NCBI GenBank assembly: GCA_009760855.2
Contig: WPIO01000034.1
Span: 3,295,001-3,359,000, forward strand
Direction of reading: 5' to 3'
From: Cristatella mucedo
Lineage: Eukaryota; Bryozoa; Phylactolaemata; Cristatellidae
Length of the DNA: 64,000 nucleotides
In this document: one piece after another, positions 1 to 64,000 of the stretch
How positions within the stretch are numbered: position 1 is the first letter of the stretch
Layout: every line of letters starts with the position of its first letter
The notes under the pieces: model-generated
What the model saw: only the letters and a program-made list of their open reading frames with translations
What the model was told of the DNA's origin: nothing
Databases searched by the model: none
Position numbers and translations under genes: made by a program

Positions 1-160
1 CTGACGTCACGAGATCCCCTGACTTGACATTTAATAAGAAACTAAAAACGCACCTGTTCCTCACAGCATTTGCTGGGTCCTTGTAGTTTTCCCTCTGTGT
101 TTTGCTTGCTTGCACTGTGCATGTTACCAGCAACTATAAAATAATGATTCCTGTACAGAA
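1..160 (+). mobile_element. LINE-B (CR1/L2-like) 3' end of ORF2, truncated
   Basis: At about 40-93 the frame reads KKLKTHLFLTAFAGSL and then a stop. This is the typical C-terminus of CR1/L2-type ORF2 proteins. It closely matches the copy at 14100-14170, which ends LKMHLFMTAFSGSL. Only the ORF end and a little 3'UTR are present. The fragment lies in the MED4 intron upstream of the first visible exon. LINE-B is my own label for the family with the AGTGCCTAGAAAGGGATTGAG-type tail. Confidence 0.7.
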
Positions 161-360
161 TATATAGTCACTTTTTAATGCTTTGCTTTTTTCTGTGTAA
201 ATCGTCAAAACTTCTGATGCCATTTCTGACATGTTGTCTTTTGAAATGTACTTGCAACAAATATTCGATGGTTGGATCTTCTCCATATGTTATCGACGTT
301 TACCCCTTGCTCGGCCTCAGCCGTCGTTTGCCGTGCATGACAGATGCCTGTTCCTTGCAG

Positions 361-2475
361 GCGATACTAGCCGCAGGCCCTATCCGACCGACATGGAAAT
401 GAGGCAGGGCTTTCTCGCTCGAAACTGGAGCAGCACGATTGGCGGTGCTTCGGCAGACGTCGGCGGAGGCGCAAGTGCAGCCGCTGATTCGGCCTACCGG
501 TCCACGGGCATAGGTAATCGGCTGGGCTGCCTGCATCCACGAACCAGTGTCTTTGTTAGGCGCCGTGAAACGTCGCTGGAGGCCTGTGATTGCTTGTGTG
601 GGAATTTCACCTCGGTAGCTTTGTCACGCTGCGTCGTTTGTAGATGCCAGACTGAGGAGATGGCTGGCCGTCATGCAGAATGTGTACTGCTGCTGGATGA
701 TGATTGGCTAGATTCGTTTGATGAGAGGAGGCCCTCTCTGGCCGCCTGCACTGCAGCGCTTTTGGCTAGCATTCGTTGCATTCATTTGTTGCATTGGCTA
801 CTCGGATGTGCCGTCCTTGATTCAATCTGCCCCTCACGCGATTATGGCTCTGCCCGAGCACCTCGTACGTACCGCCTCACCTTCCTTCACGCATAATTGA
901 CCTTTGCTGGTCAATTGTGGTTGTTCTAGTTAGCGCATCCTTTGCGACGGCTCGCGCGCTCGTTCTACGCTCGTTCTTGATGTACGCGTGCATTGCAGTC
1001 CGTTTGCAAGTTCAGGTATTTCCAACGTTTCCATTCATCAGCTTCCTTTTCTTCCTTGATCATTACCAGATCTTTCTCTTTTGTCGTGCACATTCTATCC
1101 CATGCCTTAATTCGAAGTGAAACATCAGCAGCCAAGCTGTGGACATGTATGTCATGGTCATGGTCCACTGCTCATGGTCATGGTCATGGTCCACTGCTCA
1201 TGGTCATGGTCATGGTCCACTGCCCGGCAGCCCAAAGCTGTTCATCCCCACCATCACGGTCGCTGCTGCTGCTGGTGCTGCCTCTTCGACTTGACGCCAA
1301 CGACGCCTTGCGTGGTGAATGCAAGAAACTGCCACGCTTACCTCTAAATAAGAAAATCCTGTAGCTCATCCGGTCTGAACAATGCCTAGCCTATTTGAGC
1401 TAGCTCGAAGAGGCTAGGCAGCTGGTGTACTCCGTGTACTCGCCTCTCAATGTCTGGCAAGTATACCCTGTATGTACTAGCATATGTAGCAGACGTGTTT
1501 GTATAATAATGTGTACATGCCTCCAGCTTATTCCTCGGGCGTTTTTACTTTGTATCACTGCTGTAATTGATAAATTTGTGCTATTCCGTCACGTATATAT
1601 GCTGGTGTGAATATTGACGCCGGTATATACAAATACGTGGCTTAAGAGCACAGGCACAAAGCGCATCCACTATAAGAGTGATAAAAAGTACAAATGAGTG
1701 TGGAATAAGCTATGGGTAATTCAAAGTTCTCCGAGCCTTGTGTGTTTCGTCTCTGCTTCACATGGTTTGCACAGCAGAGCCGTGCATTCGTTAAAGTCGG
1801 TGTTGCATTAAAAATAACCCTGCTCCAAGCAAACTTCCAATAATTGGAAGGGAACCTTCCAGAAGTATGCATTAGGATTGCACAAAATACGTTATTATTA
1901 TTTTGTGTCAAGTTTTAATTTAGCAATGCCTAACGAGATTAGTTTACTAGTTCCATCATCCTCTTTACTCTTCCAATCTTACTTCGTCCATTTGTGCGTT
2001 TGTCCCTGCTGCTAGCTAGCAATCCTCTGGGAAGCATAGATTGTCGAAAACAGTGACACAAATCTCTGAGCTAGAGAACTGTGGCAGACTGAGAACTAGA
2101 GAGTGACATCAAGTGGCCATGGGTTGATCCGATCTAGTCAAGTCAAGGTGCACGAATGATGCATGCTTGGTTCTCGTGTTTGTTTGTAGCCACTCACTCG
2201 GACCTGAGGTAAGGTCCACTGGTATGTGATCCGTTATAGACTCCTCTGCTCTTTCTGCCGCTCCGGCAGCTGGAAGTGCACTGTGGCATGGTGCCGGTGG
2301 CGATTACTCGACTGCAAGCGCTGGCAGTGCAGCGTATCTGCAGCAGACCATGGCACCTGCCGCAGCAGCAGCAGCGAGCACCAAGGTGTCAGGTGCCAGG
2401 GGTCAGAACAAAGAGAATGAAGACGTAGAGATGATGTCGGACTCGTCCTCGTCGAGCTCAAGCAGCGACGAGTGA
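361..2475 (+). CDS. MED4: Mediator complex subunit 4, C-terminal two exons (5' part outside the window)
   Basis: MED4 is a middle-module subunit of Mediator, the nuclear coactivator that links transcription factors to RNA polymerase II. I read join(361..513,2270..2475). The first exon follows a good acceptor (ctgttccttgcag, ending at 360) and contains RRPYPTDMEMRQGFLA, the MED4 'PYPTD.EMR.G' motif. It ends in phase 1 at tag|gtaatc. The last exon has a phase-1 acceptor after a pyrimidine-rich tract (…ccgctccggcag, ending at 2269). It is Ala/Gly-rich, then reads NKENEDVEMMSD, a Ser run and DE-stop, closely matching the acidic, Ser-rich end of animal MED4. A weaker phase-compatible acceptor at 2239 would add 10 residues. 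Together the exons encode about 119 aa, close to the length of this region in animal MED4. The remaining exons must lie left of position 1. Confidence 0.9.
514..2269 (+). other. MED4: MED4 last intron
   Basis: The intron runs from the donor at 514 (gtaatc) to the acceptor at 2269 and is 1,756 bp long. The only structure I see is the 26-bp minisatellite at 1148-1222. The longer ORFs here are chance readings. Confidence 0.75.
1148..1222. repeat. 26-bp minisatellite in the MED4 intron
   Basis: There are nearly three copies of ctcatggtcatggtcatggtccactg. Each is itself built from 6-bp catggt units. Confidence 0.9.
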
Positions 2476-3482
2476 TGGGCAGACGACGTCACGCTGACTC
2501 TGACTCGTCATCAACTGCAACTGATCGCTGCTAACCTGATAGAGAAGCGTGATCTGTCTAGCCGAGATGGAGAGCCTCTTGGACGAGATGACCCAGCTGA
2601 TCACGTGCTGAGCCGTTCCCCCGGCTTGACGTGCAGATGCTCGGTAGCTGCTGTGCTGTGCTGCCTGTGCTGCCTGAAGACTTGCTTTTCCGTGGTTGTT
2701 GCCTGATGTTTGCCGTTAGCCATCTCGCGGGCCAGGTTGCAGCCTGTTTGCTGTGGTCCGTGCCACGACCTTGCGTGAATTGTTACGCCGTGCTCTTGGT
2801 CGTGGATGCCTGCCTACAAATCTGGGCAACGACGGATCGTGCTAACCATCCCATTCTGACTTTGCCATGTCTGTCTTTCTGCTGCCGGGCAGGATTTTTC
2901 GCCCTGTAACGTCAGAGATGGTAGCAGGCTGGCGATGGTCAAGTGGATGAGCCGAATACGATTGTTTGCTCTTGGTGCTCGTCCTGATTTGTGGCTGTGC
3001 AAGGGAGTGCTAGCCGAATGATGCTCTCGTTGACCAGCTGACATTTACCTCCATTCCTAGTTCAAAGCACGTTTTATTGTGCAACCTACCACTATTCAAG
3101 CAATATACGTCACTTCTATTGTATCGTGTGAAACTTTACGTGTCTCCCGAGGTTGTAGCCGTTCGTCGAAGGACGATTGGGTGCGAACAATTGGGGGGGG
3201 GGACAGACCGTGCGAAACCGACGATCCGTATCTCGATATTTTCTTCTTAGATGAGGATCTTTGTGTAAGCATACGTTTGACGATCAATTGATTCGTGTTC
3301 TGTTACTTCAGGATTTTGACCACTAACCTCGGCAAAGTTGGTGCACAATAGGCCCCGAGCTTCGACATCACTCTGTTGTACATACTCCTTTTATTGGAAT
3401 GTAAAAAGCTGGGATTTACGGTCCATCCACCGACTGTTCATGCTTACAAGAAACCCTAAAATAAACCCTATTATTAATAAAT
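2476..3482 (+). other. MED4: MED4 3'UTR and downstream region
   Basis: AATAAA hexamers occur at 3459-3464 and 3477-3482, giving a possible 3'UTR of about 1 kb. The reading frame stays open past the TGA stop (2473-2475) until a TGA near 2705; see findings. A short poly-G run lies at about 3194-3201. No other gene is seen. Confidence 0.45.
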
Positions 3483-3884
3483 GTCTGCTTTAAAATGTCC
3501 GATTTGAATTTGCTGCGACGAATTGTCCGAACCAAATTCATCGGATTTTTTGTTACTAATTGCCCTGCAACGAATTGTCCGGTTACCGTCTCAGCATTGA
3601 ATGTGCATTCCTACCCCGGTCGCGTGTAGTGTGACCAGAACTTGTAAGTCAATTCGTGTATCTTTGCATTTTAAAACGCGTCACCGAAGCTTGGCACTGA
3701 GGTAGGACCTATACCATCATTCAGTGAAGGGAGGAATTAATGCGGCCCTGCTGGCGGTTCCCAAAGTTATATGGCCGATTACACAAGGTGGCAGATAAAA
3801 GTTAATTGTTTGCCCTTGGGTACAAAAAGTTAGTTCTTCGCTTTTGGGCACACAGTGTTTCTTAATCGATTATGCCTAAGATAA
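3483..3884. other. Intergenic, no feature recognised
   Basis: Moderately AT-rich unique-looking DNA. A short variant, gcaacgaattgtccg / gcgacgaattgtccg, occurs twice (about 3513 and 3570). I see no coding signal. Confidence 0.4.
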
Positions 3885-4055
3885 CGCCGCCCTGGCTTGG
3901 CCCAGTGGTTAAGGTGCTCGCCCCGGGGACCAAGGTCTGGCCTAGGTCGTGGGCTCGAGCCCCGTGGCATACGTGAAGCGCCTGATTAGAGATTTTAAGT
4001 TTTCTTTGGGCGCGATAAAAATGAATTATATTTATAAATGAATTGTATGTATTTT
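3885..4055 (+). mobile_element. tRNA-derived SINE (SINE1), full length or nearly so
   Basis: A polymerase III type-2 promoter is visible. The A box is tggcccagtgg at about 3898 and the B box is gggctcgagccc at about 3951. The tail (gaagcgcctgattagagat…tttgggcgcgata) forms the same complementary stem as the LINE-B 3' end, followed by an AT-rich end. The family reappears inverted at 6195-6365. Confidence 0.8.
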
Positions 4056-4640
4056 CTTGAATTTTACTGCTGAGTAAGAGAAGAGTGAATAGTCCTACTT
4101 GATTGGCCTAAGGCTAAGGTCCACAGAAGTGCACACCTCTGCGTGCATGTGAGGGATGAAGACAAGCATTGGGTACCTCGTTTCACACGCGAGCAATGCA
4201 AGAGAGCTCTTGAGGTTAAGTTGAACATATGCTGCTCCCTAGATGGAATTTATTGCACAATAACATGTTAATGTGTGAAGTATTTTTAATCGATATCATT
4301 TTTGACAGGCTGGTACGGGAGAGAAAGGAAAGCCCTCCCAAGAATCATGCTCGTGTAAGAGCGAGCTGCAAGCTGTGACCCCCTCAAGCAACTGCTACTT
4401 CTCCTGTAAGTTGGACCCGTCCGCTCGGCGAAAACTGGCCAGAGCGTGGCGCCTCTCATCCACACCTAGAAACTAGCTGCCTTAGTCAGTGTGTGTAGGA
4501 AACTAAGCACGGCCGGACCGGCACATTCCTTCATCCATCGCCCCGGTATCGCCCGGTCCTGAGATCCTCGTCGCCACGCCTCCGCAGAGGGGTCAGTCAT
4601 GTTCAGGAGAGACTAGCAAGACAAGACAGCTATTAAACAC
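4056..4640. other. Intergenic, no feature recognised
   Basis: No ORF with splice-site or motif support and no clear repeat. It adjoins the decayed transposon-like gene on its right. Confidence 0.4.
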
Positions 4641-4689
4641 GTGAAGACTGCTGCAGATCAAGATTCCAATCTCACAGATGCGGCTGATC

Positions 4690-5575
4690 CGAGAAAGCCG
4701 TACTTCCAGAGCCAGAATGACCTTAACGATCTGATCAGAGACCTTAGGCCGGTATGTTCGAGCCCATAGGTAACTCGAGCTCTAACTCGAGTGAATGGCG
4801 CTCATTCATGGATAGATCATTTTGGAGTGACAAAGCAGTGCTGCTCCATAATAAGAACAAGTACCAATCTCTCCCTATGGCACACTCTCGCTCAAAGAGG
4901 ACCTCACTGCGTGATATCAAGATGCTGCTGAGCGCCTTGACGTATGGCGACCATGGCTGGGAGTTCACTGGGCACTTCAAAATGGTGTCATTCCTGGTGG
5001 GCCTCCGAGATGCTTCACTAAGTTTTCGTGTTTTCTTTGCATTGAGGCGAACGAACCAGCATCCAGTGGCAGCCGCTGTCCCGGACCGTGCTGATGTCAC
5101 CACCGTTGATTCCACTGCTGATGCCACCACTGCTGCACATCAAGTTAGGCCGCGTCTAGCAATTGGCCACCGCTCTAGGCAACGAGTCTGAGGCTTTCAA
5201 GTTTCTCCCGCACGTCTCTCCACAGCTGTCAGAGGTAAAGGTCAAAGCGGGTCTCTTCGTCGGATGGCAGATTAAGAAGATCGTAGAGTGTGATGAGCTC
5301 TGAGCCACGAATCTGAGTAGGGTGCCGAAATCTGTTTGGTCTTTCTGGGCCACTATGAGGCTGAAAACTATGAGTACCTGGTTCAGCTTCTCATAAAGAT
5401 ATATGCCAAAATGGGATGTATAATGTCCCTCAGGGTCCATGTCCTTCAAGCTATTCTTAAAAAAATTCAACGGGGACATGTTGACACTCGCTCAGAGGAG
5501 CAAGGCGACATACAGGACTTTGCCTGTCGTTGCCAACTTCACGAAAACATGACGAGTAACTATGCTTGAGGGTTT
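4690..5575 (+). pseudogene. Decayed copy of a dispersed 'EWR.F.D…KAVLLHN' transposon-like protein gene
   Basis: Pieces in different frames line up in the order of a family of hypothetical proteins seen in many copies in cnidarian and arthropod genomes. They are NDLNDLIRDL (about 4719), EWRSFMDRS then KAVLLHNKNKYQSLPMAHS (4790-4890), FTGHFKMVSFLVGL (about 4965-5010), EAFKFLPHVSPQLSEVKVKAG then LFVGWQIKK (about 5188-5280), and HYEAENYEYLVQLL then MSLRVHVLQ (5350-5460). At least three frameshifts and several stops separate the pieces, so it cannot encode the intact protein. The function of the family is not known to me. Its multicopy, scattered character suggests a mobile-element origin, which is an inference. 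There is no catalytic motif I can name. Confidence 0.7.
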
Positions 5576-6194
5576 CTTCGAGAGAGAGCAATTTGAAGTA
5601 CGGCCTCTAATCTATAATATCTACTCACATGTGAACCAGTTTGATTGGTCATTTTCGTACGACTTCAGAGTAAATACGGGTATTTGGTACTTGTGGTTCA
5701 TTTGCTGCTAGTTTTGACTAAACGTTGCCGAGGCAGCCATGGCACTGTGCTCGAAGGCAACCGCGGCTACTCTCTACTGCGCCGTAGGACAAAAAAAGCG
5801 GCTGCCTAAGAAGCTAAGGTTTTTAAAAAATTCGTATGGACCAGCCAAAAAATTAAGGTCCCGCATTGCGGAGCAGAGCATCCTCGGCCGCTCAAGCCAC
5901 TGCAAAGAGCTCAGATTTTTGACGAGCTCGGAGTTTGTATGTGCACGCGCAGGCGCCTAGGCGTCGCCTTCTCGCGGCTCGACGAGTAGTAGCGTGCAGC
6001 GCAGCAGCTGCATGCCACTACTCGAGAAAAAACTGGGAGCGAAGCGTCGGCTGCGTCCCGTTATGCAGTTTTGGAAATTTCGGAAAATGCACTTCGCGGC
6101 GGCGCGCATCCGGCTTGGTGTGCAGAATCGAGTTATTGCTTCGCTTTCGAGAGGGAGATGATACTTCTGTCCCCGTCGTTGTCGGTACTGCGTT
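5576..6194. other. Intergenic with one imperfect hairpin
   Basis: At about 5978-6022, cgagtagtagcgtgcag and ctgcatgccactactcg form 17-nt arms with two mismatches and an 8-nt loop. Nothing else is supported. ORFs here lack motifs. Confidence 0.4.
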
Positions 6195-6365
6195 AATATA
6201 TATCTGTATACATAATTCATTTGTATAGCGCCCCAAGAGAACTTAATCTCTATTCAGGCGCTTCACATGTGCCTCGGAGCTCGAGCCCACGACCTCAGCC
6301 AGACTTCGGTCGGGGCGAGCACCTTGACCGCTGGACCAAACCAGCTCTTTGTCGGTACGCTCGTC
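6195..6365 (-). mobile_element. tRNA-derived SINE1 (inverted copy)
   Basis: The reverse complement reads ggtttggtccagcggtcaag, then the B box gtgggctcgagct, then the LINE-B-like tail gaagcgcctgaatagagatt…ttggggcgctatacaaatg. It matches the SINE at 3885 over its whole length. Confidence 0.8.
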
Positions 6366-6429
6366 TGCATGCTCAGGATTAGAAAGGTGGTGCCGCGTAG
6401 ATCGTGCAAAAGGGTGCCAGAGCGTAGGG

Positions 6430-7955
6430 CTTCTTTTTTCATTCGACAGTTGAATTCCTGCCAGTTGGACCCTAGACAGATTTATGAGATGGTAAACCAT
6501 TTACTGGCCAATGCTGAGAGGTCTGACTCCCCAGATATTAAGGGCTCAGCCGAAACGTTTTCAGCCTTCTTTACTAAACAAATTATGCACATTCGTGCCT
6601 CCATAAAGCCCCTTCCGACCACAGCAATCGTGGTTCCACAACCTGTGACCTTCCTTAAAAGGTTCTCCGAGGTTCAACGATGACGGGAATGTCACTGCCC
6701 TAGCTCTGCTAGATCTGTCTGCTGCCTTCGACGCCATTGATCACGATGTTCTGCTTAAACGATTGAGAACAACGATCGGTCTGGCAGAAGAAGCACTGGC
6801 GTGGTTTAAATCGTACTTGTCTGATCGGGTTCAATCCGCGTCGTGTAGGGGTCAGGTCTCACCCACGAGAAGGGTCACCTGTGGAGTCCCTCAAGGATCT
6901 GTACTCGGTCCCTTGCTGTTCTCCATTTATACTCAACCTCTGGAAAAAGTGATTAAGACCCATGGAATAGGATATTACTTGTATGACGACGATACTCAGC
7001 CGTATTTGTCATTCAAACCGTCGGAATCTGCTGCAGCAACTGAGAAACTGAATGCTTGCCTTGCCGACATTCGATCCAGAATGTCGGAAAACTTCTTGAA
7101 ATGAAATGACGATAAAAACCGAACTGCTGCTCACAGGACACCCTAAGCGTGTGGCTGTATTGAAAGGCTTTGCTCTTCTAATAGATGATGGAGTTGTGCG
7201 TCCATCACCACGTGCTCGAAATTTAGGTGTCATTTTCCGACAGCTCAATTTTGTAAGCTTCATTCAGAAGACTGCTTCTGCAGCTAGCAATCACGTCCGA
7301 CCCCTATCTAAGATTAGGAGCTGTCTTCCACAGTGGCCTGTAAAACATTTAACTAGCTCCTTAGTTCTATCTCGGCTTGATTATTGTAATTCCCTTGTTG
7401 ATGGGCTACCAATGAAAGCAACTAGGCCACTGCAGCGGACTATGAATATGGCTGCAAGGCTAGTCTTCAAGTCTCAGCGGTTTGTGCACGTGTCTCCTTT
7501 GCTAAAAGAGCTAGGATGGATGCCGGTTAAGCAACGGATACAGAGCAAAGTTCTTACGCTGACCCACAAGGCAGACCCACAAGCCACGGCTTGGCTCCTT
7601 CATACCTAGCTGAGCTGTTGCACCAGTTTCAGCTTCCTTGTGCCCTCAGGTCTTGTACGGACAATAAATTACTCCCACAATTCTCACGCAACGACAAATA
7701 CTCTCCTACTGCCGACTATGGCTCATCCTTTTCAGCGGTCCTGAGCTGCTACTTCCACGCTACTCACAACCTCAACTGCTCTACTGACTCTGCTATGCTT
7801 CCCACCTTCTCTTAGTTCCGTGAGACGAAGTCTGTTGGCTACCGAATGCGTACCGAAAGCCGCTTAGGCTGTGAGTGCGCTATACGAAACACCCACATAG
7901 TCTTTATGGCTTGGTGGAGTTACAGACGGAGATACAGTACATTACAGCACTCTCC
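6430..7955 (+). mobile_element. LINE-A (CR1/L2-like) retrotransposon, defective ORF2
   Basis: Non-LTR retrotransposon remnant. The pre-RT segment (PRQIYEMVNHLLANAE… at about 6470-6600) jumps near 6683 directly to LLDLSAAFDAIDHD (about 6710). This removes the early RT blocks, roughly 150 residues in relatives. GVPQGSVLGPLL and a degenerate active-site box LYDDDTQ (YADD in intact relatives) follow. The frame then breaks at about 7103, and the ORF2 C-terminal region is read at 7106-7609 and beyond. The 3'UTR (cgaaagccgcttaggctgtgag) runs to a tacattac tail at about 7950. It is inactive. Confidence 0.88.
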
Positions 7956-9010
7956 GGAAGAAATCCACTCCAGCTCGTTCCCTGAAAGCGATAATCTGAA
8001 GCAGCGACGTCGAGACGAGAGGAGAGACCGATTCGCAGAGCTACCGATGGCAGCCGTTTTCCGGCGTCGCCATGCTGTCTCGCTAGGGATTGAGAGGAAG
8101 GAACGTCGCGTGCCTCCGCGGCAGCGAATCTCGGAATCGTAGGGGGAGGGATCGGAGGAGCGGAACGAGGCGGCTGGGGGGGGGGGCGGGTGGGGCGCCG
8201 ACGTCTCGCTGCTCTATTGGCCAGACGTAGTCGAGTCGTGTACGCCCACATCCGTCGGCTTCGCTCGGGCCGACCGGTCGACTGCTGCATAAGCGAGGCA
8301 ACGACAATTCTCTGACGTTCAGGTAACGCAGGTACTTCGCTGGGAGTCAAAAAAGCGAGCGCTTCGGCGAAATCTCGTAGCGAACCGCAAGCATGGCCGC
8401 CAGCGCAGGCGGCGGAGCGAAAGCGACGGAGCGAACCTACCAAACTTGAAGTAGCAGTGCGTGTGTAGAGCAGAAAGCAAATAGCAGTCCCCGTAATTGG
8501 CCTCCGTGCAACCGGGTCCTGAGAAAAGCCATGGCAGCACTGCCATCTATGACAGCAGGTGCTACTGCTGCGGGACGCGCTACGGGCTACAGTGTTGGCG
8601 CTCAGCGCGGGTGGGAGTTGATCCCAGCAACGTACGTCGTGCACTTCACATGCCTAAAGGAAAGACACTGTACAGCATGGCCATCAGCTCTTCGGTACTT
8701 GCTTAAATGTTTTAATAATAATAATAAATATTTTGAACTAATACAATTTTACAGTGCCCTAAGAGAACAGCGTCGCTTCGAAGCACTTCGCTTGGGTTGA
8801 TGGAAGTGCGTCAACTGATTATTGATAAGTGTGCACCCGAAATTGCAGCTTGTGCACATAAAAGAAAACTCATAAAAGAAAAGTCACGAGGAACAAATTC
8901 TGCACGGCGGCGTAGCGACGTCTTTAACTTTGAAATTTTGCCAATGTAGGGGATGTCGTGATGTCATTCATCCGGCGACTCCGAGTGAGCAGCAAGCAGC
9001 TCTCGAATGT
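7956..9010. other. GC-rich then mixed intergenic DNA; possible SINE1 tail at 8735-8785
   Basis: 8000-8450 is GC-rich with a 10-bp G run (about 8178) and an attgg box (about 8216), and it could contain a promoter. An ATG in a good context at 8393 (aagcATGGCC) opens only an 18-codon ORF. At 8735-8785, cagtgccctaagagaac resembles the SINE1/LINE-B tail in minus orientation, beside a (taa)n stretch. No gene can be defined. Confidence 0.4.
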
Positions 9011-9011
9011 T

Positions 9012-9182
9012 GCCCGACAATTGAATATAATTGCTATAGAAATAGAATATGGAATATTGAATTATTAGAATATTGAATATAACTGTTATATAATTAGAAT
9101 ATAGAATATTGAATTATTAGAATATTGAATATAATGTTACAAATATAAATATAATGTTGCCCGACAATTTAATATTGAACAA
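9012..9182. repeat. AT-rich tandem repeat
   Basis: The motif agaatattgaattattagaatattgaatata occurs in two adjacent longer units and is flanked on both sides by ttgcccgacaatt (about 9012 and 9158). This suggests local duplication. Confidence 0.75.
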
Positions 9183-9696
9183 TTGCCGTTCATTTGCTTT
9201 GCTTAATGGTGAGCTGTACAAATAACTAGCGCACGCTCTAAACGGCGCGCTAGCTCACGAAGGTCAGACAAAGTCACACAAGTGAGATGAGGCAGCGTAA
9301 TAGGCTGAACGTCGTTGCAGAAAGCACGCGACGAGCCGTCCCGCCACGTCACGCCACGCCCGTCGTCCCGAGACAGCCAACCCTTTCGCACCTATCGACG
9401 TCTCTAGTCTGCGAAACATTAAGCTTGATAAATATTAAGCGATATTGTAAGCTCGAGCAGTCTGCGGACGATGAGTAGAACTCGCCAGCAGCGAAGCGCA
9501 GGCCGCACCTTCTGGCAAGACGTGCTTTAATTGGCTAGGACCTCCGCCGGAGCGCTTCTGCGCGCCAAGCGGTCGGCTTTCTTTTTATCCACTTCGTTTC
9601 CTTTCGACGATTACCTTAGGTCGCGCAGAAGCGGAGAAGCCCTGGCAGCAAAGTTAACGACTTATCTCTCAGGAGCCTCTCTGTCTACAGAGACGT

Positions 9697-9741
9697 TGCA
9701 ACTACGCGCCGACCCGGCACTCACGTCGGCGCGTAGTTGCA
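9697..9741. repeat. Perfect 17-bp inverted repeat over the CAP exon donor site
   Basis: The arms at 9697-9713 and 9725-9741 are exact reverse complements (tgcaactacgcgccgac). The spacer is 11 nt and starts, on the minus strand, with the GTGAGT donor. Confidence 0.95.
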
Positions 9742-9953
9742 CACGTAGAAATCCTGGCTGCCGTTGCACAGGGCGTATCCGCAGCCCACGCGCGCGCTTT
9801 CCGCCCAGACGACCTGCGTGTAGTGGCCGATGGGCTGCCGTGCCGTGCGCCCTTCCTTGAACTTTAGGTACTTGTGTTCGGACTGCCAGTGGGCGACGAC
9901 CAGGGACCAGTTCTGGTGCCCTCTGGCGAGATTCTGACCCACCGAGTAGCTGC
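9725..9953 (-). CDS. CAP/SCP (CRISP/PR-1) domain protein, single internal exon
   Basis: CAP-superfamily proteins are usually secreted. The exon (2+225+2 nt) is bounded by the acceptor cttgcag (phase 1) and the donor gtgagt (phase 2) on the minus strand. It carries VGQNLARG (relatives usually have GEN, here GQN), then HWQSEHKYLKF, then the CAP signatures GHYTQVVWAES and VGCGYALC…DFYVCNYAP. The His of GHYTQ, part of the CAP cavity, is kept. The N-terminal part of the domain and the final Gly-Asn segment should be on other exons, which I cannot find nearby. The gene may therefore have long introns, or this may be a stranded exon. The upstream intron holds the 20-bp minisatellite at about 9990-10265. 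The donor lies in a hairpin loop (see findings). Confidence 0.8.
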
Positions 9954-9989
9954 CTGCAAGCGGCGGCGGCGGCGATCGCGAAGAGTGTC

Positions 9990-10265
9990 GCAGCGAGAGC
10001 GAGGCGGCAGCAGCGAGAGCGAGGCGGCAGCAGCGAGAGCGAGGCGGCAGCAGCGAGAGCGAGGCGGCAGCAGCGAGAGCGAGGCGGCAGCAGCGAGAGC
10101 GAGGCGGCAGCAGCGAGAGCGAGGCGGCAGCAGCGAGGGATGAGCGAGAGCGAGGCGGCAGCAGCGAGAGCGAGGCGGCAGCAGCGAGAGCGAGGCGGCA
10201 GCAGCGAGAGCGAGGCGGCAGCAGCGAGAGCGAGGCGGCAGCAGCGAGAGCGAGGCGGCAGCAGC
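9990..10265. repeat. 20-bp minisatellite upstream of the CAP exon
   Basis: The unit gaggcggcagcagcgagagc is repeated about 13 times with near-perfect identity. It is interrupted once at about 10134-10143 (gagggatgag). Because 20 is not a multiple of 3, the long Ser/Arg/Ala-rich ORFs on both strands are artefacts of the repeat. Confidence 0.95.
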
Positions 10266-10684
10266 TCGACGGGCCTCAACCATCCCGCCCCGCCCCGCCC
10301 CGTCACAGCGCGGCGCGCCGGCCGCGGCATCTTCGGAAGACGCGTCCAGACCCGCCCGCAGCGGTCAGACGCTCGCCCGTCCGGATGGCGCAAATCTGTC
10401 GCCGCTGGCCGCGCGCGCCGGGCACGAGCGTCGGCGGATCGTTGGCCGGAGATCGTCGAGCTTCCATCGCAGCTACTCCGGAAGCTCCTGCTGTCGTGAG
10501 TTTCCGGATTTTTCGGCGGATAAAATTTCCGCCGCTGCCGCTGCCGGCCTTCCGGCTCAAATTTCGGCGTCGGTTCGGCGCGCGACGCTTGAGGACGGGG
10601 ACTCTCGAGCGCGCCGCGAACGCCAGCGACGGATCACGCCATCGGGGAGGGCGGAGGTAGGGGAAGCCGCCATTTGCGGCGGGA
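10266..10684. other. Very GC-rich DNA, no gene recognised
   Basis: Many overlapping Arg/Ala-rich ORFs are open on both strands, as expected from composition. None carries a motif. A ttataaag box at about 10769 on the plus strand could be a TATA element, but no transcript can be defined. Confidence 0.4.
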
Positions 10685-10728
10685 TCGAGCATGAAACGTC
10701 TCTGTCTACAGAGACGTTTCACGCTCGA
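10685..10728. repeat. Near-perfect 44-bp palindrome
   Basis: The 21-nt arms at 10685-10705 and 10708-10728 have one mismatch and a 2-nt loop (ct). The core tctctgtctacagagacgtt is shared exactly with 9678-9697. Confidence 0.95.
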
Positions 10729-10869
10729 GCCGGAACTTTCGGCTCGCATTTCCGTCGTGCGAAATTGGTTATAAAGCCACCCGGTTGCAAGGAGCAAAGG
10801 CTTACGGCCCAGGACTTACGCCAGGAGGGCGGATGCAGCGTGGCCTTTGCTACTTCCAGGAGAGGGTTG

Positions 10870-11139
10870 AATTGCTAAGCCAAGGGGTCTGCAGCTCCAC
10901 GCTCTGCCCCCCCCCCACGGCAAGGCACGCCCATGGTGGGAAGGCGAATAACGCTGGATGAGAGCTGGTCTAGTAAGAGAGCCGACGTATATGCATTAAG
11001 CTGCAGCTCACCTTACGGCTGCTTCTCATTTCCTGCGAGCCGCCGGCGAACGGCTGGCGAGCTGAGTCTGGGACTTCCGGCTAGGGTCCCGGAAGCAACG
11101 CCAACGATCACCAAGTGCAATACCCCGCGATTTTTAACA
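10870..11139. other. Unassigned DNA
   Basis: Contains a short poly-C run (about 10909-10917). I see no recognisable product, splice pattern or repeat until the dispersed repeat begins at about 11140. Confidence 0.35.
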
Positions 11140-11410
11140 AACGACGAGACGAACCTCGATTGCGTACTACGAGCTCGGCCGCTGGATTATAAATTCAAAC
11201 CGCTTATGAAATGGCTTCCATAAGCTATTTATTTTTATCAAGCTTATTAGAAATGCAATTTATGATTACGTACAGACGAGATTGTTGCATGACTTACGAC
11301 CTGGCCATCGTATAAGGCACGGGCCTGACATTAGTCGCTCTGTTGGAGCAACGATTTGCCGGTCGGCGAGTACGGGCGCTGATCGTGGGCTGCTGTGCGG
11401 AGCCTGGAAA
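11140..11410 (+). repeat. Dispersed repeat D1, left part (interrupted by LINE-A)
   Basis: Matches 15835-16150 with moderate divergence. Shared blocks include gaacctcgattg, tggccgctggatt-like sequence, gaagcttattag-like sequence, ttacgacctgg and gtataaggcacg. The match stops where the LINE-A tail (taatgtaatgtaatg) starts and resumes after the LINE at about 12230 (taggctatcgtttg). The class of element is unknown. Confidence 0.7.
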
Positions 11411-12230
11411 CGAGTAATGTAATGTAATGTATCACCGCCTGTAACTCCACCAAGTCATACAGACTATGTGGGTGTTACGCAGGAGAGTTTTGTATAGCGC
11501 ACTCACAGCCTAAGCGGCTTTCGGTACGCATTCGGTAGCCAACAGACTTTATCTCACGCAACAAAGAGAAAGTGGGAAGCATAGCAGAGTCAGGAGAGCA
11601 GTTGAGGTAGTGAGTAGCATAGAAATAGCAGCTCAGGACCGCTGGAAAGGATGAGCTATAGTCGGCAGTAAGAGAGTATTTGTCGTTGCGTAAGAATTGT
11701 GGATGCGTGTTCCACACTCTAGGACCTGCGGAGCTAAAGCTTCTGTCGCCAACGGTCTTTAAGCGGAGGAATGCAAGAGCTAATTTATTGTCCACACAGG
11801 TCCCGAGGGCGCGAACAGGCTGAAACTGGTGCAACAGTTCAGCTAGGTACGAAGGAGCCAACCCGTGGCGGGCCTTGTGGGTCAGCGTAAGAACTTTGCT
11901 CTGTATCCGTTGCTCAACCGGCAACCATCCTAGCTCTTTTAGCAAAGGAGACACGCGCTCAAATCTCTGGGACTTGAAGACTAGCCTTGCAGCCATATTC
12001 ATATTCCGCTGCAGTGGCCTAGTAGCTTTCTTTGGCAGCCCAGCCAATAGGGAATTGCAATAATTAAGCCGAGACAGAACTAAGGAGCTAGTTAAATTTT
12101 TTACAAACAATTGTAGGAGACTGCTCCTAATCTTGGATAGGGATCGGACGTGATGGTTAGCTGTAGAAGCAGTCTTCTGAATGAAGCGTTTAAAATCCTA
12201 TTGGAAGTCACGCGTCGAATCCAGCGGTAA
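11411..12230 (-). mobile_element. LINE-A 5'-truncated copy inserted into repeat D1
   Basis: The minus strand encodes an uninterrupted C-terminal ORF2 segment (211 codons). It includes SSLVLSRLNYCNSLLAGLPK, ARLVFKSQRF, GWLPVEQRIQSKVLTL and SFSSAGPRVWNTHPQFL. The family 3'UTR and an (acatt)n tail lie at its left end. The better-preserved frame suggests a younger copy than the one at 6430. Confidence 0.9.
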
Positions 12231-12275
12231 TGTGTAGGCTATCGTTTGCGTTAGTTTTTCGATACGGTCTTATCT
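12231..12275 (+). repeat. Dispersed repeat D1, right part
   Basis: Resumes the alignment with the copy at about 16130 (caggctatcgtttgtg). Confidence 0.5.
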
Positions 12276-12547
12276 CTAGCACAGCTTGCTGTGATATCGA
12301 GCGCTGAGTCGTTAGCGTTGACGTAGAGCGAGCTTCGGGTGTTTGCACAGAAGCGCACGCGTTGTTCCGCCGCTATCCGAACTAGTGTGGGTCGCGCGGT
12401 CATAACATAAGCGTGCGCCCCAGGTCAAGATTTAGGCGACGCGCTTGCCGACGTCATCTAATTTACCACTACGACAGCGCGCTGCCCTTTTGGCTTGTCC
12501 GGCGCCGCCGCTCTGGCGTTGCCGCCGCTTTCGCACTCGCGGCGAGC

Positions 12548-12650
12548 GAGTTATTTCTATAACAGCGAGCCTACTCGTGAGTTATTTCTATAACAGCGAG
12601 CCTACTCGTGAGTTATTTCTATAACAGCGAGCCTACTCGTGAGTTATTTC
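12548..12650. repeat. 31-bp minisatellite, 3.3 copies
   Basis: The unit starts gagttatttctataacagcg at 12548, 12579, 12610 and 12641, exactly 31 bp apart and essentially identical. Confidence 0.97.
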
Positions 12651-12733
12651 GCAGCGCACCGCCGTTTGAGCTCCTACCGAGTAAACTGACGGTGTTGGTC
12701 CCATTTTTGCACCGTGACCTTAGTAGTCTGCAT

Positions 12734-12734
<1 letters not shown>

Positions 12735-12818
<84 letters not shown>
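12735..12818. repeat. (AG)42 microsatellite
   Basis: An uninterrupted AG dinucleotide run of about 84 bp. The poly-Arg/Glu ORF across it is not a gene. Confidence 0.98.
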
Positions 12819-12820
<2 letters not shown>

Positions 12821-13265
12821 CTGGATTGTAATCAATACTAGGAGCCTCTGTCGATTTCAAATGCCCCCGAGTTATAGGAGATCTAACTCGGACCGAGGAA
12901 ACTATTAGATGCCGTAATAAAACCTCCCGATAGAACTAAAAGGCCAAAGGTCAAAGTCAAGGATCGTAGGGAAAAATCGAAGGTCAGGAATGGCAAACGG
13001 GCTCAGTGGAGTGCGGAGCTATAGCCCTGGATTGAAGGAACGCTTAAGAGGATACTTAAGCTATTTGCAACAACTTAGCGCATGGAAATGCCAACTTTTA
13101 GTGGTTTTAGGTGGCTTTTCTACGCTTTAATTGGCCATAGTCGCATGTTGGTTCCCCTTAATTGTCTTTCGTTTGAGTAAATATAAAGTTTGAAGATCGC
13201 TTTCAAGAGGAGCCGTGACGTTCGTGACTGTGACCTAGTCGCTACCTAAACGGCTCTCCTGAATC
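12819..13265. other. Unassigned AT-leaning DNA
   Basis: No motif, repeat or splice-bounded ORF is recognised. Confidence 0.4.
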
Positions 13266-13421
13266 AGCCATGCTTCCGACTTTTTTGCGTCAGAAAAAGT
13301 CTGTTGGCTGCCGAATGCTTACTGAAAGCCGCTTAGGCTGTGAGCAAGCTGTAGAACACTCTCGTGCATAACACCCATTTAGTCTTCGTGGCTTTGTTGA
13401 CTTAAGGACGGAGATACGTAA
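13266..13421 (+). mobile_element. LINE-A solo 3' end
   Basis: Contains the end of ORF2 plus 3'UTR only (gaaagccgcttaggctgtgag … ggacggagatacgta). It abuts an oppositely oriented LINE-B end. Confidence 0.8.
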
Positions 13422-13640
13422 TAATAATAATGCACTTGATAAAGCGCCTTCAGAGAACTCAATCTCTTTCTAGGCGCTTTACATTTGCTGCAAAGGAAGC
13501 ACGATTGGATGTTTAGTTGTAGCATGCTCGATAAGCAACAAGACTAACAGGGGTTTGGGGTGCCGTGCGCAGGGTTAGCGTGCAAGTGTGGTTAGTGGCA
13601 GCATGCACAGTGTCAGCAAGTATGAGCACAATACACCTTG
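13422..13640 (-). mobile_element. LINE-B 3'UTR and tail
   Basis: On the minus strand the 3'UTR ends in gtaaagcgcctagaaagagattgagttctct…ggcgctttatcaagtgc and (att)n. It matches 14210-14390 and 63780-64000. Confidence 0.8.
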
Positions 13641-13789
13641 ACCTTGATTTTGTAACGTCGTCGCGTTGATTCTTTCCTCCATCAAGAAATTTCACATACG
13701 GACAGCATAGACAGGATAGCGTTATTTACCTGTCCGTTGATTTTCTGGCATTATGTACAATGTACGCGAGTAAAACAGCTACATTCAGG

Positions 13790-14400
13790 TCTCCGCATAT
13801 CATTAGTTGTGAGCGTCGCAGCTGCCACATCGCACCACTTCTCGCCAACCTTCACTAGCTACCAGTCAAGCAACGCATCGACTTCAAGGCTTTTTCGCTC
13901 ACTTTCAGGTCCCTTCATTCTTTGGCTCCAGCCTACCTGTCAGATCTACTCTTCCATCAGGCTAGGCATAGTACCACCAGCTTTTATGAATCAACTGTTT
14001 ACCTATACCTCGTACAAACCTCAAATCCTTTGGAGACTGTGCCTAGTTCGTATGCTCCCAAAGCCTGGAACTCACTTCCGACTTGCATCACGACATTTCC
14101 TGAGTTGCAAAAATTTAAATTGAAATTAAAAATGCACCTATTTATGACTGCATTTAGTGGGTCCCTGTGATTCGTTCTTTATGGGCTTATACGTGCTGAC
14201 ACTGTTGCACGCTGCCACTAACCACAGTTGCATGCTGATCCTGTGCATGTCACTCCTAACTATGGTGTTCATGTTGTTGATCAAGCATGATATCACTCAC
14301 CACTCGATCGTGTTTCCTTTGCAGCTAACGTAAAGTGCCTAGAAAGGGATTGAGTCCTCTGAGGGCACTTTATCAAGTTTATAATTGTTATTCTATTTAA
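13790..14400 (+). mobile_element. LINE-B 3' portion of ORF2 plus tail, frameshifted
   Basis: Read across frames: SCHIAPLLANLH, RIDFKAFSLTF, LAPAYLSDLL, SSYAPKAWNSLP, and then LKLKMHLFMTAFSGSL followed by stop. This is the end of a CR1/L2-type ORF2. The 3'UTR ends with the hairpin-forming tail agtgcctagaaagggattgag…gagggcactttatcaag. Confidence 0.85.
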
Positions 14401-15554
14401 TAAGGCCTGTGAATTAGCCTTTAAAGCAAATGATACGGTCAGTTGTGAGACTCTATGAAACTAATTGTGGGACTCTTGGTTGAATGGCCGGGTAAATCAT
14501 ACGTTTTCTGCAGTACTACCGGCCTCTTCGGGTTTGCAGGCCTTTTCAAGTAAGTAAGTGCTGCTTCTTCAGCTTTGCAGGTATCGTCAAGTTGCAAAAT
14601 TAGCCATCTCCTTCTTTGTTGGAAGCTTACAATAAATCCTTTTGTTTTTCCAGTTCTTGACCTTAAAAATTTAATCTGAAACTGTTTTGTCAGTGGTGTT
14701 GTCGCTCCGCAGGCCGATTCTTATACCAATTATATCTGTGCGTATTAATATATCTATGACCCGAGAATGCTAAAAAGACTAAGACTAAGAGAGAGTGAGT
14801 GCTAGAGACTAAGTGGGCGTTAAGCTCAGTCGCGAGTTTTCTACAGCTCGCCCAGAGCCTGAGTGGTTTCTAGGTGCGCATCCTGCAGCACTCCAACACA
14901 CTCTATCTCGCGCAACGACGAGAAACAAAACAAAAAAACAAAAGTCATGTCGGGTGAGGGAGCTGTTGAGCGAATGACTATCACGTCGGGCGGCGGGAGC
15001 GAAGGAAATTCGTTGCGCACGCCGCAGAAAACAGAACATCTATTTGCATGAGATTCAGCGACTTCTAAAATTTCGTTTTTGCGCTTTTAAACTACGCCGC
15101 GCGCCGCGTAAACGGAAGTCACTCCCGATTCACTAGCCGACGCCGACCAATGGGAAGAGAACCCAAGCGAATGGAAATGCGAATGGCGAATGGTGAACTC
15201 TCACGGTTGAATACAAACTATCATTTGAACTAGAAAGCAAAGCCGCGAAGTTGGCAAATGTGAGAAAGGACCGCATTTCGATGCCGACGAATCAAGACGG
15301 AAACGGAGAGCAAAGCGCACGTAATACAGGCACGACTGTGGCCGACAGCGACAAAAAGAAAACAAGACAGAAAAAATGCTTCAATTTCTTTTGATAATAA
15401 CAATATTAGCAAATTATGAAATGCGTAGTGCGGCTTGCTTGGCGACGGTCGGGAGTACGGTAGCTGTCTTCCATTTGGCAAGTCCTACGCTTCTTTCACG
15501 AATGCACCTCGTTTGCGTTTTTTCCCGACTCGGGGACGAGGCTCCCGAGTTAGT
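14401..15554. other. Intergenic, no feature recognised
   Basis: Scattered AT-rich stretches and a small aagtaagtaagtg run near 14550. ORFs on both strands lack motifs. Confidence 0.35.
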
Positions 15555-15612
15555 TCTGCGGACTCATCGCAATGTTGGCGCAAGTAAGTTTCTCCTGCGA
15601 TGAGTCCGCAGA
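15555..15612. repeat. Perfect 17-bp inverted repeat with 24-nt spacer
   Basis: tctgcggactcatcgca (15555-15571) pairs exactly with 15596-15612. Purpose unknown. Confidence 0.93.
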
Positions 15613-15834
15613 CGACTTGAACGCTACCCGGTGTACGCGCGCATCGCTCTCGTCTTCGCGGGCGAACGCAAGTGAACGCGTCGACTTCTCGTGCGTCTCC
15701 TTCTACCGCGGTGCGCAGCGCTGCTGAATTGGTGCGCAGGTGCAGAGCGAACGTGTTGATTGGTCTTCTTGTCCCGAATCTCTGAAGCTTAACTGTATTG
15801 GCAACGCCCCGGCGATAATGAACCGCGAGCCTGG

Positions 15835-16150
15835 CAGCCGAACCTCGATTGTGAACTACAAGCTTGGCCGCTGGATTGCAACTTACTCAGACCCGCTTAC
15901 GAAATAGCCGCACTAAGTCGAAGCTTATTAGCAACGCGATTTACTATTACGTACGAACAAGATTGCTGCATGCCTTACGACCTGGAGACCGTATAAGGCA
16001 CGAGCCTGACCTTGACCTTGGGAACTCTCTTGGAGTAGCAGTCTGCCAATCGGCGAGTCGTAGCGCTGAGCGTGAGCTGAGCGAAGCTTGTGAACGAGTC
16101 TATTGGAACTCGCGTGCTCTATAAGCCGTACTGCATGCAGGCTATCGTTT
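15835..16150 (+). repeat. Dispersed repeat D1, uninterrupted copy
   Basis: Same element as 11140-11410 plus 12231-12275, without the LINE. It includes ttacgacctgg, gtataaggcacg, cggcgagt and the end caggctatcgtttg. Confidence 0.7.
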
Positions 16151-17299
16151 GTGCTTTTTAAAATCCGTCATTGTAGCTAGCGCCGCTAGCAGAAGAGGTA
16201 TGGAGGGCGAAGTGTTGCCTTTATCTCTTACACATTCACGCAAAGCCTCTTGAAGCGTCAATTCGTGCTCATGGCCTCGGCTATCCTTTCAGTGCCAACG
16301 AAACCCAGCGGAGTTCATCTCTAAAGCGCTCATAATCAGCTGTGACGCAGTGACTCAGCTACCGCCGCCGCGAGTAAGCGATCCCCCCTCTCTCAAGAGG
16401 TGTACGTGTGCGATCGTTCAAACAGTTCGTGGCCGTGTTAAAAAAAATTGATTTTAATAATAATATAATGAAATAGTAATTTGATGAATGTAATCATGAT
16501 TTAATGAAAAACACGGCGCAAGAATCGACTCGCGAGTATTGACTAGCACCGCTGACTGACCACTGGAAGAAGTTGGAAGGTGGAGCTAGCTTCTCACTCA
16601 CTCTCTCAAATCTCCAGCCGGAAATAGAGCATACAAGAAGTGTGTGGGCCACAAGAGTCTAAGAAAGACAGGACTTTCAAAGGCGGCTTTCCAGGTTGGT
16701 CAGACCAGGTTCGTACCAGGAACTGAAAAAGCAGGCGAGTAGAAAACATTTTATCTGATACTGATGTATGCTATAATCCGATAATCTGCATAATCTCAAA
16801 GATTGCTCGCTACAGAGAGCTATGCAGCCCGACGCATCGAGATGTCATGTTTTCTGAGGGCACTCTGCAGATGTATTATTATTATTGTGTCCAACGAAGA
16901 GAAGAGTTTTTGCTACGTCTGCTTCTACTTGTGTTAATCGTCGCTGTTTGACTTTCGGATGCAATCTGGGCACCGCGTTCTCAGTGCCTGCTACTCCAGC
17001 GTGCGACCTGCCAGGTCAAATGACCTGCTAGACCTTGCGACATGCTTCGCTTACGGTCGTCGAAACATTCCGTCGCCCTAATGTCCGAGTCCGCAGCTGA
17101 AGTTTTGGAGCATGCATTGATATATTTGCTATGCGGTATTTGATAATTCTCGAAAGGCCGCTGTGAACATGCTCGCATTTCCTTGAGACGTCGCAGGAAT
17201 CTCCTTATTGCCACGTCCAGCATACTTATCGAGACTGGTAATAGCAATGACAGTAATGAATTTTATGGCACCCTCGGTTCCCACCGCTCATTTTGATCT
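16151..17299. other. Intergenic, no gene recognised
   Basis: Includes an AT-rich stretch at 16440-16510 and a short tta microsatellite at about 16875. No coding evidence. Confidence 0.4.
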
Positions 17300-18095
17300 G
17301 AGGTGCTTAATTCAGAAGTCTGCTTCTACAGCTAGCCATCACATCCGATCCCTATCCAAGATTAGGATCTGTCTCCCGCAGTGGCTTGTAAAAAAAATTA
17401 ACTAGCTCCTTAGTTCTGTCTCGGCTTGATTATTGTTATTCCTTTTGGCCGGGCTGCCAAAGAGAGCTATTAGGCCACTGCAGCGGAATATGAATATGGC
17501 TGCAAGACTAGTCTTCAAGTCCCAGCGGTTTGAGCACGTGTCTCCTTTGCTACAAGAACTAGGATGGATGCCGGTTGAGCAACGGATGCAGAGCAAAGTT
17601 CTTACGCTGACCCACAAGGCCCGCCACGGGTTGGCTCCTTCGTACCTAGCTGAACTGTTGCACCAGTTTCAGCCTGTTCGCGCCCTCAGGTCCTGTGTGG
17701 ACAATAAATTAGCTCTTGCATTCCTCCTCTTAAAGACCGTTGGCGACAGAAGCTTTAGCTCCGCAGGTCCTAGACTGTGGAACACGCATCCACAATTCTT
17801 ACGCAACGACAAATACTCTCTTACTGCCGACTATAGCTCATCCTTTTCAGCGGTCCTGAGCTGCTACTTCTATGCTACGCACTACCTCAACTGCTCTCCT
17901 GACTCTGCTATGCTTCCCACTTTCTCTTTGTTGTGTGAGAGTTGCTTTGAGTTTCGCTTGATGTCTGTTGGCGTGAAATTGGTCTGAATGCGTACCGAAA
18001 GCCGCTTAGGCTGTGAGTGCGCTATTCAAAACTCTCCTGCGTAACACCCACGTGGTCTTTATGATTTTGTGGAGTTACAGACGGAGATACATTAC
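17300..18095 (+). mobile_element. LINE-A 5'-truncated copy
   Basis: ORF2 C-terminal segment in a 184-codon frame (ARLVFKSQRFEHVSPLLQEL, QRMQSKVLTLTHKARHGLAP, SFSSAGPRLWNTHPQFL). It is preceded by IQKSASTASHHIRSLSKIR (17310-17370) in a shifted frame and followed by the family 3'UTR and a tacattacatta tail. Confidence 0.9.
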
Positions 18096-18164
18096 ATTAT
18101 ATAGGTGAGATCGATCCAACGAAGTCGAGTTCTCTCAACTCCCTTGCTGCATGTATTTCTAATG

Positions 18165-18625
18165 TATCTGAGAGGCAGCAAACTGTACTCATTTAACGAC
18201 AATAAAAAAAGCTTACTAGTAATTGGCAAACCAAGTGTGATTCAGCAATTGGAAAACACAACCCTCATAATCGGCTTTGCTAGCATATCTCCTGTCAAGT
18301 TATCGCAAAATTCCCAAGTGACCTTTCATTAGACGTCCACATCAGCCCGACAGCCTAGTCTGCCCTACTTTTAGCTACATAGCATTGCTAAAATTCGGGC
18401 TTGCTTAAACAGTGATGCTAAATCTAAATTGGTCCACGCATTCGTGAAATCCCGGCTCGATTTATGTAGCTCACGGCTTTCTGGTCTACCGGTCTGTGCA
18501 ATCAGGTGCTTACAGTTTGCACAAGCACTTTGCAGCTAGGCTTGTCTGTCGTGAGCGTCGTTTCCGCATCGCATCACTTCTCGCCGCACAAAGAGCGCTG
18601 GAAAAATGTATTATTATTATCGATG
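18165..18625 (+). mobile_element. LINE-B-type ORF2 internal fragment
   Basis: Broken frames read NKKSLLVIGKPSVIQQLEN, then IAKIRACLNSDAKSKLVHAF, VKSRLDLCSSRLSGLPVC, and a segment resembling RRFRIASLLAA. This is the post-RT region of a CR1/L2 ORF2, upstream of what the 13790 copy retains. Confidence 0.75.
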
Positions 18626-19008
18626 AAAGGATTGTCGAATCAGTGATCCAATCCCTAAAGTCCTGAAAGAAAGGAAGTGCCTACGAAGTGACGATGCCAT
18701 TATCTTACCTTTATATACTATCTCATTATCTGTCTACAATATCCAGAGCGTTTACTCTCATCTGGAAGATACGTGGGCTTTAGTTCGACGTTTTCCGGAC
18801 CCGACCACCCGGAAGTAGCTGGAGACCGCCCAGAAGCAGCTGGAGGGAGGGGCACCGCCCGGAAGAAGCGCTTTAGAGGTCAACTTCTGAGTCCGAACTT
18901 TAAACTCGGAAACTAACAACCGCATAGGGGGGGGGGGGGGGGGGGTGGGGGGGGACAGCGGCGGGCAGTTCTCAGCAGAAAGCTCTTCGTTTACCATTCA
19001 CCAAAGTG
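18626..19008. other. Downstream flank of Cdx with G-tract
   Basis: Contains ggaagtagctgga/agaagcagctgga near-duplicates at about 18811-18845 and a 28-bp G tract broken by one T (18927-18954). No gene is seen. Confidence 0.45.
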
Positions 19009-19692
19009 TTTATTTAAATACGTAAAAAGCACACCCGAAGAGCATATAAAAGCGCACGTGACAAGGTAAAAAGCACAAGTGAGATCGGACCTCATGAGAG
19101 AGTGACGAGCTAGCTCACCATCGCACAGAGGCCGGGTATGACTCAAGTAACGACTTTGACGAGAAACAAAATGGATGCAAATGCAAACACGCAAATTCCG
19201 ACGGCTGAACTGCCGAGTGGCAGCCACCAGGAGCAGCACCGGTTTCCGGGTTGGGCGGCTCTCGCTGGGCGCGAGCGGCCGTCGCCCGAGCCGTCGGAAA
19301 AGTCAGCAGTGCACGACTAGCAATTCCTTTCTCTTTTCCGGAGACGCTTTTCCGACGGCTGGAATGGAAGAGCTAGAGTGGACTAGAGGAGCCTCGCTCT
19401 AGGAGCGAGGCTGTGCAAGGGGCCACGATCTCGCCCAAGCTTTTCCGAACAGAGAGCGTTGCCAGCAGCACCAGCTGCTGCAGCGAGCAGGCTCTTCACG
19501 CAGGCGAAGCGGTGGTGGACCGGGCGAGCGAGCTCTGGCACGAGGGGGCGGGACACACCCTCCGACATTGTCAGTTTGCAGAGCTCCCTCGCTCGGTTTC
19601 CGACGTTCGAGCGGCCGGACGCGATCACTTCGGCGGCGATCGACGGGAATGTTGCCGACAGGGCGCGCTACGATGCAACGCGGCTGGCGCCC
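19009..19692 (-). other. Cdx: Cdx 3'UTR with candidate polyadenylation signal
   Basis: AATAAA on the minus strand at 19014-19009 is the nearest hexamer after the stop, giving a 3'UTR of about 680 nt. ORFs on both strands here lack motifs. Confidence 0.45.
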
Positions 19693-21026
19693 CTAAGCAG
19701 AGGAAGCCAACGCCGACTCGCCGGCAACGCCGACGGCAGCGGTGGGGTCGAAAGTGCCGACGCCGGAAACAATGGCAGCAGCCGCCCCTTCCGCAGCGGA
19801 GGCTACGATCCTTCTGGTCATCTTTCGCTCTTTAGCTCGCCGGTTTTGGAACCATATCTTCACCTGCAAACGGAGAAGCTCTTGGAGCGATGCGCGGCTG
19901 CACGGCGTCTTGAAGTCCCGCCTCGCCGAACCGCTTCGCTTCGCTGGGATGGCGGGCAGCAGCAGAAGACCGGCGGCGGTGGCGAGGCACCGACGAGCCC
20001 GGATACTGACCTGCCTCTCCGACAGCCCCAGCTTCGCAGCCAGCTGGACCTTATGGCTCGTAATGACGTAGCGGTGGCCACAGAATTCGTTTTCGAGCTC
20101 TCGGCGCTGCAGGTCGGTATAGACCACCCGGTATTTGTCCTTGGTCCGGGTTTTGCTGCTGCCGTATCTGCTGCTGGAGCTGCTGACGCCTGCAACGAAG
20201 ACAATGCTCGCTGCAGCCGCCGGGTGTCGGCCGGGCCGCTCGACGACACTTCCGGCGGTTTTTTCGCGCCGTCGCCGCCCCCCACCTGCTCAAGCACCGA
20301 TCGCCGTCGCGGCTGGCTGCGTGCTGGAGCGTCTCCCCGAAAAAAGTGCCGATCCGCCGGCAGTTCGACCCACCCACCCCCCCCCTTGACGGCGGCAGCT
20401 AGCTAACGGCCTGAGCTGCCCCGGTGAACAGCAGCACGACCGGCATCTTTGATCGCGCCTAACTGCGGGCGACAGGCTGTGCCGCCGGGAGGGTCGGGAA
20501 GCACGCAGTCTAGGCGGCAAAAAAGGCCACTGGTGAGCGCCGATGGTGGGGATCGGCTTTCTTGGCCTCTCCACCGCTGGGCGACAGGACCCGTGCGCCG
20601 CCGCCACCCCACGTGCATTGCTGCTTTGTTTACGGGCCACTTGCTCGGCGACGCCACAGTCTACCTCAGTTGCAACAAACATCGTCGCAGATCGGCTGCG
20701 GCGTTGCAGCAAACGGTGCAGCTAATCGGGAAGGGACGCGAGGGAGTGAGCGAAGAAACTAGCCGCCGCCAGTGCGCCGCCGCCGGCCGACAATGCAGGC
20801 TCGCTCTCGGCCGGCTCCGAGGCACGAGCCCTCGCGCCGGCCGGCGCTCCGTCTAAAAACCGGTGCGACAGCGATCCGAGTCCGTAGAGCCAAGCATGTC
20901 GCCGCCGCTGCGACCTCGTGCAGCTGCGAGCCGGCGTTCCGACGACGAATTTTCCGTCGGCACCCGAAACTCGTCCCCGTCCCTCTCGGCTCGTGCTCGC
21001 TCGTTTCGAAAAGCGTCGCCGCTCGA

Positions 21027-21070
<44 letters not shown>

Positions 21071-23089
21071 AGCTCATTGAGAGAAGGGGTCGCGTCGCCG
21101 CACGCGCGAAGCAGCGGACAAGTCGGTCGAGCATCGTAAAACCAATAAGGAAGTGACACGCGCCCCGCCGACTGGCCGCCCGCCCGCCCGCCCGCCCGCC
21201 CGCCGATTCGGCTGATTCACCGCGGACTCGCGGAAGCGGCGCCGTCGTTCGCTTCGAGGCAGGCTCGTCGCCGCAGCGGCGAAACAGAATTGGCGAAACA
21301 AAATCGCTCGCCGCCGCGCCGCGATTGGCACCGGTGCGCGACACTGACCTGTCGAGGGCACAAACTGAGTCGGTGGCTGCGCCATCGAAGCGCTGACGTT
21401 GGGCCATCCGAATGCATGGTTTGCCATCCCGTAGCCGTGGAACGAAAAATCCGAGAAAACGCTCGACGTCGAGTCGGTCGCTAGCGGGTGATGGCTGACG
21501 GCTGACGGCAGCTGCTGCTGATGCGGGAAGGCATTTATGGTGTGGCCGTGAAACGAAGGATAGCTGGCGCCGCCGCTGCCGACTGGGACGTAGCCGCTAT
21601 TCGGAGACGCCTGGTAGGGCTGCGGTACCTGGTGGGAGGGGTACTCAGCCATCCAGTTGGGCTGGGCCGTCGACCGTCCGATGCTTCCCAGGCCGCCGCC
21701 GCCGGTCTCCAGGTGTTGTGGCATTTGCATGTGCATGTACGAGCCAGTACTGCCTCCATCGGTCTGCCACCGAGGGCAGGACGAAGCGCCGGCAGCGGCC
21801 GCCGGAGGCCCGTATCCCGTCGCCGTCATTGGCATGCTGACTCCGAGCGAGGTCGTCAGCGCACCACTGTCGTAGCCGCACGTGTAAGCGCCCGGAGTGA
21901 TAAACTGCTGCTGCAACGGCGACACCGTCACCTGATGCCTTTCGTCGAACGTGTGGCCGCCTGTTGCCGAACCGCCGAAGTCGAGAAAAGGCCCGCCGTT
22001 GCCGCCGCCGTTGTTGCCGCCGCCGTTGATGCCGCCGTTGCCGCCGCCGTTGATGCCGCCGATTTTGGCGCCGTTGATGCCGCCGCCGTTGATGCCGCCG
22101 CCGTTGATGCCGCCGCCGTTGATGCCGCCGCCGTTGATGCCGCCGCCGTTGATGCCGCCGCCGTTGATGCCGCCGCCGTTGATGCCGCCGCCGTTGATGC
22201 CGCCGCCGTTGATGCCGCCGCCGTTGATGCCGCCGCCGTTGATGCCGCCGCCGTTGATGCCGCCGCCGTTGATGCCGCCGCCGTTGATGCCGCCGCCGTT
22301 GATGCCGCCGCCGTTGATGCCGCCGCCGTTGATGCCGCCGCCGTTGATGCCGCCGCCGTTGATGCCGCCGTCGTTGTTGCCGCCGATTTTGGCGCCGTTG
22401 CCGCCGTCGTTGTTGCCGCCGATTTTGGCGCCGTTGCCGCCGTCGTTGTTGCCGCCGATTTTGGCGCCGTTGCCGCCGCCGTTGTTGCCGCCGATTTTGG
22501 CGCCGTTGCCGCCGCCGTTGTTGCCGCCGTTGAAGCCGCCGTTGACGCCGCCGTTGAAGCCGCCGTTGAAGCCGCCGTTGACGCCGCCGTGGAAGCCGCC
22601 GTTGACGCCGCCGTGGAAGCCGCCGTTGACGCCGCCGTTGACGCCGCCGTGGAAGCCGCCGTTGACGCCGCCGTTGACGCCGCCGTTGAAGCCGCCGTTG
22701 AAGCCGCCGTGGAAGCCGCCGTTGAAGCCGCCGTTGAAGCCGCCGTTGAAGCCGCCGTTGAAGCCGCCGTTGAAGCCGCCGTTGAAGCCGCCGTTGAAGC
22801 CGCCGTTGAAGCCGCCGTTGAAGCCGCCGTTGACGCCGTTGTCGTCGTTGTTGCCGCCGTTGACGCCGCCGTTGACGCCGCCGTTGACGCCGCCGTTGAC
22901 GCCGCCGTTGCTGCCGTCGTTGTTGCCGCCGTTGAAGCCGCCGTTGTTGCCGCCGTTGACGCCGCCGCCGTTGACGTAGTGTGCCACCGCATCAATGCCG
23001 TTCGTGGCCTCCGCCGCGGTGCCGTTCATGAAGTCAAACCCGTCGCCGCTTGAGCTCTTGCTTGAGCTAAACTCTTGCTTGAACACCAT
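19693..23089 (-). CDS. Cdx: Caudal-type (ParaHox) homeobox transcription factor with a giant Gly/Asn repeat domain
   Basis: Nuclear DNA-binding developmental regulator; Cdx proteins pattern posterior axis and gut in bilaterians. I read complement join(19693..19863,20011..20189,21349..23089), 696 aa. The start at 23089 has the context ACCATGG. Exon 1 (580 codons) contains the Gly/Asn repeat (residues about 39-366) and a Gln/Ser/Tyr/Pro-rich segment (367-580), and ends cag|gtcagt in phase 1. Exon 2 follows a ttcgttgcag acceptor in matching phase and gives [14 protein letters not shown]. The homeodomain is residues 597-656, with L16, F20, W48, F49, Q50 and N51 all present, and [14 protein letters not shown] opens exon 3. 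The intron falls between homeodomain positions 44 and 45, as in known Cdx genes. Helices 1-2 are diverged ([16 protein letters not shown]). A 40-aa Ala-rich tail follows. A clear YPWM hexapeptide is absent; PNWM in exon 1 is a weak candidate. Confidence 0.95.
19864..20010 (-). other. Cdx: Cdx intron 2 (within the homeodomain)
   Basis: 147 bp, from the donor caggtcagt to the acceptor gtttgcag, phase 0, splitting homeodomain residues Q44 and V45. Confidence 0.9.
20190..21348 (-). other. Cdx: Cdx intron 1
   Basis: About 1.16 kb, phase 1, very GC-rich. It contains a (GCC) run of about 13 units at 21029-21070 and a (CCCG) run at about 21177-21204. Several long ORFs cross it on both strands because of composition. 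A short extra exon cannot be excluded, but the flanking phases join directly. Confidence 0.85.
21990..22975 (-). repeat. Cdx: Coding minisatellites in Cdx exon 1
   Basis: Three in-frame unit types are seen. A 15-bp unit (peptide INGGG) is repeated about 19 times at about 22076-22365. A 36-bp unit (AKIGGNN[G/D]GGNG) is repeated about 4 times at about 22378-22512. A 12-bp unit ([F/V/H]NGG, FHGG) is repeated about 30 or more times at about 22523-22975. All lengths are multiples of three, so copy-number change keeps the frame. Confidence 0.97.
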
Positions 23090-23222
23090 GGTACGCTGTA
23101 GTGTATCGGAATAAAACGAGCACGAAACTTAAAACTTACTTCGCGAGGCTTCTAGAATATTCTCACGTACGCCGAGGTCTGCCGCTGCACGAGTAGTGCG
23201 AGTCCTGCACGCTGCTGCTTAA

Positions 23223-23400
23223 GGCCGAGCGTCGGGAGTTACTGGCGACAGAGTGAACGAGTACGCAGGAGCGCGACTTTTTAAAGCCTCCCGCCTGACG
23301 GAAGCTAGCCTCTGGGCCAGCCTCCAGCGAGCCCGGCCCAGTGGGCGGGGTTTCGGCGGACACCCACACATGTGATCTGTAACTCGACTCTGATTGGTGG
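23223..23400 (-). promoter_or_regulatory. Cdx: Candidate Cdx core promoter
   Basis: On the minus strand in order: a CCAAT box (about 23398-23394), a GC box (GGGCGGGG on the plus strand, 23343-23350), a TATA-like TTTAAAAA starting at 23285, and an initiator-like TCACTCT with its A at 23254. The TATA-like box is about 31 bp upstream of that A, the normal spacing. The predicted 5'UTR is about 165 nt. This is pattern-based only. Confidence 0.5.
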
Positions 23401-23409
23401 CGTGGCCGA

Positions 23410-24869
23410 ACAAGTCTAGCCAGCAGCCTTGCTTACTGTATGGGGTTAGTTACCTAGGGCCGCGCCGGCGTTAACCGCCGGGCGACGGATCCACTACCGA
23501 ATACCAGCGGCAGCGGATTTTGCGGCGACGGCGCGTGAGGCCAAGGCGGCCGGGAAGCGCGTGCCTTGCGGCAGCGGCATACTGTCAAGGTCGCTGTCAA
23601 GGCCGCCGCTAGCCACCCACGTCGAGCGTTCCCAGCGAGCGGCGCGGCCGACTCGCGGCCGTCACCTCATCCGTGCTCGCCCGTCACCTCATCCGTGCCC
23701 ACCTCATCCGTGCTCATCGCCCGCGCGAGGCCGCCGCCGCGCGGCCAACGTGGCCGCGCGGCGGCGGCGGCCGCGCCGGCCGCGCGAAGCAGAAGGGTTC
23801 GCATTTCAGGATGCCTTCGTAACTGAAGCGCAGGGCAGCGTGGTCGTTTAGCAAAGATAATGCGAAAGCCGAAACCGGAGCCGTGCAAAATATGTGCGAT
23901 GAATGCGTCGGCTTTGCAACAATTACGTGCGATAAGAGCTCGGCGCGGGCCTTGACGCCCGCCATCGTGTTACAGCGCCGGTCGCCGGGCTGTCCTCGCC
24001 CCGCGCGCGCGGGAACCCGCCTCCCTCGCGCGAAGGTGCCCCCTCGCACTGTGGTGGCGGCGGCCGCCGCCCTTTCGCCATTTCAGCAGCTTGTAGCCGC
24101 CCGCTTGCGCGGCTACAGTTCGCGGCGCGGACGCAGGAAACTAATTGCCGCTGTCGCTGTCGAGGAGCAGCGCGTCCTCTGCGAGCCGGGCGATCGCGGC
24201 GGCGCTTTATCGAGCGAGATTTCTCGCTGACGATTTCCGACTGATTTCTCGGGGGCGGGGCGGCCAGGCTACCGCACGCGAACGCTTTGCGGGGCGGCGC
24301 TCTTGTCTTCTGTACCGACTGCGGCAGCCAGAGCTTCTCCGAGCCAGAGCGCTGTCGGAGCGTATCGGAACGAGCGAGCAACGCAGCAGTCTAGCCGCGG
24401 GCGGCGGAGAAACTCGCCGCGCCTGCGTCCGACGCACTCCGCCTGCTGCGCCGCCGACCGAGTCGCCTTCGGAAGTTCGCCTCCGCGAGCGATGAGTCCG
24501 CCTGCCCGCGCTCGCGCGCGGCACGGCGACGGGCCCGTCGGAGAGACGCACCCGCTGCCCCCCTCCCGCCGCCGCCGCCCGCTCTGGTTCGTCTTCTCGA
24601 GACGCGGCGGCGAGCCGGGCGCCGATAGCAGCCGCGGCATTGCAGCATCGACAGCGGCGGATAAGGATCCGCCTGCTTAGATCCGCGGACCGCCCGCCGC
24701 CGCGGACCGCCCGCCGCGCCGCCGGACAGACGGCGGCTCAGCCGCCCCACGGCGAGCTGGCGCTCGACGGGCGAGCAGACGGCGACGGGCGGGCGAGCCG
24801 CGAAACCGCTAAAAGACGCGCCGCTCGCCACCGGTGCACTCCACGCGACCCCGGCGTTCTCACGGGCGG
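23410..24869. other. GC-rich island upstream of Cdx, no gene supported
   Basis: Dense CpG and many overlapping Arg/Ala/Pro-rich ORFs on both strands, none with a motif or consistent splice sites. Local duplication of cacctcatccgtgc occurs at about 23664-23712 (three copies). It is likely regulatory or CpG-island sequence. Confidence 0.45.
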
Positions 24870-24879
24870 GAGGAGGCAG

Positions 24880-25150
24880 GCCCGGGGCTCGGAAGAGAAC
24901 GGGCAGCCGGTGCTCTCGCGGCGCGGGGGTGGGTCGGCCCGGGCTCGGAAGAGAACGGGCAGCCGGTGCTCTCACGGCGCGAGGGTGGGTCGGCCCGGGC
25001 TCGGAAGAGAACGGGCAGCCGGTGCTCTCGCGGCGCGGGGGTGGGTCGGCCCGGGCTCGGAAGAGAACGGGCAGACGGTGCTCTCGCGGCGCAGGGGTGG
25101 GTCGGCCCGGGCTCGGAAGAGAACGGCCCGGAAGCCGGCGCTCTCTCGTG
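24880..25150. repeat. 56-bp GC-rich minisatellite, about 4.7 copies
   Basis: gggcagccggtgctctcgcgg starts at 24901 and recurs at 24957, 25013 and 25069 (exactly 56 bp apart), with a degenerate copy at about 25125. Because 56 is not a multiple of 3, the long ORFs across it are not coding evidence. Confidence 0.96.
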
Positions 25151-26400
25151 AGGGCCCGGGTGGGGGGCGCCAGCCGCCCTGTCTCCAGTCATGGACGTCG
25201 ATACGCTGTACAGGCGAATCGCGTCAGCTGCTTTGAGAGCCGACCGGCGGCGCCCGAGGTAGTAGCTGGCGCCGCCGGGCAGAGGCGCGGTGGCGACCAG
25301 TTGACCGAACCTCGAGCCGCCGCAGTGCTCGCCGAGAATGCCGAACGGTACTTCTCGCCGGCGTCGGTGGCTCTATCGTCCTCTGGCAGCTGCTGCCGAG
25401 CCTCTAGACCCTAGAGCCTCTCTCTTCGCAGGCCTGAGTGACAGAGCGTTCGAGCGTTCATTTAATTTTATTAAATCGCCACCGTAGCTATTACAAACGC
25501 AACGCGGCAGGCTGGCTAGTGAGCAGGCTGGCCAGTCAGATGCACCGGCAGCAAAAGCACACCGTGCCGGTGGCTGCCGTGCCAGAGCGTAGCCACCAGT
25601 GACCTTCACCGCAGACAGACTGCCAGCGGTAGGTCAGGGATGCAGATCGACGTTGATCTGTGAGCCCCTGCTTGATTTGCAGGAGGGCGAATGATCGCCG
25701 AAGGGACGAAGCAACGCTGCCTCGGTCTTCAGGAAACGATGCCGAGCGATCATTGGCTGGAGGAGCAGTTAGACCGGAGGTGCCCGAACTAGACAGCGGG
25801 CACACGACTTCGATCGAACGCTAGCCTTCCTAAACGTTACAACGTGAGAGCCGCGAATAATGAATATCTTTCAGGATGTGGCTGCTTTAGCTCACGGCCG
25901 TTACAACTGCTGGGCTGCGGCAGTCCAGTCGGTCGCTCGCCAGGAGCGCATGCCAGCGGCTGGCTTGACTGTGTCGGCATGCACGCCGGTTTTACCGCAG
26001 ACTCTGTACTCGAAGCCAAATATCCGTCTCCAGAAACCTCGAGGACGTGCGTGCTGCACTGGATGCGGGCACGTGAAAGCTGTCTCCACGTGCGAGCAGT
26101 GGCAGCCGGCGCTGCCGCGGCAGCTGCTAGCAGTAGCTGCCGTCGAAGCCGAAAGCTTCACGCAGGCCGCACTCGATGCCGCCCACTATCGCCGACAGAG
26201 GACTAGGGGGAGCCGACTGCACAATGCACTGCGCTGCACTGTGCACAATGCCAGCAAGCACCCACGACACTTTAGGTGCTCAGCGATTAGGAAGCGCATT
26301 ACTAGCACCGAACGTCTCGGGTGAGATTCTTGACTTGGGAGGGGCGTGGAAGCGAAGTCCGAGAGGCTCTACCGAGCTGCCCATTAGCTGCCACGAGTAG
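25151..26400. other. Unassigned GC-rich to mixed DNA
   Basis: Several 80-155-codon ORFs are open. None has a recognisable motif or protein-like pattern. At its right end the sequence grades into the outermost, most diverged macrosatellite copy. Confidence 0.4.
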
Positions 26401-26615
26401 CTGATGCACTGTAGCTGTCGCCTTGAACTTTCGTGATCTTGGGGCCTTCGCGAGCAGTTCTGCCGCTGGTGCGAGCCTGCCTGCCGCCATCTAGGAATCT
26501 TGAATACCTAGAAAATGAACTTTTAGTGCGTGCCAACTCAGCCAGGATGGCACGACGATGCACCCGCCGCGCTGTCCACAGTGAGTGTCGCCTCTGCTGG
26601 CCGGCCGGCCGCAGC

Positions 26616-26659
<44 letters not shown>
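26616..26659. repeat. (CAG)14 or so trinucleotide tract
   Basis: An uninterrupted gca/cag run. It reads as poly-Gln or poly-Ala in plus-strand frames, but no supported gene contains it. It lies in the outermost array copy, where other copies have ordinary sequence. Confidence 0.95.
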
Positions 26660-26660
<1 letters not shown>

Positions 26661-27474
26661 CAGCCTGGTGGCGCGACCGGCACGTATTAGCAAGCTACCC
26701 TTTCAGGACGCAATAAACCGCTTGCTAGCCGCCGCTGCAGCTTCTTCATCGTTTATTGTCATTGTCAAGTTGCTGCTGAATAAAATGCATTGAAAGAGCG
26801 CTTTGATCAAACTAAAGTGGCTTAGCCAGTTTCTGCGGGTAGGTAGGCATAAATGAGTCATCGCCAGGGACTAGCCAGGCCGGTGCCCCAGTGGCTCTTG
26901 ATGGGGTTGGGGGGGGGCTTTAGCTCAGGGCAGGACGGTGGAGAAATACTCAGCTCAGACGACGCCGACACGTTCTTCGTTCGTACCGGCTGCCTCTATT
27001 GGAAGTGCAGACGATCGCCACCACAGGAGTCACGCCAGCAGGACAGCCGTCGCGCCAGCAGGACAGCCGTCGCGCCGGGCCACACCCCCAAACCGCAGCT
27101 CGCTGCTTCGGACCCGAGCCGATCAGCTAACGTCTAGCGGCTAGCACGACGCTAGCCCTGTACAGCTGCGCCTCACCCTCCAGCTAGCCGGCGCAGCACT
27201 GTCGGCTGCAGGCAGGACAACTCCCAATGCCGACCTCTCTGTTCCTTCACTAAGCTTAGCTGCTGAGCTGCACACGAAGGCTCAAGGTCGCACGCACGCA
27301 CGAGTTCCCATGGGGAGCAATGAATGAGCGTCGTGCGAATGTGCTCAGGTGTTGGACGAGCAGAACCCTAGAACGTCTGGTGTCGTGGCGGGGGTCAAGA
27401 AAAGAAAATGCCAGCCGATTTAACAGCCTCTTTTGAAAAGCGACAGAAGAGCCTTTACGGCTATCACCGCCGCT

Positions 27475-27590
27475 TGCAGCTACGATAAAGGATCGCCCGC
27501 CTCAGGATTCAAACCCACAACCTAAGCACGGAGGTGGTGAAAAGTAACCACCTTAAATAGTGTGCCATCACGGCTCACCAAAAGCACCGT
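27475..27590 (-). mobile_element. tRNA-derived SINE2 (inverted)
   Basis: The reverse complement contains taaggtggtta and the B box ggtttgaatcctg, then the SINE2 body gggcgatcctttat and gcggtgatagccg. Confidence 0.7.
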
Positions 27591-27904
27591 TCTCATTCGC
27601 TGAGCACAGCATGCTCAAGTGCACATACAGCTGCCCCAGAAGCTGCTGACAGCCTCACAAAAAGCCTGCAAGCCTGAGCCAGGTTGCTAGCTAGCAGCGA
27701 CCTCTGCCCTCGGGGCCAGGGAAAAACACTCAGGCGCCTCTGACTTGCATTTTCATGCAGTCTACGTAGCGATTCAAGCATTCTCGCACACCGCGATTCC
27801 TTTGGGCCAACTAGTGCGTGCGTTCTTCGTCTTAGTGACCAACCTGCATTCCCTATTCAAAGGCGGCCATGGCTTCACAGTATTTTACGATTTTGAAGAT
27901 GTAT

Positions 27905-28630
27905 GTACTGTAATGTAATGTATCTACGTCTGTAACTCAACAAAGTCATTAAGACCATGTGGGTGTTACGCAGGAGAGTTTTGTATAGCGCACTCACAGC
28001 CTAAGCGGCTTTCGGTATGCATTCGGTAGCCAACAGACTTCGTCTCATGCAACAAAGAGAAAGTGGGAAGCATAGCAGAGTCAGGAGAGCAGTTGAGGTA
28101 GTGAGTAGCATGGAAGTACCTGCTCAGGACCGCTGCAAAGGATGTGCCATAGTCGGCAGTAGGAGAGTAGTTGTCGTTGCGTAAGAATTGTGGAAGCGAG
28201 TTCCACAGTCTAGGACCTGCAGAGCTAAAGCTTCTGTCGCCAACTGTCTTCAAGCGGAGGAATGGGACAGCTAATTTATTGTGCGGGTGCGAACAGGCTA
28301 AAACTGATGCAGCAGTTCAGCTAGGTACGAACGAGCCAAGCCGTGGCAGGCCTTGTGGGTAAGAACTTGCTCTGTATCCTTTGCTCAACCAGCAACCATC
28401 CTAGCTCTTTCAGCAAAGGAGACACGTGCTCAAACCGCCGGGACTTGAAGACTAGTCTTGCAGCCATATTCATAGTCTGCTGCAGTGGCATAATAGCTTT
28501 CTTTGGCAGCCCAGCCAAAAGGGAATTACAATGATCAAGCCGAGACAGAACTAAGGAGCTAGTTAGATTTTTTACAAGCCACTGCGGGAGACAGCTCCGA
28601 ATCTTGGATAGGGATCGGATGTGATGGGTA
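27905..28630 (-). mobile_element. LINE-A copy nested in array unit R0
   Basis: The minus strand carries SFSSAGPRLWNSLPQFL, ARLVFKSRRFEHVSPLLKEL and SSLVLSRLDHCNSLLAGLPK in two frames, and the 3' tail tacattacattac at the left end. It interrupts array sequence that is continuous in other units (…gattttgaagat / aacgatgag…). Confidence 0.9.
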
Positions 28631-28851
28631 CATAACAATGATACGGAAAGATAACGGGAAGATAACGATGAGTACAAGGCCTTCTCAGCATCGGTCGCCG
28701 CCGCACGATGCCCTCCCAAAGTTCAATCGGTGCGCACCGATATGCACCGACGGGCTGATACCCTAGAATAAATTCCTTCGCTGCTACCCCAGGAAAGCAA
28801 GCGACCAAAGAACCGAATCATGCCCAAAGATGGTAGCCAGTCGGAATGGCT

Positions 28852-28950
28852 GCAGATCAAAAGTCGGGATTCGGCGGTGTGAAGGAAGTCGAGGGCAGGG
28901 GAGATCAAAAGTCGGGATTCGGCGGGTGCGAAGTAAGTCGAGGGCAGGGC
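28852..28950. repeat. Two-copy 50-bp tandem duplication
   Basis: agatcaaaagtcgggattcggcgg…gtcgagggcaggg occurs twice in succession in R0 only. Confidence 0.9.
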
Positions 28951-29419
28951 AGCGCCTGTCTTGCCGGGACAATAAAAGGATCTTGCAAAACTCGGCTCGT
29001 TTGATAAACCCCGGCAAGCTTATATTGCCCTATGCGTGGCCCTGGAGCGCTAGGCAAGTTTTCTGAGGCAGCCCTCGGTAAGAGGCCGTAGAACAATTTG
29101 GTGCGGCCATGACAAACTTTTCGGTGGCATACGTTAGCAAAAAGCTGCCAACAGAAAACCTCACCAAGTTCAGGTAGCCATAGATGATAATCACCTCTTG
29201 CCTCCACAATAGAGTCCGCACTGTTAGGCTTCTTTCTAGAAGAAGAAACTCTACATGTTAAAAATTCCCGCACGAAACTCTTTGGAATCGTTACAGAAAA
29301 GAAAGAAATGTGCCTCGCTGCCCGACCCACGACGTGACGCAGCCGGCAGGGCAACGGAATAGCCAACAATTGCCAGATGTAAGAGAGCTCCTGCTTAATG
29401 GTGACAGAGCTTCTGGTCG

Positions 29420-29560
29420 AAAGTCGGCCAAAGAAGTAAGGCAAGGAGGCAAGTTCTTCACAACCGAGGTCGCAGGCTCCAAACCGGCATTTGGGTGATT
29501 CTTTATTGCCAACCGCAAGTGGTGGTGATAACAGTCAAGGCTCCTCTGCCGCCTTACCAA
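29420..29560 (+). mobile_element. SINE2 relic in R0
   Basis: Contains gtaaggcaaggaggcaagttctt, a decayed B box (gcaggctccaaacc) and the SINE2 body gggtgattctttattgcc with gtggtggtgataac. Confidence 0.6.
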
Positions 29561-30825
29561 TAAGGCTGCATAATCAACTGAGATTTCCTTTAGCGTATAT
29601 CGAAGCAACACTGCCCGTTTAAGGGTCTGCCATGCTCAGCTGCGCCCGGTCATACCGAAGGATTCGGGGCAGCAATGACGCAATGAGGCAGGAGAGACAA
29701 CTGCTTGCAGGACGACGACGGCGAGCAATTGCTGCAAGCAGTTGCTGAGCTAAACGCTGAGGGCGATCGATGCCAAGTGGTACGACGGAATGCCAAGGCA
29801 ACGGCCTTAGTGTAAAAACAACTACACAGAGTAAGTAGGTAAGTTTTGGACAGGAAATGAAACCGAAGAAATTTTAAAAATTAGGTTTGCATATGCCTTC
29901 ATTTATCTAACGACTACGAAATTACTGATAGCCCGTGCGGTATTACGAGCACTGAAAAAAATTAGACTGTCAAATTCGGATATTCTACATCTCCCGGCAA
30001 TGGCTATTCTATCGCCCCAATAATCGTTGCTTGATAATTTCGGTTGTGAGTTCGACGGTCGAGGAGCCAACTGTAATCCTCTAACAAAACGTCTCTACCA
30101 AGGACTCTGTCAGTAACATGCTCACAGGAAATGATATCAGCAGTCTAATAGGTGGCTCTGTACCTGTAAAGTGACCAATGCAGGCCTTCCGAGGACTAGA
30201 TTGGCCCGACGGTTTCCTACGAGACAGCGAGCACAGGAGAAGACCGCTATTTACCACACGTGGCTGCTTGACATGATTCTTGGATGCTTAGTCAGTGTAT
30301 TGGTAAGCACATGTAACTAGCACTAGTGAGAGATGGGCAGATCTAGTGCTGCTCCATGGCAGGCACCTGCCAGCGCTCGATGAGGTATACCCTCAGCAAT
30401 GCAGTAAGTAAACTCCTCACTCTACGAGGGGGCAGTTGGGATGCAGCGAACGAGGCGAGGCTGTATCGAGCTGCTCTTAAGCAGCTGTGAGTAGCTAGTG
30501 CGGCGAGCCTAGCACTGCTTTCATGGCGTGTTCTGCTGCTCGAGCGAGCCTCCCACAATCTAGCAATCTTGAGTACCTAGAAAATACACTTTAAGTGCAG
30601 GTCAACTCAGTCAGGATGGCATAACGACGGACCCGAGATTTCAATAGCAGGTGTCACATTGGCAGCTAGTTTACAAGCAGGACAACATTAGGAGACAATA
30701 ACCCCTTTGTGGTCTAAGCAGCTCTGCTAAACAGGCTCAAGTCGTCGGCAAGGTAGCTGCTGTCTTGTTCAGCCAGCCCCTCTCCAGTGGCCAGGTCTTC
30801 ATCCTTTATTGTTACAGCCAAAGTG

Positions 30826-33800
30826 CTGCTGAATAAAATGCCGTTGGCGATACGCACACTTCGGTCGATTTCGAATATTTTAGCTACTTTATGCCAGTAG
30901 GAATAGAAGAGTCATCGTGAAGCAAGGAATAAGCCGGCCGGTGCCCCCACGGGTTCTTGGTAGTGTTTCAGCTGAAGGGTCCATACTCATTACATAATCA
31001 CCCAACTCAGACGTGTCAGACATTTTCTTGTTCCTTTCCTGCTGCCTCAATTGGAAGGGCAGCGGGTCACCCCAGGAGTCGCACCAGCAAAAGGACAGCA
31101 GTCTCGCCTGACCACAACCCCTTAACGAAGCCCTGCCTGAGACCCGAGCCGATCGGCCGGGGGCTATTGGATAGCGCGACACAAGCTCTGTACCCCTGAG
31201 CCTCACGTTCCGGCAAGACGGCAAAGTACTGTAAGCTGCAGGCAGGATAACACCCACTGATAAGACAAGTCAGACATTTTCTATTTCCTTCCCGTCTGCC
31301 TCTATTTAAAGGGCAGGTGGTCACAGCAGGAGTCGCGCCAGCAAAAGGACAGCAGTCTCGCCTGACCACAACCCCTTCACGAAGTGCTGCCTGAGACCCG
31401 AGCCGACCGGCCTATGGCTAATGGTAAGGGCAACACAAACTAGGTACCAGTGAGCCTCACCGTCCAGCAAGACAGGAAGCACCGTAAGCTGCAGGCACGA
31501 AAACTCCCACAGATAGCGTCTCTGCTCATTGACTAAGCTTAGCTTCTGAACTAAACTCAAAGTCTGAATGTCGCAAGCATGAGCAATCTGGGTAGCATTG
31601 AATTAACGTCGCGAAACTGTACTCTGGCGTAGGACGAGGCGAACGAGAGAACGTCTGGTGTCTTGGGAGAGGAAACGCACAGTTCTCATTCGCTGAGCAC
31701 AGAATGCTCAGTGATCATGAAGCAGCTTCAGAACCTCCCGTTGGTCCCACAAAAGGCCTGCAAGCCTGAGCGAAGTTGCTAGCTAGCAGTGACGTCTGAA
31801 CTCGGGCTGCAGTGAACAGCATTCTGGCACCTTCGACAAGGGTTTGTATGCCGTCTACATAGCGATTCCACCATTTTCGCAGTCCACGATATCTTGGGCA
31901 AACGTGCGTGCATGATCCTCGACAAAGTGTCCAGCCTGCATTTCCTATCCGAATGCGGCTGTTGCTAGCTTCACAGAATTTCACGTTTGTGTAGCCAGCA
32001 ATGAGTAGAAGGCATTATTCGCAACACCCGCACTATGCACTATCAAAGTACGATCAGTCATAGCACGGATACGCTTCGATGCCCTCATGGATTCCTTTGC
32101 TGCTACTCGAGGAGAACAAACAACCAAGGGACCGACTCGCGCCCGAAGACAGTAATCTGTCATAATGGCTGCAAATCAACTGTCAAGCTGCTTCGGCGGT
32201 GCGAAGGAAGTCCAAGTAACCGGCTCGGTCTTGCAGGGCTAATAAAAGGAGCTTGAAAGAATCGTCGCCTTTGATATACAGCCGCCCGGCTTTATTGCCG
32301 TCGTGCACCCCAGTCGTGCTTCACAGGCTTGGCTGAAGCAGCTTCAGTAAGATGCCAGGTAATAATTTAGTGTCACCACGACAAAGTTTTCGGTGGCATA
32401 CGGTAGCAAAAAAGCTGCCAACATAAACTCACCGAGTTCAGATAGTCGTAGAAGCTATCGCCTCTTGCTACATCTACTATAAGTATAAACTGTGCACGTT
32501 AAAATGCCCACACGACCGTGCCAACCTAGGGACCGCAGATACAAAAACTTTACTTTAGCAATTCGTGACAGGAAAGCATGACAATAATGTGCCTTGCTGC
32601 CCGAATGCAGTAGAACTGCAACGTGATGCAGGCGGTGGGGCGATAGAATAGCCAGCAATTTCCAGTAGTGAGAGAGCATCCGATTAAGAGTGAAAGCACT
32701 ATCGTTTGAAAGCAGGCCTAAGAAAGGTGGGCCGTTCCCAGAATGTAAGGTAAGGAGGCCAGTTCTCGAGGAACAAGGTCGAGGTGTCGAATGCTGGAAT
32801 GGGGTGATTATTTATTTCCAACTGTAAGTCGTAGTGATAGCTCCTAAGGCTCTACTGCAGCAAAACCAACGAGGAAGATACGTCAGCTAATACTTTTGAA
32901 GTATAGAACAAGCACAGATCGCAAAGAGCAAGGTGGCCATTTATCTGTCTGAGAGCCTGCCAGGTTCATCTGAGCCCGGTCAGACCTAAAGATTCAGGGC
33001 AACGATGAAATGTACATGATTGCCGTGACCACGACGTCCTGCCAGAGGTTGCTGATCTGAAAGCCGATGTCACGTAGTACCAAGTAGTATGAGGTAATTC
33101 CAAGGTTGGTCGATGTCACGTAGTAGAGAAAATTTTAAGAACCACTGAAGTGTAACAGTAATTACACAGTGTGAGTACGTAAGAATACTATGTGAAATGA
33201 ACCGAAGAAGCATATACAACTGTACGCATATTTGGATTAATTTTGACAACGACTAAGGTATTATTGAGATCCCATATGGTATTACGAACGATGCACAATT
33301 ACACAGTCAAAATAAGATATTACCTAGATCATAGCCATATCTACTCTCTTTCTAACCCTTTGCTTGCTCAAGTGAATCCTGAAAGTAGCAACTGGCGTGA
33401 GAAGGCATAACTGAGTGAGGGGAAAAGTCCAGAAAGCTAGGAGGTAGCCATGCACTTCTGTGGGACAAGATGTCCCGGATTTCGAGGCGGAATAACAATC
33501 TTCGTTGCTTAGGAATGACGAAAGTGAGATTCACAGTCGAGGATCGGCAGAACGAACCTGCTCGCGGATATTAATACCAGCAGTTTAATCGCTGGCTCGG
33601 TACTTATGAAGTGACCAATGCAGGCCTTCCGGGACCAGATTAGCCTGATCTTATTCTAAGGGACAGCCAGCATAGGAGAGCCCCACTATTTACCGGATAC
33701 AGCTGCTTGAGATGATTCTTAGATGCTTTGTCAGCGAATTGGGAAGCTCATGTAACTAGCACTAGTGAGAGATGGGAAGATCTAGTGCTGCTCCATGGCA

Positions 33801-34322
33801 GGCACCTGCAAGTGCTCGATGAGGTACACCCCCAGCAATGCAGTCAGTAAGCTCCTAACTCGACGAGGGGGGAGGGGCAGTAGGGATGCAGCGAACTAGG
33901 CAAGGCTGCATCGAGCTGCTCTTTAGCAGCTACAAGTAACTAGTGCAGCAAGCCTATGAGGGCACCGTGTGCCTTCGTGGCGTGTTCTTCCGCTCGAGCG
34001 AGCCTCCCGGTATTTAGCAATCTTGTGTTCCTAGGAAATACAATTTTAGTGCGTGTCAACTCATTCAGTATGGCATAACGATGGACCTGCGATTTCTATA
34101 GCAAGTGTCACCTCCACTGATATGACGAACCGCAGCCGTCGGCCGTCAGGCGCGACAGGCAGCTAGTTTATAAGCTGTAAAACATTAGGAGACAATAACC
34201 CCTTTGTGGTCTAAGCAGCTCTGCTAAACAGGCTCAAATCCTCGGCAAGGTAGCTGCTGTCTTGTTCTGCCAGCGCCTCTCTAGTGGCCAGTTTTTCATC
34301 CTTTATTGTTACAGCCAAAGTG
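30826..34322 (+). repeat. Array unit R1
   Basis: 3,497 bp. Internal 256-bp duplication at about 31016-31525. SINE2 relic at about 32740-32880. Inverted LINE-derived fragment at about 33350-33560. The copy is intermediate in divergence. Confidence 0.93.
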
Positions 34323-37300
34323 CTGCTGAATAAAAAGCCGTTGGCGATACGCGTACTTCAGTCGAACTCAAATATTTTAGCTACTTAATGCCAGTAGGAA
34401 TAGAAAAGTCATTGTGAAGCAAGGAATAAGCCGGCCGGTGCCCCCACGGGTTCTTGGTAGTGTTTCAGCTGAAGGGTCCATACTCATTACATAATCACCC
34501 AACTCAGAAGAGTCAGACATTTTCTTGTTCCTTTCCTGCTGCCTCAATTGGAAGGGCAGCGGGTCACCCCAGGAGTCGCACCAGCAAAAGGACAGCAGTC
34601 TCGCCTGACCACAACCCCTTAACGAAGCCCTGCCTGAGACCCGAGCCGATCGGCCGGGGGCTATTGGATACCGCCACACAAGCTCTGTACCCAAAAGCCT
34701 CACGTCCCAGCAATACGGCACAGTACTGTAAGCTGCAGGCAGGATAACACACACTGATAAGACGAGTCAGACATTTTCTATTTCCTTAACTGCTGCCTCT
34801 ATTTGAAGGGCAGGTGGTCACTGCAGGAGTCGGACCAGCAAAAGAACCACAGTCACGCCAGGCGTTACCCAGTCAACAAAGCCCTGGCTGACACCCGAGC
34901 GGATCGGCTAACGCTTATTGGCTAGCACGATGCGAGCTCGGGACAGCCGTGCCTCACCTTCCAGCAAGACAGGAAGCACCGCAGGCCGCAGGTAGGACAA
35001 CACCCACTGAGAGAGTCTCTGCTCATTGACTAAGCTTAGCTTCTGAACTAAGCAAGGAGGCTGAATGTCGCAAGCACGAGGAATCGTGGGTAGCATTGAA
35101 TTAACGTCGTGACACTGTACTCTGTCTTAGGACGAGCCGAACGATAGAACGTCTGGTGTCTAGGGAGAGGAAAAGCACAGTTCTCATTCGCTGAGCACAG
35201 AATGCTCAGTGCACATACAGCGGCCTCAGAACCTCCCGTTCGTCCCACAAAAGGCCGGCAAGCCTGGGCCAGGTTGCTAGCCAGCAGTGACGTCTGCCCT
35301 CGGGAGGCAGTAAACAGCGTTCTGGTGCCTTCGACTAGGATTTTCATGCCGTCTACATTGCAAGTCCAGCATTTTCGCAGGCTGCGAAATCTCGATCGAA
35401 CTTGTGTGCTTGTTCTTCGACATAGTGTCCAGCCTGCATTTACCATCCGAATGTGGCTGTTGATAGCTTCACATGATGCTACGATTGTGTAGCCAACGAT
35501 GAGTAGAGGGCCGTCATTGCAGCACCTACAAAATGCCTACCCAAAGTACGACCAGTCCGCACCGTTCCGCTTCGATGCCCTCATGGATTCCTTCACTGCT
35601 ACTCGAGGAGAACAAACAACCAAGGGACCGACTCACGCCCGAAGACAGTAATCTGTCATAATGGCTGCAAATCAACTGTCAAGCTGCTTGGGCAGTGCAA
35701 AGGAAGTCCAAGCAACCGGCTCAGTCTTGCAGGGCTAATAAAAGCAGCTTGAAAGAATCTTCGCCTTTGATAAACAGCCGCCCGGCTTTATTGCCCGTCG
35801 TGCACCCCAGTCGTGCTTCACAGGCTTGGCTGAAGCAGCCTCAGTAAGATGCTAGCTTATAGTTTAGTGTCACCTCGACAAAGTTTTCGGTGGCATACGG
35901 TAGCAAAAAAGCTGCCAACATAATCTCACCAAGTTTAGGTAGTCGTAGTAGCTATCGCCTCTTGCTAGATCTATTAAAAGTATAACCTGTACACACTTTA
36001 AAAATGCCCACACGACCGTGCCAACCTATGGACAGCAGAGATACACAAACTTTACTTTAGAAATTCGTGACAGGAGGGATGTCAATCATGTGCCTTGCAG
36101 CCCGAATGCAGTAGAACTGCAACGTGATGCAGGCGGTGGGGCGATAGAATAGCCAGCAATTTCCAGTAGTGAGAGAGCATCTGGTTTAAAGTGAAAGCAC
36201 TATCGTTTGAAAGCAGGCCTAAGAAAGGTGGGCCGTTCCCAGAATGTAAGGTAAGGAGGCCAGTTCTCGACGACCGAGGTCGAGGTGTCGAATGCTGCAT
36301 TGGGGTGATTATTTATTTCCAACTGAAAGTCGTAGTGATAGCTCTTAAGGCTCTACTGCTGCAACACCAATGAGGACGATACATCAGCTAATGGTTTTGA
36401 AGTATAGAATAAGCACAGATCGCCAAGAGCAAGGTGGCCATTTACCTGTCCGAGAGCCTGCCAGGTTCATCTGAGCCCGGTCAGACCTAAGGATTCGGGG
36501 CAAAGATGATATTACGTGATTGCCGTGACCACGACGTCCTGCCAGAGGTTGCTAATCTGAAAGCCGATGTCACCTAGTACCACGTAGTACGAGGTAATTC
36601 CAAGGTCGGTCGATGTCAAGAAGTAGAGAAAATTTCAAGAACCACTGAAGTGTAACAATAATTACACAGAGTGAGTACGTAAGAATACTATGTGAAATGA
36701 ACCGAAGAAGCATATACAACTGTAGGCATATTTGGATTAATTTTAACGACGACTAAGGTATTATTGAGATCCCATATGGTATTACGAACGATGCACAATT
36801 ACACAGTCAAAATAAGATATTATCCATATCTACTCTCTTTCTAACCCTTTGCATGCTCAAGTGAATCCTGAAAGTAGCAACTAGCATGAGAAGGCATAGC
36901 TGAGTGAGGGGAAAAGTCCAGAAAGCTAGGAGGTAGCCATGCACTTCCGTGGGACAAGATATCCCGGATTTTGAGGCGGAAGGAAAATCTTCGTTGCTTA
37001 GGAATGACGAAAGTGAGATTCACAGTCGAGGATCTGCAGAACAAACCTGCTCGCGGATATTAATACCAGCAGTGTAATCGCTGGCTCGGTACTTATGAAG
37101 TGACCAATGCAGGGACCAGATTAGCCATATCTTTTACTAAGGGACAGCGAGCATAGGAGAGCCCCACTATTTACCGGATACAGCTGCTTGAGATGATTCT
37201 TGAATGCTTTGTCAGCGTATTGGTAAGGAAATGTAACTAGCACTAGTGAGAGATGGGCAGATCTAGTGCTGCTTCATTGCAGTCACCGGCCAGCTCTCGA

Positions 37301-37759
37301 TGAGGTATACCCTCAGCAATGCAGTAAATAAACTCCTCACTCGACGAGGGGGGCAGTAGGGATGCAACAAACTAGGCGAGGCTGTATCGAGCTGCTCTTT
37401 AGCAGCTGTGAGTAGCTAGTGCGGCGAGCCTAGCACTGCTGGCACCGTGTACCTTCATGGCGCGTTCTACTGCTCGAGCAAGCCTCCCACAATCTAGCAA
37501 TCTTGAGTACCTAGAAAATACACTTTAAGTGTTTGTCAACTCAGTCAGGATGGCATAACGACTGACCCGCGATTTCTATAGCAGGTGTCACATTGGCAGC
37601 TAGTTTATAAGCAGTACAACATTAGGAGACAATAACCCCTTTGTGGTCTAAGCAGCTCTGCTAAACAGGCTCAAATCCTCGGCAAGGTAGCTGCTGTCTT
37701 GTTCTGCCAGCGCCTCTCCAGTGGCCAGTTCTTCATCCTTTATTGTTACAGCCAAAGTG
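34323..37759 (+). repeat. Array unit R2
   Basis: 3,437 bp. It differs from R1 and R3 by scattered substitutions and small indels (aataaaaag instead of aataaaatg at its first landmark). SINE2 relic at about 36240-36370. Confidence 0.94.
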
Positions 37760-40700
37760 CTGCTGAATAAAATGCCGTTGGCGAAACACATACTTCGGTC
37801 GAACTCGAATATTTTAGCTACTTTATGCCAGTAGGAATAGAAGAGTCATCGTGAAGCAAGGAATAAGCCGGCCGGTGCCCCCACGGGTTCTTGGTAGTGT
37901 TTCAGCTGAAGGGTCCATACTCATTACATAATCACCCAACTCAGACGTGTCAAGACATTTTCTTGTTCCTTTCCTGCTGCCATAATTGGAAGGACAGCTG
38001 GTCACCTTAGGAGTCGTGCCAGGAAACGGACAGCAGCCTCGCCTGACCACAACCCCTTAACAAATCCCTGCCTGAGACCCGAGCCGATCGGCCGGGGGCT
38101 ATTGGCTAGCGCGACCCAAGCTTAGTACACCTGAGCCTCACGTTCCGGCAAGACGGCACAGTACTGTAAGCTGCAGGCAGGATAACACCCACTGATAAGA
38201 CAAGTCAGACATTTTCTCGTTCCTTCCCTGCTGCCTCCATTTAAAGGGCAGGTGGTCACAGCAGGAGTCGCTCCAGCAAAAGGACAGCAGTCTCGCCTGA
38301 CCACAACCCCTTCACGAAGTGCTGCCTGAGACCCGAGCCGACCGGCCTGCGGCTGTTGGCTAGGGCGACACAAGCTAGGTACCGGTAAGCCTCACCGTCC
38401 AGCAAGACGGGAAGCACCGTAAGCTGCAGGCACGACAACTCCCACAGATGGCGTCTCTGCTCATTGACTAAGCTTAGCTTCTGAACTAAACTCAAAGTCT
38501 GAATGTCGAAAGCATGAGCAATCGCGAACGTCTGGTGTCTTGGATGAAGAAAAGCACAGTTCTCATTCGCTGAGTACAGAATGCTCAGATAACATAGATC
38601 GGCCTCAGAATCTCCTATTGGTTCCACAAAAGCCCTGCAAGCCTGAGCCAGGTTAACCTCTGCACTCGGGGGGGGGGGGCAATGAACAGCGCTCTGGCAC
38701 GTTCGACTAGGATTTTCATGCCGTCTACATAGCGATTCCAGCATTTTCCCAGTCCACGATATCTACTGCTAATTTGCGTTTGTGTTCTTCGACATAGTGT
38801 CCAGCCTGTATTTATTATCCGAACGTGGCTGTTGGTAGCTTCACAGAATTTCACGACTGTGTAGCCATCGATGAGTAGAAGGCTTTCTTTGCAGCACCCC
38901 CACTATGCCCACGCAAAGTACGACCAGTCATAGCACGGATACGCTTCGATGCCCTCATAGATTCCTTCGCTGCTACTCGAGGAGAACAAACAACCAAGGG
39001 ACCGACTCGCGCCCGAAGACAGTAATCTGTCATAATGGCTGCAAATCAACTGTCAAGCTGCTTGGGCAGTGCAAAGGAAGTCCAAGCAACCGGCTCAGTC
39101 TTGCAGGGCTAATAAAAGCAGCTTGAAAGAATCGTCGCCTTTGATAAACAGCCGCCCGGCTTTATTGCCCGTCGTGCACCCCAGTCGTGCTTCACAGGCT
39201 TGGCTGAAGCAGCCTCAGTAAGATGCTAGCTTATAGTTTAGTGTCACCTCGACAAAGTTTTCGGTGGCATACGGTAGCAAAAAAGCTGCCAACATAATCT
39301 CACCAAGTTTAGGTAGTCGTAGTAGCTATCGCCTCTTGCTAGATCTATTAAAAGTATAACCTGCACACACTTTAAAAATGCCCACACGACCGTGCCAACC
39401 TATGGACAGCAGAGATACACAAACTTTACTTTAGAAATTCGTGACAGGAAGGATGTCAATCATGTGCCTTGCAGCCCGAATGCAGTAGAACTGCAACGTG
39501 ATGCAGGCGGTGGGGCGATAGAATAGCCAGCAATTTCCAGTAGTGAGAGAGCATCTGGTTTAAAGTGAAAGCACTATCGTTTGAAAGCAGGCCTAAGAAA
39601 GGTGGGCCGTTTCCAGAATGTAAGGTAAGGAGGCCAGTTCTCGAGGACCAAGGTCGAGGTGTCGAATGCTGCATTGGGGTGATTATTTATTTCCAACTGA
39701 AAGTCGTAGTGATAGCTCTTAAGGCTCTACTGCTGCAACACCAATGAGGACGATACATCAGCTAAAAGTTTTGAAGTATAGAACAAGCACAGATCGCGAA
39801 GAGCAAGGTGGCCATTTACCTGTTTGAGAGCCTGCCAGGCTCAGCTGGGCCCGGTCAGATCTAGAGATTCGGGGCAACGATGGAACTACGTGATTGCCGT
39901 GAGCACGACGTCCTGCCAGAGGTTGCTAATCTGAAAGCCGATGTCACCTAGTACCAAGTAGTACGAGGTAATTCCAAGGTCGGTCGATGTCAAGAAGTAG
40001 AGAAAATTTCAAGAACCACTGAAGTGCAACAATAATTACACAGAGTGAGTACGTAAGAATGCTATGTGGAATGAACCGAAGAAGCATATACAACTGTAGG
40101 CATATTTGGATTAATTTTGACAACGACTAAGGTATTATTGAGATCCCATATGGTATTAGGAGCTATGCACCATTACACGGTCAAAATAAGATATTATCTA
40201 GATCCAAGTCATATCTACTCTCTTTCTAACCCTTTGCATGCTCAAGTGAATCCTGAAAGTAGCAACTGGCGTGAGAAGGCATAACTGAGTGAGGGGAAAA
40301 GTCCAGAAAGCTAGGAGGTAGCCATGCACTTCCGTGGGACAAGATGTCCCGGATTTCGAGGCGGAATAACAATCTTCGTTGCTTAGGAATGACGAAAGTG
40401 AGATTCACAGTCGAGGATCTACAGAACAAACCTGCTCGCGGATATTAATACCAGCAGTTTAATCGCTGGCTCGGTACTTATGAAGTGACCAATGCAGGCC
40501 TTCCGGGACCAGATTAGCCTGATCTTTTTCTAAGGGACAGCGAGTACAGGAGAGCCGACTATTTACCGGATACAGCTGCTTGAGATGATTCTTAGATGCT
40601 TTGTCAGCGTATTGGGAAGCACATGTACCTAGCAGTAGTGATCTATTGGCAGATCTAGTGCTGCTCCATGGCAGAAAGCGGCAATCGTTCGATGAGGTAC

Positions 40701-41189
40701 ACCCCCAGCAATGCATTAAGAAAACTCCTCACTCGACGAGGGGGCCGTATGGATGGTGCAAACTAGGCGAGGCTGTATCGAGCTGCTCTTTAGCAGCTGC
40801 GAGTAACTAGTGCTGCGAGCGCATGCGGGCACCGTGTGCCTTCGCGGCGTGTTCTTCCGCTCGAGCGAGCCTCCCGGTATCTAGCAATCTTGTGTTCCTA
40901 GAAAATACACTTTTAGTGTGTGTCAACTCAGTCAGTATGGCATAACGACGGACCTGCGATTTCTATAGCAAGTGTCACCTCTACTGATATGACGAACCGC
41001 AGCCGTCGGCCGTCAGGCGCGACAGGCAGCTAGTTTATAAGCTGTTAAACATTAGGAGACAATAACTCCTTTGTGGTCTAAGCAGCTCTGCTAAACAGGC
41101 TCAAATCCTCGGCAAGGTAGCTGCTGTCTTGTTCTGCCAGCGCCTCTCCAGTGGCCAGTTCTTCATCCTTAATTGTTACAGCCAAAATG
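37760..41189 (+). repeat. Array unit R3 (higher-order type a)
   Basis: 3,430 bp. Nearly identical to R5 over its whole length. It shares the short deletion before the poly-G run (about 38654-38683) that R4 lacks. SINE2 relic at about 39610-39740. Confidence 0.96.
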
Positions 41190-44100
41190 CTGCTGAATAA
41201 AATGCCGTTGGCGATACGCACACTTCGGTCGAACTCGAATATTTTAGCTACTTTATGCCAGTAGGAATAGAAGAGTCATCGTGAAGCAAGGAATAAGCCG
41301 GCCGGTGCCCCCACGGGTTCTTGGTAGTGTTTCAGCTGAAGGGTCCATACTCATTACATAATCACCCAACTCAGACGTGTCAGACATTTTCTTGTTCCTT
41401 TCCTGCTGCCATAATTGGAAGGACAGCTGGTCACCTTAGGAGTCGTGCCAGGAAACGGACAGCAGTCTCGCCTGACCACAACCCCTTAACAAATCCCTGC
41501 CTGAGACCCGAGCCGATCGGCCTACGACTATTGGCTAGCGCGAACCAAGCTTAGTACACCTGAGCCTCACGTTCCGGCAAGACGGCACAGTACTGTAAGC
41601 TGCAGGCAGGATAACACCCACTGATAAGACAAGTCAGACATTTTCTCGTTCCTTCCCTGCTGCCTCCATTTAAAGGGCAGGTGGTCACAGCAGGAGTCGC
41701 TCCAGCAAAAGGACAGCAGTCTCGCCTGACCACAACCCCTTCACGAAGTGCTGCCTGAGACCCGAGCCGACCGGCCTGCGGCTGTTGGCTAGGGCGACAC
41801 AAGCTAGGTACCGGTAAGCCTCACCGTCCAGCAAGACGGGAAGCACCGTAAGCTGCAGGCACGACAACTCCCACAGATGGCGTCTCTGCTCATTGACTAA
41901 GCTTAGCTTCTGAACTAAATTCAAAGTCCGAATGTCGCAAGCATGAGCAATCGCGAACGTCTGGTGTCTTGGATGAAGAAAAGCACAGTTCTCATTCGCT
42001 GAGTACAGAATGCTCAGATAACATAGATCGGCATCAGAATCTCCTATTGGTTCCACAAAAGCCCTGCAAGCCTGAGCAAGGTTGCTAGCTAACAATAACC
42101 TCTGCACTCGGTGGGGGGGGGCAGTGAACAGCGTTCTGGCACGTTCGACTAGGATTTTCATGCCGTCTGCATAGCGATTCCAGCAATTTCCCAGTCCACG
42201 ATATCTACTGCTAACTTGCGTTCGTGTTCTTCGACATAGTGTCCAGCCTGTATTTATTATCCGAACGTGGCTGTTGGTAGCTTCACAGAATTTCACGATT
42301 GTGTAGCCATCGATGAGTAGAAGGCTTTCTTTGCAGCACCCCCACTATGCCCACCCAAAGTACGACCAGTCATAGCACGGATACGCTTCGATGCCCTCAT
42401 GGATTCCTTCGCTGCTACTCGAGGAGAACAAACAACCAAGGGACCGACTCACGCCCGAAGACAGTAATCTGTCATAATGGCTGCAAATCAACTGTCAAGC
42501 TGCTTCGGCGGAGCGAAGGAAGTCCAAGTAACCGGCTCGGTCTTGCAGGGCTAATAAAAGGAGCTTGAAAGAATCGTCGCCTTTGATATACAGCCGCCCG
42601 GCTTTATTGCCGTCGTGCACCCCAGTCGTGCTTCACAGGCTTGGCTGAAGCAGCCTCAGTAAGATGCCAGGTAATAATTTAGTGTCACCACGACACAGTT
42701 TTCGGTGGCATACGGTAGCAAAAAAGCTGCGTACATAAACTCACCAAGTTCAGATAGTCGTAGAAGCTATCGCCTCTTGCTACATCTACTATAAGTATAA
42801 ACTGTGCACGTTAAAATGTCCACACGACCGTGCCAACCTATGGACAGCAGAGATACACAAACTTTACTTTAGAAATTCGTGACAGGAAGGATGTCAATCA
42901 TGTGCCTTGCAGCCCGAATGCAGTAGAACTGCAACGTGATGCAGGCGGTGGGGCGATAGAATAGCCAGCAATTTCCAGTAGTGAGAGAGCATCTGGTTTA
43001 AAGTGAAAGCACTATCGTTTGATAGCAGGCCTAAGAAAGGTGGGCCGTTTCCAGAATGTAAGGTAAGGAGGCCAGTTCTCGACGACCAAGGTCGAAGTGT
43101 CGAATGCTGGATTGGGGTGATTATTTATTTCCAACTGAAAGTCGTAGTGATAGCTCTTAAGGCTCTACTGCTGCAACACCAATGAGGACGATACATCAGC
43201 TAATGGTTTTGAAGTATAGAATAAGCACAGATCGCCAAGAGCAAGGTGGCCATTTACCTGTCTGAGAGCCTGCCAGGTTTATCTGAGCCCGGTCAGACCT
43301 AAAGGTTCGGGGCAACGATGAAATGTACATGATTGCCGTGACCACGACGTCCTGCAAGAGGTTGCTGATTGAAAGCCGATGTCACCTAGTACCAAGTAGT
43401 ACGAGGTAATTCCAAGGTCGGTCGATGTCAAGAAGTAGAGAAAATTTCAAGAACTACTGAAGTGTAACAATAATTACACAGAGTGAGTACGTAAGAATAC
43501 TATGTAAATTAATCCGAAGAAGCACATACAGCTGTAGGCGTATTTGGATTAATTTTGACGACGACTAAGGTAATATTGAGATCCCATATGGTATTAGGAG
43601 CTATGCACCATTACACGGTCAAAATAAGATATTATCTAGATCCAAGTCATATCTACTCTCTTTCTAACCCTTTGCATGCTCAAGTGAATCCTGAAAGTAG
43701 CAACTGGCGTGAGAAGGCATAACTGAGTGAGGGGAAAAGTCCAGAAAGCTAGGAGGTAGCCATGCACTTCCGTGGGACAAGATGTCCCGGATTTCGAGGC
43801 GGAATAACAATCTTCGTTGCTTAGGAATGACGAAAGTGAGATTCACAGTCGAGGATCTACAGAACAAACCTGCTCGCGGATATTAATACCAGCAGTGTAA
43901 TCGCTGGCTCGGTACATATGAAGTGACCAATGCAGGCCTTCCGGGACCAGATTAGCCTGATCTTTTTCTAAGGGACAGCGAGTACAGGAGAGCCGACTAT
44001 TTACCGGATACAGCTGCTTGAGATGATTCTTAGATGCTTTGTCAGCGTATTGGGAAGCACATGTACCTAGCAGTAGTGATCTATTGGCAGATCTAGTGCT

Positions 44101-44629
44101 GCTCCATGGCAGAAAGCGGCAATCGTTCGATGAGGTACACCCCCAGCAATGCATTAAGAAAACTCCTCACTCGACGAGGGGGGGCCGTATGGATGGTGCA
44201 AACTAGGCGAGGCTGTATCGAGCTGCTCTTTAGCAGCTGCGAGTAACTAGTGCTGCGAGCGCATGCGGGCACCGTGTGCCTTCGCGGCGTGTTCTTCCGC
44301 TCGAGCGAGCCTCCCGGTATCTAGCAATCTTGTGTTCCTAGAAAATACACTTTTAGTGTGTGTCAACTCAGTCAGTATGGCATAACGACGGACCTGCGAT
44401 TTCTATAGCAAGTGTCACCTCTACTGATATGACGAACCGCAGCCGTCGGCCGTCAGGCGCGACAGGCAGCTAGTTTATAAGCTGTTAAACATTAGGAGAC
44501 AATAACTCCTTTGTGGTCTAAGCAGCTCTGCTAAACAGGCTCAAATCCTCGGCAAGGTAGCTGCTGTCTTGTTCTGCCAGCGCCTCTCCAGTGGCCAGTT
44601 CTTCATCCTTAATTGTTACAGCCAAAATG
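41190..44629 (+). repeat. Array unit R4 (higher-order type b)
   Basis: 3,440 bp. Its start is nearly identical to the start of the truncated R6 at 48054. The minus strand has the longest array ORF (41685-42296, 203 codons). That ORF is split or shifted in every other unit, so I do not regard it as a gene. Confidence 0.96.
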
Positions 44630-47600
44630 CTGCTGAATAAAATGCCGTTGGCGATACGCACACTTCGGTCGAACTCGAATATTTTAGCTACTTTATGCCA
44701 GTAGGAATAGAAGAGTCATCGTGAAGCAAGGAATAAGCCGGCCGGTGCCCCCACGGGTTCTTGGTAGTGTTTCAGCTGAAGGGTCCATACTCATTACATA
44801 ATCACCCAACTCAGACGTGTCAGACATTTTCTTGTTCCTTTCCTGCTGCCATAATTGGAAGGACAGCTGGTCACCTTAGGAGTCCAGGAAACGGACAGCA
44901 GTCTCGCCTGACCACAACCCCTTAACAAATCCCTGCCTGAGACCCGAGCCGATCGGCCTGCGGCTATTGGCTAGCGCGACCCAAGCTTAGTACACCTGAG
45001 CCTCACGTTCCGGCAAGACGGCACAGTACTGTAAGCTGCAGGCAGGATAACACCCACTGATAAGACAAGTCAGACATTTTCTCGTTCCTTCCCTGCTGCC
45101 TCCATTTAAAGGGCAGGTGGTCACAGCAGGAGTCGCTCCAGCAAAAGGACAGCAGTCTCGCCTGACCACAACCCCTTCACGAAGCGCTGCCTGAGACCCG
45201 AGCCGACCGGCCTGCGGCTGTTGGCTAGGGCGACACAAGCTAGGTACCGGTAAGCCTCACCGTCCAGCAAGACGGGAAGCACCGTAAGCTGCAGGCACGA
45301 CAACTCCCACAGATGGCGTCTCTGCTCATTGACTAAGCTTAGCTTCTGAACTAAACTCAAAGGCTGAATGTCGAAAGCATGAGCAATCGCGAACGTCTGG
45401 TGTCTTGGATGAAGAAAAGCACAGTTCTCATTCGCTGAGTACAGAATGCTCAGATAACATAGATCGGCCTCAGAATCTCCTATTGGTTCCACAAAAGCCC
45501 TGCAAGCCTGAGCCAGGTTAACCTCTGCACTCGGGGGGGGGGGCAATGAACAGCGCTCTGGCACGTTCGACTAGGATTTTCATGCCGTCTACATAGCGAT
45601 TCCAGCATTTTCCCAGTCCACGATATCTACTGCTAATTTGCGTTTGTGTTCTTCGACATAGTGTCCAGCCTGTATTTATTATCCGAACGTGGCTGTTGGT
45701 AGCTTCACAGAATTTCACGACTGTGTAGCCATCGATGAGTAGAAGGCTTTCTTTGCAGCACCCCCACTATGCCCACCCAAAGTACGACCAGTCATAGCAC
45801 GGATACGCTTCGATGCCCTCATGGATTCCTTCGCTGCTACTCGAGGAGAACAAACAACCAAGGGACCGACTCACGCCCGAAGACAGTAATCTGTCATAAT
45901 GGCTGCAAATCAACTGTCAAGCTGCTTGGGCAGTGCAAAGGAAGTCCAAGCAACCGGCTCAGTCTTGCAGGGCTAATAAAAAAAGCTTGAAAGAATCGTC
46001 GCCTTTGATAAACAGCCGCCCGGCTTTATTGCCCGTCGTGCACCCCAGTCGTGCTTCACAGGCTTGGCTGAAGCAGCCTCAGTAAGATGCTAGCTTATAG
46101 TTTAGTGTCACCTCGACAAAGTTTTCGGTGGCATACGGTAGCAAAAAAGCTGCCAACATAATCTCACCAAGTTTAGGTAGTCGTAGTAGCTATCGCCTCT
46201 TGCTAGATCTATTAAAAGTATAACCTGCACACACTTTAAAAATGCCCACACGACCGTGCCAACCTATGGACAGCAGAGATACACAAACTTTACTTTAGAA
46301 ATTCGTGACAGGAAGGATGTCAATCATGTGCCTTGCAGCCCGAATGCAGTAGAACTGCAACGTGATGCAGGCGGTGGGGCGATAGAATAGCCAGCAATTT
46401 CCAGTAGTGAGAGAGCATCTGGTTTAAAGTGAAAGCACTATCGTTTGAAAGCAGGCCTAAGAAAGGTGGGCCGTTTCCAGAATGTAAGGTAAGGAGGCCA
46501 GTTCTCGAGGACCAAGGTCGAGGTGGCGAATGCTGGATTGGGGTGATTATTTATTTCCAACTGAATGTCGTAGTGATAGCTCTTAAGGCTCTACTGCTGC
46601 AACACCAATGAGGACGATACATCAGCTAAAAGTTTTGAAGTATAGAACAAGCACAGATCGCGAAGAGCAAGGTGGCCATTTATCTGTTTGAGAGCCTGCC
46701 AGGCTCAGCTGGGCCCGGTCAGATCTAGAGATTCGGGGCAACGATGGAACTACGTGATTGCCGTGAGCACGACGTCCTGCCAGAGGTTGCTAATCTGAAA
46801 GCCGATGTCACCTAGTACCAAGTAGTACGAGGTAATTCCAAGGTCGGTCGATGTCAAGAAGTAGAGAAAATTTCAAGAACCACTGAAGTGCAACAATAAT
46901 TACACAGAGTGAGTACGTAAGAATGCTATGTGGAATGAACCGAAGAAGCATATACAACTGTAGGCATATTTGGATTAATTTTGACAACGACTAAGGTATT
47001 ATTGAGATCCCATATGGTATTAGGAGCTATGCACCATTACACGGTCAAAATAAGATATTATCTAGATCCAAGTCATATCTACTCTCTTTCTAACCCTTTG
47101 CATGCTCAAGTGAATCCTGAAAGTAGCAACTGGCGTGAGAAGGCATAACTGAGTGAGGGGAAAAGTCCAGAAAGCTAGGAGGTAGCCATGCACTTCCGTG
47201 GGACAAGATGTCCCGGATTTCGAGGCGGAATAACAATCTTCGTTGCTTAGGAATGACGAAAGTGAGATTCACAGTCGAGGATCTACAGAACGAACCTGCT
47301 CGCGGATATTAATACCAGCAGTGTAATCGCTGGCTCGGTACATATGAAGTGACCAATGCAGGCCTTCCGGGACCAGATTAGCCTGATCTTTTTCTAAGGG
47401 ACAGCGAGTACAGGAGAGCCGACTATTTACCGGATACAGCTGCTTGAGATGATTCTTAGATGCTTTGTCAGCGTATTGGGAAGCACATGTACCTAGCAGT
47501 AGTGATCTATTGGCAGATCTAGTGCTGCTCCATGGCAGAAAGCGGCAATCGTTCGATGAGGTACACCCCCAGCAATGCATTAAGAAAACTCCTCACTCGA

Positions 47601-48053
47601 CGAGGGGGCCGTATGGATGGTGCAAACTAGGCGAGGCTGTATCGAGCTGCTCTTTAGCAGCTGCGAGTAACTAGTGCTGCGAGCGCATGCGGGCACCGTG
47701 TGCCTTCGCGGCTTGTTCTTCCACTCGAGCGAGCCTCCCGGTATCTAGCAATCTTGTGTTCCTAGAAAATACACTTTTAGTGTGTGTCAACTCAGTCAGT
47801 ATGGCATAACGACGGACCTGCGATTTCTATAGCAAGTGTCACCTCTACTGATATGACGAACCGCAGCCGTCGGCCGTCAGGCGCGACAGGCAGCTAGTTT
47901 ATAAGCTGTTAAACATTAGGAGACAATAACTCCTTTGTGGTCTAAGCAGCTCTGCTAAACAGGCTCAAATCCTCGGCAAGGTAGCTGCTGTCTTGTTCTG
48001 CCAGCGCCTCTCCAGTGGCCAGTTCTTCATCCTTAATTGTTACAGCCAAAATG
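44630..48053 (+). repeat. Array unit R5 (higher-order type a)
   Basis: 3,424 bp. Aligns to R3 at a constant offset of 6,864-6,865 bp. The 1-bp step falls in the poly-G run at about 45531-45542. Confidence 0.96.
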
Positions 48054-49574
48054 CTGCTGAATAAAATGCCGTTGGCGATACGCACACTTCGGTCGAACTC
48101 GAATATTTTAGCTACTTTATGCCAGTAGGAATAGAAGAGTCATCGTGAAGCAAGGAATAAGCCGGCCGGTGCCCCCACGGGTTCTTGGTAGTGTTTCAGC
48201 TGAAGGGTCCATACTCATTACATAATCACCCAACTCAGACGTGTCAGACATTTTCTTGTTCCTTTCCTGCTGCCATAATTGGAAGGACAGCTGGTCACCT
48301 TAGGAGTCGTGCCAGGAAACGGACAGCAGTCTCGCCTGACCACAACCCCTTAACAAATCCCTGCCTGAGACCCGAGCCGATCGGCCTACGACTATTGGCT
48401 AGCGCGAACCAAGCTTAGTACACCTGAGCCTCACGTTCCGGCAAGACGGCACAGTACTGTAAGCTGCAGGCAGGATAACACCCACTGATAAGACAAGTCA
48501 GACATTTTCTCGTTCCTTCCCTGCTGCCTCCATTTAAAGGGCAGGTGGTCACAGCAGGAGTCGCTCCAGCAAAAGGACAGCAGTCTCGCCTGACCACAAC
48601 CCTTAACGAAGCGCTGCCTGAGACCCGAGCTGATCAGCCAACGGCTATTGGTAAGGGCAACACAAGCTCGCTACAGCTGAGCCTCATTGTCCAGCAAGAC
48701 GGGAAGCACTGTAAGCCGCAGGCACGACAACTCCCACTGATAGCGTCTCTGCTCATTGAATTAGCTTAGCTTCTGAACTAACCTCGAAGGCTGAATGTCG
48801 CAAGCACGAGTAATCGTGGGTAGCATTGAATTAACATCGTGCTTCTGTAATCTGTCGTTGGACGAGGTGAACGAGAGAACGTCTGGTGTCATGGGAGAGG
48901 AAACACACAGTTCTTATTCGCTGAGCACAGAATGCTCAGTGCACATAGAGCGGCCTCAGAACCTCCCTTTGGTCCCACAAAAGGCCGGCAAGCCTGGGCC
49001 AGGTTGCTAGCTAGCAGTGACGAATGCCGTCGGGGGGGGGCAGTGAACAGTGTTATATATAACCTCTGTAATTTAGTAAGTAAACTTTTCACTCGGCAAT
49101 GGTAGGGATGCAGCGAAGCAGGCTAGGCTCTATCGAGCTGCTCTTTAGCTGCTGTGAGTAGCTACTGCAGCCAGCCGGTGCTGTCACCGTCCACCTTCGT
49201 GGCGTGTTCTGCCACTTGTGCGAGCCTTCTGCAATCTAGCAATCTTGAGTACCTTGAAAATACACTTTTAGTGCTTGTCAACTCAGTCAGGATGGCATAA
49301 CGAGGGACCAGCGATTTCTATAGCAATTGTTACCTCTGCTGTGATTTCTATAGCAAGTGCCACCTCTGCTGATATGACGAACCGCAGCGGTCAGCCTTCT
49401 GGCGTGACAGGCACCCTATTTATAAGCAGTACAACACTAGGACACAATAACCAATTTGTGGCCGAAGCAGCTCTGCTAAACAGGCTGAAATCCTAGGCGA
49501 GGTAGCGGCTGTCTTGTTCAGCCAGTGCCTCTGCAGTGGCCAGTTCCTCATTATTTAATGTTACAGCCAAAGTG
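48054..49574 (+). repeat. Array unit R6, truncated (young/old junction)
   Basis: The first 540 bp or so match R4 almost perfectly. At about 48598-48605 the match ends and older, diverged array sequence begins. The unit is only 1,521 bp, so about 1.9 kb is missing. Confidence 0.9.
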
Positions 49575-52556
49575 CTGCTGAACAAAATGCTGTTGGCGAT
49601 ATGCGTACTTCGGTCGAACTCGAATAATTTAGCTGTTTTCTGCCAGTTGTAATAGAAGAGTCATTGTGAAGTAAGACACAAGCCGGCCAGTGCCCCAGTG
49701 GTTCTTGGTGGGATTTCAGTATAAGGGTCGATAATCATTACGTAATCACCCAACTCATACGAGTTAGACATTTTCTTGTTCTTTACCCGCTGCCGCAATT
49801 GGAAGGGCAGCTGGTCACTACAGCAGGAGTCTCGCCAGCATAAGGACAGCAGTCCTGCCTGGCCATGCACCCTCAATGAAGCCCTGCTTGAGACCCGAGC
49901 TGATAGGCTAACGGGTATTGGCTAGCACGACACAAGCTTGGTACAGCTGGGCTTTACTTCCGGCAAGACGGCTCAGCACTGTATGCTTCCGGTAGGACAA
50001 CTACCACTGATAGCATCTGTGGTCCTTGGCTAAGAGTAGCTGCTGAGCGAAACACGAAGGCTGAATGTCGCACGTACGAGTAATCGTGGGTAGCAATGAA
50101 TTTACGTCCTGCAACTGTTCTCTGGGGTAGAACGAACCGAACCCTAGAAAGTCTCTCTCTTGGGGAAGGGGCGAAGAAAAGCACAGTTCTCATTCGCTGA
50201 GCACTGAATGCTCAGGTGCACATAGAGCTGCCTCACAGCCGGCTGTTAGCCCCAGAAAAGGACTGCAAGCCTGGGCCAGGTTGCCAGATATATGTGACCT
50301 CTCCCCTCGGGGCCAGTGAAAAGCCATCTGGCGCCTTCGAAATCAGATTTCTATGCAGTCCAACTAGCGATTGAAGCATTCTCGCACACCATGATCGCTT
50401 TGGCGAAGTTGTGTGCATGTTCTTCGACATAAGGTCAAGCCTGCAATTCCTACGCAAAGGCGGGCATGACCTCACAGGATATCATGATTTTAAAGCCAAC
50501 GATGAGCAGAAGGTCTTTTTTTCAGGATTGGTTGCTGCTGCACGATGCCCTCCCAATGTCCACTCAGTAAGCACCGATACGCTTCGATGCACTGATACCC
50601 TTACAAAGATTCCTTCGCTGCTACTCGAGGAGAACAGACGACCAAGGACCGACTCCTGCCCAAAGACGGTAATCTGTCAGAATGGCTGCCAATAAACCTT
50701 CAGGCTACCGTGGCGGCACGAAGGAAGTCCAAGTGAAGGGCTTGGTCTTGCAGAGATAATAAAATGAGCTTGAAAAAAATCGTTGCTTTTGATAAACAGT
50801 TGACCGGTTTTATTGCCCGTCGTGCAGTCCTGTCGTGCTAGACAGGCTTTGCTGAAGCAGCCTCAGTAAGATGCCAGATAATAATTCAGTGTGATCACTA
50901 CAAATGTTCGGTAGCATACGGTAGCGAAAGAAGATGCCTACTTAAAACTCACCAAGTTCAGGTATCGTTTTCTATCAGTTCCACAAAAAGTCACTGTACA
51001 TGTTAAAATGCCCACAACTGTGCCAACTGATAGACAAACGTGGGCACACTGTACTTTAGCAAATCGTGACAGGAAAGGATGACAATAATGCGCCTTGCTG
51101 CCCGAATGCTGTAGAACCGCGACGTGATGCAGCCGGTGGTGGTGCCATCCGCTTTAAAGTGATAGACATCCCGTTTGAAAGCAGGCCAAAGAAAGGTGGG
51201 ACGTTCCCAGAACGTAAGGTAAGGAGGTAAGTTCTCGACGACCGAGGTCGTGGTGCCGAATCCTGCAGTAGTGTGCTGCTTATGTATGTCCAACTGCAAG
51301 CCGTAGTGATACGTCATAAGGCTCTACTGCCGCCGCGACGATGAGGATGATAAATCAGCTAATAATTTTGAAGTATAGAAGAAGCAGAGATCGCCAAAAG
51401 CAAAGTGGCTATTTACCTGTTTGAAAGCCTGCCATGCTCAGTCGAGCCCGGTCAGACCTAAAGACTCAGGGCAGCGATGCAAAGGCAGGTCAGGATTGTG
51501 ACGACGACGTCCTGCAAGAGGTTACTGAGCTGAATACTGACGTCGATCAATTTCAAGTAATACGGGGGAACACCAAGGTCGATCAATGCGAAGTAGTACA
51601 AGGGAATGCCAATGCAGATGAGTACAAATGTGGTATTACAAGCGCTTCACTCTTAGACAGTCAAATTCGGATAGTATCTAGATCCTTGCCATATCTACTC
51701 TCTTTCTAACCCTTTGCATGCTCAAGTGAATCCTGAAAGTAGCAACTAGCGTGAGAAAGCAGCTGAGTGAGGAGAAAAGTCCAGAAAGCTAGGAAGTAGC
51801 CATGCACTTCCGTGGGACAGGATGTCCCGGATTTCGAGGCGGAAGGAAAATCTTCGTTGCTAAGGAATGTCGAAGGTGAGTTTCACAGTCGAGGATCTGC
51901 AGAGCGAACCTGCTTGCGGATATTGATATCAGCAGTGTATTAGCTGGCTCGGTACTTGTGAAGTGACCAGTGCAGGCCTTCCGGGACCAGATCAGCTTGA
52001 ACTTTTTGTAAGGGACAGCTAGCACAGGTGAACACCTCTATTTACCGGACACAAATGCTTGAGATGATTCTTGGATGCATATTCAGTGAACTGAGAAGCA
52101 CACATGACTAGCAGTAGTGAGCGATGGGCAGATCTAGTGCTGCTCAATGGTAGAAAGGTGCATGCAGTCGAGGCTGAAGTATCGAGATTCCCTTTAGCTG
52201 CTGTGTGGAGCTAGTGCGGCCAGCCCGCGCTGGCAACGTGAGCCTTCGTGGTCTGTTCTGCCGCTCGTGCAACCTCCCTCAATATAGCATTATTGAATAC
52301 TGGGAAATAAACTTTTAGTGCGTGTCAACTCATTCAGGATGGCATAAAGACGGACCCGCAATTTCTATAGCAAGTGTTGACCTTCTGGCGCGACAGGCAT
52401 CTTATTTATTAGCAGTACAACTTGAGGAGACAATAACCCTTTGTGGCAGAAGCAGCTCAGCTAAACCGACTGAAGTCCTCTGCCAGGTAGCTGCAGTCTC
52501 GTTAAGCCAGACCCTCCCGAGCCACTTCTTTACCATTTATTGTTACAGCTAAGTTG
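49575..52556 (+). repeat. Array unit R7 (old)
   Basis: 2,982 bp, diverged and shortened by deletions. SINE2 relic at about 51215-51345. Confidence 0.88.
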
Positions 52557-55055
52557 CTGCTGAATAAAATGCCGTCACCGATACAAGCGCTTCGCTAGAA
52601 CTCGTACATTTTACCTACTTTCTGCCAGTAGGAATAGAAGAGTCATCGTGAAGCAAGGAATAAGCCAGTCGGTTCCCCAGGGGTTCTTGGTGGAGGCTTC
52701 AGCTGAAATGAGGGCAGTAGCTAATCACTCAAATCAGACGAGTCCGACACTTTCTCGGTTTTTACCTGCTTCCTCTATTGGAAGACCACCAGCGAGTCGC
52801 ACCAGCAAAAGGACAGCAGTCGCACCAGACCACGCCCTATCAATCATGCCCTGCTTGAAACGGCTATTAGCTAGCAAGACACAAGCTCTGTGGAGTTTCG
52901 CCTCACCCTTCGGCAAGATGGCTCGGCACTTTAAGGTGCAGGCAGGACAACTCCAACTGATGGCCTCTGTGCTCCTTGAGTAAGCTCAGCTGCAGAGCTA
53001 CACTCGAAGGCTGAATGTCGCAAGCACGAGTATCATGGGTAGTAATGAACTAACGTCGTGCAGCTGTACTCCGGCGTAGGACGACCCGAACCCTAGAGAG
53101 TCTAGTGTCCTGGGGAGAGGGAAGGACTGTTGTCATTTGCTTATCACAGAATGCTAAGGTGCACATTGACCTGTCTACGAGGCAGATGTTGGCCCCACAA
53201 AAGGCCTGCAAGCATGGGCCAGGTTGCTACCACTACTGCTACTGCTACTGCTACTTCTACTGCTACTGCTACTGCTACTACTACTACTACTAACAATAAT
53301 AATGCAATTGATAAAGCGCCTTCAAAGAACTCAATCTCTTCTTAGGCGCTTTACATTTGCTAGCTAACAGTGAACTCTGCCCTCAGGGCTAGGGAAAAGT
53401 GCTCTGGCGCCTTAGACCCGGATTTTAATGCAGTCTACATGGCGAATCAACCATCGTCGCACACCATGATGCCTTTGGCCAACTTGTGTGCACGTTCTTT
53501 GTCACGGTATCCAGCCTGCATTTCTTATTCAAAGGCGGCCGTGGCTTCACAGGATGTTATGATTGTGTAGCCATCGATGAGTAGAAGGCTTTCTTTGCAG
53601 CACCCCCCACTATGCCCACCCAAAGTACGCCCAGTCCGCACTGTTACGCTTCGATGCCCTCATGGATTCCTTCGCTGCTACTCGAGGAGAACAAACAACC
53701 AAGGGACCGACTCACGCCCGAAGACAGTAATCTGTCATAATGGCTGCAAATCAGCTGTCAAGCTGCTTCGGCGGTGCGAAGGAAGTCCAAGCAACCGGCT
53801 CGGTCTTGCAGGGCTGATAAAAGGAGCTTGAAAAAATCGTCGCCTTTGATAAACAGCCGCCCGGCTTTATTGCCCGTCGTGCACCCTTGTCGTGCTTCAC
53901 AGGCTTGGCTCAAGCAGCCTCAGTAAGATGACAGGTAATAATTTAGTGACGCCAGGACGACAAAGTTTTCGGTGGCATACGGTAGCAAAAAAGCTGCCAA
54001 CATAAACTCACCGAGTTCAGATAGTCGTAGAAGCTATCGCCTCTTGCTAGATCTACAAAAAGTATAGACTATGCACGTTAAAATTCCCACACGACCGTGC
54101 CAACCTATAGACAGCACTTGCACAAACTTTACTTGAGCAAATCGTGACTGGAAGCATGACAATAATGTGCCTTGCAGGCCGAATGCAGTATGACCGCGAT
54201 GTAATGCAGCCGGTGGTGGTGCCATCCGCTTTAAAGTGAGACACCCCGTTTGAAAGCAGGCCAGAGAAAGGTGGGCCGTTTCCAGAATGTAAGGTAAGGA
54301 GGCAAGTTCTCGACGACATAGGTCGTGGTGTCAAATGCTGCAGTAGAGTGATTATGTGTTTCCAGGTGCAAGCCGTCGTGATGGCCCATAAGGCTCTACT
54401 GCCGCCACACCGATGAGGATGATAAATGAGCTAATAATGTTGAAGTATAGAAGAAGCAGAGATCGCCAAAAGCACAGTGGCTACTTACCTGTTTAAGAGC
54501 CTACCATGCTCAGTCGAGCCCGGTCAGACCTAAAGACTCGGGGCAGCGATGCAAGGGCAGGTCACGACTGTGACGACGACGTCCTGCAAGAGGTTGCTGA
54601 ACTGAAAGCTGACGTCGATCAATGCCAAGTAATACGATGGAACGCCAAGGTCGATCAATGCGAAGTAGTATGAGGGAATGCCACGCCAGATTATGAGTAC
54701 AACTGTGGTATTACGTTACGAGGGCTTCACTCTTGGACGGTCAAATTTGGATATTATCTAGATCCTAGCTATACCTACATTCCTTCCACTCCTTTGCATG
54801 CTGGAGTGAATTGCGAAAAAAGTAACTATCGGGAGAAGGCAAAGCTGAGCAATGAGTGAAGTCCAGAAATCCAGGAGGTGGCCATGCACTTCCGTGGGAC
54901 AGGATGTCCTGGATTTCGAGGTGGAAGTGAAGGCTTTGCTGCTTAGAAACGTCGGAGGCGAGTTTGGCAGTCGAGGATCTGTAGAGCGAACCTGCGAGCA
55001 GGCATTTATATCGGTAGTGTATTAGGTGGCTCTTTACCTGTGAAGTGACCGAGGC
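52557..55055 (+). repeat. Array unit R8a (old, with retroposon insertion)
   Basis: Contains the LINE-B/SINE tail insertion at 53222-53361 and a SINE2 relic at about 54290-54410. It ends in a deletion junction at about 55056. Confidence 0.83.
53222..53361 (-). mobile_element. Short LINE-B-type 3'-end insertion with expanded simple-repeat tail
   Basis: On the minus strand: gtaaagcgcctaagaagagat…ggcgctttatcaattgcattattatt, then a (tag/cag)n tail of about 70 bp. ttgcta flanks both sides, consistent with a 6-bp target duplication. Neighbouring units lack the insertion. Confidence 0.8.
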
Positions 55056-58006
55056 AGGCCAAGACGGTGAAGCACTGTCAGCTGAAGTCAGGCCGGGTTG
55101 CTAGCAAACAGTTACCTCTGCCCTCGGCCGTTGAAAACAAGTGAAAACACTCTGATATTGCCGACTAAGATTTTCAAGCAGTCTGCACAGCAATTCAAGC
55201 ATTCTCGCGCACTATTGTCTCTTCGGTCAACTAGTGTGCACAACTTCGGTCAACTAGTGTAATAGTGTCCAGCCGCCATTTCCTACCCATAGGCGACCAT
55301 GGCTCTACAGGATTTAATGATTTCGAAGCAAAAGATGAGTAGAAGGCTGTTTTCACAGCAACGGTCGCCGCGTAGTGCCCTCCCATAGTCGAATCAGTAC
55401 GATAGCCGATACGCTTCGATGTGCCGATACCCTGTAATGGATTCCCTGACACCCTATAATGGATTCGCCGATACCCTGTAATGGATTCCTTCGCTACTAA
55501 CACAGGAAAACAAGCCGCCAAGGATCGACTCATGCCCAAAGACGGTAATCAGTCAAAATGGCAGCGAATCAACTGTCAGGCTGCGGTGATGCGCAGGAAG
55601 TCGAGGACAGGGGAGCGCTGTACTGCAGGGATGATAAAATGAGCTTGAAAAAGTCGGAGCGTTTGATAAAGAGCCGCCTGATTTAATTGCCCCTTGTTTG
55701 ACCTTGAAGTGCTAGGCAGGTATTTTGAAGCAGCCTCAGTAAGTTGTCATATCATGATTTAGTTTGACCATGATAAAGTTTTCGGTGGCATATGGTAGCA
55801 AAAAAGCTGCTAACAAAAACTTACCAAGACTTACCAAAAACTTAGCAAAGGCAGCCATGGAAGTGATTGCCTCTTGCCATCTCCTAAAACAGAAGTTGTG
55901 CATGCAAAAAATGCCTACAGAGCGATACTAACCGATAGAAATAATTTGCACACACGTTTCTCTTTCGAATCGTGACAGAAAAGGAAGAAAACAATGTGAC
56001 TTGCAGCCCCAGCTTATTAGAACCACAACTCAATGCAGCCCATGGGCAATAGAAGAAACAGCATTCGCCAATTGTGAGGGGACTTTTGCTCTAAATTGAG
56101 AGAGCTTCTGATTGAAAGCATGCCAAAGAAAGGTGGCCTACGCCTAAGAGGTAAAGGAAGGAGGAATGCTTTTCACGACCGAGGTCGTAGTATTGAATGC
56201 TTCAGTTAGGTTTTTATTTCCCACTAACTGCAAACGGTGGTGATAGCCACATAAGGCTCTTCTGCTGCCGTAAAAATAAGGCTGTTAATTCAGCTTAGAT
56301 TGGTTAAGCGTAGGCCAAACATAAATCTCCAAAAGCAACGTTGCCATTTACCCAGTTACGAGACTGCCATGCTCAGCTGAGCCCAATCAGACCTCAAGGA
56401 TTCGGGTAGCAGTGATAGGCTATAGTGATAGTTATATATAGATATAGATATATAGATAGTGATAGGCAGTGATAGTTTAGGCTGGTCAGGACTGCGATGG
56501 GGACTGAGGACGACTGACGACTGCGACTGAGGACGGCGACGCCGACGTCCTGCAAGCAGTTGCTGAGCTAAAAGCTGAGGTAGTCCAATGCCAAGTAGTA
56601 CGAGGGAATGCCAAGGTCGATCAATGCCAATTAGTACCGGGGAATGCCAAGGCAATGGCCTAAGTATAAAAAAATTACCAGAGTAAGTAGGTTAAGATTA
56701 CGACAGGAAGTGAACACGGATGCGCCTCAAAAAGTCAACTTGTACGTCCCTTACTCTATCGTGAGCCGTGATGGAACATTAGGTAAGGTGGTTGCCTTTT
56801 AAGATCTCGTTGCCGAGGTCGTGGGTTCGAATCCTGCAGTGGGTGATTCTTTATTGCCACTGCAAACGGCGGTGACAGTCGCAAAGGCTCATCTGTCGGT
56901 ACAGTATTTTTTACGACTAGGGAATTATTGAGAGTCAATGCAGTACTATGAGTGATGCACAAATTAGAAAGTCAAATTGTGACATTCTACATATTCCAAC
57001 AATGCCTACTTGTTATCGACCCCTTTGCTTGCTGGACTTAATTATGGAAGCAGCAACTAGTGTGAGAAAGTGTAGTTGAGAAAAGAATCAAGTCCAGACA
57101 GAGAGCAGCGTGGAAGTAGCAGTGCACGACAGTGGGAAATGATGTCCCAGAGTTGGAAGCAGGAGGGAAAGCTCCGTTGCTTAGGAACTCTGGAGGTGAA
57201 TTACCCAGTCGAGGATCTGCAGAGCTAACTCTTCTGTCTTCAAAGGTATTTGACGAGCACTCTGTCCTTAACTTCCTCTCACAGGAATTGATATCAGCTG
57301 GCGGGGACCAGATTAGCTTGATCTTTTTCTAAGGGACAGCTAGCACAGGAGAGCACCACTATTTACCGCACACAGCTGCTTGAGATGATTCTTGGATACT
57401 TGGTCAGTGAACTGGGAAGCACACGTGACTAGCAATAGCGAGCAGTGGGCAGATCTAGTGCTGCTCAATGGCAGACAGCTGCGAGCGCTCGATGAGGTAC
57501 ACCCTCAGCAATGCAGTAAGAAGACTCTTCACTAGGCGAGGGAGGGGTAATAGGGTTGCAGCGGAGTAGGCGGCGAGGCTCTATCGAGCTGCCCTTTAGT
57601 GGCTGCGCCCAACTATTTCGGCCAGCCTGTGCTGTCGCCTTGGGCTCGCGTGGCCGAAGGCCTTCGCGACCAGTTCTGGCGCTGGTGCAAACCTGCTCCA
57701 ATATAGGAATCTTGAATATCTAGAAAATGAACTGGTAGCGTCTGTCAACTCAGCCAGGGTGGCACAACGACGAACCCGAGCTGTCTACACCTAGTGTCGC
57801 CTCCACTGGGATGCCGTAGTGCAGTTGTCAGCCAGCTGGCGCGACCGTCAGCCTATCTGCAAGCTGTACAATTTTAGTACACAAAATACCCTTGCTGGCC
57901 GCAGCAGCTCTGCAAAGCCGGCCCTAACGTTCGTAGAGGCAGTGGCCGCCAGGTTCAGCCAGCGCCTCGTGGCCAGTTCTTCTTATTTATTGCTACTGCC
58001 AAATTG
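55056..58006 (+). repeat. Array unit R8b (old, deleted start)
   Basis: Fuses the end of one unit (gtgaccgaggcaggcc) directly to gacggtgaagcactgtcagctg, skipping the usual start. It carries a 24-bp triplication at about 55423-55490 and a well-preserved SINE2 at 56756. Confidence 0.8.
56756..56910 (+). mobile_element. tRNA-derived SINE2, best-preserved copy
   Basis: tRNA-like head with taaggtggttgcc and a perfect B box GGTTCGAATCC (56824-56834). The body is gggtgattctttattgcc and cggcggtgacagtcgc. The head resembles SINE1 (taaggtg…aggtcgtggg), but the 3' half is different. Confidence 0.8.
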
Positions 58007-60290
58007 CTGCCGAATACAATTCTGCCGGCGATACACACGCTTTGATCGAACTCGAACATTCTAGCCCGGTTCTGCCGGCAGGCATACAAGAACCATCGCG
58101 ATTGATTAGCCGGCCAGTGCCCCGGGGGATTTGGGTGGGGGGGGGGCTTCAACGCGGTACACTGAGCCTCACCCTCCCACTAAACGGGGCAGCACTGTCA
58201 GCTGCAGGCAGGACAGGCCGGAGCAACTCCCACTACCAAAAAGGCCTGCAAGCCTGGGCCAGGTTGCTAGCTAGCAGTGACCGTGTGCCCTCGGCCCTCA
58301 GGGGCAAGTGCAAAACACTGACAGTGTCGACTCGGATTTTCATGCAGTCTCCATAGAAATTCAAGCAGTCTCGAACACCGTAATTTTTTGGACACATAAG
58401 GAGCACGTTCTTCACCGTAGTGTGCAGCCTGCATTTCTTATGCCAAGGCGGCCACGGCTACACAAGAGCTCCTGATTTTAAAGCTTGCGATGTGACAGTC
58501 TCAGATTTTTTCTCGTCCTAAAGCACTTCAAAGCACGTGAGCTATATTTTTATAGAGGATTTTTCGAGGCATCAATTTTGAAGAATGTGCAAACCACCAT
58601 AACCCATCTGATTTGCGAACAGACTGGAAAAGCGCTTCGTTGCAGCATCGGTCGCTGCGAGATGCCCTCCCAAAGGTTAATAAGTGAGCACCGATACGCT
58701 TCGATGCACGATACCCTAAAATGAATTTCTCATCAGCTAATCCAGGAAACAAGCAACCACGGACCAACTCATGAGCAAAGCCGGTATTTGGTCGGAGTGG
58801 CTGCAGATCAAAGTATGGCTGCGGCAGCGGTTCAAAGGAAGCCGAGTAGACGGAGCTCTGTCTTGCAGGGATAATAAAATGAGCTCACAGAACTCGGTGT
58901 GTTTGATGAACAGCGGCACGCTTTTATCGCCCCTCGTGTGGTCTTGACGTGCTAGGCAGGTATGCTGAAGCAACCTCAGTAGGACGCCATATAACAATTT
59001 AGTCCAGCCTTGCTATACGTGAGACATACGGTAATAAAGAAGCTTCCAACTGGAACTCACCAATTTTAGGTAGCCGTAGAAGTTACTGCCCCGTGCCTTC
59101 ACAATCGAGGCGGCACTGTGGGACTTCTCTCTCTACAAGCAGAAACTCTACAGGTTAAAAAACGCGCACACGACGATACCAAACGGTGGACATAATTTGC
59201 ACCGTACTAGCATTATTGAATCATGGCAGAAAAAGAAGACAGTAATTAGCATTGCCGCCCGAATGCGTTCGATCCACGACTCAATAAAAAGCCAAAGAAG
59301 CAGTAGAAAAATCAGCAAGTTACAAATTTTTTTTTTTCTTTGGCTTGAAAGTAGACCGAAGAAAGCCGGGCTATTCCCTTGGCATAGAAGGAGTAGAAAA
59401 TGGCACAAGCAACGCCGCCGCCATTTACCAGTTTTATAGCCTGCCATGCTCAGCCGCACCAAGTCGGACTTGAGAACTTGGAGTGGTGATATTTAGGGGG
59501 GTTGGAATGAATTCAAAAGTCGACTGACCCTGTACTTTATTCTGCGACTGAGGAACTGTTGAGGTCCCACGCGGTTTTACGAGCGATACACAGCTAGACG
59601 TCAAGTTTATATATGATATAGATCCCAATAATGCCTACTTTTTTTTCGACCCCTTTGTTGCAAGCTTGAGTCAATCGTGAAAGCAGCAACTAGTGTGAGA
59701 AGCAGCAACTAGTGTGAGAAGCAGCAACTAATGTGGCATAGAAGGCGTAGCTGAGGAAGGAAAAGAGTCCAGGACGAGAGTAGCGTGGAAGCAGCAGTGC
59801 ACGACAGTGGGAAAGGATGTGCCAGAGCTGGAAGCGGGAGGGAAAGCTCCACTGCTTAGGAATTTCGGAGGTGAATTGCATAGTCGAGAATCTGCAGAGC
59901 TAAGGCTCCTATCTTCAAAGGTCTTTAACGAGCACTCTGTCCTAGACTTGCTCACAGTCGTTTGGGTCAGCAGTCCATTACGTGACGCTGTGCCTGTGAA
60001 GTGACCGATGCAGGCCTTCGTAGGGTCTGATCTTTCGTAATGCACACATAGCACAACAGGACACCATTTATCTCGACACTTGCTTCGATAATTCTTGGAT
60101 GCTTGATCTGCAATTTGAGCGGCACGCACACGCACGCACGCCTAGCTTTCGTAATGGGAAAGTCAAGGCAGAAAACATCGAGCACTCCGTGTTGGTGGGG
60201 TAGGTTCGAGCATTCGATGAGGTAGACTCTCAGCACGATCGAGATGCTGCATAGCAGGAAGCAGGTGACACTGAAGCAACGACTGTACAA
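58007..60290 (+). repeat. Array unit R9, last recognisable copy
   Basis: Strongly diverged, with deletions (for example about 58150) and a poly-T run at about 59330. Array similarity fades by about 60290. Confidence 0.75.
59690..60010 (-). pseudogene. LINE-derived ORF2 C-terminal relic inside the array
   Basis: The minus strand reads LKTFEDRSLSSADSRLCNSPP, then KFLSSGAFPPASSSGTSFP, matching LKTVGDRSFSSAGPRLWNSLP, then QFL of LINE-A. The equivalent segment in other units (for example 33352-33534, 57040-57260) is more decayed. The LINE was therefore part of the unit before amplification. Confidence 0.65.
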
Positions 60291-61180
60291 GCACCGGGTG
60301 TGGCCTGCGAGAAAAGACCGAACGAAGACAGTTGGACTTCAGCGACCTGAGCTTCGACGTGCTTCTTATGCAGCGATATCGTAGGAGACGACTGAAGAGG
60401 CTAGTTTCTTACAGGCTTAGATTAGATGACCCCACTCCCCCACCCCGATAATGTTGTCGATCACCTCCATACTCCTGCTCTGCAGGAGTATGCTGACAAA
60501 CAGTTCTAGCTAGGAAGGAATCTCAAAACTCACCTGGGCTCACTTCGAGGGCAGCCCAGGTGAGTACATGACCTGCGTCTCTAACCACCTTTCTGATTCG
60601 TGAGATAGATTCTGCTGGCCACTAAAGACACACCGATAGCCGTTCAGACACGGCGACTGCACTCAACTAAAACTCTCCAGAATAGTTCGCACATAGTCTT
60701 TGCCACTTCGTGGGACCACAGAACGGACAAACATGCATACAGGAGCCCATGGGCCCTCGGCCAACATAAAGCTCCATCTAATGAAATAGTAGCACTTCAA
60801 TGGACGCATCGGCAGCTATTGCTGCACGCTGTCACCGGGCCTGCAGCCAACTTGTTTACCAGTTTGTCGTCAAATGTCTAGCCTGCGCTGTTGCACTAAC
60901 TAGGCACGAGCACGCTGCCAAAACTTCGCACGGGATTTTATTATGCTCAAGTGCAAGCCTCAGCTTCTTCGCTCCCGCTCCCTGTACAGCACCTCAGCAG
61001 CTCGTTGGAGCTTCGACTAGCTACATATGCCTAGATTGCCTGGGATTTAGCATAATAATGATAATGATAATGCAATAAAAAAAAATAAAAAAATAAAGAC
61101 AATAATGCCTAGGAAGCCTGGGATGTAGCAACGCTGCTAAGGCACCCTGTGGTGCAAGTCACACTGACGAGCTGTGCTAG
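60291..61180. other. Unassigned DNA with two adjacent hairpins
   Basis: Hairpins lie at 60468-60492 and 60528-60565 (see findings). A simple gataat/A-rich run lies at 61050-61100. No gene is recognised. Confidence 0.45.
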
Positions 61181-61195
61181 CCCCCCCCCCCCCCC
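61181..61195. repeat. Poly-C tract
   Basis: A run of 15 C followed by two copies of gagtgcgagcccc. Confidence 0.95.
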
Positions 61196-62027
61196 GGCTG
61201 AGTGCGAGCCCCCACTGAGTGCGAGCCCCCCTCAGGTGCCTACGCCCATCCACTTTGAACCAACCGAGCGAAACGTAGTGAAGGCCTAGTCATAGCTGCC
61301 AGGCGGACGGGACAGCTGACAAAGGGCACCTACACTCGCTGCCTTCAGGCAAGAATTCGCATGTAACGCTGCCGAAGACTACACCAACACTCTGGGTCCT
61401 TTGCTATCGCCAGGGCACAAGCGCCAGGATAGATTGCCACGGCTGAGCTGCTGGGCCCCACCCTTGGCTTAAACATGGCAATGTCCACAGGCTGAGCGGC
61501 AGACGGTCTATGGCTGCAGACCTGGCACTAGCCGGCTGCTGGCTTCGGTAGGTCAAACCTGCAAGGCACCGGGTTGGCACTGAGCGAAATCCCCCGAGCA
61601 GGTGCCCTGACCACCCGATGAGTCCGACCAGCCCACCCACCAGGAACTACCTGTTGCTAGGGCCAGAAGTCATGGCAAACACAGACCCAGTCTTATAGAA
61701 ATGGGGGTGTAACCTCAGCATTGCTTGCTGTCAATCACATTTAACTAGCATGTGTGTTCGCATGCGTGCTCTGGCAGGCAAGCGCATGTGAGTGCATGCG
61801 TGTGTGAGCCACGGACAGTGTGTGCATGCAGACTCTGCGCCACAGCTGGAAATTACATACTACATGCATGACTAGATTGGTTGTCTGAGAGAGTGTACAT
61901 GTATGCAAATGTAACCAATATTTAGTCAATTCATCACTTCGGATCACAAGCCTGTGTTAGTATCCGAGGTCTCTCTCTCTCTCCCCCTCACACACACACA
62001 CCCACGAACACAAGCGTGCACACACAG

Positions 62028-62060
<33 letters not shown>

Positions 62061-62920
62061 AAGTTCGAGGCCTCACGAGAAAGAGAACGAGACAGAAAGG
62101 TAGCGGTGATACACGTCTACATATTGACAGAGTGGGAGGAAAGCAGAGACGTGGGAGAAACTGACGACTATGGAGACATACACAGCATCCACTAGCACAT
62201 ATGGACACAGACACACACAAAAGCATAAGGAAATTGCAACGAGGCAAAGTCAATGCAAGAGCGTCAGAAGCTGGGAAGCAGATCACAGACAGACATGACA
62301 GCTTCAAGGTTCTGGAGCTCACTGTACGTGAGCACATAAACCTGCTGCTTCCATCGCTGAAGACTCTCCTAAACTCATAGCACCCAGCTAAATAGGTTAT
62401 GGGCAGCTCGAACGGCCCAATCTGCTGCAGTGCATAGCTTTAGAAGATGTAACACGGTAAAAAAGTATGGCTGACCCTGTGTATTTCACTGAGGTGGAGC
62501 AACACTCTACAGCAGCAGAAGGATACTGGGAGTCGTGCAATGCTTCACTGGGGCAGGACTGGTGCAACAGCGTCCCAGGTAAAATGCCAATGTGAGTGGC
62601 TGAACGCTACACCGGCGCTGCACATATGCAAGCACATCCAACTTCTGTGAGGCATCTCAGAACCGGTGCCATTTTATCGAAAAAAGCTGGCCTCAGCTAA
62701 GCACCAGCAGCCTGACACCGGGTGCTAGGTTAGATGATATGTGACCTTGACCCCGGGGTCGGAACAACTCGCTAGCCTTTTCGGACTCATATGTGCATAT
62801 CGGACTCATATCATTGCGTGCAGTCTTGAGCGGCTGCTCGCCGACGCCCGCCTTCAGCCAACCTTCATTAGCACTTCCGTCTGTGGCAGTGGGAGAATTG
62901 TGAGCGTGGCCTTGCAGCAC
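61196..62920. other. Unassigned DNA with (CA)n
   Basis: Contains a (CA)15 microsatellite at 62030-62059 within a CA/CT-rich stretch (61965-62060). Minus-strand ORFs (61404-61640, 61957-62337) are composition-driven and lack motifs. Confidence 0.45.
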
Positions 62921-63045
62921 TAGCGCCTAGCTTGACCAAGCGTTCACAACATCGAGCCACCGCCTAGCCTGACCGAGTGTGCGTAACATCGCGCCACCAC
63001 CTAGCCTGACTGAGCGTTCATAACATCTCGCCACCGGTTGAGCTG
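62921..63045. repeat. About 40-bp tandem repeat, three copies
   Basis: cgccaccgcctagcctgaccgag-type units, each followed by a gcgttcacaacatc-type end, repeat with small differences. Confidence 0.85.
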
Positions 63046-63765
63046 CCATACAATCGTTCGGCAGAACTGGTATAGTAGCACCGAGCGACCCTGAGCTACC
63101 CATGAGACTATAAAATTTTATGGTTTTAACTGTGCAACACCTCAGTCTCGTTTGATCAGGGGCCTTAAACACCACAAAGCCCGGCAGTCGGTGCGGCAAG
63201 CTTTGATCGCCATGATTCACCACCACGGCGATTATGCACAAATCCGAGTTGATTGCTGTCTTAGCTACGACAGCGCTCTGCCAGCCCACCAGAAGCCCGC
63301 GATTTTCCTCGAACTCACTCGGGACTCTGCTTCCCTGCTGCACCCATGCCGGCGGCAGTAGCGAGCCAGGTCACATTTCAAGGCAGCAAAGTAATAGCTG
63401 CGGTGCATTGCTAGGCAGTAAAGTAATCTTGGCAGCGCTGCGGCATATTGAAGATACCCTGAAAGTGGACTAAGTTTCGGCTAGTCAAGGCACGTGAGTC
63501 AGCAATGAACTAAGCACTTTGATCATCTCACGCCTACCATCGGTTACCTGGCGGAATGACTGCCGATCAAGCTTCCGGATACAACGGTGCACAGACAGAC
63601 AGCAGGAGCTCGCTTGAACGGCTGGCTACTGCTACCACACTCGGCCCTCGAACGTCAGCGCTTGATCTTAAGTGGCTGCTTTACTGTCGACCCCTTCAAG
63701 CGGCAATGGGTGCAAGCGCAGTAGCTATGAAGCAGCCTTAGAAAGACACGGAACGTTTGCTAGCA
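63046..63765. other. Unassigned DNA
   Basis: Opposing ORFs at 62927-63343 (minus, 138 codons) and 63152-63361 (plus) show no family I recognise. Neither has a convincing start context or splice frame. Confidence 0.35.
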
Positions 63766-63769
63766 ATAA

Positions 63770-64000
63770 TGATAATAATAATAATAAACTTGCATAGTAC
63801 CCTCAGATAACTTAACCATTTTCTAGGCACTTTACACATGGTGCAAGGGAAGCAAGGTCGAACGGTTAGTGGTAGCACGCTCAATGACAATAAGCAAAAC
63901 ATAGAGGTGACATGCACAGGGTCAACCCGGAAATATGGTTAGCGACAGCATGAGCAGTGTGAGCAGTCAGCAGCCATCTCTGAAGCTGTAGGAGCTTTGT
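63770..64000 (-). mobile_element. LINE-B 3'UTR and tail (runs off the window)
   Basis: Minus strand: 3'UTR, then gtaaagtgcctagaaaatgg…gggtactatgcaag and (tta)n. It aligns with 13422-13640. Confidence 0.75.

Follow-up and report, generated by a model that had tools for sequence, protein, structure and literature searches.

The leech Helobdella robusta contains 28 homeoboxes that group in a clade with CDX, a number called unprecedented (PMC4758240), and Cdx duplicates are found in the oligochaetes Nais (two), Pristina (two) and Eisenia (four), with paralogues whose expression is split between growth zone and hindgut (PMC10379933). Length polymorphism of amino-acid repeats has been reported in regulatory genes, for example of polyglutamine in the stalk-eyed fly (PMC3055267). 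The genome of the bryozoan Cristatella mucedo shares with that of the leech the presence of many extra Cdx-like homeoboxes, but ten of its copies form a tandem array and one copy carries a large repeat, a feature of which the accessible sections of the leech report make no mention (PMC4758240). The oligochaete duplicates illustrate how extra copies diverge, and a repeat is likewise unmentioned in the accessible sections of that study (PMC10379933). The stalk-eyed fly provides the parallel of an in-frame, length-variable repeat in regulatory proteins, going by the accessible part of that report (PMC3055267), whereas the C. mucedo gene has a compound unit of 12 and 15 bp that occupies more than half of its first exon. 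Among the matches listed in a search of titles and abstract openings of the open-licence literature, no published Cdx with a Gly/Asn repeat was found. Thus, Cdx expansion as such has been published for the leech, and a repeat-bearing divergent Cdx appears unusual within such an expansion.

Within the window, the whole 64,000-nucleotide stretch of C. mucedo DNA analysed here, a caudal-type gene is encoded on the minus strand in three exons (23089-21349, 20189-20011 and 19863-19693) with GT/AG splice sites. The joined model comprises 696 codons (696 residues) and bears out the gene limits of 19693-23089 given in the initial annotation. Exon 1 extends over 1741 nt from the ATG to the donor ACAG/GTCAGT in an open frame of 684 codons, and consists of an N-terminal block (22976-23089), a Gly/Asn tandem repeat (21992-22975) and a remainder 3' of the repeat (21349-21991; PFLDFGG..NWMAEY..GWP..PSTG). 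Exon 2 (20011-20189; AG acceptor, GTCAGT donor) encodes the homeodomain up to ..LSERQ, and exon 3 (19693-19863) the rest of the homeodomain and the C-terminus to the stop codon. Intron 1 contains a perfect CGC run of 13.7 copies (21030-21070).

In a search of solved structures, the homeodomain scores best against CDX-1 and CDX-2 (87 bits), followed by an engrailed construct as the highest-ranking protein other than CDX (74 bits) and then by Hox-A13 (52 bits). In a tree that includes six other homeodomains of the genome, it joins CDX1/CDX2 with a support of 99/98, and the caudal-type identity proposed initially is thereby confirmed. In Cdx/caudal genes the homeodomain is typically interrupted by an intron between positions 44 and 45; the intron after LSERQ is common to the window gene and to three further copies in the genome (C222, C74b and C455). 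The window gene resembles Cdx/caudal ParaHox factors in its homeodomain arm, in its recognition helix and in the place of this intron, which is as in the C222 copy, but differs from them in its divergent helices 1 and 2 and in the 328-residue repeat of exon 1. Its homeodomain is identical to that of C222 at 43 of 60 residues, and it has lost basic residues around the beginning of helix 2 (YITIRRK in C222, YVITSHK in the window gene), which may weaken DNA binding. Cdx/caudal proteins possess a hexapeptide-like Trp motif immediately before the homeodomain, and in the alignment the window gene and its paralogues share an NWM, DWM or DWL motif about 100 residues N-terminal of it, a tentative counterpart at best. 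Pfam includes a family for the caudal activation region, which was not found among the matches of the window protein at E values up to 1; the only families matched are Homeodomain and, below threshold, Homeobox_KN. The C222 copy yields the identical two matches, and the Pfam model thus gives no distinction between the two genes.

Cdx-like second exons are present at no fewer than 17 sites in the genome, namely the window, C222, C74 (ten copies plus C74b, a Cdx-like copy at 194.5 kb), C566 (three) and C455 (one), a lower bound that covers the best-scoring candidates only and leaves out fragments at C566:805 and C74:164 kb. At least 15 of these are further divergent Cdx-like homeodomain exons on C74, C566 and C455 (C74:112596-164600, C74:194487-196154, C566:805-17064 and C455:20064-21802; loci L014-L020 and L022-L025). 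Ten of them are arranged in tandem between 112.6 and 160 kb of C74, with steps of 4.5-4.9 kb save one of 9 kb. C74b and C455 yield joined three-exon models of 392 and 342 residues with exon phases as in the window gene. Among the first eight array copies checked, the homeodomain frames are shifted in those at 136 and 141 kb, and the copy at C566:5827 carries stops. In six copies of exon 1 the match extends over the full 265 residues of the query and is uninterrupted by stops. The array, a lineage-specific mixture of intact and broken copies, is perhaps even less common than the repeat. In the tree, its copies are united with C74b and C455 in one clade (95/92), to which the window gene is joined at 75/48. 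This grouping of the window gene with the divergent clade is weak, and the linker comparison below is consequently one between paralogues whose branching order is not fixed.

The gene on C222 (C222:12028313) is the more conventional Cdx of this genome and lies nearest to CDX1/CDX2 in the tree. The designation of the window gene as a Cdx gene therefore holds as far as its caudal type is concerned, but it is a divergent extra paralogue, and the copy most like CDX1/CDX2 is the one on C222. An open frame upstream of the C222 homeodomain (locus L021) is its presumed exon 1, assigned from sequence, and contains Gly and Gln runs; an array of the Gly/Asn kind was not found there by eye. Known Cdx N-terminal activation regions had initially been described as short and unremarkable, which is too strong given the runs in this presumed exon and those of Asn in Drosophila Caudal.

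Other homeodomains of the genome include two Lox5-like ones at L029 (C665:11746971) and L030 (C221:3113969), in which the homeodomain is followed by a KLTGPN peptide that we take to be the Lox5 peptide of lophotrochozoans, and two more Hox-like homeodomains, L027 on C665 and L028 on C221. One Lox5-like and one Hox-like homeodomain on each of C665 and C221 perhaps reflect a duplicated Hox region. COX1 can be read without interruption under genetic code 5 and equally under code 9. A full-length COX1 match is located on C688, and COX1 pieces at C166:4375626-4376390 and C83:2826-3735 are possible nuclear copies of mitochondrial DNA. A tRNA scan returned 0 genes.

The repeat spans 328 codons (residues 39-366) or 984 nt of exon 1 at 22975-21992 on the minus strand, in agreement with the size and position initially assigned to it and with the statement that more than half of exon 1 is repeats. 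It consists of Gly (170), Asn (77), Ile (27), Phe (19), Val (14), Asp (6), Ala (5), Lys (5), His (4) and Ser (1). Tandem Repeats Finder reports a period of 12 at 21993-22967 (75.5 copies, score 776) and a period of 15 at 22000-22385 (26.5 copies, score 653), and with shifts of 12, 15 or 36 nt the highest lag identity reaches 0.78, compared with a mean of 0.62 and a maximum of 0.65 in 500 codon shuffles of the array. Three main blocks with irregular sequence at both ends can be distinguished: 27 units of 12 bp (22511-22834; 14 TTCAACGGCGGC, eight GTCAACGGCGGC, four TTCCACGGCGGC and one AACAACGGCGGC), an AKIGGNN stretch, and 19 identical 15-bp units ATCAACGGCGGCGGC encoding INGGG (22079-22363). 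Between neighbouring 12-bp units (n = 27) there are 20 differences at codon position 1, one at position 2 and none at position 3. Codons of the repeat end in C in 322 of 328 cases (A in five, G in one), as opposed to 151 of 369 in the gene outside the repeat, stop codon included. The array looks young or homogenised, because the variation among its 12-bp units is amino-acid-changing, with synonymous variation absent, and the 19 15-mers are identical. Since the differences between units alter the encoded protein when read in the NGG frame, there is no sign of selection on the exact sequence of the repeat.

A Pfam family covering the repeat was not found, and its lone match in the Protein Data Bank, a pyridoxal kinase chain (E 2.3e-4, 23.9 bits over 96 residues), was taken as a chance hit of low complexity and not as a known fold. 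The array was also considered as a dispersed genomic element, which is unsupported: a 30-mer of the INGGG block has 26 matches in the assembly with up to three mismatches, 21 of them inside the array and the others on C453 (two), C687 (two) and C44 (one). When a portion of the repeat served as protein query, at least 127 matches were obtained (best 150 of 671 candidates scored), of which the best outside the locus has an E value of 1.2e-11 at 51% identity and none there exceeds 53%, and these outside matches were taken as compositional. Long Gly/Asn-rich stretches above the script thresholds were not found in the three forward frames at five outside loci.

Additional repetitive sequence in the window comprises a 56-bp tandem repeat upstream of the Cdx gene (24879-25126; 4.4 copies, 96% matches) and five pairs of 254-bp direct repeats at 31015-45314 (at 31015, 34506, 37953, 41379 and 44819, about 3.4 kb apart), which are perhaps an array of larger units. 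Open frames resembling pieces of LINE-type reverse transcriptases were recognised by eye at 6649-7606, 11478-12197 (minus strand), 17430-17984 and 28324-28722 (minus strand).

In the NGG frame, C74b exon 1 is similar to that of the window gene on either side of the repeat, with E 3.9e-5 on the N-terminal side (SGGGFDFKNATA--AINGSDAAVHY) and E 1.9e-10 on the C-terminal side, these E values coming from a small database with the low-complexity filter off. The N-terminal block is matched in C74b, and the remainder 3' of the repeat in C74b, C455 and copies of the C74 array. At the insertion point, three divergent paralogues have Gly-rich linkers of 9-11 residues between VHY and FLD or SFPE/SFPD (GGRVAGGGSGS in C74b, GGSRGGGGQ in C455 and GGSGGCGGQ in the C74 array), and exon 1 is homologous on both sides of the linker with its frame unchanged. 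The insertion point VHY/FLD and the exact edges were set by eye, since MAFFT alone places the gap boundaries loosely. Because three paralogues possess a Gly-rich linker at this point and the flanks are homologous in frame, the repeat most likely grew in frame within an existing linker. The simplest history would be the roughly thirty-fold expansion of a short Gly linker in one copy.

Slippage or unequal exchange might have started from a linker of GGC-type codons. The G-rich sense strand would then form serial hairpins and the other strand could not, leading to the addition of units of 12 and 15 bp, which are multiples of three. In DNA folding, the sense strand of the INGGG block (22079-22363) forms a row of hairpins with -80 kcal/mol (z -4.1), compared with a z of +11.0 for the antisense strand; most of the 12-bp block (22540-22834) gives z values of -3.5 (sense) and +9.4 (antisense), and a flanking exon control (21500-21784) 0.4 and 0.2. 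These z values are relative to shuffles and a single control stretch, and the energies ignore G-G pairs and quadruplexes. One folding and one non-folding strand is a known setting for triplet-repeat slippage, and the asymmetry supports, but does not prove, a hairpin-aided minisatellite expansion, which we regard as moderately supported. The insertion could have been tolerated because the ancestral role can still be filled by the more conventional Cdx elsewhere, and because the linker that received it is distant from the homeodomain. Under such a mechanism, repeat length should vary between individuals.

Several features favour a working gene that is translated through the repeat. The start context is ACCATGG, an in-frame stop is located 14 codons upstream of the ATG, and no further ATG was found in the 250 nt upstream of the start. 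A TATA-like element, TTTAAAAA (23278-23285, minus strand; a pattern match only), precedes the ATG by 196 nt with no ATG between, and C74b also has a TATAAA upstream. The array contains one AG and 14 GT, with a donor context of GGCGTCAAC except for the first GT, at its edge, which reads TACGTCAAC. Splicing-out of the array is unlikely, as it would offer no good donor and only this one AG. The initial annotation would have been contradicted by transcripts that start downstream of the repeat or splice it out; at the sequence level, the upstream signals and the poor splice sites of the array oppose both and favour translation through the repeat, although in-frame Met codons follow it, the first at residue 419, and a downstream start is therefore still conceivable. 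Outside the repeat, dN is 0.51 and dS 1.16 relative to C74b (335 codons), and 0.61 and 1.41 relative to C455 (305 codons); the resulting dN/dS of about 0.44 is soft, given the high dS, the loose alignment of exon 1 and averaging over both branches. The intact frame, splice sites, start context, TATA-like element and dN below dS versus C74b thus speak for a working gene, while the loose alignment, the high dS and the basic residues lost near homeodomain helix 2 count against it.

Taken together, the locus probably represents an extra Cdx duplicate, one member of a lineage-specific family, in which hairpin-aided minisatellite growth expanded a linker by slippage in a relaxed and probably still working gene. 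Its predicted product is a caudal-type DNA-binding protein whose N-terminal half would be split by a 328-residue flexible Gly/Asn spacer. In an AlphaFold2 prediction of exon 1 from the single sequence without an alignment, the mean pLDDT is 38.6 with 0 residues at or above 70, and low-confidence helices (pLDDT 50-55) are placed inside the repeat; these low values are weak evidence that fits disorder.

What the spacer does, if anything, can be read in two ways. It may be a neutral coding minisatellite with no role at the protein level, while the gene works or decays regardless, a reading to which we give somewhat less than an even chance. The amino-acid-changing unit variants with no difference at codon position 3, the near-perfect homogeneity of the units and the frameshifts or stops in several copies of the family array agree with it. 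Against it stand an array of 984 nt in which neither a stop nor a unit that breaks the frame occurs, and flanking coding sequence that is matched in frame in C74b and C455. Alternatively, the repeat could be a selected low-complexity domain that forms condensates or alters activation. Twelve consecutive Phe are spaced at four residues, with later ones at multiples of four, Ile recurs every five residues across 19 units, and only 11 of 328 residues are charged, so that a spacer with such steps may weakly self-associate. The low-complexity domains of TDP-43 and hnRNPA1 resemble such Gly/Asn sequence with regular aromatics. As the repeat is absent from the paralogues compared, and 19 aromatics in 328 residues may leave it merely soluble and flexible, we consider selection unlikely. 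Effects on activation, phase separation, nuclear retention or condensation may follow from the repeat.

An assembly error, with a true repeat much shorter or longer or a mis-joined array, is improbable. Perfect 15-bp units are a sequence type often wrong in length, and the locus has one full match in a single assembly, which provides no second-haplotype check; nevertheless, the contig sizes (at least 12 Mb) suggest long reads, the array stays in frame and is organised internally in blocks, and the frame of exon 1 runs on into both flanks. Translation of the array in the +1 frame is very improbable, for although the 12-bp block would read there as Ser-Thr-Ala-Ala (STAA) across the Phe/Val and Asn/His variants, with position 1 of the NGG frame becoming position 3 and the changes, Phe/Val/Ile included, mostly synonymous, the similarity of either flank to the paralogues lies in the NGG frame, so that the frame would have to shift twice in compensating fashion, and a few mutations spread by duplication yield the same pattern.

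ParaHox genes are usually regarded as stable, and in this one genome a conventional Cdx coexists with a divergent one, whose huge repeat is apparently young, and with further Cdx relatives in tandem array. At its boldest, which we think improbable, a ParaHox gene freed by repeated duplication would have turned a short Gly linker into a fast-growing, condensate-forming Gly/Asn domain with spaced Phe and Ile, whose length acts as a heritable dial on the strength of the factor, and the whole divergent Cdx family would amount to a rapidly evolving branch of the ParaHox genes that has gained new functions. The effect of the repeat is testable by exchanging an 11-residue linker for a 328-residue one. 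Furthermore, the linker of the array copies suggests the state before the expansion, and how a developmental transcription factor came by a large low-complexity domain may thereby become traceable.
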